Of a stretch of DNA of 64,000 nt, positions 1-64,000 are shown piece after piece. The stretch comes from Astropecten irregularis (lineage: Eukaryota; Echinodermata; Asteroidea; Paxillosida; Astropectinidae), in the NCBI GenBank assembly GCA_963971285.1, contig OZ020255.1, forward strand, positions 4,278,001 through 4,342,000. Direction: 5' to 3'. The notes below the pieces were generated by a model. The model did not search any database. It was given only the letters and a program-made list of their open reading frames with translations, and was not told where the DNA came from. The position numbers and the translations under genes are program-made. Within the stretch, counting starts at the first letter, position 1, and every line of letters begins with the position of its first letter.

Positions 1-3000
1 CGAGTGGCTCTGTGCTCTCCGGTCGGTGTCTCACTAGTCCGGGTGGCTCTGTACTCTCTGGTTGGTGTTTCACTAGTAAGGCGGCTATGTACTCTCCAGT
101 CGGTGTCTCACTAATCCGGGTGGCTCTGTACTCTCCGGTCGTAGTCTCACTAGTCCGGGTGGCTCTGTACTCTCCAGTCGGTGTCTCACTAGTCCGGGTG
201 GCTCTGTACTCTCTGGTTGGTGTCTCACAAGTCCGAGTGGCTCTGTACTCTCCGGTTGGTTCTCACTAATCCGGATGGCTCTGTACTCTCCGGTCGGTTC
301 TCACTAGTCCGGGCGGCTCTGTACTCTCCGGTCGGTGTCTCACTAGTCCGAGTGGCTCTGTACTCTCCGGTCGGTTCTCACTAATCCGGATGGCTCTGTA
401 CTCTCCGGTCGGTTCTCACTAGTCCGGGCGGCTCTGTACTCTCCGGTCAGTGTCTCACTAGTCCGAGTGGCTCTGTACTCTCCGGTCGGTTCTCACTAAT
501 CTGGGTTGGTCTGTATTCTCCGGTCGGTTCTCACTAATCCGGGTGGGTCTGTATTCTCCGGTTGGTTTTCACTAGTCCGGGTGGGTCTGTATTCTCCGGT
601 CTGTTCTCACTTATCAGGGTGGGTCTGTATTCTCCGGTCGGTTCTCACTAATCAGGGTGGGTCTGTACTCTCCGGTTGGTTCTCACTAATCCGGGCGGCT
701 CTGTACTCTCGGGTTGGTGTCTCACTAGTCCGGGCGGCTCTGTACTCTCCGGTCGGTGTCTCACTAGTCTGGGCGGCTCTGTACTCTCCGGTCGGTGTCT
801 CACTAGTCCGGGCGGCTCTGTACTCTCCGGTCGGTGTCTCGCTAGTCCAGGCTGCTCTGTACTCTCCGGTCGGTGTCTCGGTAGTCTGGGCTGCTCTGTA
901 CTCTCCGGTCTGTGTCTCACTAGTCCGGGCGGCTCTGTACTCTCGGGTTGGTGTCTCACTAGTCCGGGTGGCTCTGTACTCTCCGGTCGGTTTTCCTCGC
1001 CAGTACAGGCGGCTCTGTACTCTCCGGTCGGTTTTCCTCGCCAGTACAGGCGGCTCTGTACTCTCCGGTCGGTGTCTCACCAGTCCAGGCGGCTCTGTAC
1101 TCTCGGGTTGGTGTCTCACTATAGTCTGGGCGGCTCTGTACTCTCCAGTCGGTGTCTCACTAGTCCGGGCGGCTCTGTACTCTCGGGTTGGTGTCTCACT
1201 AGTCCGGGCGGATCTGTACTCTCCGGTCGGTGTCTCACTAGTCTGGGCGGCTCTGTACTCTCCGGTCGGTGTCTCACTAGTCCGGGCGGCTCTGTACTCT
1301 CCGGTCGGTGTCTCGCTAGTCCAGGCTGCTCTGTACTCTCCGGTCGGTGTCTCGCTAGTCTGGGCTGCTCTGTACTCTCCGGTCTGTGTCTCACTAGTCC
1401 GGGCGGCTCTGTACTCTCGGGTTGGTGTCTCACTAGTCCGGGTGGCTCTGTACTCTCTGGTTGGTGTCTCACTAGTCCGAGTGGCTCTGTACTCTCCGGT
1501 CGGTTCTCACTAATCCGGATGGCTCTGTACTCTCCGGTCGGTGTCTCACTAGTCCGGGCGGCTTTGTACTCTCCGGTCGGTGTCTCGCTAGTCCAGGCTG
1601 CTCTGTACTCTCCGGTCTGTGTCTCACTAGTCCGGGCGGCTCTGTACTCTCGGGTTGGTGTCTCACTAGTCGAGGCGGCTCTGTACTCTCCGGTCGGTGT
1701 CTCACTAGTCTGGGCGGCTCTGTACTCTCCAGTCGATGTCTCACTAATCCGGGTGGCTCTGTACTCTCCGGTCGGTTCTTACGAATCCGGGTGGCTCTGT
1801 ACTCTCCGGTCGGTGTCTCACTAGTCCGAGTGGCTCTGTACTCTTCGGTCGGTTCTCACTAATCAGGGTGGGTCTGTATTCTCCGGTCGGTTCTCAAATA
1901 TCTGGGTGGGTCTGTACTCTCGGGTTGGTTCTCACTAATCCGGGCGGCTCTGTACTCTTCGGTCGGTGTCTCACTAGTCCGGGTGGCTCTGTACTCTCCG
2001 GTCGGTGTCTCACTAGTCCGGGCGTCTCTGTACTCTCCAGTCGGTGTTTCACTAGTCCGGGCGGCTCTTTACTCTCCGGTCAGTGTCTCAATAGTCCGAG
2101 TGGCTCTGTACTTTCCGGTCGGTTCTCACTAATCCGAATGGCTCTGTACTCTCTGGTTGGTCCTCACTAGTCCGGGCGTCTCTGTACTCTCCAGTCGGTG
2201 TTTCACTAGTCCGGGTGGCTCTGTGCTCTCCGGTCGTAGTCTCACTAGTCCGGGTGGCTCTGTACTCTCTGGTTGGTGTCTCACTAGTCCGAGTGGCTCT
2301 GTACTCTCGGGTCGGTTCTCACTAATCCGGATGGCTCTGTACTCTCTGGTTGGTCCTCACTAGTCCGGGCGTCTCTGTACTCTTCAGTCGGTGTATCACT
2401 AGTCCGAGTGGCTCTGTGCTCTCCGGTCGGTGTCTCACTAGTCCGGGTGGCTCTGTACTCTCTGGTTGGTGTTTCACTAGTAAGGCGGCTATGTACTCTC
2501 CAGTCGGTGTCTCACTAATCCGGGTGGCTCTGTACTCTCCGGTCGTAGTCTCACTAGTCCGGGTGGCTCTGTACTCTCCAGTCGGTGTCTCACTAGTCCG
2601 GGTGGCTCTGTACTCTCTGGTTGGTGTCTCACAAGTCCGAGTGGCTCTGTACTCTCCGGTTGGTTCTCACTAATCCGGATGGCTCTGTACTCTCCGGTCG
2701 GTTCTCACTAGTCCGGGCGGCTCTGTACTCTCCGGTCGGTGTCTCACTAGTCCGAGTGGCTCTGTACTCTCCGGTCGGTTCTCACTAATCCGGATGGCTC
2801 TGTACTCTCCGGTCGGTTCTCACTAGTCCGGGCGGCTCTGTACTCTCCGGTCAGTGTCTCACTAGTCCGAGTGGCTCTGTACTCTCCGGTCGGTTCTCAC
2901 TAATCTGGGTTGGTCTGTATTCTCCGGTCGGTTCTCACTAATCCGGGTGGGTCTGTATTCTCCGGTTGGTTTTCACTAGTCCGGGTGGGTCTGTATTCTC

Positions 3001-6000
3001 CGGTCTGTTCTCACTTATCAGGGTGGGTCTGTATTCTCCGGTCGGTTCTCACTAATCAGGGTGGGTCTGTACTCTCCGGTTGGTTCTCACTAATCCGGGT
3101 GGCTCTGTACTCTCTGGTTGGTGTCTCACTAGTCCGAGTGGCTCTGTACTCTCCGGTCGGTTCTCACTAATCCGGATGGCTCTGTACTCTCCGGTCGGTT
3201 CTCACTAGTACGGGCGGCTCTGTACTCTCTGGTTGGTGTCTCACTAGTCCGAGTGGCTCTGTACTCTCCGGTCGGTTCTCAATAATCCGGATGGCTCTGT
3301 ACTCTCCGGTCGGTTCTCACTAATCCGGATGGCTCTGTACTCTCTGGTTGGTCCTCACTAGTCCGGGCGTCTCTGTACTCTCCAGTCGGTGTTTCACTAG
3401 TCCGAGTGGTTCTATGCTCTCCGGTCGGTGTCTCACTAGTCCGGGCGGCTCTGTACTCTCCAGTCGATGTCTCACTAATCCGGGTGGCTCTGTACTCTCC
3501 GGTCGTAGTTTCACTAGTCCGGGCGGCTCTGTACTCTCCAGTCGGTGTCTCACTAGTCCGGATGGCTCTGTACTCTCCGGTCGGTTCTCACTAGTCCGGG
3601 CGGCTCTGTACTCTCCGGTCGGTGTCTCACTAGTCCGAGTGGCTCTGTACTCTCCGGTCGGTTCTCACTAATCCGGATGGCTCTGTACTCTCGGGTCGGT
3701 TCTCACTAGTCCGGGCGGCTCTGTACTCTCCGGTCGGTGTCTCACTAGTCCGAGTGGCTCTGTACTCTCCGGTCGGTTCTCACTAGTCCGGGCGGCTCTG
3801 TACTCTCCGGTCGGTTCTCACTAGTCCGAGTGGCTCTGTACTCTCCGGTCGGTTCTCACTAGTCCGGGCGGCTCTGTACTCTCCGGTCGGTTCTCACTAG
3901 TCCGAGTGGCTCTGTACTCTCCGGTCGGTTCTCACTAATCCGGGTTGGTCTGTATTCTCCGGTCGGTTCTCACTAATCCGGGTGGGTCTGTATTCTCCGG
4001 TTGGTTTTCACTAGTCCGGGTGGGTCTGTATTCTCCGGTCGGTTCTCACTAATCAGGGTGGGTCTGTATTCTCCGGTCGGTTCTCACTAATCAGGGTGGG
4101 TCTTTACTTTCCGGTTGGTTCTCACTAATCCGAGCGGCTCTGTATTCTTCAGTCGGTGTCTCACTAGTCCGTGTAGGTCTGTACTCTCCGGTCGGTTCTC
4201 ACTAATCCGGGCGGCTCTGTACTCTCGGTTTGGTGTCTCACTGGTCCGCGTGGGTCTGTACTCTCCGGTCGGTGTCTCACTAGTTCGAGCGGCTCTGTAC
4301 TCTCCGGTCGGTGTCTCACTAGTCCGGGTGGCTCTGTACTCTCTGGTTGGTGTTTCACTAGTCCGGGCGGCTCTGTACTCTCCAGTCGGTGTCTCACTAA
4401 TCCGGGTGGCTCTGTACTCTCCGGTCGTAGTCTCACTAGTCCGGGCGGCTCTGTACTCTCCAGTCGGTGTCTCACTAGTCCGGGTGGCTCTGTACTCTCT
4501 GGTTGGTGTCTCACAAGTCCGAGTGGCTCTGTACTCTCCGGTTGTTTCTCACTAATCCGGATGGCTCTGTACTCTCCGGTCGGTTCTCACTAGTCCGGGC
4601 GGCTCTGTACTCTCCGGTCGGTGTCTCACTAGTCCGAGTGGCTCTGTACTCTCCGGTCGGTTCTCACTAATCCGGATTGCTCTGTACTCTCCGGTCGGTT
4701 CTCACTAGTCCGGGCGGCTCTGTACTCTCCGGTCAGTGTCTCACTAGTCCGAGTGGCTCTGTACTCTCCGGTCGGTTCTCACTAATCTGGGTTGGTCTGT
4801 ACTCTCCGGTCGGTTCTCACTAATCCGGATGGCTCTGTACTCTCCGGTCGGTTCTCACTAGTCCGGGCGGCTCTGTACTCTCTGGTTGGTGTCTCACTAG
4901 TCCGAGTGGCTCTGTACTCTCCGGTCGGTTCTCACTAATCCGGATGGCTCTGTACTCTCCGGTCGGTTCTCACTAATCCGGATGGCTCTGTACTCTCTGG
5001 TTGGTCCTCACTAGTCCGGGCGTCTCTGTACTCTCCAGTCGGTGTTTCACTAGTCCGAGTGGCTCTATGCTCTCCGGTCGGTGTCTCACTAGTCCGGGCG
5101 GCTCTGTACTCTCCAGTCGATGTCTCACTAATCCGGGTGGCTCTGTACTCTCCGGTCGTAGTCTCACTAGTCCGGGCGGCTCTGTACTCTCCAGTCGGTG
5201 TCTCACTAGTCCGGGTGGCTCTGTACTCTCTGGTTGGTGTCTTACTAGTCCGAGTGGCTCTGTACTCTCCGGTCGGTTCTCACTAATCCGGATGGCTCTG
5301 TACTCTCCGGTCGGTTCTCACTAGTCCGGGCGGCTCTGTACTCTCCGGTCGGTGTCTCACTAGTCCGAGTGGCTCTGTACTCTCCGGTCGGTTCTCACTA
5401 ATCCGGATGGCTCTGTACTCTCCGGTCGGTTCTCACTAGTCCGGGCGGCTCTGTACTCTCCGGTCGGTGTCTCACTAGTCCGAGTGGCTCTGTACTCTCC
5501 GGTCGGTTCTCACTAGTCCGGGCGGCTCTGTACTCTCCGGTCAGTGTCTCACTAGTCCGAGTGGCTCTGTACTCTCCGGTCGGTTCTCACTAATCCGGGT
5601 TGGTCTGTATTCTCCGGTCGGTTCTCACTAATCCGGGTGGGTCTGTATTCTCCGGTTGGTTTTCACTAGTCCGGGTGGGTCTGTATTCTCCGGTCGGTTC
5701 TCACTAATCAGGGTGGGTCTGTATTCTCCGGTCGGTTCTCACTAATCAGGTTTGGTCTTTACTTTCCGGTTGGTTCTCACTAATCCGAGCGGCTCTGTAT
5801 TCTTCAGTCGGTGTCTCACTAGTCCGTGTAGGTCTGTACTCTCCGGTCGGTTCTCACTAATCCGGGCGGCTCTGTACTCTCGGTTTGGTGTCTCACTGGT
5901 CCGCGTGGGTCTGTACTCTCCGGTCGGTGTCTCACTAGTTCGAGCGGCTCTGTACTCTCCGGTCGGTGTCTCACTAGTTCGAGCGGCTCTGTACTCTCCA

Positions 6001-6031
6001 GCCAGTGTGACACCGGCTGGAGAGTACAGAG
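1..6031. repeat. Giant 38/39-bp minisatellite, array 1 (left end outside window)
   Basis: Direct reading shows roughly 155 head-to-tail units with cores CTCTGTACTCTCCGGTCGG and CTCACTAGTCCGGGCGG. The common unit is 39 bp (GGTGTCTCAC form) and the variant is 38 bp (GGTTCTCAC form). The 39-bp unit is 13 codons, so two frames on each strand stay open and give long spurious reading frames. The 38-bp unit carries an in-frame TAA, which ends most plus-strand frames in 'VGSH'. Higher-order copies are visible: 1 to about 690 repeats at 2405 to about 3094, and 3320-3553 repeats at 4973-5206. The right end is the same flank (GGAATCTCCGGACAGTACC) that precedes the LTR-like sequence, so the array occupies the leader of a minus-strand Gypsy element whose gag side lies beyond the left edge. 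Confidence 0.95.
5987..6031. repeat. Inverted repeat unit capping array 1 (45-bp near-palindrome)
   Basis: The last unit is followed directly by its own reverse complement: CTCTGTACTCTCCAGCC ... GGCTGGAGAGTACAGAG. The centre is GTGTGACAC and there is one mismatched pair. The short arrays lack this cap. The equivalent cap of array 2 (40424-40468) is perfect. Confidence 0.85.
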
Positions 6032-6480
6032 GGCGGTGTCTGAATTAGTCCGAGCGGCTATGGAATCTCCGGACAGTACCAGACGCACGTATACACGGTC
6101 GTCTAACGGCCGGAGCAACCAGGAACCCAAATAAACCGGTCGACCTACAAGAGCACAATTTTCCCTTTGGCTATGTCTCGGTTTACACCACTGGCATTAT
6201 GCCACCAACCCTATACGTCAATAAATAAGTAATTTGTCCTATTCCGTAAATGCTAACGGCTCGGTTGTCACCACTGCCGAACTAAAATTCTTGGAGCAAC
6301 AATAAAACACCGAATTCAAATCCCAACACTGTCACAAATGTAACGCAATTGGGCGATCTACGGACTTTTCTGGCTGGCGTCGATGGCTTGCTCGGACAAG
6401 AATTACCGATGGAACAGGTTAATTAATAACTGTAGAACACTAAACGGACATGGCAACAATTAAGAGGATCACCGATGAAT
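6032..6480 (-). mobile_element. Gypsy-type leader, primer-binding-like site and partial LTR (variant U3)
   Basis: Read on the minus strand, this is the outer end of the Gypsy element whose leader is array 1. A TG-starting block beginning at 6339 (TGTAACGCAATTGGG on plus) matches the LTR at 17535-17772 up to 6480, then the two diverge completely. Just inside it, 6317-6338 gives TGTGACAGTGTTGGGATT on the minus strand, in the position of a primer-binding site and similar to TTGGTGACAACGTTGGGATT of the other copies. The outer LTR boundary is not resolved. Confidence 0.5.
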
Positions 6481-6985
6481 GTAGCCTTGGTCAAGGCGTT
6501 GCTCGTATTCGTACCATGTGCATTATTATTTTGTTCACAGCGCTCCCGATCCCATCCCCCGCACGATCCCGTCACGATCGTTTGCGCGTACAATAATATA
6601 ATGCACATTAGGCAAACAGCGACCTCTAGCGGTCGTGTGAAATATGCAAATTATGTCTACTGGTTCTACTTTTCCTTTCGATTGACTTTTCTCAAAAAGT
6701 CATTTGTCACCTTATAGAAACTTGAAAGGAAAATAAACATTGAAGTTTTCAGCTTCATTTTGGTGTATATAGCTTGATTGCCTGAGAAACTTCTGAGTAT
6801 TTTTAATACTTTTTTGAAAATGGCCATTTAGCATGGGAGCCTTTGGGAAAATATTTATTGGGGTGCACCCCTAAGGCTTTGTCATTAAGAGTGTACTGGA
6901 CATGCTCCAGTGATTTTCGGTGAACAGGGCATTGACAATTAATGACTTCACTCCAATTTCACCAGTTCCATCAAGACTTTCGTTC
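6481..6985. other. No gene seen; variant U3 or flank
   Basis: This stretch has no supported coding content. It contains the imperfect palindrome GCGACCTCTAGCGGTCG near 6620. It may be an alternative U3 of the LTR, because homology to the other LTRs stops abruptly at 6480. It is duplicated at 40918-41422. Confidence 0.4.
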
Positions 6986-7062
6986 TGGTCAAGTAGTTAG
7001 GGCGTGGGATTCTGAGTCGCTTGCACCGGGTTCGAGCCACCGGAGCAAGTGACCCAGAATCC
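6986..7062 (+). repeat. tRNA-like head with imperfect hairpin
   Basis: A box A-like TGGTCAAGTAG (6986-6996) and box B GGTTCGAGCC (7029-7038) are spaced as in a tRNA gene. Arms 7007-7024 and 7045-7062 are inverted with two mismatches. This is a decayed relative of the perfect hairpin at 21297-21366. It is a SINE or tRNA-derived relic, not a functional tRNA gene, because the acceptor stem cannot be closed. Confidence 0.6.
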
Positions 7063-7314
7063 TACTCCCTAACGTCGACATACTTATTTTTTAAGACGTT
7101 TTCTTTCAGTTGTTCACTTTTCACTGAAAATGATTTCTCTCAGATTTGTTTATAATCATCAAATGACCACAGTGAAAACTTTGGAAACAAAATTACTTTG
7201 AATTTTGACTGGAGTGGGATCTTTTTATGTGACAGCACATCATATGCACAGATAGTTTGACAGATTGATACTTCCACATGCCTTGCATTATAATGATGAA
7301 GCTGTATACAGGAT

Positions 7315-7677
7315 GACGTGGTTTCATACTTTGGTAAGAACCCAAAACAGAAATGTTCACAGATTTACGTATAACTTACAGGGTATGAAGATGGTTGTGG
7401 TTGAAACATATCGTTAAAATTGTTCCGCCTGAAATGATGCATTTATCCAGAAATTAGTCAAACAACGACCGAAAATCGTTTTTATCTCTTTTGATCTTTT
7501 AAAAGATCAAAAATAAAAGAGAAAAGACTTAAGAAATGGCCGTTTTCCATGATTTTCTCAAAAAGTGGGCACCGTATGGGACTGAAATTTTCACGGATGA
7601 CTTTGACTGTATCTTCCTTGATATTTTTGCTCATAAATCTGGACTTCTTTGACAAAAACCAAAGTATGATACTACCT
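7315..7677. mobile_element. TTAA-flanked MITE, single copy
   Basis: It shares its body (CCAAAACAGAAATGTTCACA ... GGGACTGAAATTTTCAC) and right terminus (CCAAAGTATGATACTACCT followed by TTAA at 7678) with copies at 18010, 21517, 28014, 30909 and the U2 equivalents. The left terminus is degraded (GGTTTCATACTTTGG). It is a non-autonomous element. TTAA target sites suggest piggyBac-type mobilisation, which is inference. Confidence 0.65.
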
Positions 7678-7681
7678 TTAA

Positions 7682-8208
7682 ATATCATTTACGTAAAGTG
7701 AAACCAAAAGTAAAACTACACGAATTGTGGCATCCGTAGCGAAAAAATATATACCGATTCCCTCTTTAGGTTCAGCTTCAAGTACCAATTGAACCCGTGA
7801 ACGCCATGTGCGTGTTATTTGTCCCGGTACTAAACCTTGAAATACCAGGTGTCAAAGAAAATGGTGTATTGTGATTCAAATACAAATGTTCACATGCCTG
7901 GGAATCAAAAGCAAAGGTGGCCATTACAAAAAAGGACATTGACAAAGTAAAGCTTCACCTTTGCAATGCGTTAAGTGTGAATCCGTGTGACGTTTCACTG
8001 TTACAAAAAAAAAGTCACATACACTGCTTCTGTTGAATTCGTTTTTTATATCAGGAAGCTACTTTAGTGTAGACATTTGGCAGGGTTTTCACTAATGAGG
8101 AAAATTTTGAATGATGGCAGAGCGACACTCAGTACGCTTATAACGGAAACTAAACGGTGCACACACTAGAGTAGGCCTACTACTACTAGACTGCCGACTG
8201 CAACAGAG
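7682..8208. other. GPCR upstream region and possible non-coding first exon
   Basis: No coding content is seen. Its end (CAACAGAG followed by GTGAGTGAG) is a strong 5' splice-site match, so the last part may be a 5' UTR exon of the downstream GPCR. I see no clear core promoter. It is near-identical at 42118-42646. Confidence 0.3.
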
Positions 8209-8741
8209 GTGAGTGAGTTAATTGGTCGTCTCTTGTTCTTGCTGGTGTTCAAAATTCCAGAAACTATAGTTATATGATCATGAAACTGATGGGAAAGTAC
8301 CAAAGCAAAACGTAAAATGAACGGTGTAGAATTTCCCGTGTTTATAGTTTCATACAGAGGGTTTCTGGTCATGACTTTCATATTCGTTCGTAACCTAAAA
8401 CCCAATGCAGGTCACGCGAGGCAATTTACATACAATCAGTTCCAGGCAATCTCCAAGTCGAAATATCATTCCACTATTAAAATTACGAAGAGGATTTTGG
8501 GAGATAGTGAAAAGATAGTCGAGATTTAAATTGGCAAACAATCAAATCACAGGTGCATATGTGTCGATTTCTTTTCATGATCGGGGGGGGGGGGTGATTT
8601 GTGATTTGGTGTCATATGCGAGGGGAGTGTGGGAGGGGGATACCGGGAGTCGAAAAGTCGCATTTTAGTCTGGATTTGTCAAGTGTCATGTTCTGCATAC
8701 TTCTGAACTTTTCTTCTTTTTTCTTTCCATCATGAAATTAG
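8209..8741 (+). other. Candidate 5' UTR intron of GPCR copy 1
   Basis: The donor is AG|GTGAGT at 8209. The acceptor is a pyrimidine-rich run (CTTTTCTTCTTTTTTCTTTCC, 8708-8728) leading to ATTAG ending at 8741, 77 bases before the chosen ATG. A 12-base G run lies at 8583-8594. This is based only on splice consensus; transcript data would decide. Confidence 0.35.
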
Positions 8742-8818
8742 GTTTCAACAACGTTTTATGACGCGCCACTCCTGAGCCTGCCCTAACGCCTCATTCCTTA
8801 CAACTTCAACAAGAATAT

Positions 8819-9949
8819 ATGGAAATGAATGAATCTGGATCGCCCCAATCCACTACGACTTGGTTTGTGATGGGGAACTCCACATTGCAGCCTGATGGAG
8901 AGACCGCACACTTATCTCTACACTCCTACGAAGAGCGAGTAGTAGTAGGTTGCTTGATCCTTGTCATTGCATTGACCAACATCATCGGTAATGGTACTGT
9001 TATCCTGGCTGTGTTATTCAGCAAGAAGCTATGGACATCAACTAATGCCTTCGTTGTTAGTCTTTGTGTAGCAGATCTCTCAGCTGGAGTAGCAGCTCAT
9101 CTGAGCATCATTGGGCTTCTCAGTCCAGGAGATAGCTGGCCATGGTCCACAGAGGTTCCTTGTACTATTGCTGGCCTTGTACTTTTCATCAACTCTTCCG
9201 CTAGTCTTTTCAACCTGGTCTCTATTGCTCTGAATAGACTGGTCCTCATCAAGTATCCCATGACACTGTACCGAAGACTTTATACAAATCGAAATATAAT
9301 CATCAATCTTGTTGCTCTGTGGATCGCCGCTATTGCTGTCATGTCTCTACCACCCATATTTGGCATTGGGGGTTTCGGTTATGACAAGCAGCATCACACA
9401 TGTAGTGACCTGGACACCCACCCTAAGGCCAAGACATTTGAGAAGATTCAAACATTTGTTTGCTTTCCTGTCTCATTGGTCGTCATCATTACCAGCTATA
9501 TCTTGATCTTTCTTCACGTCCGGCGACACTTCATGAAAAAGAGGGCAAATTTAGCTGTCAGTGGAAATATTGATCTAGAGAGCCGTATTTCTGGGACGAC
9601 TTACTCCACCTCCGAATTGTCTGATAACTCTGCTGTATTGAGAGCCACTCAGCAAGATCGCATCAACCGCCAACAAATTGAGATCACCAAGAACCTCTTC
9701 ATAGCCGTGTGTGCATTCTTTGTCTGTATTACACCATACGGCATTGCCCTGTTCATTCCTAACAACGACCGACTCTTGCTATTTCTGGCTGTGCTCTTCT
9801 TTGCTAACAGTGCCGTTAATCCTATCATCTATGGCGCCAAACACCCACATTTTAAAAAAGTCATGCGTCTCATTTTAAGATGCAAGTATTCTCAAATTGA
9901 TGAACCGACAAGTTTGTTGAAAGCTCTTATTGGTGGTCGTGGTAGGTAG
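8819..9949 (+). CDS. Class A (rhodopsin-like) G-protein-coupled receptor, copy 1
   Basis: This 376-residue receptor is encoded without an intron. Seven hydrophobic segments are visible. Key residues are N58 in TM1 (IIGNG), D86 in TM2 (LCVADLS), C115 at the top of TM3 paired with C195 in extracellular loop 2, W168 in TM4, P217 in TM5, P306 in TM6 and N334-P335-x-x-Y338 in TM7. The G-protein switch motif is N139-R140-L141 rather than D/E-R-Y, and the TM6 CWxP motif is C303-I-T-P306. Potential N-glycosylation sites are N4 and N20, and there is no obvious signal peptide. The third intracellular loop is long (about 233-291) and basic, with Ser/Thr. The N-R-x variant recalls melatonin-receptor, moody and GPR84-like groups, but I cannot name a ligand. 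The start ATG at 8819 is followed by a second in-frame ATG two codons later. Copy 2 differs at three residues. Confidence 0.93.
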   Translation: MEMNESGSPQSTTTWFVMGNSTLQPDGETAHLSLHSYEERVVVGCLILVIALTNIIGNGTVILAVLFSKKLWTSTNAFVVSLCVADLSAGVAAHLSIIGLLSPGDSWPWSTEVPCTIAGLVLFINSSASLFNLVSIALNRLVLIKYPMTLYRRLYTNRNIIINLVALWIAAIAVMSLPPIFGIGGFGYDKQHHTCSDLDTHPKAKTFEKIQTFVCFPVSLVVIITSYILIFLHVRRHFMKKRANLAVSGNIDLESRISGTTYSTSELSDNSAVLRATQQDRINRQQIEITKNLFIAVCAFFVCITPYGIALFIPNNDRLLLFLAVLFFANSAVNPIIYGAKHPHFKKVMRLILRCKYSQIDEPTSLLKALIGGRGR

Positions 9950-10273
9950 GCCGATAAAGCAGAAAGGGAATTCTTCCTCGATACCAATATCAGTGTTCCT
10001 TGTCCTGATGTTACAGAATATTCGGCGCTTTTCAGACAGTAAAAAATTCAGCTCAATTTATTTCGTTATCATTCAGAATGTTTTAATCCGAATTGAGAAA
10101 TGTATGGTATTGTATCTTTGGTGAAGTACATTGTTATACGCAGAAAAATGTAAGCATTTCAATACGTATTAGACCTGTTTATCATAATTATTTTTTTTTC
10201 GATTCTTTATAAATACACAGGAAAATTAGTTTTGTGTTAATTAGACATAAAAAAAATAGTGACAATATTGTAC
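9950..10273. other. 3' flank of GPCR copy 1
   Basis: AT-rich and non-coding, probably including the 3' UTR. I see no AATAAA before the TTAA element that interrupts it at 10278. Confidence 0.4.
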
Positions 10274-10436
10274 TTAAAGGTACACGCCGGCCTCGTTGCG
10301 CTTTTTTGGGCGCTTTTTGGCGCCAATGCATGCCTTTATCATGACTGGAAAGGTCTTCCAAAAGTAGAATAGAACATTCCACACAAATAAACGGTAAAAT
10401 TGAGCCGTTTTCATGATAAATACGAAAAACCGTAAG

Positions 10437-10484
10437 TCACGTGGGTTTTCTGAGTCAAAATTTTGACTCAGAAAACCCACGTGA
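10437..10484. repeat. Perfect 48-bp palindrome inside the TTAA element
   Basis: The left arm 10437-10460 (TCACGTGGGTTTTCTGAGTC then AAAA) is followed with no spacer by its exact reverse complement to 10484. It can form a cruciform or hairpin. It contains two CACGTG E-box cores and two TGAGTCA/TGACTCA (AP-1-type) cores. Confidence 0.95.
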
Positions 10485-10852
10485 TCATGTGTTAGTTTCA
10501 CTTCTAGTCGTTAAAAAGCTTTTTTTACTATACACAATTTAGTATAACTTTTTGTTTAATTGCTGGTTTTCTTTTAACCAAACCTTAACTGTTCGATCTG
10601 GGTATTTCCTCTTTAAAATTAAGAATTTCCAACGCGATAAAGCAACATTTACATGCCAAATTTAGAATTTATAAAAGACCAGTAACTGCGAGTGCCCTAC
10701 CACCTCTGCAAACACAGCCCGTGGGGTCTTGCGACGCATTCAGCCCGAGGCATGGGCCCGTGTAGTGCCAGTGCGGTCCACGCACCCCGTACGTGTAGCA
10801 TTTTGGATGCGAGACCGTGCGTTGAGTCACTCACCCGGTCTCCGTTGCATTT

Positions 10853-10867
10853 GGGGGGGGGGGGGGG
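10853..10867. repeat. G15 homopolymer
   Basis: Fifteen consecutive G residues within the TTAA element, following TTGCATTT. Its length is prone to sequencing error. Confidence 0.9.
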
Positions 10868-11054
10868 ATTTTCGAGCCGCGGAGCAAGAATCGAAAGCCT
10901 CGAGATAATTTTTGTCATACATGAAAATCATTTTATGGCATCAAAACCTTTTTGTGTGATTCTCAAAATTATATTGTGTGTATATGTGGAAATCGTTTTG
11001 GTCCCTCGAAAATTGTTTCATCGATCATGCCCTCAAAATCCTTTGCGTCCCAGC

Positions 11055-11338
11055 CGTCAACTCACAAACATTACGTCAACTCGCAATCGTTGCGTCTACT
11101 CGCAAACGTTGCGTCAACTCGCAAACATTACGTCAACTCGCAAACATTACGTCAACTCACAAACATTGCATCAACTCGCAAACATTACGTCAACTTGCAA
11201 ACATTGCATCAACTCGCAAACATTACGTCAACTTGCAAACATTACGTCAACTCGCAAACATTGCATCTACACGCAAACATTACGTCACCTCGCAAACATT
11301 ACGTCAACTCGCAAACATTGCATCAACTCACAAACATT
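11055..11338. repeat. 19-bp minisatellite (about 15 units) inside the TTAA element
   Basis: Tandem units of the form CGTCAACTCGCAAACATTA, with ACGTCA/TGCATC alternation. Because 19 is not a multiple of 3, the repeat is read in all three plus frames, giving three long open frames (NSQTLRQLANI-type repeats) that I regard as artefacts. Confidence 0.92.
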
Positions 11339-11744
11339 TTGTGAATAATTCTGAAAAGTCTTATATGTTTTCAACAGACAGACGGATTCGCCTAATTCAG
11401 TAATTGTTTATGTTTTCCCTATGATTTTTCCATCGTGTACGGCTTGAACGTACGTGTATCACGTTCCTGGAATTCTCATACGGCAGCTGCAACATTTTAG
11501 TCACAGCTATGAGCACCAGTCTAAAACCATTGGTGTACCCGATCCTAATTCTAACACTTGTTACGGCTGGAAATGCGTATACGCTAACCTTTGACCTTAT
11601 TTTGATTTCCGTTAATTAACCCTAATTAAACAACTTATTTCAGATTTTTTTTTCACGAAAACCTTCATCCAGTGTTCTAGAAATGTTGTGTTATACTCTG
11701 CACTCTTCATTTTTTTGGACTTTGAAGCCGGCGTGTACCTTTAA

Positions 11745-13157
11745 GCATAACGATTGCATGGGTGACCCGGAATCCATAAACCTGTGGGAAATGAAGAAAT
11801 GGTTACGGCATGTAATGAAAGCGTTGTTTTGGATTAATATCTATTGATGTTTGTACCCAATGAAGCAATACTTGATACAGCACAACAGTTAACCCACTTT
11901 CCAATCCAAAAATACTGAACTACCTCATATCATGTTTTGGTGATTGAACTTTCTGTTTGTATTCTAAGAATTACGTTGTTTGTGCCGTTTTTCATTGTTA
12001 AGGAATCAGTTAGTTTCTGTTCTGTCTTGTATGATGGGGTCCTACCAGGGGGATAAACCCGGATACAGGATCTGACGTGAGTGTAAAGCTTTGGTTGATT
12101 CAGAACCAGCCAAGGGAAACGTACACGCGTATTCAAGTGCGCTTTTCAGACGTCCAAAAATAAATCAAATTCTATGAAAACTATTCAGAGTATTTTAACG
12201 CATTCTTACAGTATATATAACGATTGATATATTGTGTTGGTATGTTATAGTTGGTTGTTTGTAATGAACATTTATTGCTGTCTCCATAGTAGAACCGTTT
12301 CAATAGGCTTATGCTCAATAATCGGACAAGTTATCGGACATTGTAAAGGAATATAGAATCGGTAGCCATACTATAATGCACTCGTGATTGCACATGCTAA
12401 TAATGAACAGAATGTGTACACCATTATTATTGTAAAAAAAAACGGCATGGCAATATTCAATATTCAATTCAATTAGTTTGTGTAAATTAATTTAAGTGTA
12501 AATAGTTTGCGTGTATATCATATTTTTGTATAATCATATTATTCTAAAAAAATACTTTAATTGAAACGGCATAGAAATATTGAATTTAAGTTTGTGTAAA
12601 TAAAAATATGAACAATATTCTTCTTATCGTTTCCGATTATTTATTTTCATTCATGAAGAAAGGTATATAAAGATCAAAAGCTTATTGCATGGGATTTCAA
12701 TTGACTGTTTCTTATCGTTTTCTCTGGTCCAGGCCTAGATTCCAAATTCAGTCAAACACAGACAGAAACTCAAGCAAGACAAAAGCAGTGTTCACTGTCA
12801 ACAATATCGGTAATATTTTCGGTAACATTTTCAGTAACTTATGTTAAGTTAATAGGACAACAACCCAACATTGTTAAAGCAGTTTGTGCCAAAAAATGTG
12901 TACGTATTAAAAGTACTACCCGCGCCCTCTGTTGACCATACGTATTAAAGTTCTTTGCGTGCAATAGCTCAAACTGCATATTAACCCCCAAATCGCGCCG
13001 TATGTAACAAATGACATCGTTTATGACGTGAGCCATGAATTAGTCTATTTATGAAATATTACGTGACGTACAATCCTTCAATAAACTGACAAAGATCTAT
13101 TTAGGTGTTATATAATTGTATAATATTCCATGACGCCTTCAGTCACTACATTTCATA
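11745..13157. other. No gene seen; AT-rich intergenic DNA
   Basis: The flank between the GPCR and the SINE shows no supported gene or RNA. It contains several TATATA and AATAAA-like words, for example TAAATAAAAATATG near 12600. It is duplicated at 44712-46123 with scattered substitutions. Confidence 0.6.
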
Positions 13158-13640
13158 TGGCCGAGTGGTTAGGGAATGGGGCTTTGAATTACCTGTCCCG
13201 GGTTCGAGCCCTGTGTGGTTTCGGTGATTTTGTTTTGAATGTTTTTCACCTATCAATTGTCTGGTATAAATGGTTTTAGAAACTGCCTGGATGCCACCAA
13301 AGCTTGTGGCTCGGTTGGATAAGCGATGGTACCACCGCCCAGACTTCGGTAGCCTGGGTTCGATTCCCGATCCTGATCGACTCTCTGATAATGAATGGAA
13401 CATGGCATTTGCGGACCCTGGCACCGCGATGGTCCAGGGGCCGCCTTGTTTCTCCCTCTTAGTCCTTCAGAGCTTTGCATGTCAGGCTAAGGTCTCAATG
13501 GTGGGGAGGATATGCAGTAGTCGGCTTGCCAGTAAGCCACATGGGTACTATATGGGAGCCGGTAAGCCGGGTGAAAGAATCCCGGTGAATCGCGTGCCCC
13601 TGAACACCTGGCGGTCTGCTTAACTCTTGCTTTTTTTTGA
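13158..13640 (+). mobile_element. SINE with two tRNA-like heads, copy 1
   Basis: The first head has box A TGGCCGAGTGG (13158-13168) and box B GGTTCGAGCCC (13201-13211), at tRNA spacing. A second head has TGGCTCGGTTGG (13307-13318) and GGTTCGATTCC (13357-13367), also matching A and B boxes. A unique body follows (GGACCCTGGCACCGCGATGG ... AACACCTGGCGGTCTGC), ending in a short T run. The same composite recurs at 22692, 32293, 46124 and 60840. These are internal RNA polymerase III promoters of a tRNA-derived SINE, not functional tRNAs. Confidence 0.8.
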
Positions 13641-13985
13641 AAATTAATGTCAGGAGGAACAGTTTTTTTATAACTCTGTTAAATTTTCTACTCAGAGATT
13701 TTCAAGTTACGGCGCACACCTCAATGATTTAAAAACAAATTAAATAATTAATTTGACATTTTATTTTATTTTGTCTGTCTGTCTGGTGGTCGGGCGGGCT
13801 GTGTATAGACACATCCCGTTGTGCATGCAGTATAAAACGTATCGTGTCCGTTATCGATCCATCCAATGGAAGCAAAGCTATACATGTACGTGCATGTAAG
13901 AGTGAAAGCTGCATTCTTAAATTTTTACACGTAAATCTGCAAATATTCACAGTTTTATTACAATTTCCTTGAATTTACGCCGATT
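13641..13985. other. No gene seen; SINE-Gypsy interval
   Basis: The same interval follows each composite SINE (23186-23544, 32786-33124, 61321-61670). In the 32.9 and 61.5 kb copies it contains a perfect short hairpin CGGGCTGTGT-ATAG-ACACAGCCCG; here one base in the right arm is changed. No coding content is seen. Confidence 0.5.
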
Positions 13986-14478
13986 CATTACAACACCTCT
14001 TTACATGGCTATCTCTACTGTCCTCTGAAGTGACTAGATTTACATGTTCTATCATGACCTCTGTTTTGCTGTCAGGTCCAATGTCGAGGATGGGCCCAAT
14101 AGCATCTACCGCAGTGGAACGTTCCTGCTGTCGTAAATTTGTAGAGGGTGACATGATCACTAGTCAGGTTCAGCAGTCTTACTGGTACCGTCTTGTCATT
14201 CGTGCTCACTAATGATGAGGCTACCATGAGGCTATTCCTCTATGTCGACTTGAATGTCGGCTCAATTACCCCATATGCTACACAAATGTCACTTTCCCCT
14301 AGGCTTCCGGCTACGATAATTTCTGTCTGTGGTGGGGCAACAACTGTTTCCCTAACAATACGAGGCAGCACCGCGGATGCTCCGCTGTATCCCTCAGGGA
14401 TATCCCGGTCCCTCCCCACTTCAGATTCCTCTTGTTCAAGTCAATTACGCAATTCTGTGATCGCAGGAAGTCTAGCCC

Positions 14479-14685
14479 TTAACTAATGGCAGCCAATGAT
14501 GTGCCACCTGTTTGCCTCCCAGCTGGAGGTCGGCATTCACTTCTCCGATGACGGTCAAAATTATCATCAGCGAGACGAACTTGAACGTTCGTACCTGCTA
14601 TGCCAGTCCTGTCATCTGTAGACCATTTCTGTACCACTCGGTCAGACACAATTGATGCTGCCGCTCCAGTGTCAATCAATGCCAC
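14479..14685 (-). pseudogene. Gypsy retropepsin-type protease fragment (copy a)
   Basis: The conserved aspartyl-protease active site ALIDTGA is followed by SIVSDRVVQKW, as in Ty3/Gypsy retropepsins. Open only for about 68 codons, with frame breaks on both sides. It lies downstream of the CCHC knuckle on the minus strand, as expected for gag-pro-pol order. Confidence 0.75.
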
Positions 14686-14885
14686 AACATCTACTTCATT
14701 GACTATACGGCATCCATGTGTAGTCCTTCACCAACAACAGTCACACTCCTGGTTTGTAAATTTGCTATTGGCCCCTCTGGTTTAGCTGAGTCTTGGGCCT
14801 CACACTCAGCTTCTAACAGTTTTCCGGTTTCTTGTTGAAGTTAGTCGGCGACTGAGTAACTGGCACTGCCTCACTACTTGTGTTT

Positions 14886-16648
14886 CCGTTAAGCTGAGGG
14901 CAATTCGGCTTTATATGTCCGTATTCTTGACAATTGTAGCACTGGGGGTTCTACCCGTCTGGCCGTCGACCTTTCCCTTTGTGGCGGCGATTCATTGCTT
15001 TCTGGAGTTTCTGCAGCTGGTCAGACATTGCTTGCAACTGGCTTTGCAACTCGGTTTTCACCGGTTGATCAACCATATCTGGTTTGGGTTCCGACTTGAC
15101 ACTGGCGCTGCGAACTTTCTTTGGCTCTGGTGCGGTACGTGCCTTTTCAGCTTTTTGTAAGGCCTCCTTCTCCACTGATCCGGCAACGGCGTCGTCTAGA
15201 GTTGTAGTTTGGATTGTTTGGTACGCGTATTCTTTCTTATTTCGCCGTCTGTAATGGCATCCAGAAAATGGTCTCTGGCCATGTTTTGCGGTCTCGACTG
15301 TCCGACGAAAGACCCACATAAACCTTATCCACAAGTCGTCTTATATCCTCGCCCAATTCTACTGGGCTCTCTAGCTGTGATCTTTTGTTTACGGCTCCTC
15401 AGTTGAGCTTATCTGTTTAATAGTTTCAAAACGCGCCTGCAGCGCCTTTATACTAGTTGTTGGTAGTCTTTTGTCGTGTCCGTCGGGAGACTGCCTAAAA
15501 TGTGTTGAGCGGCACCGGTTAATAACACTGCTAGGTATTGCAGCTTATCCTGCTCCTTCCAGCCGTTCAATTCTGCACAAAGTTCGAAGTGCTTGTGATA
15601 AGCAGTCCAGGACGTCTTTCCGTCGTAACGGTCTGGTTTCACAAGAGGTCTCTCTTTTGCTCGAGGAACACCTCTCGGATCGTTTGGATTTCCCTCAAGC
15701 CTTGTGGCAGGCTCAGTTGTACTTCGCACCAATGCTGGATCAATTGAGACAGTGGTTTCACCACCTGGTCTTCCCGGTGTCCTGGTGATATGGCTCCCTG
15801 GTAAAACCTGTGAAAAACCTAATGAAGGTACCTGGGTTGGTTCTTGTTTTGCAGTCAGAATGCACTTCCGTGCATCGGCTAGGCTCTCCGTTTACACGCT
15901 CCTTTGGAAACCACCGAGCTGCACCGGGATCACCGTCTCCAGGTATTACAGGCCTACTGGCCCCAGGCCGCGAGTCACTGTGGAAACTGCGGTCGCCACA
16001 TTATGGTTCTACACTCCGGCCGCAGCGGTTGCTGGTTCAGTCATAGAAAAGTTGCAAACTCGATCCGTCTTGTCGTGTGGCGCAAAGTGTACCCTAGTGG
16101 TAGGCTCAGTGACAGTATAGGAACGTGGCGTCGACTCATGTCTACCGGCCATGTCCATTTCAGCCGACCTATTACTAGGCGAGCGGTAGAGCCCGACCGG
16201 TTGTACATGGGGGATTCTCTGTACCATTGGCTCGAAACCAGGCGGGTGTGAAATTGATGACAGACGGTTTACGGCTAATTCATCATCGGGATAACTACGG
16301 TAGGGAAGATGTACGACGCTGTCTGCTGACTGGAATAAAGGGGAATCTCCATTCCTGTCCGTTGTACACTGTATTTCGTAGGTGTCCTGCCAGTTCACTG
16401 TCCTTGGTCGTGCTGCCTCCGTCAGGATATTCGGCTCTACGTACCTTGGTACACTGCGGGTATTTAAACGTGGTACGTGTGTGTCACCATACAGTTTGAA
16501 GCAATCTGACTCCCGATGCTCCTTGACAGGACTTCTATTTCCCTGGTTACTTCCTCAAATTCTCTAGACAAGCGTTCATAAAGCTCACGGTGGCTAGCTA
16601 GGGTATATTGTAGGGGGCACTAACGTTACCTCCGGTAGCATAATCCAT
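14886..16648 (-). pseudogene. Gypsy gag pseudogene (copy a)
   Basis: The start corresponds to ATG at 16646-16648. Recognisable parts are a mid-domain (LVKPDRYDGKTSWTAYHKHF ... YLAVLLTGAAQHILG, about 15448-15732) typical of Ty3/Gypsy capsids, a Lys/Glu-rich linker, and a zinc knuckle with C-x2-C-x4-H-x4-C spacing at about 14895-14945 (CYNCQEYGHIKPNC). A TAG directly precedes the knuckle. A two-base insertion near the start relative to copy b and a deletion near 15400 break the frame. It would have encoded the structural protein of the element; it cannot now. Confidence 0.75.
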
Positions 16649-16785
16649 CTTGGATTTCTGGCTGGTATTCTCGCAAACCGGTCTGCTTTGGAATATTCTG
16701 GATCTCTGAGCGACTGTGAAATCTCCGGCCGGTTACTCAGCACTCCGAGCGGCTCTAGAATTGCCGGGTATAGTATTCTGGCTAT

Positions 16786-17312
16786 CCGGGCGGTTCTGTA
16801 CTCTCCGGCCGGTGTCTCGCTAGTACAGGCGGCTCTGTACTCTCCGGTCGGTGTCTCGCCAGTCCAAGCGGCTCTGTATACTCTCCGGCCAGTGTCTCAC
16901 TAGTCCGAGCGGCTCTGTACTCTCCGGCCGGTGTCTCCCTATTCCGGGCGGCTCTGTACTCTCCGGTTGGTGTCTCGCCAGTCCGGGCGGCTCTGTACTC
17001 TCCGGCCGGTGTCTCACTAGTCCGGGCGGCTCTGTACTCTCCGGTCAGTGTCTCACTAGTCCGGGCGGCTCTGTACTCTGCAGTCGGTGTCTCACTAGTC
17101 CGGGCGGCTCTGTACTCTCCGGCCGGTGTCTCACTAGTCCGGGCGGCTCTGTACTCTCCGGTCGGTGTCTCACTAGTCCGGGCGGCTCTGTACTCTGCAG
17201 TCGGTGTCTCACTAGTCCGGGCGGCTCTGTACTCTGCGGCCGGTGTCTCACTAGTCCGGGCGGCTCTGTACTCTCCGGTCAGTGTCTCGCTAGTCCGAGT
17301 GGCTATGGACTC
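16786..17312. repeat. Short 39-bp minisatellite, leader of Gypsy copy a (about 13 units)
   Basis: Same unit as array 1, with CTCCGGCCGG and CTGCAGTCGG variants. It lies between the gag start side (left) and the LTR side (right). It has no inverted cap and no 38-bp TTCTCAC units. Confidence 0.93.
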
Positions 17313-17512
17313 TCCGGACAGTGCCATACGCGCGTATGCACCGTCGTCTAACGGCCGGAGCAACCAGGAACGGTTAACACGACTAGCATTATGACACCAA
17401 CCCTACGTCAATAAATAAATTAATTGTCCGATTCCGTTGTCCGGCTCGGTTGTCACCACTGCCGACCTGAAATTCTTGTATTTAGCATGGAGCAAAAATA
17501 AAACACAGAATT

Positions 17513-17534
17513 CAAATCCCAACGTTGTCACCAA
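17513..17534 (-). promoter_or_regulatory. Primer-binding-like site of Gypsy copy a
   Basis: The minus strand reads TTGGTGACAACGTTGGGATT immediately inside the LTR end (TTACA). Position and TGG start fit a tRNA primer-binding site; the primer tRNA is not identified. Confidence 0.45.
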
Positions 17535-17772
17535 TGTAACGCAACTGGGCGATCTACGGACTTTTCTGGCTGGCGTCGATGGCTTAATGCTCGGACAAGA
17601 ATTACCGATGGAACAGGTTAATTAATAAGTGTATAACACTCAACGGACATGGCAACAATTAGGAGGATCACTGATGAATAAGGAACAATGGGTGGAAACT
17701 AAATATACCGTCTTGGTACTCTCTGCCCATTTATTCTGATAAGGATGATTCGACAATGATCATTTATTTACA
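17535..17772 (-). repeat. LTR of Gypsy copy a (238 bp)
   Basis: It starts TGTAACGC and ends TTTACA on plus, so both strands run TG...CA with short terminal inverted repeats (TGTAA/TTACA). On the minus strand it contains GGTATATTTAG and AGAATAAATGG as possible TATA and polyadenylation words. The opposite LTR is missing, so boundaries rest on termini and on the adjacent primer-binding-like site. Confidence 0.5.
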
Positions 17773-18009
17773 GTGTGATTTGAAGAAGTAGGCCTATATA
17801 GATGCTGTTCCCACGGTGCCTGGCCCAAGTCTGTCACATGAAACCAGTGCGCGCCTACTCGCCTAGCGCACCCCAGACCCAACGATAGGCCGGAAACCCA
17901 ACCTAAAACAAGTTCACGCTCGTCCGCTCCGAGTGCGTGACCTTTGTCACAATATGATGTCAGTCGCTTTTTCCCCTTGTTTTGCATTTCGAGAGCAAAC
18001 GCCGTTTAA

Positions 18010-18408
18010 TGGTAATTTCATACTTTGGTTTTTGTAAAAGTTAGAATCATAGGACTACTTTGGTAAGAAACCAAAACAGAAATGTTCACAAATTTACTTA
18101 TAAATTTCAGGGTATGAAGATGGTGCTGGTAGAAACCCTACCGGTAAAATTGTTCCGCCTGAAATTGTGTACTTATCTAGAAATTAGTAAAACAACCACC
18201 GAAAATCTGTTTGATCTTTGAAAAAATCAAACATAAAAGAGAACAGAATTAAGGAATACTGTGGCCGTTTTTCATGATTTTCTCAAAAAGTGGGCACCGA
18301 ATGGGACTGTTATTTTCACAGATTTCTGCGACTGCATCTTCCTTGACATTCTATTTTCTGCCCATGAATCTGTACTTCTTTGACAAAAACCAAAGTATGA
18401 TACTACCT
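18010..18408. mobile_element. TTAA-flanked MITE, 399 bp, complete
   Basis: Flanked by TTAA at 18006-18009 and 18409-18412. The termini TGGTAATTTCATACTTTGG and CCAAAGTATGATACTACCT are inverted repeats with few mismatches, continuing into TTTTTGT/ACAAAAA. No coding capacity. This copy defines the ends of the family. Confidence 0.8.
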
Positions 18409-18412
18409 TTAA

Positions 18413-18716
18413 AGAAATGCAGATCCATGGGCAAATTATTATAAAAGATACAGTAACAATCATCTGTGAAATTCCCAGTCCCAATGTGCCCATTTTTGAG
18501 AAAACGGTGCAAAACGGCCACAGTATCTTTTAAAATCCTTTTCACCGCTATTTAAAAAGAGCAAAATTGTTTTTCAATTGTTTTTACTCTCTTTTTTTTT
18601 TTTTATATAAATACAGCTTTTCATACAGAAAAATGGTAACGGTATGTTTCTTCCATCACCATCTTTATACCCTGTAAGTTATACGTAAATCTGTGGAGAT
18701 TTATGTTTCGGTATAG
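18413..18716. mobile_element. Partial inverted copy of the same MITE family
   Basis: The reverse complement matches the adjacent MITE through ACAGATTTACGTATAACTTA, GGGTATAAAGATGGTG and ACTGTGGCCGTTTTGCACCG. With 18010-18408 it forms an imperfect inverted repeat of about 700 bp. It is more diverged, with an extra T-rich run near 18590. Confidence 0.7.
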
Positions 18717-18927
18717 GCCCAGACCTACCTAAGTCCTTTTCGTAATCTCGCATGTGGCTCCAGTCTGAGTGTGCAGTGAAGCAAATTGCATTGTGAAACA
18801 GTGTGTGCTAAAAAGTTATTAGTGTGCACCACACTATTTAAAATAGCTCAAGCTATTCCGTGTACCCTCAAATGTTTTTTAAATATGCAATTTGAGGGGT
18901 CATGCAATTATATATTGTGTAATTATG

Positions 18928-20467
18928 ACAAAAGCATACCCGTGCTCCCAGTTGGCATCAACGAACGCCTCATAAAACTGCGCATCCCCCTCAGCAAGTC
19001 AAGATACCTCAGAATCATCAGTGTATATGCACCCACGCTAACGAGCCCAGACAATACCAAAGAGCTGTTCTACGAGCAACTTGACCAGGTCATTAGGTCA
19101 ACTCCTCAAAATGACAAACTCGCCATCCTTGGGGACCTCAATGCCAGAGTAGGAAGAGACTACTGCAACTGGGAAGGTGTTCTCGGCAGACATTGCGTAG
19201 GTAAGGTCAACGACAACGGCCTGCTCCTCCTCAGCAAGTGTGCGGAACATAATCTCTGCATCACCAACACCTTGTTCAGGATGCCTGACAAGTAGAAGAC
19301 CACCTGGATGAACCCAAGATCAAACCACTGGCACATGATCGATTTCGTCATAGTACGCCAACGTGACATCAAGGATGTACGGGTGACCCGCGTCATGAGA
19401 GGCGCCGAATCCTGGACTGACCACAGGCTGGTCAGGGCCATACTGACCCTGCATATATCACCGCCCCACAGAAACCGACCCAAGACTACCAGGGCCTCTT
19501 ACAATGTTGCCAGACTGAAGGACCCGGCCTACCTTTCACTGTTCCAACAACTTCTTGACATAAAGTTGCAAGACGGTCTGCCCCCGAATACGGAACTGAA
19601 AAATGGTCCTTTTTCAGGGATACGGTTGCTGAGACTGCAAAGGACGTCCTCGGATCAAAGAACAGAACCCATGAAGACTGGTTTGACGAGAATGATGCAA
19701 AGATCAAAGAAGTCCTCCTTGCAAAGAACAAGTCTTACACTGAGTGGCAGAATGACCCATCCTCCATCGCCAAACGCACGAGATTCAAGACTGTTCAGGC
19801 AAAAGTGCAGTCTGACTTACGTCTGATGCAGGACAAAGCGGCCGAAGTTCAATGTTACGCAGACTCCAACAACACCAAGAAGTTCTTCAGCTCGCTGAAG
19901 TCAGTCTTCGGCCCCTCCACATCAGGCCGCTCTCCACTGCAGTCCTCAGATGGCGTAACCCTGATCAAAGACCAAGAAGGGCTCAGCAAGCGTTGGCAAG
20001 AACACTTCAGCAACTTGCTCAACAGACCCTCATCAGTCGATCCATACTTGGAATCCGCTGGCAGGATCGTGTTACAAACATCGAGGTTCTGGATCGTGCG
20101 CACTCAACAAGTGATCAAGACCCAGCTCCGATGGGTGGGGCATGTCATCCGCATGGAGGAGCACCGCATGGCAAGGTGTCTGCTGTGTGGAGAGCTCCTG
20201 CAGGTTAGAAGAAACCAAGGCCGTCCAAAGCGATTCAAGGACACTGTGAAGGCCAACCTCCAGTGGTGTCAGATAAAATCCAAGGAGCCAGAGGAGTGTG
20301 CCAGCAATCGACCATCATGGAGGGCCTCAATCCACAAGGCTGCTGCCAATTTTGAGATTACTCATTGCCAGAAGCTCGCTACTGCCAGATACCAACGACA
20401 TAGAGCAGTAGCAGCAGTAATCACAACAGTTCCAGTGTCCCCACTGTTCCAGACTCTGCGCTTCTAG
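18928..20467 (+). pseudogene. Decayed non-LTR retrotransposon (LINE), copy a
   Basis: The N-terminal APE-type endonuclease is recognisable: IISVYAPT, catalytic GDLNARVG and terminal SWTDHRLV. It resembles 'craniofacial development protein 2-like' proteins, which derive from LINE endonucleases. It is broken by an in-frame TAG at 19293-19295 and a frameshift near 19600. The frame then continues through the pre-RT linker (SKRWQEHFSNLLNRPSS). It next jumps near 20070-20110 directly to the C-terminal tail (QLRWVGHVIRMEEHRMARC ... GRPK), so the reverse-transcriptase core is missing. It ends at TAG 20465-20467. Endonuclease and tail without RT cannot retrotranspose. Confidence 0.8.
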
Positions 20468-21117
20468 ACTTGGGTTGCAGAGTCACCTCCGTATACACTG
20501 ATGAGTTCCATCAATGTGTCAATGTCTTCTTGGGATCCGAAGGAAAACCACCACAATTATGACTGCTTATCACAACCTGGGGGTTCAGTGTTTCAGCATG
20601 TTGTAGAAACTTGGGACATTTTGGTTTAAAATGTGGCCCTACATTGTTTTGAACGTGGAGGGTTGCTTCGTGAAAAGTGGTAGCAAGTCGGTTATGGAAA
20701 AAGGACATTTCGGGGGTGTTTTTTCTTGGGGCAATTATCAAAAACAAATTAATCGGTTAACAAACCAAAAATTGAAAAGAATTGAGAGACTCCTGGATGT
20801 TTTTTTTTTAACTGTGAAGTTGAGGTATTTTACACTAAGGTCAATGGGAGTTTATTTAGTGTGGTGCACCCTACTTACGTATTACAAGTGCAACCCGACC
20901 ATGACGTATTAAAGTTCTTTGGGTGCAATAGCTCAAACTGCATATTAACCCCCAAATCACTCTGTATATAACATATTACAACGTTTATTACGTAAGCCAT
21001 GAATTAGTCTATTTATGAAATATTACGTGACGTACAATCCTTCAATAAACTGACAAAGATCTATTTAGGTGTTATATAATAGTATAATATTCCATGACAA
21101 CTTCAACACATCTCATA
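20468..21117. other. LINE 3' region and flank, no gene seen
   Basis: Non-coding. It contains a block (GTATTAAAGTTCTTTGGGTGCAATAG ... to the SINE head) that also precedes the SINE near 12940-13157, so this is a duplicated flank plus LINE tail. Confidence 0.45.
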
Positions 21118-21225
21118 TGGCCGAGTGGTTAGGGAATGGGACTTTGAATTACCTGTCCCGGGTTCGAGGCCTGTGTAGTGTCAGTGATTTTGTTTTTAAT
21201 ATTTTCACCTGTCAATTGTCTGGGC
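21118..21225 (+). mobile_element. Truncated SINE, first tRNA-like head only
   Basis: Box A TGGCCGAGTGG (21118-21128) and box B GGTTCGAGGCC (21161-21171). The body is cut after TCAATTGTCTGG, before the second head. A U2 equivalent starts at 59074. Confidence 0.7.
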
Positions 21226-21275
21226 ATTGACAATGACTTCACTCCAATTTCACTAGTTTCACCAAGACTTTCGTT

Positions 21276-21366
21276 CTGGCCAAGTGGTTAGGGCGTGGGA
21301 TTCTGAGTCGCGTGCACCGGGTTCGAGCCTCATGGCTCGAACCCGGTGCACGCGACTCAGAATCCC
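21276..21366 (+). repeat. tRNA-like head fused to a perfect 33-bp hairpin
   Basis: Box A TGGCCAAGTGG and box B GGTTCGAGCC form a tRNA-like head. Its 3' half, 21297-21329, is followed after a 4-base spacer (TCAT) by its exact reverse complement, 21334-21366. The duplicate is at 59233-59323. At 30727 only the right arm remains. Confidence 0.9.
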
Positions 21367-21516
21367 TGATTTTTTCAAGACGTACTTATTTTTCTTGTTG
21401 TGCCTTCCGTCAGTTATAAGTAATTTTATAAACGGCAGCGATTTTTTGTTGGGGGGGGGGGGTTAACTTTTTAAGTTACGGCTAACACCTATGATTAAAC
21501 AAGAATAGTTAATTAA

Positions 21517-21863
21517 TTTGGTAAGAGACCAAAACAGAAATGTTCACAGATTTACCTAGAACTTATTACAGGGTATGAAGATGGTGCTGGTAGAAACATA
21601 CCGTTAAATTTTGTCCGCCTAAAATGTTTTATTTATTCAGAAATTAGTGAAACAAAGACCGAAAATCTTTTTGATCTTTTAAAAGATCAAAAATAAAAGA
21701 GAAAAAGAGTTAAGAAATACTACGGCCGTTTTTCACGATTTTCTCAAGAAGTGGAAACCGTATGGGACTGAAATTTTCACAGATGACTGTGACTGTATCT
21801 TCCTTGATATTTTTGCCAACGAATCTGTATTTCTTTGACAAAAACCAAAGTATGATATTACCT
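21517..21863. mobile_element. TTAA MITE, single copy
   Basis: Same family as 18010-18408. The right end is CCAAAGTATGATATTACCT followed by TTAA (21864-21867). The left end is degraded beside TTAATTAA (21509-21516). Confidence 0.65.
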
Positions 21864-21867
21864 TTAA

Positions 21868-22115
21868 CAGTGGGCGACTACTAGTTACGTAATGCAATGA
21901 ATTTGAATGGTATTGGACCAGACCTAACTGCTTTCGCAAGGCGAGTCAAGCTGTTTTTTTTGTATATTTGATTTCGCTCTCGTCCAATATTGTAGAAGAA
22001 TGGTTACGATAGAAATTACCGTTGTTGGCTTGCAAGCGAGGATTTCTTGCTTAAAACGATTAAATTTAGCAAACAAACCGTCTAAAAAAATATCCGATTC
22101 CTGTAACACCTTAGT
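21868..22115 (-). pseudogene. Exon-like protein fragment of unknown family (deleted copy)
   Basis: The minus strand encodes a coherent stretch (residues such as LDGLFAKFNRFKQEILACKP and ILLQYWTRAKSNIQKKQLD) conserved at 31.6-31.7 and 60.1-60.27 kb. In this copy about 235 bp are deleted between two GAGT words. An upstream TTACAG and a downstream CAG|GTAAAC (in the other copies) look like splice sites. I do not recognise the family; it may be a relic of a host gene or of a transposon. Confidence 0.3.
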
Positions 22116-22429
22116 ACGGGAGTGATTTTTGCCGACAAAATTAGTTGATGCCAGCAGCTAATTTAATCATAATGAAATCAGCGGTATTATAGCTACGTAG
22201 CTTTGCTAATGTAGGCAACATAAAGGTCCCCAATAGTCGCTCCTCGGATAATAAGAAAATCGAGATCAAATGAACAAGACTTCGGTCGCGGATATTGAAA
22301 AAAAAGTTTTATATTCAGCTTAATTCAATCTTTTCATAGATGTCAATTAAAAAGGCCTACACCGTACAAGTACGGAGTATGACAGTTCGAAGTCTGTCAG
22401 CGGCGACCGCATGCTGTGTGCAATAATGA

Positions 22430-22553
22430 GGTACGACTTGACTCGGGTACGACTTAACCTGGGTACGAGTTAACTTGGGTACGAGATGACCTGGGTACGA
22501 GTTGACTTGGGTGTCATTTTTGGGGTACGACTTCACTTGGGTACGACTTGACC
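22430..22553. repeat. Short tandem repeat of GGGTACGASTTRACYT type (about 7 units)
   Basis: Imperfect 16-17-bp units alternate TACGACTTGAC, TACGAGTTAAC and TACGAGATGAC, interrupted by GTGTCATTTTTGGG. The same array is at 32031-32154 and 60578-60702. Confidence 0.85.
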
Positions 22554-22691
22554 CATTTCGCGTACTTCGTGCATTGGAAATAAAAAAAAGGAATTGCTAC
22601 AGTACAATCCTTCAATAAACTGACAAAGATTTTACTGACAAAGTGTTATATAATTGTATAATATTCCGTGAAGCAATCACGACATTTGATA

Positions 22692-23185
22692 TGGCCGAGT
22701 GGTTAGGGAATGGGACTTTGAATTACCTGTCCCGGGTTCGAGCCCTGTGCGGTTTCGGTGATTTTGTTTTGAATGTTTTTCACCTGTTAATTTTCTGGTA
22801 TAAATGGTTTTAGAAACTGCCTGGATGTCACCAAAGCTTGTGGCTCGGTTGGATAAGCGATGGTACCACCGCTCAGACTTTCGGCAGTCTGGGTTCGATT
22901 CTCCGATCCTGATCGACTCTCTGATAATGAATGGAACATGGCATGTGCGGACCCTGGCACCGCGATGGTCCAGGGGCCGCCTTGTTTCTCCCTCTTAGTC
23001 CTTCAGAGCTTTGCATGTCAGGCTAAGGTCTCAATGGTGGGGAGGATATGCAGTAGTGGGCTTGCCAGTAAACCACATGGGTACTATATGGGAGCCGGTA
23101 AGCCGGGTGAAAGAATCCCGGTGAGTCGCGTGCCCCTGAACACCTGGCGGGTCTGCTTAACTCTTGCTTTTTTTTCTTTCTTTTT
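22692..23185 (+). mobile_element. SINE with two tRNA-like heads, copy 2
   Basis: Same composite as 13158-13640, with both box pairs intact (first box A at 22692). It ends in a T-rich tail. Confidence 0.8.
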
Positions 23186-23544
23186 TGAAAATTAATGTCA
23201 GGAGGAACAGTTGTTTTTTTATAACTCTGTTAAATTTTCTAATCACAGATTTTTCAAGTTACGGCGCACACCTAAATGATTTAAAAACAAATTAAATAAT
23301 TAATTTGACGTTTTATTTTATTTTGTCTGTCTTTCTGGTGGTCGGGCGTGCTGTGTATAGACACAGCCCGTTATGCACGCAGTAAAAGTATCAAAGATGG
23401 CCGTTATCGATCCATCCCATGGAAACAAAGCTATACATGTACGTACCTGAAAGAGTGAAAGCTGCATCCTTTAATTTCCACATTGAAATCTGCAAATTTT
23501 CACAGTTTTATTTCAATTTCCTTGAATTTATGCCGATTCCATGT
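23186..23544. other. No gene seen; SINE-Gypsy interval
   Basis: AT-rich interval, including GTATAGACACAGCCCG next to GGGCGTGCTGT. Equivalent to 13641-13985. Confidence 0.5.
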
Positions 23545-23957
23545 TGGTCGTAGTCGTCCTTAGGTCGTCGGTAGGCATCCCTCTGGGCCGGCTGCATTGA
23601 GGCGCCGATAGTCAACGCAGAACCGAACACTTCCCGCCTTTCTTCCAGACCAATACAATTGGTGACGCCCACGGTCCTGATGATGGCCTAATGATTCTTT
23701 TTTCGAGCATCGACTGGATCTCCTTCTCAGCTACAGCCCTTTGCTGAATTGGCAAGCGCCGAACAGCCTGGTTGCTTAATTGGAGCAGCACTCTCCGTTT
23801 CAATCCGGTGTTTGGCCAGTTGTGTGCACCCCAAGTCTCCCTTGCTGGACGAGAACTGATGCTGATACCGGATCAACAGATCTCTAAACTGACATTGTTC
23901 TCCTTCGTCCAGGTCACCAGAGCCCCTTTGGTACATGTCCTCTAAATGTGATGGCAC
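23545..23957 (-). pseudogene. Gypsy reverse-transcriptase N-terminal fragment (copy b)
   Basis: The linker ([33 protein letters not shown]) and the first RT motif ([20 protein letters not shown]) are typical of Ty3/Gypsy pol. The catalytic YxDD region is not present. A frame change near 23800 separates linker and RT. Confidence 0.75.
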
Positions 23958-23968
23958 TGCAATACACC

Positions 23969-24119
23969 TGTAGTGTATTTGTGGGTTAATTAGTTATTTG
24001 ACGGAAACAACGTGTTTAACCAAGAGCTGCCATATTGAAAGGTGGTTTATTTTATATCACAACCGCATAAGGCATATGCGTAATAGTGCGCATGCGTATT
24101 GGTAGCACAGTACATTACA
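23969..24119 (-). mobile_element. 151-bp solo LTR with 5-bp target duplication
   Basis: The termini are TGTAGTG ... CATTACA. Flanking ACACC occurs at 23964-23968 and again at 24120-24124. The unoccupied site reads GAGACACCACTTCAC in copy c (33545-33559). On the minus strand it contains ATATAAAATAAACC (TATA and polyadenylation-like). It belongs to a different family from the LTR at 27538. A TG...CA form with a 5-bp duplication fits Ty3/Gypsy. Confidence 0.8.
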
Positions 24120-24675
24120 ACACCCCTACCCATGGCTATCACTACTGTCCTCCGAAGTGACTAGATTTACATATTCCATCACCTCTGACCAGGGTGGCAT
24201 GGTCACTGGTCAGGTTCAGCAGTCTTACTGGTACCGTCTTGTCAATCGTGCTCACTAGTGATGAGGCTACCGTGAGGCTATTCCTCTGTGTCGACTTGAA
24301 TGTCGGCTTAATTATCCCATATGCTACACAAATGTCACTTTCCCCTAGGCTTCCGGCTACGATCATTTCTGTCTATGGTGGGTCAACAACTGTTTCCTTA
24401 ACAGTTACGCGGCAGCAACGCGGCTGCTGCGCTGTATCCCTCAGGGGGTATCACGGTCCCTTCCCACTCCAGATTCTTCACGTCAATTACGCAACTCTGT
24501 GATCACAGGAAATCTAGCCATAAAAGAACATCATTGCTAATGTCAGCCAATGATAAACGTAAATACCACTTGTTTGCCTCCCATCTGGAGGTCGGCAGTC
24601 ACTTCTCCGATGACGGTCAAATGATTATCATCAGCGAGACGAACTTGAACGTTCGTACCTGCTATGCCAGTCCTG

Positions 24676-24861
24676 TCATCTGTAGACCATCTGCACGACT
24701 CGGTCAGACACAATTAATGCTATCGCTCCAGTGTCAATCAATGCCACCACATCTACACCATTGACGACGGCATCCATCATGTGTAGTCCTTTACCAACAA
24801 CAGTCACATTCATGGTTTTTAAACTTGTCATTGGCCCCTCTGGTCTTGTCTTGGGCCTCAC
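24676..24861 (-). pseudogene. Gypsy protease fragment (copy b)
   Basis: DVVALIDTGAIALIVSDRVV contains the DTG active site. The residues after DTG differ from copy a (AIAL versus AAAS). It is frame-broken downstream. Confidence 0.75.
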
Positions 24862-24870
24862 ACTCGACTT

Positions 24871-26648
24871 CTAACAGTTTCCCGGTTTCTTATTGAAGTT
24901 TGTCGGCGACTGAGTAACTACTGGCGCTGCCTCACTACTTGTGTTTCCGGTAAGCTGGGGGCAATTCGGCTTTATATGTCCGTATTTTTGACAATTGCAG
25001 CACTGGAGGTTCTTCCCGTCTGGCTGTCGACCTTTCCCTTTGTAGCGGCGATTCATTGCTTTCTGGAGTTTCTGCAGCTGGCTAGACATCGCCCATATCT
25101 GTTGGGTTCCGACTGGGCACTGGCGCTGCAAACTTTTGTTGGCTCTGGTGCGGAACGTGCCTTTTCAGCTTTTTGTAAGGCCTCCAGCTCCACTGCTCCG
25201 GCAACGGCGTCGTCTAGAGTCGTAGTTTGCATTTGGATAACGCGTATTCTTATTTCGCCGTCTGTCAAGGCATCCAGAAAATGGTCTCTGGCCATGCGGT
25301 CTGGACTGTCTGACGAAAGATCCACATAAACCTTATCCACTAGTCGTATTATATCCTTGCCAAATTCTACTACGCTCTCTGTAGTCATTTGTCTACGGCT
25401 CCTCAGTTGAGCTCTGAGTAGTTCCAGTCTTCCCGTTGGGTCAAAACGTGCCTGCAGGGCCTTTACCAGTTGTTGGTAGTCTTTTGTCGTTTCCGTCGGG
25501 AGACTGCCTAAAATGTGTTGAGCGACACCGGTTAATAACACGGCTAGGTATTGCAGCTTATCCTGCTCCTTCCAGCCGTTCAATTCTGCACAAAGTTCGA
25601 AGTGCTTGTGATAAGCAGTCCAGGATGTCTTTCTGTCGTAACGGTCGGGTTTCACAAGAGGTCTCTCTCTTGCTCGAGGAACACCTCTCGGATCGTTTGG
25701 ATTTCCCTCAAGCCTTGTGGCAGGCTCAGTTGTACTTCGCACCAATGCTGGATCAATTGAAACAGTGGTTTCACCGCCTGGTCTCATCGGTGTCCTGGTA
25801 TGGATCCCTGATAATACCTGTGGGACACCTAGTGAAGGTACCTGGCAGTGGGTGGATTCTTGGTTGCAGGCAGAATGCACTTCTGAGCCTCGGCTAGGCT
25901 CTCCGTTTACACGCTCCTTCGAAAACCACCGAGCTGCACCGGGATTACTATCTCCATGTATTACAGACCTACTGGCCCCAGGCCGCGAATCGCGTGAAAA
26001 CTGCGGTCGCCACATGGTTCTACACTCCGGCCGCTGCGGTATGTTGCTGGTTCAGTCAAAGGAAAGTTGCAAACCCGGTCCGTCTTGTCGTGTGGCGCAA
26101 AGTGTACCCTGATGGTAGGCTCATTGACAGTATAGGAACGGGGCGTCGACTCATGTCTACCAGCTATGTCCATTTCAGCCGACCTATTACTAGACGAGTG
26201 GTTGAGTCCGGCAGGTTGTACACCAGGGGTTCTGTGTACCATTGGCTCGAAACCAAATTGTTGACAGACGGTTTACAGCTAATTCATCATCGGGATAACT
26301 ACGGTAGGGAAGATGTCCGACGCTGTCTGCTGACTGGAATAAGAGTGAATCTCCATTCCTGTCTGGTGTACCCTGTATTTCGTAGGTGTCCTGCCAGTTC
26401 ACTGTCCTTGGTCGTGCTGACTCCGTCAGGCTATTCGGCTCTACGCACCTTGGTACACTGCGGGTATTTAAAGGTGGGTGTGTGTCACCAGTATGGTTTA
26501 AAGCAATCTGACTCTCGATGCTCCTTGACATGACTTCTATTTCCCTGGTTACTTCCTCAAGTTCCCTAGTCAAACGTTCATAAAGATCACGGTTGCTAGC
26601 TAGGGTATTGTAGGGGGCACTAACGTTATCTCCGGTAGCATAATCCAT
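24871..26648 (-). pseudogene. Gypsy gag (copy b), nearly complete but frame-broken
   Basis: Start ATG at 26646-26648. The N-terminal segment (LYERLTRELEEVTREIEVMS) is probably coiled coil. It is followed by a Pro/Arg-rich region, the capsid-like core within 25053-26015 (KTSWTAYHKHFELCAELNGW, LQARFDPTGRLELLRAQL, VVEFGKDIIRLVDK) and a CCHC knuckle (CCNCQKYGHIKPNC) ahead of the protease. Three frame changes are needed to read the whole, so it is dead. Confidence 0.78.
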
Positions 26649-26784
26649 CTTGGGTTTCTGGCTGGTATTCTCGCAAACCGGTCTGCTATGGAATATTCTG
26701 GCTCTCTGAGCGACTGTGAAATCTCCGGCCGGTTACTCAGCACTCCGAGCGGCTCTAGAATTGCCGGGTATAGTATTCTGGCTA

Positions 26785-27312
26785 TCCGGGCGGTTCTGTA
26801 CTCTCCGGCCGGTGTCTCGCTAGTACAGGCGTCTCTGTACTCTCCGGTCGGTGTCTCGCCAGTCCAAGCGCCTCTGTACTCTCCGGCCGGTGTCTCCCTA
26901 TTCCGGGCGGCTCTGTACTCTCCGGTTGGTGTCTCGCCAGTCCGGGCGGCTCTGTACTCTCCGGCCGGTGTCTCACTAGTCCGGGCGGCTCTGTACTCTC
27001 CGGTCAGTGTCTCACTAGTCCGGGCGGCTCTGTACTCTGCAGTCGGTGTCTCACTAGTCCGGGCGGCTCTGTACTCTCCGGCCGGTGTCTCACTAGTCCG
27101 GGCGGCTCTGTACTCTCCGGTCGGTGTCTCACTAGTCCGGGCGGCTCTGTACTCTGCAGTCGGTGTCTCACTAGTCCGGGCGGCTCTGTACTCTCCGGCC
27201 GGTGTCTCACTAGTTCGGCCGGCTCTGTACTCTGCGGCCGGTGTCTCACTAGTCCGGGCGGCTCTGTACTCTCCGGTCAGTGTCTCGCTAGTCCGAGTGG
27301 CTATGGACTCTC
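26785..27312. repeat. Short 39-bp minisatellite, leader of Gypsy copy b (about 13 units)
   Basis: Same placement and variants as 16786-17312. On the minus strand one frame reads through all units as a 13-residue repeat (SETPTGEYRAART type) and ends at 26600, overlapping the gag start, so it could act as an upstream reading frame. No evidence of translation. Confidence 0.93.
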
Positions 27313-27537
27313 CGGACAGTGCCATACGCGCGTATACACGGCCGTCTAACGGCCGGAGCAACCAGGAACGGTTAACACGGCTAGCATTATGACACCAACC
27401 CTACGTCAATAAATACATTAATTGTCCGATTCCGTAAGTGCTAACGGCTCGGTTGTCACCACTGCCGACCTGAAATTTTTGTATTTAGCATGGAGCAAAA
27501 ATAAAACACAGAATTCAAATCCCAACGTTGTCACCAA

Positions 27538-27776
27538 TGTAACGCAACTGGGCGATCTACGGACTTTTTCTGGCTTGCGTCGATGGCTTAATGCTCGGAC
27601 AAGAATTACCGATGGAACAGGTTAATTAATAAGTGTAGAACACTCAACGGACATGGCAACAATTAGGAGGATCACTGATGAATAAGGAACAATGGGTGGA
27701 AACTAAATATACCGTCTTGGTACTCTCTGCCCATTTATTCTGATAAGGATGATTCGACAATGATCATTTATTTACA
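27538..27776 (-). repeat. LTR of Gypsy copy b (239 bp)
   Basis: Near-identical to 17535-17772: TGTAACGC ... TTTACA, with TTGGTGACAACGTTGGGATT just inside on the minus strand. Confidence 0.5.
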
Positions 27777-28013
27777 GTGTGATTTGAAGAAGTAGGCCTA
27801 TATAGATGCTGTTCCCACGGTGCCTGGCCCAAGTCTGACACATGAAACCAGTGCGCGCCTACTCGCCTAGCGCACCCCAGACTCAACGATAGGCCGGAAA
27901 CCCAACCTAAAACAAGTTCACGCTCGTCCGCTCCGAGTTCGTGACGTTTGTCACAATATGATGTCAGTCGCTTTTTCCCCTTGTTTTGCATTTCGAGAGC
28001 AAACGCCGTTTAA

Positions 28014-28720
28014 TGGTAATTTCATACTTTGGTTTTTGTTAAAGTTAGAATCATAGGACTACTTTGGTAAGAAACCAAAACAGAAATGTTCACAAATTTA
28101 CTTAGAAATTTCAGGGTATTAAGATGGTGCTGGTAGAAACCCTACCGGTAAAATTGTTCCGCCTAAAATTGTGTACTTATCTAGAAATTAGTAAAACAAC
28201 CACCGAAAATCTGTTTGATCTTTGAAAAGATCAAAAATAAAAGAGAACAGAATTAAGGAATACTGTGGCCGTTTTTCATGATTTTCTCAAAAAGTGGGCA
28301 CCGAATGGGACTGTTATTTTCACAGATTTCTGCGACTGCATCTTCCTTGACATTCTATTTTCTGCCCATGAATCTGTACTTCTTTGACAAAAACCAAAGT
28401 ATGATACTACCTTTAAAGAAATGCAGATCCATGGGCAAATTATTATAAAAGATACAGTAACAATCATCTGTGAAATTCCCAGTCCCAATGTGCCCATTTT
28501 TGAGAAAACGGTGCAAAACGGCCACACTATCTTTTAAAATCCTTTTCACCGCTATTTAAAAAGAGCAAAATTGTTTTTCAATTGTTTTTACTCTTTTTTT
28601 TTTTTTTTATATAAATACAGCTTTTCATACAGAAAAATGGTAACGGTATGTTTCTTCCATCACCATCTTTATACCCTGTAAGTTATACGTAAATCTGTGG
28701 AGATTTATGTTTCGGTATAG
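28014..28720. mobile_element. Inverted MITE pair, copy 2
   Basis: The complete MITE is 28014-28412, with TTAA at 28010-28013 and 28413-28416. A partial inverted copy follows, as at 18010-18716. Confidence 0.75.
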
Positions 28721-28931
28721 GCCCAGACCTACCTAAGTCCTTTTCGTAATCTCGCATGTGGCTCCAGTCTGAGTGTGCAGTGAAGCAAATTGCATTGTGA
28801 AACAGTGTGTGCTAAAAAGTTATTAGTGTGCACCACACTATTTAAAATAGCTCAAGCTATTCCGTGTACCATCAAATGTTTTTTAAATATGCAATTTGGG
28901 GGGTCATGCAATTATATATTGTGTAATTATG

Positions 28932-30483
28932 ACAAAAGCATACCCGTGCTCCCAGTTGGCATCAACGAACGCCTCATAAAACTGCGCATCCCCCTCAGCA
29001 AGTCAAGATACCTCAGAATCATCAGTGTATATGCACCCACGCTAACGAGCCCAGACAATACCAAAGAGCTGTTCTACGAGCAACTTGACCAGGTCATTAG
29101 GTCAACTCCTCAAAATGACAAACTCGCCATCCTTGGGGACCTCAATGCCAGAGTAGGAAGAGACTACTGCAACTGGGAAGGTGTTCTCGGCAGACATTGC
29201 GTAGGTAAGGTCAACGACAACGGCCTGCTCCTCCTCAGCAAGTGTGCGGAACATAATCTCTGCATCACCAACACCTTGTTCAGGATGCCTGACAAGTAGA
29301 AGACCACCTGGATGAACCCAAGATCAAACCACTGGCACATGATCGATTTCGTCATAGTACGCCAACGTGACATCAAGGATGTACGGGTGACCCGCGTCAT
29401 GAGAGGCGCCGAATCCTGGACTGACCACAGGCTGGTCAGGGCCATACTGACCCTGCATATATCACCGCCCCACAGAAACCGACCCAAGACTACCAGGGCC
29501 TCTTACAATGTTGCCAGACTGAAGGACCCGGCCTACCTTTCACTGTTCCAACAACTTCTTGACATAAAGTTGCAAGACGGTCTGCCCCCGAATACGGAAC
29601 TGAAAAATGGTCCTTTTTCAGGGATACGGTTGCTGAGACTGCAAATGACGTCCTCGGATCAAAGAACAGAACCCATGAAGACTGGTTTGACGAGAATGAT
29701 GCAAAGATCAAAGAAGTCCTCCTTGCAAAGAACAAGTCTTACACTGAGTGGCAGAATGACCCATCCTCCATCGCCAAACGCACGAGATTCAAGACTGTTC
29801 AGGCAAAAGTGCAGTCTGACTTACGTCTGATGCAGGACAAAGCGGCCGAAGTTCAATGTTACGCAGACTCCAACAACTCCAAGAAGTTCTTCATCTCGCT
29901 GAAGTCAGTCTTCGGCCCCTCCACATCAGGCCGCTCTCCACTGCAGTCCTCAGATGGCGTAACCCTGATCAAAGACCAAGAAGGGCTCAGCAAGCGTTGG
30001 CAAGAACACTTTAGCAACTTGCTCAACAGACCCTCATCAGTCGATCCATACTTGGAATCCGCTGGCAGGATCGTGTTACAAACATCGAGGTTCTGGATCG
30101 TGCGCACTCAACAAGTGTTCATGCTGATCAAGACCCAGCTCCGATGGGTGGGGCATGTCATCCGCATGGAGGAGCACCGCATGGCAAGGTGTCTGCTGTG
30201 TGGAGAGCTCCTGCAGGTTAGAAGAAACCAAGGCCGTCCAAAGAAGCGATTCAAGGACACTGTGAAAGCCAACCTCCAGTGGTGTCAGATAAAATCCAAG
30301 GAGCCAGAGGAGTGTGCCAGCAATCGACCATCATGGAGGGCCTCAATCCACAAGGCTGCTGCCAATTTTGAGATTACTCGTTGCCAGAAGCTAGCTGCTG
30401 CCAGATACCAACGACATAGAGCAGTAGCAGCAGTAATCACAACAGTTCCAGTGTCCCCACTGTTCCAGACTGTGCGCTTCTAG
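28932..30483 (+). pseudogene. Decayed LINE, copy b
   Basis: Same structure as 18928-20467: endonuclease with the same TAG (29297-29299), the same frameshift, the same loss of the RT core and the same C-terminal tail. It differs by 9 extra bases at 30118-30126 before the tail (in frame) and by GCCAAAGAAGCG where copy a has lost one lysine codon. The shared lesions show that the deletion predates duplication of the block. Confidence 0.8.
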
Positions 30484-30908
30484 ACTTGGGTTGCAGAGTC
30501 ACCTCCGTATACACTGATGAGTTCCATCAATGTGTCAATGTCTTCTTGGGATCCGAAGGAAAACCACCACAATTATGACTGCTTATCACAACCTGGGGGT
30601 TCAGTGTTTCAGCATGTTGTAGAAACTTGGGACATTTTGGTTTAAAATGTGGCCCTACATTGTTTTGAACGTGGAGGGTTGCTTCGTGAAAAGTGGTAGC
30701 AAGTCGGTTATGGAAAAAGGACATCATGGCTCGAACCCGGTGCACGCGACTCAGAATCCCTGATTTTTTCAAGACGTACTTATTTTTCTTGTTGTGCCAC
30801 TCGTCAGTTATAAGTAATTGTATAAACGGCAGCGATTTTTTGTTGGGGGGGGGGTTAACTTTTTAAGTTACGGCTAACACCTATGATTAAACAAGAATAG
30901 TTAATTAA
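30484..30908. other. LINE tail joined to half of the tRNA-like hairpin
   Basis: GGAAAAAGGACA is joined directly to TCATGGCTCGAACCCGG at about 30724. Relative to 20.7-21.33 kb, about 620 bp and the left hairpin arm are missing; the right arm survives at 30728-30760. No gene. Confidence 0.75.
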
Positions 30909-31255
30909 TTTGGTAAGAGACCAAAACAGAAATGTTCACAGATTTACCTAGAACTTATTACAGGGTATGAAGATGGTGCTGGTAGAAACATACCGTTAAA
31001 TTTTGTCCGCCTAAAATGTTTTATTTATTCAGAAATTAGTGAAACAAAGACCGAAAATCTTTTTGATCTTTTAAAAGATCAAAAATAAAAGAGAAAAAGA
31101 GTTAAGAAATACTACGGCCGTTTTTCACGATTTTCTCAAGAAGTGGCCACCGTATGGGACTGAAATTTTCACAGATGACTGTGACTGTATCTTCCTTGAT
31201 ATTTTTGCCAACGAATCTGTATTTCTTTGACAAAAACCAAAGTATGATATTACCT
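30909..31255. mobile_element. TTAA MITE, single copy
   Basis: Equivalent of 21517-21863, with right TTAA at 31256-31259. Confidence 0.65.
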
Positions 31256-31259
31256 TTAA

Positions 31260-31710
31260 CAGTGGGCGACTACTAGTTACGTAATGCAATGAATTTCAAT
31301 GGTGTTGGACCAGACCTAACTGCTGTCGCAAGGCGAGTGCGTCGATTTGGAAAGATTTCAAAAGCTCTTTGTACCACTTTCTTTTGAGGGTTGATTTAGC
31401 ATGCAGGCCGTCGTACAATTGTGAGAAATCGTTGCGTAATGTAGTATAATACCCCAGCCTTATTCTTACGCTTACTAGGCTGTCTAATGCAAGTGTGCCA
31501 AGAATAATACAGATCTAATACTTGTGTTTACCTGATCTATCAAGGAGTCAAGCTGTTTTTTTGTATATTTGATTTCGCTCTCGTCCAATATTGTAGAAGA
31601 ATGGTTACGATAGAAATTACCGTTGTTGGCTTGCAAGCGAGGATTTCTCGCTTAAAACGATTAAATTTAGCAAACAAACCGTCTAAAGAAATATCCGATT
31701 CCTGTAACAC
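31260..31710 (-). pseudogene. Exon-like protein fragments of unknown family
   Basis: The minus strand shows two coherent protein stretches. The upstream one (about 31560-31710; AKFNRFKREILACKP, LLQYWTRAKSN) ends at GATCAG|GTAAAC. The other (about 31260-31480; LYDGLHAKSTLKRKWYKELL, QIDALALRQQLGL) runs up to the MITE, which sits in its TTAA. The intervening about 100 bases contain stops and could be an intron. An A-run of one base less than in the other copies breaks the frame. Family not recognised. Confidence 0.35.
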
Positions 31711-32030
31711 CTTAGTACGGGAGTGATTTTTGCCGACAAAATTAGTTGATGCCAGCAGCTAATTTAATCATAATGAAATCAGCGGTATTATAGCTACGTA
31801 GCTTTGCTAATGTAGGCAACATAAAGGTCCCCAATAGTCGCTCCTCGGATAATAAGAAAATCGAGATCAAATGAACAAGACTTCGGTCGCGGATATTGAT
31901 CAAAACGTTTTATATTCAGCTTAATTCAATCTTTTCATAGATGTCAATTAAATAGGCCTACACCGTACAAGTACGGAGTATGACAGTTCGAAGTCTGTCA
32001 GCGGCGACCGCATGCTGTGTGCAATAATGA

Positions 32031-32154
32031 GGTACGACTTGACTCGGGTACGACTTAACCTGGGTACGAGTTAACTTGGGTACGAGATGACCTGGGTACG
32101 AGTTGACTTGGGTGTCATTTTTGGGGTACGACTTCACTTGGGTACGACTTGACC
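32031..32154. repeat. Short TACGACTTGAC-type tandem repeat
   Basis: Same as 22430-22553. Confidence 0.85.
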
Positions 32155-32292
32155 CATTTCGCGTACTTCGTGCATTGGAAATAAAAAAAAGGAATTGCTA
32201 CAGTACAATCCTTCAATAAACTGACAAAGATTTTACTGACAAAGTGTTATATAATTGTATAATATGCCGTGAAGCAATCACGACATTTGATA

Positions 32293-32785
32293 TGGCCGAG
32301 TGGTTAGGGAATGGGGCTTTGAATTACCTGTCCCGGGTTCGAGCCCTGTGCGGTTTCGGTGATTTTGTTTTGAATGTTTTTCACCTGTTAATTGTCTGGT
32401 ATAAATGGTTTTAGAAACTGCCTGGATGTCACCAAAGCTTGTGGCTCGGTTGGATAAGCGATGGTACCACCGCTCAGACTTTCGGCAGTCTGGGTTCGAT
32501 TCTCCGATCCTGACTCTCTGATAATGAATGGAACATGGCATGTGCGGACCCTGGCACCGCGATGGTCCAGGGGCCGCCTTGTTTCTCCCTCTTAGTCCTT
32601 CAGAGCTTTGCATGTCAGGCTAAGGTCTCAATGGTGGGGAGGATATGCAGTAGTCGGCTTGCCAGTAAGCCACATGGGTACTATATGGGAGCCGGTAAGC
32701 CGGGTGAAAGAATCCCGGTGAGTCGCGTGCCCCTGAACACCTGGCGGTCTGCTTAACTCTTGCTTTTTTTCTTTTTTTTTGAAAA
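32293..32785 (+). mobile_element. SINE with two tRNA-like heads, copy 3
   Basis: Both A/B box pairs are intact. A deletion of GATCGA after the second head distinguishes this copy and the one at 60840. Confidence 0.8.
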
Positions 32786-33124
32786 TTAATGTCAGGAGGA
32801 ACAGTTGTTTTTTTTATAACTCTGTTAAATTTTCTAATCAGAGATTTTTGAAGTTACGGCGCACACCTAAATGATTTAAAAACAAATTAAATAATTAATT
32901 TGACATTTTATTTTATTTTGTCTGTCTGTCTGGTGGTCGGGCGGGCTGTGTATAGACACAGCCCGTTATGCACGCAGTAAAAGTATCAAAGATGTCCGTT
33001 ATCGATCCATCCCATGGAAACAAAGCTATACATGTACGTATACCTGAAAGAGTAAAAGCTGCATCCTTTAATTTCCACACGGAAATCTGCAAACTTTCAC
33101 AGTTTTATTACAATTTCCTTGAAT

Positions 33125-33609
33125 TTACGCCGATTTCATGTTGGTCGTAGTCGTCCTTAGGTCGTCGGTACTACTGGTTACTGCATTGAGGCGCCGATAG
33201 TCAACGCAGAACCCAACACTCCCGTCTTTCTTCCGGACCAATACAATTGGTGACGCCCACGGTCCTGATGATGGCCTAATGATTCCTTTTTCGAGCATCG
33301 ACTGGATCTCCTTCTCAGCTACAGCCCTTTGCCGAATTGGCAAGCGCCGAACAGGTTGCTTAATTGGAGCAGCACTCCCCGTTTCAATCCGGTGTTTGGC
33401 CAGTTGTGTGCACCCAAGTCTCCCTTGCTGGACGAGAACTGATGCTGATACCGGATCAACAGATCTCTAAACTGACATTTTTCTCCTTCGTCCAGGTCAC
33501 CAGAGCCCCTTTGGTACATGTGCTCTAAATGTGCTGGCACTGCGAGACACCACTTCACATGGCTATCCCTACTGTCCTCTGAAGTGACTAGATTTACATG
33601 TTCTATCAC
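33125..33609 (-). pseudogene. Gypsy RT N-terminal fragment (copy c)
   Basis: Linker (VPAHLEHMYQRGSGDLDEGE) and RT motifs ([33 protein letters not shown]), then unrelated sequence. The catalytic aspartates are missing. One frame change near 33340. Confidence 0.75.
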
Positions 33610-33971
33610 CTCTGTTTTGCTGTCAGGTCCCGTGTCGAGGGTGGGCCCGATAGCATCTACCGCTTGGAACGTTCCTACTGTCGTACCTTTGTAGAGGCCG
33701 TGACATGGTCACTGGTCAGATTCAGCAGTCTTACTGGTACCGTCTTGTCAATCGTGCTCACTAGTGATGAGGCTACCGTGAGGCTATTCTTCTATGTCGA
33801 CTTGAATGTCGGCTCAATTACCCCATATGCTAGACAATGTCACTCCCCCCCCCCCCCTATAGGCTTCCGTCTACGATCATCCTCGTCGACACAATCGAAA
33901 ACCCCTTAATAATGTCAGCCACGATAAACGTATGTGCCACTTCAGTTTGCCTCCCAGCTGGAGGTCGGCAG

Positions 33972-34126
33972 CAGTAGTGTAGACACGTCCTCAGACCTGG
34001 GGGGTTGATCGTGTACCTGGGTCGTATTTCCATATACGTTTGTGCACAAAATCATTGTTTATATATACAAAAAGTGAAAACCTGGGGGGTTACAACCCCC
34101 CTAGCCCCCCCGGGATCTACTCCCAT
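33972..34126. mobile_element. 155-bp insertion with 9-bp direct repeats
   Basis: GGTCGGCAG at 33963-33971 is repeated at 34127-34135. Copies a and b have a single uninterrupted GGTCGGCAG-like site. The insert contains ACCTGGGGGGTT near both ends and a C-rich tail. Type unknown. It is duplicated at 62520-62673. Confidence 0.7.
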
Positions 34127-34144
34127 GGTCGGCAGTCACTTCTC

Positions 34145-34320
34145 CGATGACAGTCAATGATTATCATCAGCGAGACGAACTTGAACGTTCGTACCTGCTA
34201 TGCCAGCCCTGTCATCTGTATACCATTTCTGCATGACTCGGTCAGACACAATTGATGCTGTTGCTCCAGTGTCAATCAATGCCACCACATCTACACCATT
34301 GACTACGGCATCCATGTGTA
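34145..34320 (-). pseudogene. Gypsy protease fragment (copy c)
   Basis: The DTG active-site region is recognisable on the minus strand (the DTGA codons lie near 34270). It is fused on its upstream side to gag N-terminal sequence by deletion of the capsid and knuckle. Confidence 0.65.
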
Positions 34321-34457
34321 GTCTCTCTCTCTTGCTCGAGGAACACCTCTCGGATCGTTTGGATTTCCCTCAAGCCTTATGGCAGGCTCAGTTGTACTTC
34401 GCACCAATGATGGATCAATCGAAACAGTTGTTTCATCGCCTGGTCTCCCCTGTGTCC

Positions 34458-34606
34458 AGGGCTGGATTTCACAAAGCACTAAGATTAATCTTAAGATGAG
34501 TCGTTCAGTATCACAATAGTAATTGTATTGTGACATCACATGTTGTTTAGCAATTAAGATGAATTCACACTTAAGATCAATCTTAGTGCTTTGTGAAATC
34601 GGCCCC
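34458..34606. mobile_element. MITE of about 149 bp with long TIRs
   Basis: The termini AGGGCTGGATTTCACAAAGC and the inverted GCTTTGTGAAATCGGCCCCT extend about 37 bp each with few mismatches. The unoccupied site GTGTCC|TGGTATGG is seen in copy b (25790-25803). No coding content. It is duplicated at 63005-63153. Confidence 0.85.
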
Positions 34607-35130
34607 TGGTATGGATCCCTGGTAATACCTGTGAAAATCCTAGTGAAGGTACCTGGCAGTGGGTGGGTATTACAGGCCTACGAATCACTGTGAAAACTTG
34701 GGTCGCCACATGGTTCTACACTCCGGCCACTGCGATATGTTGCTGGTTCAGTCAAAGGAAAATTGCAAACTCGATCCGTCTTGTTGTGTGGCGCAAAGTG
34801 TACCCTGATGGTAGGCTCAATGACAGTATAGGAACAGGGCGTCGACTCATGTCTACCGGCCATGTCCATTTCAGCCGGCCTATTACTAGACGAGCGGTAG
34901 AGCCCGACCGGTTGTACATCAGGGATTCTGTGTACCATTGGCTCGAAACCAGGAAGGTGTACCTTGTCTTTCGTAGGTGTCCTGCCAGTTCACTGTCATT
35001 GGTCGTGGCTATTCGGCTCTACGTACCTTGGTACACTGCGGGTATTTAAGGGTGGTTGTGTCACCAGTACGGTTTGAAGGAGCTTGGGCTTTTACTCACC
35101 TATGGGTTTCTGGCTGGTATTCTCGCAAAC
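34607..35130 (-). pseudogene. Gypsy gag N-terminal remnants (copy c)
   Basis: Pieces of the Pro/Arg-rich gag region (RSSSNRPAEMDMAGRHESTP, SYTVIEPTIRVHFAPHNKTD) are separated by small deletions; the N-terminal coiled coil and ATG are gone. A further gag piece (TEPAIRLEGNPNDPRGVPRA) lies left of the MITE at 34330-34457. Confidence 0.65.
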
Positions 35131-35240
35131 CGGGCTGCTATGGAATATTCTGGCTCTCTGAGCGACTGCGGAATCTCCAGCCGGTGGCTCAGCACTCCGA
35201 GCGGCTCTAGAATTGCTGGGTAGTATTCTGGCTCTCCTGA

Positions 35241-38200
35241 CGGCTCTTTACTCTCCGGTTGGTGTCTCACCAGTCCAGGCGGCTCTGTACTCTCGGGTTG
35301 GTGTCTCACTATAGTCTGGGCGGCTCTGTACTCTCCAGTCGGTGTCTCACTAGTCCGGGCGGCTCTGTACTCTCGGGTTGGTGTCTCACTAGTCCGGGCG
35401 GCTCTGTACTCTCCGGTCGGTGTCTCACTAGTCTGGGCGGCTCTGTACTCTCCGGTCGGTGTCTCACTAGTCCGGGCGGCTCTGTACTCTCCGGTCGGTG
35501 TCTCGCTAGTCCAGGCTGCTCTGTACTCTCCGGTCGGTGTCTCGCTAGTCTGGGCTGCTCTGTACTCTCCGGTCTGTGTCTCACTAGTCCGGGCGGCTCT
35601 GTACTCTCGGGTTGGTGTCTCACTAGTCCGGGTGGCTCTGTACTCTCCGGTCGGTTTTCCTCGCCAGTACAGGCGGCTCTGTACTCTCCGGTCGGTTTTC
35701 CTCGCCAGTACAGGCGGCTCTGTACTCTCCGGTCGGTGTCTCACCAGTCCAGGCGGCTCTGTACTCTCGGGTTGGTGTCTCACTATAGTCTGGGCGGCTC
35801 TGTACTCTCCAGTCGGTGTCTCACTAGTCCGGGCGGCTCTGTACTCTCGGGTTGGTGTCTCACTAGTCCGGGCGGATCTGTACTCTCCGGTCGGTGTCTC
35901 ACTAGTCTGGGCGGCTCTGTACTCTCCGGTCGGTGTCTCACTAGTCCGGGCGGCTCTGTACTCTCCGGTCGGTGTCTCGCTAGTCCAGGCTGCTCTGTAC
36001 TCTCCGGTCGGTGTCTCGCTAGTCTGGGCTGCTCTGTACTCTCCGGTCTGTGTCTCACTAGTCCGGGTGGCTCTGTACTCTCGGGTTGGTGTCTCACTAG
36101 TCCGGGTGGCTCTGTACTCTCTGGTTGGTGTCTCACTAGTCCGAGTGGCTCTGTACTCTCCGGTCGGTTCTCACTAATCCGGATGGCTCTGTACTCTCCG
36201 GTCGGTGTCTCACTAGTCCGGGCGGCTTTGTACTCTCCGGTCGGTGTCTCGCTAGTCCAGGCTGCTCTGTACTCTCCGGTCGGTGTCTCACTAGTCTGGG
36301 CTGCTCTGTACTCTCCGGTCTGTGTCTCACTAGTCCGGGCGGCTCTGTACTCTCCGGTCGGTGTCTCACTAGTCTGGGCTGCTCTGTACTCTCCAGTCTG
36401 TGTCTCACTAGTCTGGGCTGCTCTGTACTCTCCGGTCTGTGTCTCACTAGTCCGGGCGGCTCTGTACTCTCGGGTTGGTGTCTCACTAGTCGAGGCGGCT
36501 CTGTACTCTCCGGTCGGTGTCTCACTAGTCTGGGCGGCTCTGTACTCTCCAGTCCATGTCTCACTAATCCGGGTGGCTCTGTACTCTCCGGTCGGTTCTT
36601 ACGAATCCGGGTGGCTCTGTACTCTCCGGTCGGTGTCTCACTAGTCCGAGTGGCTCTGTACTCTTCGGTCGGTTCTCACTAATCAGGGTGGGTCTGTATT
36701 CTCCAGTCGGTTCTCAAATATCTGGGTGGGTCTGTACTCTCGGGTTGGTTCTCACTAATCCGGGCGGCTCTGTACTCTTCGGTCGGTGTCTCACTAGTCC
36801 GTGTGGCTCTGTACTCTCCGGTCGGTGTCTCACTAGTCCGGGCGTCTCTGTACTCTCCAGTCGGTGTTTCACTAGTCCGGGCGGCTCTTTACTCTCCGGT
36901 CAGTGTCTCAATAGTCCGAGTGGCTCTGTACTTTCCGGTCGGTTCTCACTAATCCGAATGGCTCTGTACTCTCTGGTTGGTCCTCACTAGTCCGGGCGTC
37001 TCTGTACTCTCCAGTCGGTGTTTCACTAGTCCGGGTGGCTCTGTGCTCTCCGGTCGTAGTCTCACTAGTCCGGGTGGCTCTGTACTCTCTGGTTGGTGTC
37101 TCACTAGTCCGAGTGGCTCTGTACTCTCGGGTCGGTTCTCACTAATCCGGATGGCTCTGTACTCTCTGGTTGGTCCTCACTAGTCCGGGCGTCTCTGTAC
37201 TCTCCAGTCGGTGTTTCACTAGTCCGAGTGGCTCTGTGCTCTCCGGTCGGTGTCTCACTAGTCCGGGTGGCTCTGTACTCTCTGGTTGGTGTTTCACTAG
37301 TCCGGGCGGCTCTGTACTCTCCAGTCGGTGTCTCACTTATCCGGGTGGCTCTGTACTCTCCGGTCGTAGTCTCACTAGTCCGGGCGGCTCTGTACTCTCC
37401 AGTCGGTGTCTCACTAGTCCGGGTGGCTCTGTACTCTCTGGTTGGTGTCTCACAAATCCGAGTGGCTCTGTACTCTCCGGTTGGTTCTCACTAATCCGGA
37501 TGGCTCTGTACTCTCCGGTCGGTTCTCACTAGTCCGGGCGGCTCTGTACTCTCCGGTCGGTGTCTCACTAGTCCGAGTGGCTCTGTACTCTCCAGTCGGT
37601 TCTCACTAATCCGGATGGCTCTGTACTCTCCGGTCGGTTCTCACTAGTCCGGCCGGCTCTGTACTCTCCTGTCAGTGTCTCACTAGTCCGAGTGGCTCTG
37701 TACTCTCCGGTCGGTTCTCACTAATCTGGGTTGGTCTGTATTCTCCGGTCGGTTCTCACTAATCCGGGTGGGTCTGTATTCTCCGGTTGGTTTTCACTAG
37801 TCCAGGTGGGTCTGTATTCTCCGGTCGGTTCTCACTTATCAGGGTGGGTCTGTATTCTCCGGTCGGTTCTCACTAATCAGGGTGGGTCTGTACTCTCCGG
37901 TTGGTTCTCACTAATCCGGGTGGCTCTGTACTCTCTGGTTGGTGTCTCACTAGTCCGAGTGGCTCTGTACTCTCTGGTCGGTTCTCACTAATCCGGATGG
38001 CTCTGTACTCTCCGGTCGGTTCTCACTAGTCCGGGCGGCTCTGTACTCTCTGGTTGGTGTCTCACTAGTCCGAGTGGCTCTGTACTCTCCGGTCGGTTCT
38101 CACTAATCCGGATGGCTCTGTACTCTCCGGTCGGTTCTCACTAATCCGGGCGTCTCTGTACTCTCCAGTCGGTGTTTTACTAGTCCGAGTGGCTCTATGC

Positions 38201-40468
38201 TCTCCGGTCGGTGTCTCACTAGTCCGGGCGGCTCTGTACTCTCCAGTCGATGTCTCACTAATCCGGGTGGCTCTGTACTCTCCGGTCGTAGTCTCACTAG
38301 TCCGGGCGGCTCTGTACTCTCCAGTCGGTGTCTCACTAGTCCGGGTGGCTCTGTACTCTCTGGTTGGTGTCTTACTAGTCCGAGTGGCTCTGTACTCTCC
38401 GGTCGGTTCTCACTAATCCGGATGGCTCTGTACTCTCCGGTCGGTTCTCACTAGTCCGGGCGGCTCTGTACTCTCCGGTCGGTGTCTCACTAGTCCGAGT
38501 GGCTCTGTACTCTCCAGTCGGTTCTCACTAATCCGGATGGCTCTGTACTCTCCGGTCGGTTCTCACTAGTCCGGGCGGCTCTGTACTCTCTGGTCGGTGT
38601 CTCACTAGTCCGAGTGGCTCTGTACTCTCCGGTCGGTTCTCACTAGTCCGGGCGGCTCTGTACTCTCCGGTCGGTTCTCACTAGTCCGAGTGGCTCTGTA
38701 CTCTCCGGTCGGTTCTCACTAATCCGGGTTGGACTGTATTCTCCGGTCGGTTCTCACTAATCCGGATGGATCTGTATTCTCCGGTTGGTTTTCACTAGTC
38801 CGGGTGGGTCTGTATTCTCCGGTCGGTTCTCACTAATCAGGGTGGGTCTGTATTCTCCGGTCGGTTCTCACTAATCCGGGCGGCTCTGTACTCTCGGTTT
38901 TGTGTCTCACTGGTCCGCGTGGGTCTGTACTCTCCGGTCGGTGTCTCACTAGTTCGAGCGGCTCTGTACTCTCCGGTCGGTGTCTCACTAGTCCGGGCGG
39001 CTCTGTACTCTCCAGTCGGTGTCTCACTAATCCGGGTGGCTCTGTACTCTCCGGTCGTAGTCTCACTAGTCCGGGCGGCTCTGTACTCTCCAGTCGGTGT
39101 CTCACTAGTCCGGGTGGCTCTGTACTCTCTGGTTGGTGTCTCACAAGTCCGAGTGGCTCTGTACTCTCCGGTTGTTTCTCACTAATCCGGATGGCTCTGT
39201 ACTCTCCGGTCGGTTCTCACTAGTCCGGGCGGCTCTGTACTCTCCGGTCGGTGTCTCACTAGTCCGAGTGGCTCTGTACTCTCCGGTCGGTTCTCACTAA
39301 TCCGGATGGCTCTGTACTCTCCGGTCGGTTCTCACTAGTCCGGGCGGCTCTGTACTCTCCGGTCAGTGTCTCACTAGTCCGAGTGGCTCTGTACTCTCCG
39401 GTCGGTTCTCACTAATCTTGGTTGGTCTGTATTCTCCGGTCGGTTCTCACTAATCCGGGTGGGTCTGTATTCTCCGGTTGGTTTTCACTAGTCCGGGTGG
39501 GTCTGTATTCTCCGGTCGGTTCTCACTTATCAGGGTGGGTCTGTATTCTCCGGTCGGTTCTCACTAATCAGGGTGGGTCTGTACTCTCCGGTTGGTTCTC
39601 ACTAATCCGGGTGGCTCTGTACTCTCTGGTTGGTGTCTCACTAGTCCGAGTGGCTCTGTACTCTCCGGTCGGTTCTCACTAATCCGGATGGCTCTGTACT
39701 CTCCGGTCGGTTCTCACTAGTCCGGGCGGCTCTGTACTCTCTGGTTGGTGTCTCACTAGTCCGAGTGGCTCTGTACTCTCCGGTCGGTTCTCACTAATCC
39801 GGATGGCTCTGTACTCTCCGGTCGGTTCTCACTAATCCGGATGGCTCTGTACTCTCTGGTTGGTCCTCACTAGTCCAGGCGTCTCTGTACTCTCCAGTCG
39901 GTGTTTCACTAGTCCGAGTGGCTCTATGCTCTCCGGTCGGTGTCTCACTAGTCCGGGCGGCTCTGTACTCTCCAGTCGATGTCTCACTAATCCGGGTGGC
40001 TCTGTACTCTCCGGTCGTAGTCTCACTAGTCCGGGCGGCTCTGTACTCTCCAGTCGGTGTCTCACTAGTCCGGGTGGCTCTGTACTCTCTGGTTGGTGTC
40101 TTACTAGTCCGAGTGGCTCTGTACTCTCCGGTCGGTTCTCACTAATCCGGATGGCTCTGTACTCTCCGGTCGGTTCTCACTAGTCCGGGCGGCTCTGTAC
40201 TCTCCGGTCGGTGTCTCACTAGTCCGAGTGGCTCTGTACTCTCCGGTCGGTTCTCACTAATCCGGATGGCTCTGTACTCTCCGGTCGGTTCTCACTAGTC
40301 CGGGCGGCTCTGTACTCTCCGGTCGGTGTCTCACTAGTCCGAGTGGCTCTGTACTCTCCGGTCGGTTCTCACTAGTCCGGGCGGCTCTGTACTCTCCGGT
40401 CAGTGTCTCACTAGTCCGAGTGGCTCTGTACTCTCCAGCCGGTGTGACACCGGCTGGAGAGTACAGAG
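35241..40468. repeat. Giant 38/39-bp minisatellite, array 2 (complete)
   Basis: About 135 units, bounded on the left by the gag-side flank (GGCTCTAGAATTGCTGGGTAG) and on the right by the LTR-side flank. It has the same variant order as array 1 over most of its length, including the doubled CCTCGCCAGTACAGGCGG unit and the 41-bp CACTATAGTCTGGG unit. The latter occurs twice, 478 bp apart. Open frames up to 461 codons are by-products of the 39-bp period. Confidence 0.95.
40424..40468. repeat. Perfect 45-bp palindromic cap of array 2
   Basis: CTCTGTACTCTCCAGCCGG-TGTGACA-CCGGCTGGAGAGTACAGAG: 22-bp arms around a single G. Here the one mismatch of the array 1 cap is absent. Confidence 0.92.
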
Positions 40469-40775
40469 GGCGGTGTCTGAATTAGTCCGAGCGGCTATGG
40501 AATCTCCGGACAGTACCAGACGCACGTATACACGGTCGTCTAACGGCCGGAGCAACCAGGAACCCAAATAAACCGGTCGACCTACAAGAGCACAATTTTC
40601 CCTTTGGCTATGTCTCGGTTTACACCACTGGCATTATGCCACCAACCCTATACGTCAATAAATAAGTAATTTGTCCTATTCCGTAAATGCTAAAGGCTCG
40701 GTTGTCACCACTGCCGAACTAAAATTCTTGGAGCAACAATAAAACACCGAATTCAAATCCCAACACTGTCACAAA

Positions 40776-40917
40776 TGTAACGCAATTGGGCGATCTACGG
40801 ACTTTTCTGGCTGGCGTCGATGGCTTGCTCGGACAAGAATTACCGATGGAACAGGTTAATTAATAACTGTAGAACACTAAACGGACATGGCAACAATTAA
40901 GAGGATCACCGATGAAT
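40776..40917 (-). repeat. Partial LTR with variant U3 (copy c)
   Basis: Matches 6339-6480. Beyond 40917 it follows the same alternative sequence as 6481 onward. Confidence 0.45.
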
Positions 40918-41422
40918 GTAGCCTTGGTCAAGGCGTTGCTCGTATTCGTACCATGTGCATTATTATTTTGTTCACAGCGCTCCCGATCCCATCCCCCGCA
41001 CGATCCCGTCACGATCGTTTGCGCGTACAATAATATAATGCACATTAGGCAAACAGCGACCTCTCGCGGTCGTGTGAAATATGCAAATTATGTCTACTGG
41101 TTCTACTTTTCCTTTGGATTGACTTTTCTCAAAAAGTCATTTGTCACCTGATAGAAACTTGAAAGGAAAATAAACATTGAAGTTTTCAGCTTCATTTTGG
41201 TGTATATAGCTTGATTGCCTGAGAAACTTCTGAGTATTTTTAATACTTTTTTGAAAATGGCCATTTAGCATGGGAGCCTTTGGGAAAATATTTATTGGGG
41301 TGCACCCCTAAGGCTTTGTCATTAAGAGTGTACTGGACATGCTCCAGTGATTTTCGGTGAACAGGGCATTGACAATTAATGACTTCACTCTAATTTCACC
41401 AGTTCCATCAAGACTTTCGTTC
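40918..41422. other. No gene seen; variant U3 or flank (U2)
   Basis: Near-identical to 6481-6985. The palindromic word is GCGACCTCTCGCGGTCG here. Confidence 0.4.
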
Positions 41423-41499
41423 TGGTCAAGTAGTTAGGGCGTGGGATTCTGAGTCGCTTGCACCGGGTTCGAGCCACCGGAGCAAGTGACCCAGAATCC
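41423..41499 (+). repeat. tRNA-like head with imperfect hairpin (U2)
   Basis: Duplicate of 6986-7062. Confidence 0.6.
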
Positions 41500-41751
41500 T
41501 ACTCTTAACGTCGACATACTTATTTTTTAAGACGTTTTCTTTCAGTTGTTCACTTTTCACTGAAAATGATTTCTCTCAGATTTGTTTATAATCATCAAAT
41601 GACCACAGTGGAAACTTTGGAAACAAAATTACTTTGATTTTTGACTGGAGTGGGATCTTTTTATGTGACAGCACATCATATGCACAGATAGTTTGACAGG
41701 TTGATACTTCCACATGCGTTGCATTATAATGATGAAGCTGTATACAGGATG

Positions 41752-42113
41752 ACGTCGTTTCATACTTTGGTAAGAACCCAAAACAGAAATGTTCACAGAT
41801 TTACGTATAACTTACAGGGTATGAAGATGGTTGTGGTTGAAACATATCGTTAAAATTGTTCCCCCTGAAATGGTGCATTTATCCAGAAATTAGTCAAACA
41901 ACGACCGAAAATCGTTTTTATCTCTTTTGATCTTTTAAAAGATCAAAAATAAAAGAGAAAAGACTTAAGAAATGGCCGTTTTCCATGATTTTCTCAAAAA
42001 GTGGGCACCGTATGGGACTGAAATTTTCACGGATGACTTTGACTGTATCTCCCTTGATATTTTTGCTCATAAATCTGGACTTCTTTGACAAAAACCAAAG
42101 TATGATACTACCT
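41752..42113. mobile_element. TTAA MITE, single copy (U2)
   Basis: Duplicate of 7315-7677, with TTAA at 42114-42117. Confidence 0.65.
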
Positions 42114-42646
42114 TTAAATATCATTTACGTAAAGTGAAACCAAAAGTGAAACTACACGAATTGTGGCATCCGTAGCGAAAAAATATATACCGATTCCCTC
42201 TTTAGGTTCAGCTTCAAGTACCAATTGAACCCGTGAACGCCATGTGCGTGTTATTTGTCCCGGTACTAAACCTTGAAATACCAGGTGTCAAAGAAAATGG
42301 TGTATTGTGATTCAAATACAAATGTTCACATGCCTGGGAATCAAAAGCAAAGGTGGCCATTACAAAAAAGGACATTGACAAAGTAAAGCTTCACCTTTGC
42401 AATGCGTTAAGTGTGAATCCGTGTGACGTTTCACTGTTACAAAAAAAAAGTCACATACACTGCTTCTGTTGAATTCGTTTTTTATATCAGGAAGCTACTT
42501 TAGTGTAGACATTTGGCAGGGTTTTCACTTATGAGGAAAATTTTGAATGATGGCAGAGCGACACTCAGTACGCTTATAACGGAAACTAAACGGTGCACAC
42601 ACTAGAGTAGGCCTACTACTACTAGACTGCCGACTGCAACAGAGGT

Positions 42647-43179
42647 GAGTGAGTTAATTGGTCGTCTCTTGTTCTTGCTGGTGTTCAAAATTCCAGAAAC
42701 TATAGTTATATGATCATGAAACTGATGGGAAAGTACCAAAGCAAAACGTAAAATGAACGGTGTAGAATTTCCCGTGTTTATAGTTTCATACAGAGGGTTT
42801 CTGGTCATGACTTTCATATTCGTTCGTAACCTAAAACCCAATGCAGGTCACGCGAGGCAATTTACATACAATCAGTTCCAGGCAATCTCCAAGTCGAAAT
42901 ATCATTCCACTATTAAAATTACGAAGAGGATTTTGGGAGATAGTGAAAAGATAGTCGAGATTTAAATTGGCAAACAATCAAATCACAGGTGCATATGTGT
43001 CGATTTCTTTTCATGATCGGGGGGGGGGGGGGTGATTTGTGATTTGGTGTCATATGCGAGGGGAGTGTGGGAGGGGGATACCGGGAGTCGAAAAGTCGCA
43101 TTTTAGTCTGGATTTGTCAAGTGTCATGTTCTGCATACTTCTGAACTTTTCTTCTTTTTTCTTTCCATCATGAAATTAG
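42647..43179 (+). other. Candidate 5' UTR intron of GPCR copy 2
   Basis: Same donor (AG|GTGAGT) and acceptor (pyrimidine run then ATTAG) as 8209-8741. The G run near 43020 is slightly longer. Confidence 0.33.
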
Positions 43180-43256
43180 GTTTCAACAACGTTTTATGAC
43201 GCGCCACTCCTGAGCCTGCCCTAACGCCTCATTCCTTACAACTTCAACAAGAATAT

Positions 43257-44387
43257 ATGGAAATGAATGAATCTGGATCGCCCCAATCCACTACGACTTG
43301 GTTTGTGATGGGGAACTCCACATTGCAGCCTGATGGAGAGACCGCACACTTATCTCTACACTCCTACGAAGAGCGAGTAGTAGTAGGTTGCTTGATCCTT
43401 GTCATTGCATTGACCAACATCATCGGTAATGGTACTGTTATCCTGGCTGTGTTATTCAGCAAGAAGCTATGGACATCAACTAATGCCTTCGTTGTTAGTC
43501 TTTGTGTAGCAGATCTCTCAGCTGGAGTAGCAGCTCATCTGAGCATCATTGGGCTTCTCAGTCCAGGAGATAGCTGGCCATGGTCCACAGAGGTTCCTTG
43601 TACTATTGCTGGCCTTGTACTTTTCATCAACTCTTCCGCTAGTCTTTTCAACCTGGTCTCTATTGCTCTGAACAGACTGGTCCTCATCAAGTATCCCATG
43701 ACACTGTACCGAAGACTTTATACAAATCGAAATATAATCATCAATCTTGTTGCTCTGTGGATCGCCGCTATTGCTGTCATGTCTCTACCACCCATATTTG
43801 GCATTGGGGGTTTCGGTTATGACAAGCAGCATCACACATGTAGTGACCTGGACACCCACCCTAAGGCCAAGACATTTGAGAAGATTCAAACATTTGTTTG
43901 CTTTCCTGTCTCATTGGTCGTCATCATTACCAGCTATATCTTGATCTTTCTTCACGTCCGGCGACACTTCATGAAAAAGAGGGCAAATTTAGCTGTCAGT
44001 GGAAATATTGATCTAGAGAGCCGTATTTCTGGGACGACTTACTCCACCTCCGAAGTGTCTGATAACTCTGCTGTATTGAGAACCACTCAGCAAGATCGCA
44101 TCAACCGCCAACAAATTGAGATCACCAAGAACCTCTTCATAGCCGTGTGTGCATTCTTTGTCTGTATTACACCATACTGCATTGCCTTGTTCATTCCTAA
44201 CAACGACCGACTCTTGCTATTTCTGGCTGTGCTCTTCTTTGCTAACAGTGCCGTTAATCCTATCATCTATGGCGCCAAACACCCACATTTTAAAAAAGTC
44301 ATGCGTCTCATTTTAAGATGCAAGTATTCTCAAATTGATGAACCGACAAGTTTGTTGAAAGCTCTTATTGGTGGTCGTGGTAGGTAG
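43257..44387 (+). CDS. Class A (rhodopsin-like) G-protein-coupled receptor, copy 2
   Basis: 376 residues, full length and intact, with the same seven-helix layout and motifs as the copy at 8819 (N58, D86, C115/C195, N139-R140-L141, C303-I-T-P306, NPIIY). I count five base differences from copy 1. Three change residues: L267V and A276T in the third intracellular loop, and G308C two residues after the TM6 proline. Two are silent (N139, L311). Both copies appear functional at sequence level. The TM6 change lies near the ligand pocket and could alter signalling, which is inference. The extreme similarity means either recent duplication, gene conversion or two haplotypes assembled in tandem. Confidence 0.93.
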   Translation: MEMNESGSPQSTTTWFVMGNSTLQPDGETAHLSLHSYEERVVVGCLILVIALTNIIGNGTVILAVLFSKKLWTSTNAFVVSLCVADLSAGVAAHLSIIGLLSPGDSWPWSTEVPCTIAGLVLFINSSASLFNLVSIALNRLVLIKYPMTLYRRLYTNRNIIINLVALWIAAIAVMSLPPIFGIGGFGYDKQHHTCSDLDTHPKAKTFEKIQTFVCFPVSLVVIITSYILIFLHVRRHFMKKRANLAVSGNIDLESRISGTTYSTSEVSDNSAVLRTTQQDRINRQQIEITKNLFIAVCAFFVCITPYCIALFIPNNDRLLLFLAVLFFANSAVNPIIYGAKHPHFKKVMRLILRCKYSQIDEPTSLLKALIGGRGR

Positions 44388-46123
44388 GCCGATAAAGCAG
44401 AAAGGGAATTCTTCCTCGATACCAATATCAGTGTTCCTTGTCCTGATGTTACAGAATATTCGGCGCTTTTCAGTCAGTAAATAATTCAGCTCAATTTCGT
44501 TATCATTCAGAATGTTTTAATCCGAATTTAGAAATGTATGGTATTGTATCTTTGGTGAAGTACATTGTTATACGCAGAAAAATGTAAGCATTTCAATACG
44601 TATTAGACATGTTTATCATAATTACGGTGTTTTTGATTCTTTATAAATACACAGGAAAACTAGTTTTGTGTTAATTAAACATAAAAAAGATATTGCCAAT
44701 ATTGTACTTGAGCATAACGATTGCAAGGGTGACTTGGAATCCATAAACCTGTGGGAAATGAAGACATTTTTTCGGCATGTAATGAAAGCGTTGTTTTGGG
44801 TTAATATTTATTGATGTTTGTACCCAATGAAGCAATACTTGATACATCACAGCAGCTAGCTCACTTTCCAATCGATAAATACTGAACTACCTGATATTAT
44901 GTTTTGGTGATTGAACTTTCTGTTTGTATTCTAAGAATTACGTTGTTTGTGCCGTTTTTCATTGTTAAGGAATCAGTTAGTTTCTTTTCTGTCTTGTATG
45001 ATGGGGTCCTACCAGGGTGATAAACCCGGATACAGGATCTGACGTGAGTGTAAAGGTTTGGTTGATTCAGAACCAGCCAAGGGAAACGTCCACGCGTATT
45101 CAAGTGCGCTTTTCAGACGTCCAAAAATAAATCACATTCTATGAAAACTATTCAGAGTATTTTAACGCATTCTTACAGTATATATAACGATTGATATATT
45201 GTGTTGGTATGTTATAGTTGGTTCTTTGTAATGAACATTTATTGCTGTCTCCATAGTAGAACCGTTTCACTAGGCTTATGCTCAATAATCGGACAAGTTA
45301 TCGGACATTGTAAAGGAATATAGAATCGGTAGCCATACTATAATGCACTCGTGATTGCACATGCTAATAATGAACAGAATGTGTACACCATTATTATTGT
45401 AAAAAAAAACGGCATGGCAATATTCAATATTCAATTCAATTAGTTTGTGTAAATTAATTTAAGTGTAAATAGTTTGCGTGTATATCATATTTTTGTATAA
45501 TCATATTATTCTAAAAAAATACTTTAATTGAAACGGCATAGAAATATTGAATTTAAGTTTGTGTAAATAAAAATATGAACAATATTCTTCTTATCGTTTC
45601 CAATTATTTATTTTCATTCATGAAGAAAGGTATAAAAGATCAAAAGCTTATTGCATGGGATTTCAATTGACTGTTTCTTATCGTTTTCTCTGGTCCAGGC
45701 CTAGATTCCAAATTCAGTCAAACACAGACAGAAACTCAAGCAAGACAAAAGCAGTGTTCACTGTCAACAATATCGGTAATATTTTCGGTAACATTTTCAG
45801 TAACTTATGTTAAGTTAATAGGACAACAACCCAACATTGTTAAAGCAGTTTGTGCCAAAAACTGTGTACGTATTAAAAGTACTACCCGCGCCCTCTGTTG
45901 ACCATACGTATTAAAGTTCTTTGCGTGCATTAGCTCAAACTGCATATTAACCCCCAAATCGCGCCGTATGTAACAAATGACATCGTTTATGACGTGAGCC
46001 ATGAATTAGTCTATTTATGAAATATTACGTGACGTACAATCCTTCAATAAACTGACAAAGATCTATTTAGGTGTTATATAATTGTATAATATTCCATGAC
46101 GCCTTCAGTCACTACATTTCATA
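44388..46123. other. GPCR 3' flank and intergenic DNA (U2), no gene seen
   Basis: Equivalent to 9950-13157 without the 1463-bp TTAA element; the empty site TTGA is at 44708-44711. AT-rich, no supported coding content. Confidence 0.6.
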
Positions 46124-46606
46124 TGGCCGAGTGGTTAGGGAATGGGGCTTTGAATTACCTGTCCCGGGTTCGAGCCCTGTGTGGTTTCGGTGATTTTGTT
46201 TTGAATGTTTTTCACCTATCAATTGTCTGGTATAAATGGTTTTAGAAACTGCCTGGATGCCACCAAAGCTTGTGGCTCGGTTGGATAAGCGATGGTACCA
46301 CCGCCCAGACTTCGGTAGCCTGGGTTCGATTCCCGATCCTGATCGACTCTCTGATAATGAATGGAACATGGCATTTGCGGACCCTGGCACCGCGATGGTC
46401 CAGGGGCCGCCTTGTTTCTCCCTCTTAGTCCTTCAGAGCTTTGCATGTCAGGCTAAGGTCTCAATGGTGGGGAGGATATGCAGTAGTCGGCTTGCCAGTA
46501 AGCCACATGGGTACTATATGGGAGCCGGTAAGCCGGGTGAAAGAATCCCGGTGAATCGCGTGCCCCTGAACACCTGGCGGTCTGCTTAACTCTTGCTTTT
46601 TTTTGA
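46124..46606 (+). mobile_element. SINE with two tRNA-like heads, copy 4
   Basis: Duplicate of 13158-13640. Confidence 0.8.
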
Positions 46607-47444
46607 AAATTAATGTCAGGAGGAACAGTTTTTTTATAACTCTGTTAAATTTTCTACTCAGAGATTTTCAAGTTACGGCGCACACCTCAATGATTTAAAA
46701 ACAAATTAAATAATTAATTTGACATTTTATTTTATTTTGTCTGTCTGTCTGGTGGTCGGGCGGGCTGTGTATAGACACATCCCGTTGTGCATGCAGTATA
46801 AAACGTATCGTGTCCGTTATCGATCCATCCAATGGAAGCAAAGCTATACATGTACGTGCATGTAAGAGTGAAAGCTGCATTCTTAAATTTTTACACGTAA
46901 ATCTGCAAATATTCACAGTTTTATTACAATTTCCTTGAATTTACGCCGATTCATTACAACACCTCTTTACATGGCTATCTCTACTGTCCTCTGAAGTGAC
47001 TAGATTTACATGTTCTATCATGACCTCTGTTTTGCTGTCAGGTCCAATGTCGAGGATGGGCCCAATAGCATCTACCGCAGTGGAACGTTCCTGCTGTCGT
47101 AAATTTGTAGAGGGTGACATGATCACTAGTCAGGTTCAGCAGTCTTACTGGTACCGTCTTGTCATTCGTGCTCACTAATGATGAGGCTACCATGAGGCTA
47201 TTCCTCTATGTCGACTTGAATGTCGGCTCAATTACCCCATATGCTACACAAATGTCACTTTCCCCTAGGCTTCCGGCTACGATAATTTCTGTCTGTGGTG
47301 GGGCAACAACTGTTTCCCTAACAATACGAGGCAGCACCGCGGATGCTCCGCTGTATCCCTCAGGGATATCCCGGTCCCTCCCCACTCCAGATTCCTCTTG
47401 TTCAAGTCAATTACGCAATTCTGTGATCGCAGGAAGTCTAGCCC

Positions 47445-47651
47445 TTAACTAATGGCAGCCAATGATGTGCCACCTGTTTGCCTCCCAGCTGGAGGTCGGC
47501 ATTCACTTCTCCGATGACGGTCAAAATTATCATCAGCGAGACGAACTTGAACGTTCGTACCTGCTATGCCAGTCCTGTCATCTGTAGACCATTTCTGTAC
47601 CACTCGGTCAGACACAATTGATGCTGCCGCTCCAGTGTCAATCAATGCCAC
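47445..47651 (-). pseudogene. Gypsy protease fragment (copy d)
   Basis: Same residues as copy a (ALIDTGAAASIVSD). Confidence 0.72.
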
Positions 47652-47851
47652 AACATCTACTTCATTGACTATACGGCATCCATGTGTAGTCCTTCACCAA
47701 CAACAGTCACACTCCTGGTTTGTAAATTTGCTATTGGCCCCTCTGGTTTAGCTGAGTCTTGGGCCTCACACTCAGCTTCTAACAGTTTTCCGGTTTCTTG
47801 TTGAAGTTAGTCGGCGACTGAGTAACTGGCACTGCCTCACTACTTGTGTTT

Positions 47852-48204
47852 CCGTTAAGCTGAGGGCAATTCGGCTTTATATGTCCGTATTCTTGACAAT
47901 TGTAGCACTGGGGGTTCTACCCGTCTGGCCGTCGACCTTTCCCTTTGTGGCGGCGATTCATTGCTTTCTGGAGTTTCTGCAGCTGGTCAGACATTGCTTG
48001 CAACTGGCTTTGCAACTCGGTTTTCACCGGTTGATCAACCATATCTGGTTTGGGTTCCGACTTGACACTGGCGCTGCGAACTTTCTTTGGCTCTGGTGCG
48101 GTACGTGCCTTTTCAGCTTTTTGTAAGGCCTCCTTCTCCACTGATCCGGCAACGGCGTCGTCTAGAGTTGTAGTTTGGATTGTTTGGTACGCGTATTCTT
48201 TCTT
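47852..48204 (-). pseudogene. Gypsy gag C-terminal part (copy d), left of the insertion
   Basis: Linker and CCHC knuckle of gag, cut at 48204 by the YR element. The rest resumes at 53190. Confidence 0.72.
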
Positions 48205-48348
48205 TTCTTCCTCCATGCTTCCGTAAGAAAATAATTTTCTTTTCTAAATCTCCCTCATGTTAAAAAAAATGCAACATGTTGAAAGAAATACACAGATGTA
48301 CACGAAATTGAGCACAATGGTCATGGCGGAGCTGCTCGCCTCGCCTAT
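48205..48348. repeat. Split direct repeat A1
   Basis: TTCTTCCTCCATGCTTCC ... CTCGCCTCGCCTAT. Matches A2 except for a two-base difference in an A run. Confidence 0.9.
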
Positions 48349-48436
48349 TTAATCATATCACTATCGCCGTCAAATTGGCGAAGTTTCCCGGAAGCGGGCA
48401 AAAATCAAATCAAAAATCAAGATAGCATATTTCACA

Positions 48437-49558
48437 TTAAATCCCTAGAGCCGTTGAGGTTAGTAAGGAGGTTTGTTTATCAGTTTTGATGTAACAGTTC
48501 CTGGACTTGTCGGATTTCCATCTGCCGTGCATTGATATGAGATGCGAAGGGATATGAGCGTTGGAGGCGGCGGAGGCGCCTCCGGATCTGAGGCTGTGGA
48601 GGCCGAATCTGCGAATGTCAGGTACAAAGGGACGCAAGGCTTGCAGTACTATCTCTCTTGTTCTTGTGTAGCTGAGCTTGTGGGTTGTGGGGATGAGACC
48701 GCCTCTGGAGCGGGTCAACCGGCGAAGAACAGGTAGTGGGGAAGTGTCGGGGTCGCCGAGAGCTTGGAAGTATCGTTCGGTGATCAGTACCGGACAAGTT
48801 TGCTTAAATGTTTTGCCGATGGTAATATGGTTGCCTTGACGGAGTTGATCGGTCTTGGATTTGGTCAAGTGTATAACGAGCCTGTCGCTGTACAGGGCAC
48901 AGTCCATGCGGCGAACGTTGTTAATGTCGCTGAATCGCATGAAACCGGCGTAGCAAATGAAGCACACGAATAAGACGCGTAGATCATCTAAATCTGCCTT
49001 GGGATGCCCGTGAGCATTGTAAAGTTTGGCCATGATGTCTGGAGTTACCGGTTCTCTTCGAAGGGGCGTTGATGCTGTGCACCTCCTATAGCCTTGTAAG
49101 GCAGTTTTTACCAGAGGGTCGTCGGTGGGCGAAGGCAAGCCGGCCAAGTCGTGCGCCCACTTAGCTGCGGCTGCGGCGGAGTCGGCTGCTGATTTGTGTC
49201 CAGTGGAATAAAGTGAAGCCAGGTAGAGGGCGAAGTGTGTGGGCTTGACTGGAAAAGTGCTGACGTCGGTCTTGGATGATGCCCAGGACTCCCATCTCCT
49301 CCAAGTGGCGCTGTATTTGGCTGTTGTGGAGTCGGCCTTCGCTGAAGTCAGAAGCTTGGGTAAGGTTCCAAGGGCGAGTCTCCGAAGCTCCGGGTCGGTG
49401 ACGGAGTGAGAGAGCGCCAGCCATCTATCTGAAAAAATGCAACATAAAAACACAGCGACAAAATGTGCTGATACGTATGGCACGAAGGCAAAGATAATGC
49501 ATAAACTGCAACAAAGAGTGGTACCGAGACCACTGGAATCATGATACAGGAATCCCAA
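48437..49558 (-). CDS. Tyrosine recombinase (integrase) of the YR retrotransposon
   Basis: Open for 373 codons. All catalytic residues of a phage-type tyrosine recombinase are visible: R208 (YAGFMRFSDI), K235 region (TKSKTD), H321 and R324 (HSLRSGG), H344/W347 (MHGRW) and Y356 (NCYI). The N-terminal core-binding region starts about residue 55 (DPELRRLALGTL). Residues 1-43 are hydrophobic and unlike the family. The bases just before residue 44 read TTTTTTCAG on the minus strand (AG at 49429-49430), so the coding exon probably begins at 49428 after an intron. The enzyme would integrate a circular cDNA by strand exchange without a target duplication. It lies between A1 and B1, apart from gag-RT. 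Confidence 0.88.
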   Translation of the reverse strand: MGFLYHDSSGLGTTLCCSLCIIFAFVPYVSAHFVAVFLCCIFSDRWLALSHSVTDPELRRLALGTLPKLLTSAKADSTTAKYSATWRRWESWASSKTDVSTFPVKPTHFALYLASLYSTGHKSAADSAAAAAKWAHDLAGLPSPTDDPLVKTALQGYRRCTASTPLRREPVTPDIMAKLYNAHGHPKADLDDLRVLFVCFICYAGFMRFSDINNVRRMDCALYSDRLVIHLTKSKTDQLRQGNHITIGKTFKQTCPVLITERYFQALGDPDTSPLPVLRRLTRSRGGLIPTTHKLSYTRTREIVLQALRPFVPDIRRFGLHSLRSGGASAASNAHIPSHLISMHGRWKSDKSRNCYIKTDKQTSLLTSTALGI

Positions 49559-49637
49559 AAATGCAAGGAAAGTAGTGCTCAGAAAGACAAGAAAAAATAA
49601 ATAAAAAATAAATAAATAAAGCTATATGCCTGAGCAG

Positions 49638-49853
49638 TTATGAGAGTTCTAAGACTCGCGGCAACTTCTGGGGAAGAGGGCAGTGTACTACGCTTGCTTG
49701 GCGCCCATCGTCAGTCTGACGAGCTAGGTCAGCACTCGGTGGCCACGTAAAACCCCCAACTTGTGGAGGAACCGTGGACGCGACCAGGACGATGGACGTA
49801 GGTCGCGCACCTTGCTCCAAGCAAGTATTAAAGTACAAAGAAAGAAAACTCAT
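49638..49853 (-). other. Possible upstream exon of the YR gene
   Basis: A 71-codon open stretch upstream of the candidate acceptor at 49430. If YR is spliced, an upstream exon is expected here or across B1/A2. The residues show no recognisable domain. Speculative. Confidence 0.2.
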
Positions 49854-49899
49854 AAAGAGTTGGAGTGCATACGGCTTGAATGGGAGGGAGGGTTTTGGG

Positions 49900-50191
49900 G
49901 TAGCGAGGTTAAGCTGCTCTACCGAGAATGCACTGGCGCAGGGCGGTGCCCCTATTTAAAGGAACGATTAGGAATGAGTTACGTAATAGACGCGCTCTGA
50001 AAAGCGCGCCGCACCTGTCGTGCGATAACGAAAAGAAAAATAACTTTCTTCCTCCATGCTTCCGTAAGAAAATAATTTTCTTTTCTAAATCTCCCTCATG
50101 TTAAAAAAAAAATGCAACATGTTGAAAGAAATACACAGATGTACACGAAATTGAGCACAATGGTCATGGCGGAGCTGCTCGCCTCGCCTAT
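49900..50191. repeat. Internal B1-A2 junction of split direct repeats
   Basis: B1 (49900-50045, GTAGCGAGG ... AAATAACT) abuts A2 (50046-50191, TTCTTCC ...) with no spacer. The sequence across 50045/50046 equals what end-to-end joining of the element (53189 to 48205) would give. Confidence 0.9.
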
Positions 50192-50409
50192 GACCTAGAG
50201 GACGCAAAAGAAAGGGACAAGGAAAGTCTGAAAAGACTAAAGCAATTCTGCTCAAAGGTTATAAACAACCAAAGTCTACATTGACTCGACTCAGCTCGAT
50301 GGCTATAAACAACCATTCAAAAATGCTGCAAATCAGCGGTGGCTCGAAGGCCAGCAGTGCATGAACGCACTATCCAAGAATGATGACATTCCGAAAAGGA
50401 AATTTACCG
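50192..50409. other. Non-coding spacer between A2 and RNase H gene
   Basis: No motif recognised. Two TATAAACAACCA words lie at about 50260 and 50300. Confidence 0.4.
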
Positions 50410-51327
50410 CTAAGCTTGGTCGAAGTGAAAGCGTAAAAAGAGACAAGAAAAAGTCGGTCGTGGCTGGAAGACAGAATCAGAGCCTAGTGTTGGGGGAGTA
50501 AACGAAACGCGTAAGAGTCTCTTGTCTGCGATCCTGGGATCCGCGTGGACGCCGTCTGGGCAAACAATCGGCCAAAAGGAGGCTTTTGGCCAATGTGGGA
50601 CTACTAGGGTGCCTGTGGTTTTGGTGTCAAAAATGCGCTTGATGACCTGAATAATGAGGGCAACTGGTGGGCAGAAGTAATTGTTCTCGTTTGACCAATC
50701 CTGACAAAAGGCGTCCACGCCGCAAGCGCCCTTACAATGAAACCTAGCGTTAAAGCGCTGGAGCTTGGCATTGTGGGGCGAAGCGAAACGATCGATTGAA
50801 TGGGGTCCCCAGATTTTCTCTATGTAGCGAAAGGAGGTGGAATCTATGGCCCAGTCGTCGAAATCGCGGTATTTGCTAATACTGTCGGCTATCTTGTTTT
50901 CATTCCTGGGGAGCCATTCAGGCCGGAGTATGAGGCCGTGTTGGCTGCAGAGGTTGAAAATGGAGAGCGCGAGCGTGTGTAGGTCGGGTTTAGCGCTGCC
51001 GCAAGTGATGATCTTTGGCACGTTGGAATTGTCCGTGTGCCATCTGATAATCTGATTGGAAATTGAAGGAACTAAATTGTTTAAAAGAAAAAGGACGGTC
51101 GCAAGCTCTCGCCAAGTTGAACTTCTGCTCTGCTCGGACTTATCCCAATAACCGTGAAATTTGAGATGGGGTCGGTTTTCTACGTAGCCTCCGTAACCGG
51201 TGGAGCTGGCGTCCGAATAAACCGTCATGTGAGGCGCGCGTCGAAATTGTATGGTGAAACCGTTCAAACGGCCTATGTTATCCGCCCAAAATTGAAGCTC
51301 TGTGACGGTACCGTCGCTCAAAGACAA
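50410..51327 (-). CDS. RNase H and C-terminal domain of the YR retrotransposon pol
   Basis: RNase H acidic residues are visible in order: MTVYSDASSTGYGG, STWRELATVLF, WHTDNSNV and NENKIADSISKY. A C-terminal domain follows (WGPHSIDRFASPHN, GVDAFCQDWSNENNY, GTLVVPHWPKASFWP), a segment characteristic of DIRS-order pol proteins that aligns with the adenine-methyltransferase-like region in some families. It begins in a frame different from RT and has no ATG at its start, so it is the second half of pol after a frame change near 51365-51385. The element's A2 repeat lies downstream. Confidence 0.85.
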   Translation of the reverse strand: MSLSDGTVTELQFWADNIGRLNGFTIQFRRAPHMTVYSDASSTGYGGYVENRPHLKFHGYWDKSEQSRSSTWRELATVLFLLNNLVPSISNQIIRWHTDNSNVPKIITCGSAKPDLHTLALSIFNLCSQHGLILRPEWLPRNENKIADSISKYRDFDDWAIDSTSFRYIEKIWGPHSIDRFASPHNAKLQRFNARFHCKGACGVDAFCQDWSNENNYFCPPVALIIQVIKRIFDTKTTGTLVVPHWPKASFWPIVCPDGVHADPRIADKRLLRVSFTPPTLGSDSVFQPRPTFSCLFLRFHFDQA

Positions 51328-52380
51328 CTTGTCAGTCCAAGAGCGTCTAGATTCAATTGTCTGTAGGAATTGCGTGTCATTAGCCTTGCCACTGGGCCGA
51401 GAGCTAGAGACATAGAAATTAATTGGCCTGTAAAGGATGCTAAATGCTTGACGGGGGTACTAGAATGCTCTTGGTGGGCCGACAAGATGGCTGAGATCGT
51501 GAGTAGAAGCTTGGCTAATTTGGCTTCAGGAATGCGAAACTGAAAGTTAAAGGAATCTATGATGAGGCCCAAATACTTAATCCTATCGGTCGGGTCCCAA
51601 ATGCATTTAGTGCTGCTGGGGACGAAGCCGCTGCGTGCCAGAGTGTCTTGAACAACGGCTTTGTTTGCGAAAGCTGCGGTTAAGTCTGAGGAGATAATGA
51701 GGCCGTCGTCTATGTACATGAATGAGCGAATGCCGAGTTGGCGCCAGAAATGGACGAGTGGTCTGGTTAGTTTGGTGAAAACATGAGAAGCGCTGCTCAG
51801 ACCGAACGGTAGTACGGTGAAAACGTAGTATCTAGTGCAAGCGTCGGCGTGCAGCCAAGAAAAACCCAAAAATTTCTGATGAGGCGGAAAAATGTCAATG
51901 TGGTGGTATCCAGATTCAAGGTCGAAGGTGAAGTAAAGCTGGTTATGGTCAAGAGAGGGAGAGATATGGTACAAATCTTCGTACTTGAATTTAGAATGCC
52001 AAATAAATTTGTTGGGGTGACGCAGGTCAAGCACCAAACGCAGTTTCTTCCCTTCAGCAACCGTTAAGGGGTTGCAACAATGGGGGGGAAGGCTTGTTTC
52101 TACAATGCAACGTTTCTGAATTAACTCAGCTATGGCTGTCTCTACAAATTGAGAGTGATGCAAACTAGATAGGTTATTTTTCAAGATCAACGGTGGGGGT
52201 TCCAAATAAAATGGAATCTTGTAACCAGTATCTATAACGTCTAGTACAAATTGACTAGCATTGAGAGAATCTCTCCAATATGAAATGCGAGGTTTCAGTT
52301 TACCTTTTACTCCGGAAGGTACTGGTGCGGTTGTGTCGGCCTGTGTGGTCTCCCAATTTCTAACGTCCGGCTGTGTCTGG
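51318..52380 (-). CDS. Reverse transcriptase of the YR retrotransposon
   Basis: RT motifs run in order: KLRLVLDLRHPN, FTFDLESGYHHIDI (catalytic Asp), VLPFGLSSASHVFTKL, FMYIDDGLI (YIDD at 51706-51717) and IKYLGLIID. The open frame extends further upstream, overlapping gag in another frame; recognisable RT sequence begins about 52380, just inside the gag end. No credible own ATG, so translation probably depends on the gag ribosome. The frame ends at TGA 51318-51320, where the neighbouring frame carries the continuation into RNase H. Whether this is a mutation or a programmed shift is unresolved. Confidence 0.88.
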
Positions 52381-53007
52381 AGCTCCGGGGGTTGACAAAG
52401 GGGCTCTTCTGGTCTGTCGAAGGGCGAGTAGGGAGGGGCAGCTGGTTCTGACGTGGCCGGTAAGGCCACACTGGAAGCAGGTGCGAAGCTCGGGTCGGTA
52501 AGTGTTGCTGAAAGGGCGAAAAGAACGAGGAGCCGCAGAGTAACGCCGTGCGGGAGGAAGGCGGGGCTTGGGATTTGCTTTCTTGGCGATTTCGGCCTTC
52601 TTGGCTGCTGCTGATTTTTCGGCTTTTTTAAGTCTCTTTTCGTCGTCCGAGTTGTCGGCGAGGTCGTCGGTGATGTATTCTTTGACTGTTGCCCAACCTT
52701 GAGAGGAGCGGTCGGCCAGCTTGATGAGCTTTTGGCGCTCCTTGACGGCTCCGAGAATGTCCGAAAGCATCTGCTTGGCTGCGCCGACGTCGCCGCCGTT
52801 GAGTGAGGCGGTTGCTGCTTCGGTGAGGGCGGCGATTTTCTCGGCGTGCCGGAACTGATCTTTATTGCCATCGCTCTTGAAGTCATAAGCGGTGTCCGCA
52901 GAAGTGCGCTGTTTCTTGAAAGCTGATTCAACTTTGGTGTCGATGGAATTGGATAAAGACTGAATAGCTAGCAGAATATCGTGGTTTGAAGCCTGATCGG
53001 GATTCAT
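52360..53007 (-). CDS. Gag-like protein of the YR retrotransposon
   Basis: 215 residues from ATG 53005-53007 to the stop at 52360. It has an acidic and basic N-terminal half (LSNSIDTKVESAFKKQR), a helical Lys/Ala-rich middle (KAEKSAAAKKAEIAKKAN) and a C-terminal zinc knuckle CFQCGLTGHVRTSC (C-x2-C-x4-H-x4-C). It is the first gene after repeat B2 on the minus strand, as expected for a nucleocapsid-like ORF1. It overlaps the RT frame at its 3' end. Confidence 0.85.
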   Translation of the reverse strand: MNPDQASNHDILLAIQSLSNSIDTKVESAFKKQRTSADTAYDFKSDGNKDQFRHAEKIAALTEAATASLNGGDVGAAKQMLSDILGAVKERQKLIKLADRSSQGWATVKEYITDDLADNSDDEKRLKKAEKSAAAKKAEIAKKANPKPRLPPARRYSAAPRSFRPFSNTYRPELRTCFQCGLTGHVRTSCPSLLALRQTRRAPLSTPGAPDTAGR

Positions 53008-53043
53008 GTTGTATATGCTGTTGTCTGTGCACGTATTAAGTGT

Positions 53044-53189
53044 GTAGCGAGGTTAAGCTGCTCTACCGAGAATGCACTGGCGCAGGGCGGTGCCCCTATT
53101 TAAAGGAACGATTAGGAATGAGTTACGTAATAGACGCGCTCTGAAAAGCGCGCCGCACCTGTCGTGCGATAACGAAAAGAAAAATAACT
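53044..53189. repeat. Split direct repeat B2
   Basis: 146 bp, matching B1 (49900-50045) essentially throughout. It ends AATAACT at the junction with host ATTTCGCC. Confidence 0.9.
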
Positions 53190-54599
53190 ATTTCGCCGTC
53201 TGTAATGGCATCCAGAAAATGGTCTCTGGCCATGTTTTGCGGTCTCGACTGTCCGACGAAAGACCCACATAAACCTTATCCACAAGTCGTCTTATATCCT
53301 CGCCCAATTCTACTGGGCTCTCTAGCTGTGATCTTTTGTTTACGGCTCCTCAGTTGAGCTTATCTGTTTAATAGTTTCAAAACGCGCCTGCAGCGCCTTT
53401 ATACTAGTTGTTGGTAGTCTTTTGTCGTGTCCGTCGGGAGACTGCCTAAAATGTGTTGAGCGGCACCGGTTAATAACACTGCTAGGTATTGCAGCTTATC
53501 CTGCTCCTTCCAGCCGTTCAATTCTGCACAAAGTTCGAAGTGCTTGTGATAAGCAGTCCAGGACGTCTTTCCGTCGTAACGGTCTGGTTTCACAAGAGGT
53601 CTCTCTTTTGCTCGAGGAACACCTCTCGGATCGTTTGGATTTCCCTCAAGCCTTGTGGCAGGCTCAGTTGTACTTCGCACCAATGCTGGATCAATTGAGA
53701 CAGTGGTTTCACCACCTGGTCTTCCCGGTGTCCTGGTGATATGGCTCCCTGGTAAAACCTGTGAAAAACCTAATGAAGGTACCTGGGTTGGTTCTTGTTT
53801 TGCAGTCAGAATGCACTTCCGTGCATCGGCTAGGCTCTCCGTTTACACGCTCCTTTGGAAACCACCGAGCTGCACCGGGATCACCGTCTCCAGGTATTAC
53901 AGGCCTACTGGCCCCAGGCCGCGAGTCACTGTGGAAACTGCGGTCGCCACATTATGGTTCTACACTCCGGCCGCAGCGGTTGCTGGTTCAGTCATAGAAA
54001 AGTTGCAAACTCGGTCCGTCTTGTCGTGTGGCGCAAAGTGTACCCTAGTGGTAGGCTCAGTGACAGTATAGGAACGTGGCGTCGACTCATGTCTACCGGC
54101 CATGTCCATTTCAGCCGACCTATTACTAGACGAGCGGTAGAGCCCGACCGGTTGTACATCGGGGATTCTCTGTACCATTGGCTCGAAACCAGGCGGGTGT
54201 GAAATTGATGACAGACGGTTTACGGCTAATTCATCATCGGGATAACTACGGTAGGGAAGATGTACGACGCTGTCTGCTGACTGGAATAAAGGGGAATCTC
54301 CATTCCTGTCCGTTGTACACTGTATTTCGTAGGTGTCCTGCCAGTTCACTGTCCTTGGTCGTGCTGCCTCCGTCAGGATATTCGGCTCTACGTACCTTGG
54401 TACACTGCGGGTATTTAAACGTGGTACGTGTGTGTCACCATACAGTTTGAAGCAATCTGACTCCCGATGCTCCTTGACAGGACTTCTATTTCCCTGGTTA
54501 CTTCCTCAAATTCTCTAGACAAGCGTTCATAAAGCTCACGGTGGCTAGCTAGGGTATATTGTAGGGGGCACTAACGTTACCTCCGGTAGCATAATCCAT
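53190..54599 (-). pseudogene. Gypsy gag N-terminal and core part (copy d), right of the insertion
   Basis: Start ATG equivalent at 54597-54599. Capsid-like core at 53399-53683. Same frame breaks as copy a. Confidence 0.75.
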
Positions 54600-54736
54600 C
54601 TTGGATTTCTGGCTGGTATTCTCGCAAACCGGTCTGCTTTGGAATATTCTGGATCTCTGAGCGACTGTGAAATCTCCGGCCGGTTACTCAGCACTCCGAG
54701 CGGCTCTAGAATTGCCGGGTATAGTATTCTGGCTAT

Positions 54737-55266
54737 CCGGGCGGTTCTGTACTCTCCGGCCGGTGTCTCGCTAGTACAGGCGGCTCTGTACTCTCCGGTC
54801 GGTGTCTCGCCAGTCCAAGCGGCTCTGTATACTCTCCGGCCAGTGTCTCACTAGTCCGAGCGGCTCTGTACTCTCCGGCCGGTGTCTCCCTATTCCGGGC
54901 GGCTCTGTACTCTCCGGTTGGTGTCTCGCCAGTCCGGGCGGCTCTGTACTCTCCGGCCGGTGTCTCACTAGTCCGGGCGGCTCTGTACTCTCCGGTCAGT
55001 GTCTCACTAGTCCGGGCGGCTCTGTACTCTGCAGTCGGTGTCTCACTAGTCCGGGCGGCTCTGTACTCTCCGGCCGGTGTCTCACTAGTCCGGGCGGCTC
55101 TGTACTCTCCGGTCGGTGTCTCACTAGTCCGGGCGGCTCTGTACTCTGCAGTCGGTGTCTCACTAGTCCGGGCGGCTCTGTACTCTGCGGCCGGTGTCTC
55201 ACTAGTCCGGGCGGCTCTGTACTCTCCGGTCAGTGTCTCGCTAGTCCGAGTGGCTATGGACTCTCC
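54737..55266. repeat. Short 39-bp minisatellite, leader of Gypsy copy d (about 13 units)
   Basis: Duplicate of 16786-17312. Confidence 0.93.
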
Positions 55267-55485
55267 GGACAGTGTCATACGCGCGTATGCACCGTCGTCT
55301 AACGGCCGGAGCAACCAGGAACGGTTAACACGACTAGCATTATGACACCAACCCTACGTCAATAAATAAATTAATTGTCCGATTCCGTTGTCCGGCTCGG
55401 TTGTCACCACTGCCGACCTGAAATTCTTGTATTTAGCATGGAGCAAAAATAAAACACAGAATTCAAATCCCAACGTTGTCACCAA

Positions 55486-55723
55486 TGTAACGCAACTGGG
55501 CGATCTACGGACTTTTCTGGCTGGCGTCGATGGCTTAATGCTCGGACAAGAATTACCGATGGAACAGGTTAATTAATAAGTGTATAACACTCAACGGACA
55601 TGGCAACAATTAGGAGGATCACTGATGAATAAGGAACAATGGGTGGAAACTAAATATACCGTCTTGGTACTCTCTGCCCATTTATTCTGATTAGGATGAT
55701 TCGACAATGATCATTTATTTACA
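55486..55723 (-). repeat. LTR of Gypsy copy d (238 bp)
   Basis: Duplicate of 17535-17772, with the primer-binding-like site at 55464-55485. Confidence 0.5.
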
Positions 55724-55960
55724 GTGTGATTTGAAGAAGTAGGCCTATATAGATGCTGTTCCCACGGTGCCTGGCCCAAGTCTGTCACATGAAACCAGTG
55801 CGCGCCTACTCGCCTAGCGCACCCCAGACCCAACGATAGGCCGGAAACCCAACCTAAAACAAGTTCACGCTCGTCCGCTCCGAGTGCGTGACCTTTGTCA
55901 CAATATGATGTCAGTCGCTTTTTCCCCTTGTTTTGCATTTCGAGAGCAAACGCCGTTTAA

Positions 55961-56667
55961 TGGTAATTTCATACTTTGGTTTTTGTAAAAGTTAGAATCA
56001 TAGGACTACTTTGGTAAGAAACCAAAACAGAAATGTTCACAAATTTACTTATAAATTTCAGGGTATGAAGATGGTGCTGGTAGAAACCCTACCGGTAAAA
56101 TTGTTCCGCCTGAAATTGTGTACTTATCTAGAAATTAGTAAAACAACCACCGAAAATCTGTTTGATCTTTGAAAAAATCAAACATAAAAGAGAACAGAAT
56201 TAAGGAATACTGTGGCCGTTTTTCATGATTTTCTCAAAAAGTGGGCACCGAATGGGACTGTTATTTTCACAGATTTCTGCGACTGCATCTTCCTTGACAT
56301 TCTATTTTCTGCCCATGAATCTGTACTTCTTTGACAAAAACCAAAGTATGATACTACCTTTAAAGAAATGCAGATCCATGGGCAAATTATTATAAAAGAT
56401 ACAGTAACAATCATCTGTGAAATTCCCAGTCCCAATGTGCCCATTTTTGAGAAAACGGTGCAAAACGGCCACAGTATCTTTTAAAATCCTTTTCACCGCT
56501 ATTTAAAAAGAGCAAAATTGTTTTTCAATTGTTTTTACTCTCTTTTTTTTTTTTATATAAATACAGCTTTTCATACAGAAAAATGGTAACGGTATGTTTC
56601 TTCCATCACCATCTTTATACCCTGTAAGTTATACGTAAATCTGTGGAGATGTATGTTTCGGTGTAGG
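55961..56667. mobile_element. Inverted MITE pair, copy 3
   Basis: Complete MITE 55961-56359 with TTAA on both sides, followed by the partial inverted copy. Confidence 0.75.
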
Positions 56668-56877
56668 CCCAGACCTACTTAAGTCCTTTTCGTAATCTCG
56701 CATGTGGCTCCAGTCTGAGTGTGCAGTGAAGCAAATTGCATTGTGAAACAGTGTGTGCTAAAAAGTTATTAGTGTGCACCACACTATTTAAAATAGCTCA
56801 AGCTATTCCGTGTACCCTCAAATGTTTTTTAAATATGCAATTTGAGGGGTCATGCAATTATATATTGTGTAATTATG

Positions 56878-58420
56878 ACAAAAGCATACCCGTGCTCCCA
56901 GTTGGCATCAACGAACGCCTCATAAAACTGCGCATCCCCCTCAGCAAGTCAAGATACCTCAGAATCATCAGTGTATATGCACCCACGCTAACGAGCCCAG
57001 ACAATACCAAAGAGCTGTTCTACGAGCAACTTGACCAGGTCATTAGGTCAACTCCTCAAAATGACAAACTCGCCATCCTTGGGGACCTCAATGCCAGAGT
57101 AGGAAGAGACTACTGCAACTGGGAAGGTGTTCTCGGCAGACATTGCGTAGGTAAGGTCAACGACAACGGCCTGCTCCTCCTCAGCAAGTGTGCGGAACAT
57201 AATCTCTGCATCAGCAACACCTTGTTCAGGATGCCTGACAAGTAGAAGACCACCTGGATGAACCCAAGATCAAACCACTGGCACATGATCGATTTCGTCA
57301 TAGTACGCCAACGTGACATCAAGGATGTACGGGTGACCCGCGTCATGAGAGGCGCCGAATCCTGGACTGACCACAGGCTGGTCAGGGCCATACTGACCCT
57401 GCATATATCACCGCCCCACAGAAACCGACCCAAGACTACCAGGGCCTCTTACAATGTTGCCAGACTGAAGGACCCGGCCTACCTTTCACAGTTCCAACAA
57501 CTTCTTGACATAAAGTTGCAAGACGGTCTGCCCCCGAATACGGAACTGAAAAATGGTCCTTTTTCAGGGATACGGTTGCTGAGACTGCAAAGGACGTCCT
57601 CGGATCAAAGAACAGAACCCATGAAGACTGGTTTGACGAGAATGATGCAAAGATCAAAGAAGTCCTCCTTGCAAAGAACAAGTCTTACACTGAGTGGCAG
57701 AATGACCCATCCTCCATCGCCAAACGCACGAGATTCAAGACTGTTCAGGCAAAAGTGCAGTCTGACTTACGTCTGATGCAGGACAAAGCGGCCGAAGTTC
57801 AATGTTACGCAGACTCCAACAACACCAAGAAGTTCTTCAGCTCGCTGAAGTCAGTCTTCGGCCCCTCCACATCAGGCCGCTCTCCACTGCAGTCCTCAGA
57901 TGGCGTAACCCTGATCAAAGACCAAGAAGGGCTCAGCAAGCGTTGGCAAGAACACTTCAGCAACTTGCTCAACAGACCCTCATCAGTCGATCCATACTTG
58001 GAATCCGCTGGCAGGATCGTGTTACAAACATCGAGGTTCTGGATCGTGCGCACTCAACAAGTGATCAAGACCCAGCTCCGATGGGTGGGGCATGTCATCC
58101 GCATGGAGGAGCACCGCATGGCAAGGTGTCTGCTGTGTGGAGAGCTCCTGCAGGTTAGAAGAAACCAAGGCCGTCCAAAGAAGCGATTCAAGGACACTGT
58201 GAAAGCCAACCTCCAGTGGTGTCAGATAAGATCCAAGGAGCCAGAGGAGTGTGCCAGCAATCGACCATCATGGAGGGCCTCAATCCACAAGGCTGCTGCC
58301 AATTTTGAGATTACTCGTTGCCAGAAGCTAGCTGCTGCCAGATACCAACGACATAGAGCAGTAGCAGCAGTAATCACAACAGTTCCAGTGTCCCCACTGT
58401 TCCAGACTGTGCGCTTCTAG
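56878..58420 (+). pseudogene. Decayed LINE, copy d
   Basis: Same endonuclease, TAG (57243-57245), frameshift and RT-core deletion as the other two copies. Like copy a it lacks the 9 extra bases before the tail; like copy b it keeps the additional lysine codon in the tail. Non-functional. Confidence 0.8.
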
Positions 58421-59073
58421 ATTTGGGTTGCAGAGTCACCTCCGTATACACTGATGAGTTCCATCAATGTGTCAATGTCTTCTTGGGATCCGAAGGAAAA
58501 CCACCACAATTATGACTGCTTATCACAACCTGGGGGTTCAGTGTTTCAGCATGTTGTAGAAACTTGGGACATTTTGGTTTAAAATGTGGCCCTACATTGT
58601 TTTGAACGTGGAGGGTTGCTTCGTGAAAAGTGGTAGCAAGTCGGTTATGGAAAAAGGACATTTCGGGGGTGTTTTTTTCTTGGGGCAATTATCAAAAACA
58701 AATTAATCGGTTAACAAACCAAAAATTGAAAAGAATTGAGAGACTCCTGGATGTTTTTTTTTAACTGTGAAGTTGAGGTATTTTACACTAAGGTCAATGG
58801 GAGTTTATTTAGTGTGGTGCACCCTACTTACGTATTACAAGTGCAACCCGACCATGACGTATTAAAGTTCTTTGGGTGCAATAGCTCAAACTGCATATTA
58901 ACCCCCAAATCACTCTGTATATAACATATTACAACGTTTATGACATAAGCCATGAATTAGTCTATTTATGGAATATTACGTGACGTACAATCCTTCAAAA
59001 TCCTGACAAAGATCTATTTAGGTGTTATATAATAGTATAATATTCCATGACAACTTCAACACATCTCATAATT
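58421..59073. other. LINE tail and flank (U2), no gene seen
   Basis: Equivalent to 20468-21117. Confidence 0.45.
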
Positions 59074-59185
59074 ATGGCCGAGTGGTTAGGGAATGGGACT
59101 TCGAATTACCTGTCCCGGGTTCGAGGCCTGTGTAGTGTCAGTGATTTTGTTTTTAATATTTTCACCTGTCAATTGTCTGGGCATT
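59074..59185 (+). mobile_element. Truncated SINE, first head only (U2)
   Basis: Duplicate of 21118-21225. Confidence 0.7.
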
Positions 59186-59232
59186 GACAATGACTTCACT
59201 CCAATTTCACTAGTTTCACCAAGACTTTCGTT

Positions 59233-59323
59233 CTGGCCAAGTGGTTAGGGCGTGGGATTCTGAGTCGCGTGCACCGGGTTCGAGCCTCATGGCTCGAACC
59301 CGGTGCACGCGACTCAGAATCCC
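59233..59323 (+). repeat. tRNA-like head with perfect 33-bp hairpin (U2)
   Basis: Arms 59254-59286 and 59291-59323 are exact inverted repeats around TCAT. Confidence 0.9.
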
Positions 59324-59469
59324 TGATTTTTTCAAGACGTACTTATTTGTCTTGTTGTGCCACTCGTCAGTTATAAGTAATTTTATAAACGGCAGCGATT
59401 TTTTGTTGGGGGGGGGGGAACTTTTTAAGTTACGGCTAACACCTATGATTAAACAAGAATAGTTAATTA

Positions 59470-59817
59470 ATTTGGTAAGAGACCAAAACAGAAATGTTCA
59501 CAGATTTACCTAGAACTTATTACAGGGTATGAAGATGGTGCTGGTAGAAACATACCGTTAAATTTTGTCCGCCTAAAATGTTTTATTTATTCAGAAATTA
59601 GTGAAACAAAGACCAAAAATCTTTTTGATCTTTTAAAAGATCAAAAATAAAAGAGAAAAAGAGTTAAGAAATACTACGGCCGTTTTTCACGATTTTCTCA
59701 AGAAGTGGAAACCGTATGGGACTGAAATTTTAACAGATGACTGTGACTGTATCTTCCTTGATATTTTTGCCAACGAATCTGTATTTCTTTGACAAAAACC
59801 AAAGTATGATATTACCT
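59470..59817. mobile_element. TTAA MITE, single copy (U2)
   Basis: Duplicate of 21517-21863, with TTAA at 59818-59821. Confidence 0.65.
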
Positions 59818-59821
59818 TTAA

Positions 59822-60270
59822 CAGTGGGCGACTACTAGTTACGTAATGCAATGAATTTGAATGGTATTGGACCAGACCTAACTGCTGTCGCAAGGCGAGT
59901 GCGTCGATTTGGAAAGATTTCAAAAGCTCTTTGTACCACTTTCTTTTGAGGGTTGATTTAGCATGCAGGCCGTCGTACAATTGTGAGAAATCGTTGCGTA
60001 ATGTATGATGCCCCAGCCTTATTCTTACGCTTACTAGGCTGTCTAATGCAAGTGTGCCAAGAATAATACAGATCTAATACTTGTGTTTACCTGATCTAGC
60101 AAGGAGTCAAGCTGTTTTTTTTGTATATTTGATTTCGCTCTCGTCCAATATTGTAGAAGAATGGTTACGATAGAAATTACCGTTGTTGGCTTGCAAGCGA
60201 GGATTTCTCGCTTAAAACGATTAAATTTAGCAAACAAACCGTCTAAAGAAATATCCGATTCCTGTAACAC
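59822..60270 (-). pseudogene. Exon-like protein fragments of unknown family (U2)
   Basis: Same two stretches as at 31260-31710. Here the A run keeps the upstream stretch open (DGLFAKFNRFKREILACKP to SLLDQ) up to CAG|GTAAAC near 60095. The other stretch (YDGLHAKSTLKRKWYKELL) is at 59835-59980. Family not recognised. Confidence 0.35.
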
Positions 60271-60577
60271 CTTAGTACGGGAGTGATTTTAGTTGATGCC
60301 AGCAGCTAATTTAATCATAATGAAATCAGCGGTATTACAGCTACGTAGCTTTTCTAATGTAGGCAAAATAAAGGTCCACAATAGTCGCTCCTCGGATAAT
60401 AAGAAAATCGAGATCAAATGAACAAGACTTCGGTCGCGGATATTGATCAAAACGTTTTATATTCAGCTTAATTCAATCTTTTCATAGATGTCAATTAAAT
60501 AGGCCTACACCGTACAAGTACGGAGTATGACAGTTCGAAGTCTGTCAGCGGCGACCGCATGCTGTGTGCAATAATGA

Positions 60578-60702
60578 GGTACGACTTGACTCGGGTACGA
60601 CTTAACCTGGGTACGAGTTAACTTGGGTACGAGATGACCTGGGTACGAGTTGACTTGGGTGTCATTTTTGGGGTACGACTTCACTTGGGTACGACTTGAC
60701 CC
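60578..60702. repeat. Short TACGACTTGAC-type tandem repeat (U2)
   Basis: Same as 22430-22553. Confidence 0.85.
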
Positions 60703-60839
60703 ATTTCGCGTACTTCGTGCATTGGAAATAAAAAAAAGGAATTGCTACAGTACAATCCTTCAATAAACTGACAAAGATTTTACTGACAAAGTGTTATATA
60801 ATTGTATAATATTCCGTGAAGCAATCACGACATTTGATA

Positions 60840-61320
60840 TGGCCGAGTGGTTAGGGAATGGGGCTTTGAATTACCTGTCCCGGGTTCGAGCCCTGTGCGG
60901 TTTCGGTGATTTTGTTTTGAATGTTTTTCACCTGTTAATTGTCTGGTATAAATGGTTTTAGAAACTGCCTGGATGTCACCAAAGCTTGTGGCTCGGTTGG
61001 ATAAGCGATGGTACCACCGCTCAGACTTTCGGCAGTCTGGGTTCGATTCTCCGATCCTGACTCTCTGATAATGGATGGAGCATGGCATGTGCGGACCCTG
61101 GCACCGCGATGGTCCAGGGGCCGCCTTGTTTCTCCCTCTTAGTCCTTCAGAGCTTTGCATGTCAGGCTAAGGTCTCAATGGTGGGGAGGATATGCAGTAG
61201 TCGGCTTGCCAGTAAGCCACATGGGTACTATATGGGAGCCGGTAAGCCGGGTGAAAGAATCCCGGTGAGTCGCGTGCCCCTGAACACCTGGCGGTCTGCT
61301 TAACTCTTGCTTTTTTTTTT
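60840..61320 (+). mobile_element. SINE with two tRNA-like heads, copy 5
   Basis: Duplicate of 32293-32785, followed by a longer T run. Confidence 0.8.
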
Positions 61321-61670
61321 TTTTTTTGAAAATTAATGTCAGGAGGAACAGTTGTTTTTTTATAACTCTGTTAAATTTTCTAATCAGAGATTTTTCAAGT
61401 TACGGCGCACACCTAAATGATTTAAAAACAAATTAAATAATTAATTTGACATTTTATTTTATTTTGTCTGTCTGTCTGGTGGTCGGGCGGGCTGTGTATA
61501 GACACAGCCCGTTATGCACGCAGTAAAAGTATCAAAGATGTCCGTTATCGATCCATCCCATGGAAACAAAGCTATACATGTACGTATACCTGAAAGAGTA
61601 AAAGCTGCATCCTTTAATTTCCACACGGAAATCTGCAAACTTTCACAGTTTTATTACAATTTCCTTGAAT

Positions 61671-62155
61671 TTACGCCGATTTCATGTTGGTCGTAGTCGT
61701 CCTTAGGTCGTCGGTACTACTGGTTACTGCATTGAGGCGCCGATAGTCAACGCAGAACCCAACACTCCCGTCTTTCTTCCGGACCAATACAATTGGTGAC
61801 GCCCACGGTCCTGATGATGGCCTAATGATTCCTTTTTCGAGCATCGACTGGTTCTCCTTCTCAGCTACAGCCCTTTGCTGAATTGGCAAGCGCCGAACAG
61901 GTTGCTTAATTGGAGCAGCACTCTCCGTTTCAATCCGGTGTTTGGCCAGTTGTGTGCACCCAAGTCTCCCTTGCTGGACGAGAACTGATGCTGATACCGG
62001 ATCAACAGATCTCTAAACTGACATTTTTCTCCTTCGTCCAGGTCACCAGAGCCCCTTTGGTACATGTGCTCTAAATGTGCTGGCACTGCGAGACACCACT
62101 TCACATGGCTATCCCTACTGTCCTCTGAAGTGACTAGATTTACATGTTCTATCAC
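61671..62155 (-). pseudogene. Gypsy RT N-terminal fragment (copy e)
   Basis: Same motifs as copy c ([28 protein letters not shown]), truncated before the catalytic region. Confidence 0.75.
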
Positions 62156-62519
62156 CTCTGTTTTGCTGTCAGGTCCCGTGTCGAGGGTGGGCCCAATAGC
62201 ATCTACCGCTTGGAACGTTCCTACTGTCGTACCTTTGTAGAGGCCGTGACATGGTCACTGGTCAGATTCAGCAGTCTTACTGGTACCGTCTTGTCAGTCG
62301 TGCTCACCAGTGATGAGGCTACCGTGAGGCTATTCTTCTATGTCGACTTGAATTCGGCTCAATTACCCCATATGCTAGACAATGTCACTTCCCCCCCCCC
62401 CCCCCCATAGGCTTCCGTCTACGATCATCCTCGTCGACACAATCGAAAACCCCTTAATAATGTCAGCCACGATAAACGTATGTGCCACTTCAGTTTGCCT
62501 CCCAGCTGGAGGTCGGCAG

Positions 62520-62673
62520 CAGTAGTGTAGACACGTCCTCAGACCTGGGGGGTTGATCGTGTAACTGGGTCGTATTTCCATATACGTTTGTGCACAAAAT
62601 CATTGTTTATATATACAAAAAGTGAAAACCTGGGGGGTTACAACCCCCCTAGCCCCCCGGGATCTACTCCCAT
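62520..62673. mobile_element. Insertion of about 154 bp with 9-bp direct repeats (U2)
   Basis: GGTCGGCAG at 62511-62519 and again at 62674-62682. Duplicate of 33972-34126. Confidence 0.7.
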
Positions 62674-63004
62674 GGTCGGCAGTCACTTCTCCGATGACAG
62701 TCAATGATTATCATCAGCGAGACGAACTTGAACGTTCGTACCTGCTATGCCAGCCCTGTCATCTGTATACCATTTCTGCATGACTCGGTCAGACACAATT
62801 GATGCTGTTGCTCCAGTGTCAATCAATGCCACCACATCTACACCATTGACTACGGCATCCATGTGTAGTCTCTCTCTCTTGCTCGAGGAACACCTCTCGG
62901 ATCGTTTGGATTTCCCTCAAGCCTTATGGCAGGCTCAGTTGTACTTCGCACCAATGATGGATCAATCGAAACAGTTGTTTCATCGCCTGGTCTCCCCGGT
63001 GTCC

Positions 63005-63153
63005 AGGGCTGGATTTCACAAAGCACTAAGATTAATCTTAAGATGAGTCGTTCAGTATCACCATAGTAATTGTATTGTGACATCACATGTTGTTTAGCAA
63101 TTAAGATGAATTCACACTTAAGATCAATCTTAGTGCTTTGTGAAATCGGCCCC
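63005..63153. mobile_element. MITE of about 149 bp with long TIRs (U2)
   Basis: Duplicate of 34458-34606. Confidence 0.85.
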
Positions 63154-63786
63154 TGGTATGGATCCCTGGTAATACCTGTGAAATCCTAGTGAAGGTACCT
63201 GGCAGTGGGTGGGTATTACAGGCCTACGAATCACTGTGAAAACTTGGGTCGCCACATGGTTCTACACTCCGGCCACTGCGATATGTTGCTGGTTCAGTCA
63301 AAGGAAAATTGCAAACTCGATCCGTCTTGTTGTGTGGCGCAAAGTGTACCCTGATGGTAGGCTCAATGACAGTATAGGAACAGGGCGTCGACTCATGTCT
63401 ACCGGCCATGTCCATTTCAGCCGGCCTATTACTAGACGAGCGGTAGAGCCCCGACGGTTGTACATCAGGGATTCTGTGTACCATTGGCTCGAAACCAGGA
63501 AGGTGTACCTTGTCTTTCGTAGGTGTCCTGCCAGTTCACTGTCATTGGTCGTGGCTATTCGGCTCTACGTACCTTGGTACACTGCGGGTATTTAAGGGTG
63601 GTTGTGTCACCAGTACGGTTTGAAGGAGCTTGGGCTTTTACTCACCTATGGGTTTCTGGCTGGAATTCTCGCAAACCGGGCTGCTATGGAATATTCTGGC
63701 TCTCTGAGCGACTGCGGAATCTCCAGCCGGTGGCTCAGCACTCCGAGCGGCTCTAGAATTGCTGGGTAGTATTCTGGCTCTCCTGA

Positions 63787-64000
63787 CGGCTCTTTACTCT
63801 CCGGTTGGTGTCTCACTAGTCCGGGCGGCTCTCACAGTACTCTCCGGTCGGTGTCTCACAGGTCCAGGCGGCTCTGTACTCTCCGGTTGGTGTCTCGCCA
63901 GGACGGGCAGCTCTGTACTCTCCGGTCGGTGTCTCATTAGTCCGGGCGGCTCTGTACTCTCCGGTCGGTTCTCGCTAATCCGGGTGGCTCTGTACTCTCC
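63787..64000. repeat. 38/39-bp minisatellite, array 3 (start only)
   Basis: Begins after the same gag-side flank as array 2, with slightly different first units (CTCACAGTACTCTCC, CAGGACGGGCAGC). It continues beyond the window. Confidence 0.9.

Follow-up and report, generated by a model that had tools for sequence, protein, structure and literature searches.

The array-bearing element described here is very probably a decayed family of Ty3/Gypsy LTR retrotransposons, in which a 39-bp tandem repeat is a standing part of the 5' leader and the growth of arrays took place on the chromosome afterwards. The window, i.e., the whole stretch of 64 kb that was analyzed, corresponds to C19:4278001-4342000 of the 475.7-Mb assembly. 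In the window, TRF identified six 39-bp arrays, of which A1, A2, and A3 denote those of the giant lineage and S1, S2, and S3 denote the short ones (Table 1).

Table 1. Features of the array-bearing copies. Positions are those of the window unless a contig is given.
Feature	Position	Strand	Remarks
A1 giant 39-bp leader array	1-6031	-	Cut by window edge; TRF 4-5999
A1 full array	C19:4276167-4284031	-	7.87 kb, ~203 units
A1 leader	6073-6126 and 6179-6338	-	Sequence comparison of copies
A1 5' LTR, inner part	6339-6480	-	Outer side truncated
S1 start-of-RT remnant and gag/pol remnant	13993-16648	-	N-terminal end of gag near 16648
S1 short leader array	16785-17317	-	TRF, 13.6 units
S1 rest of leader	17318-17534	-	PBS-like stretch 17511-17533 adjoining LTR
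S1 5' LTR	17535-17951	-	TG...CA, 417 bp
S2 copy	22602-27955	-	Shared block, start-of-RT piece, gag, array, leader, LTR
S2 array	26785-27315	-	TRF
S2 LTR	27538-27955	-	Copy comparison
SINE-like block (named from its look)	32203-33139	.	Joined to truncated start of RT
A2 start-of-RT piece and decayed gag	33140-35233	-	gag with internal deletions
A2 giant leader array	35242-40468	-	~135 units; TRF 35242-40445; inverted-unit hairpin at right end
A2 leader and inner 5' LTR	40510-40917	-	LTR part 40776-40917
S3 copy	46034-55902	-	gag split by DIRS-like element 48204-53189
S3 array	54736-55276	-	TRF
S3 LTR	55486-55902	-	Copy comparison
A3 copy	60750-64000	-	Block, start-of-RT piece, decayed gag, array start (TRF 63787-64000); array ends outside window, 2.26 kb and ~58 units in full

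Structure of the element

On the minus strand, the S1 copy consists of the LTR, a PBS-like stretch, a leader of ~160 bp, a 54-bp piece, the array, ~137 bp, and gag. All five arrays that end inside the window have the 54-bp leader piece, the PBS-like stretch, and the LTR on their right, and the LTR start, TGTAACGC, is at 6339, 17535, 27538, 40776, and 55486. The gag, also on the minus strand, is on the left of the array wherever the window includes the left side. The first-pass annotation had described the same arrangement for 5/5 arrays, which our comparison confirmed. With gag on the left and the leader, PBS-like stretch, and LTR on the right, the element must run on the minus strand, which places the array between the PBS and the start of gag, i.e., in the 5' leader.

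The S2 gag matched Retrotrans_gag of Pfam (E 5.9e-08). As protein, the start-of-RT piece of the window matched 0 Pfam families; its DNA matched at 90.5% the stretch at and just before the RVT_1 domain of the copy on C18, and the piece was therefore named the start of RT. The window copies retained gag and the start of RT, most of pol being gone, and only 5' LTRs, with no 3' LTR, were found within the 64 kb. The LTRs have TG...CA ends and are 414-423 bp long when measured end to end in S1, S2, S3, C20, and the 3' LTR of C18; LTR lengths of ~140 or ~500 bp were dropped on comparison of the copies. The LTRs of the giant arrays lack the outer side and are truncated at 40917 (A2) and 6480 (A1). At S1 and C20, the conserved PBS-like stretch starts with TGG one base inside the 5' LTR, and we take it to resemble the 3' end of tRNA-Leu.

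A protein-coding role of the array was unsupported, as the giant and several dispersed copies contain units of 38, 40, 41, 43, or 46 bp that disrupt the frame. Stops were present in all three sense frames of 8/14 array copies. S1, S2, S3, C20, C18, and C12:3.92M each had one stop-free sense frame, as would be expected in any case from a unit of 39 bp in which one frame has stops. Strong RNA structure of the short array was also unsupported (z -1.44; 11/100 shuffles folded at least as well). No Rfam family matched the window when gathering thresholds were applied, and neither a relative of the gag nor an exact match of the array was found in viral contigs.

The copy on C18 (C18:15323720-15331938, 8.2 kb) is a bona fide Ty3/Gypsy insertion. 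It possesses LTR remains at both ends, an array of six units, and the 54-bp piece, and is flanked on both sides by GTAT, a 4-bp target-site duplication. Its 3' LTR (15323720-15324133) is directly preceded by a PPT-like AAAGGAGGGGGTAA; the outer part of its 5' LTR survives and ends at 15331938, and the PBS and the inner 5' LTR are deleted. Separate open pieces follow the Gypsy order gag-PR-RT-RH-IN, with the Pfam domains Retrotrans_gag (E 0.0029; 18.2 bits, below the cut-off of 24.1), Asp_protease_2 (24.6 bits, cut-off 24.3), RVT_1, RT_RNaseH, and rve. Two LTRs are also present at C12:3.92M, the second of which is cut by the end of the stretch examined. Over their partial overlaps, the paired LTRs were identical at 181/185 (C18), 188/192 (C12:3.92M), and 149/156 (C12:6.65M) positions.

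Distribution of the array in the genome

Two array queries of the assembly yielded 461 and 178 matches, and 20 candidate places were scored for each, a scope in which element-free arrays elsewhere could be missed. Among the matches listed, the array was present at at least eight loci, C19 included; the seven loci outside the C19 cluster are on contigs C1, C9, C12 (two), C18, C20, and C30. The element leader or LTR adjoined the array at 8/8 loci, with gag on the other side at 7/8; when the piece immediately upstream of gag is counted as well, the other side belonged to the element at 8/8. These results support the earlier proposal that the array belongs to the element. Moreover, a genome search for element-free 39-bp arrays had been named beforehand as the refuting test, and none was found among the matches listed of the two queries.

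The query with the LTR and leader identified 26 places (26/26 candidates scored), 15 of which included part of the leader. Nine of these are on C19, and the other six are at C20, C30, C12:3.92M, C1:11.16M, C12:6.65M, and C9. The array was beside the leader at 14 of these 15 places, the sole exception being a fragment at C19:4353289-4353550 next to inverted RT and gag pieces. Three of the 11 places with only an LTR are the 3' LTRs of C18, C12:6.65M, and C12:3.92M, and the array-adjacency counts leave out the other eight. The gag query yielded 29 matches at eight loci (18 candidates), of which seven carry the array; C1 is counted among them as one copy split by ~30 kb, with gag at 11.13M and the leader at 11.16M. 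The eighth gag locus, C1:10.11M, breaks off within gag, and the 2 kb examined there contain no leader. In addition, the CTCCGGACAGT of the closing unit was exact in 13/15 array copies, with one mismatch at C12:6.65M and two at C19:4.2587M, the latter of which is also without the 54-bp piece.

The insertion of ~30 kb splits the gag of the C1 copy and leaves a gap from C1:11132576 to 11162819. Its edge (C1:11132401-11134400) contains an AT-rich stretch and an open frame of 249 aa, for which no Pfam match passed a cut-off. The insert is possibly a large virus-like or Polinton-like element.

Six dispersed copies have a short array: C30, C1, C9, C18, C12:3.92M, and C20. The first units of C30, C1, and C18 are in the common order of 36, 41, 46, 39, and 39 bp, the first unit of C18 being one base short in the slice used. 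In C9, the 36- and 41-bp units are likewise present and the later units are similar, but the 46-bp unit is not in third place. Counted by length, the arrays comprise ~9 units at C30 and C1, 6 at C18, 8-9 at C9, and 2.8 at C12:3.92M. Regular 39-mers dominate at C20 (17.8 units), S1-S3 (~14 units), C19:4.2587M (16.7 units, several of them short), and C19:4.268M (34.4 units).

Given its position at the seven loci outside C19 and the unit order in C18, C30, C1, and partly C9, the short array was spread by the element. From the unit comparison, an ordered, irregular short array of ~6-9 units is likely the ancestral leader, and this size is more likely than the starting size of ~13 units proposed earlier. 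The leader role and the short-to-long direction proposed at the same time are supported by the dispersed insertions, which are short and several of which share the same ordered units, and by the restriction of long arrays, among the loci found, to the C19 cluster, C12:6.65M, and, mildly, C20.

Segmental duplication on C19

Self-comparison revealed that the window is a nested segmental duplication. Because the flanks are shared by segmental duplication, the arrays fall into two lineages, one giant and one short, and are not five independent insertions. The identities between the right sides of A1 and A2 were 99.0-99.8% over 6032-16700, two insertions excepted. Among the right flanks of S1, S2, and S3, the identities were 98.5-99.1% close to the element, falling to 96-97% at greater distance; those between the left sides of A2 and A3 were 98.5-98.7%. 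In A2, the SINE-like block is joined to the truncated start of RT at 33139/33140. This junction is also present in A1, S2, A3, C19:4251729, and C19:4348680, suggesting that all six are duplicates of a single truncated insertion. It is shown neither by S1 and S3, in which that stretch is lost, nor by the copy at C19:4264829; all C19 copies, these three included, are presumably of common descent.

As few events gave rise to the copies in it, the window taken alone provides little independent evidence for the tie between array and element. Thus, the placement on which the first-pass annotation relied was correctly seen in the window, but the copies are duplicates of each other within each lineage, with flanks 98.5-99.8% identical near the element. 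Similarly, its claim that two copies had expanded holds in that the expansion is real; however, one expanded lineage was segmentally duplicated, and separate growth occurred elsewhere. The array at 1-6031, which it had listed as a complete giant, is indeed giant but is the part of A1 left by the window edge.

The S2 copy looks mosaic. Its block and RT piece are 97.0 and 93.0% identical, respectively, to those of A2, its gag is ~88-89% identical to that of S1, and its right part (137-bp piece, leader, and LTR) is 94-99% identical to that of S1. These identities suggest exchange between copies.

Growth of the long arrays

Among the loci found, long arrays are confined to the duplicated C19 cluster, C12:6.65M, and, mildly, C20, where homogenized growth reached 14 to ~203, ~160 (in six blocks), and ~18 units, respectively. 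The giants A1, A2, and A3 are mixes of 39- and 38-bp units and comprise ~203, ~135, and ~58 units, respectively, counts that depend on correct assembly of near-identical repeats. Their flanks are 98.5-99.8% identical, yet their unit numbers differ ~3.5-fold. Units 3-28 of A1 matched units 2-27 of A2 at 1018/1021 positions, and units 12-51 of A2 matched units 16-55 of A3 at 1540/1555. Within A1, units 5-66 recur as units 67-128 with 2402/2404 positions identical, a block duplication of 62 units (2,404 bp). At the right end, units 162-202 of A1 aligned with units 98-135 of A2 at 1347/1456 positions with 124 gap columns; because other registers match there, the unit order is reshuffled toward that end. 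The first-unit variant common to most other copies is absent from the A lineage. As the differing lengths of sister duplicates and the 62-unit block duplication show, the arrays grew and shrank by duplication and deletion of blocks of units, and their growth was largely in situ.

At the right ends of A1, A2, and A3, an inverted unit fragment forms a hairpin (~40424-40468 in A2), whose arms are perfect in A2 and have one mismatch in A1. Its presence in all three suggests that the hairpin is older than the duplication of the giants. An organization of the giant arrays into three-unit higher-order repeats from end to end was rejected: TRF lists a 115-bp period, but the mean identities at lag 3 vs. 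lag 1 were 0.873 vs. 0.873 for A1, 0.885 vs. 0.879 for A2, and 0.850 vs. 0.864 for A3.

At C12:6.65M (C12:6645351-6660374), two LTRs bound six array blocks and duplicated spacers with ~160 units in total. Blocks of array and non-array spacer are tandemly duplicated at 98-99% identity, with a period of 1,659 bp at 98%. No gag-pol was found in this copy, and no target-site duplication was seen by eye. Its outer flanks, also by eye, look like inverted repeats of each other.

Discussion

The results very probably reflect a history in which the element carried a short array, of ~6-9 ordered units in its fuller form, to scattered sites. In this history, a truncated copy on C19 joined a tandem segmental duplication spanning ~100 kb, and regular 39-bp units were amplified on C19 (14-203 units) and separately in the LTR-bounded copy on C12 (~160 units). 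On the chromosome, the arrays grew and shrank by duplication and deletion of unit blocks, for which unequal exchange (or replication slippage) is the likely cause, and the segmental duplication then multiplied the giant array.

Other origins of the array were considered. Chance copying of a host minisatellite together with a nearby Gypsy remnant in the segmental duplication would account for the flanks that all copies within the window share through that duplication, but is contradicted by the seven loci beyond the C19 cluster, where the array occupies the same place in the element and one of which is flanked by a target-site duplication, and can hardly be credited. It is very improbable that the satellite came first, that is, that an existing satellite was captured by the leader and that long arrays are ancestral. 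There are long arrays, and these, the giants excepted, show greater regularity than the short arrays of dispersed copies; however, the two array queries gave no element-free array among the matches listed, the same irregular units in the same order are retained by several dispersed copies, and long arrays are bounded by the same closing unit.

The growth itself could also be read differently. If template switching in the leader had expanded the array during reverse transcription, long arrays would have been inserted ready-made, and independent insertions do vary from ~2.8 to 17.8 units (C19 and C12:6.65M left out). The ~3.5-fold spread of length among sister segmental duplicates, the recent block duplication within A1, and the tandem duplication of array and non-array spacer on C12 at 98-99% identity argue against this explanation, which we regard as improbable, and small unit differences between insertions could have arisen in this way. 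That the giant arrays are partly assembly artefacts is suggested by the near-identical 2.4-kb block duplication in A1 (2402/2404) and is quite improbable, as A1, A2, and A3 are distinct when compared unit for unit, their locations on the contig are separate, and growth took place separately on C12. Growth on the chromosome from a short leader array is thus the preferred reading.

The closest precedent is the plant retrotransposon Ogre (Ty3/Gypsy, Tat lineage), some of whose 3'UTR tandem repeats expand to satellites in Lathyrus sativus and pea (PMC7004042; PMC9659126). As far as the cited accounts go, the two are similar in that an LTR element of the Gypsy class carries a short array in a non-coding region and disperses it, with long arrays forming at some places only; for Ogre, the accounts also include complex arrays in which element sequence is interlaced. 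Different from Ogre, whose array is downstream of gag-pol and in plants, the array in this study is in the 5' leader between the PBS and gag and in an animal. Moreover, Ogre repeats are described as expanding mainly in primary constrictions, whereas expansion here was in a segmental duplication and one C12 copy. Similarly, the foldback transposon Tetris of Drosophila virilis gave rise to a satellite (PMC4079207). From that account, Tetris also provides an animal case in which sequence inside a mobile element forms the building blocks of satellite DNA, but it is a DNA transposon and not the leader of an LTR element.

In Drosophila gypsy, the insulator consists of 12 sites clustered within 340 bp of the 5'UTR (PMC2374998). 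Going by that description, the array resembles the insulator in position. The gypsy insulator cluster is not known to grow to hundreds of units. For the leader repeat, a regulatory role like that of the gypsy insulator, by analogy, or no role would seem likeliest. It is unlikely that the leader minisatellite is a functional conserved module, either insulator-like or for packaging or translation, whose instability seeds arrays and helps drive the GPCR-bearing duplication on C19.

Among the open-licence papers listed, we found no report of an animal Gypsy 5' leader array growing to satellite size and none combining "upstream of gag," tandem repeats, and retrotransposon. The family described here provides a case from an animal in which satellite-like DNA grew, in a direction that can be read, from a tandem repeat that is a regular part of the 5' leader of an LTR retrotransposon, and in which a mobile element can both plant and grow such DNA. 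As unit numbers vary ~3.5-fold among duplicates with flanks 98.5-99.8% identical, direct measurement should be feasible both for the rate of change and for the size of its steps, which are blocks of up to 62 repeats.

Other features of the window

The duplicated flank on the right of the giant arrays contains two open frames of 376 aa, 8819-9946 and 43257-44384, the first of which matched class A GPCRs (Pfam 7tm_1, E 3.3e-38). The element at 48204-53189, inserted in the S3 gag, has one piece that matched RVT_1 (52.3 bits), whereas phage integrase, Dam methyltransferase, and zinc knuckle scored below the Pfam cut-offs; we take it to be a DIRS-like retroelement. An insertion of 1.46 kb at 10275-11734 is present beside A1 and absent beside A2. 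It has terminal inverted repeats next to TTAA, is presumably piggyBac-like, and carries a 19-bp minisatellite of its own with ~15 copies at 11055-11338.
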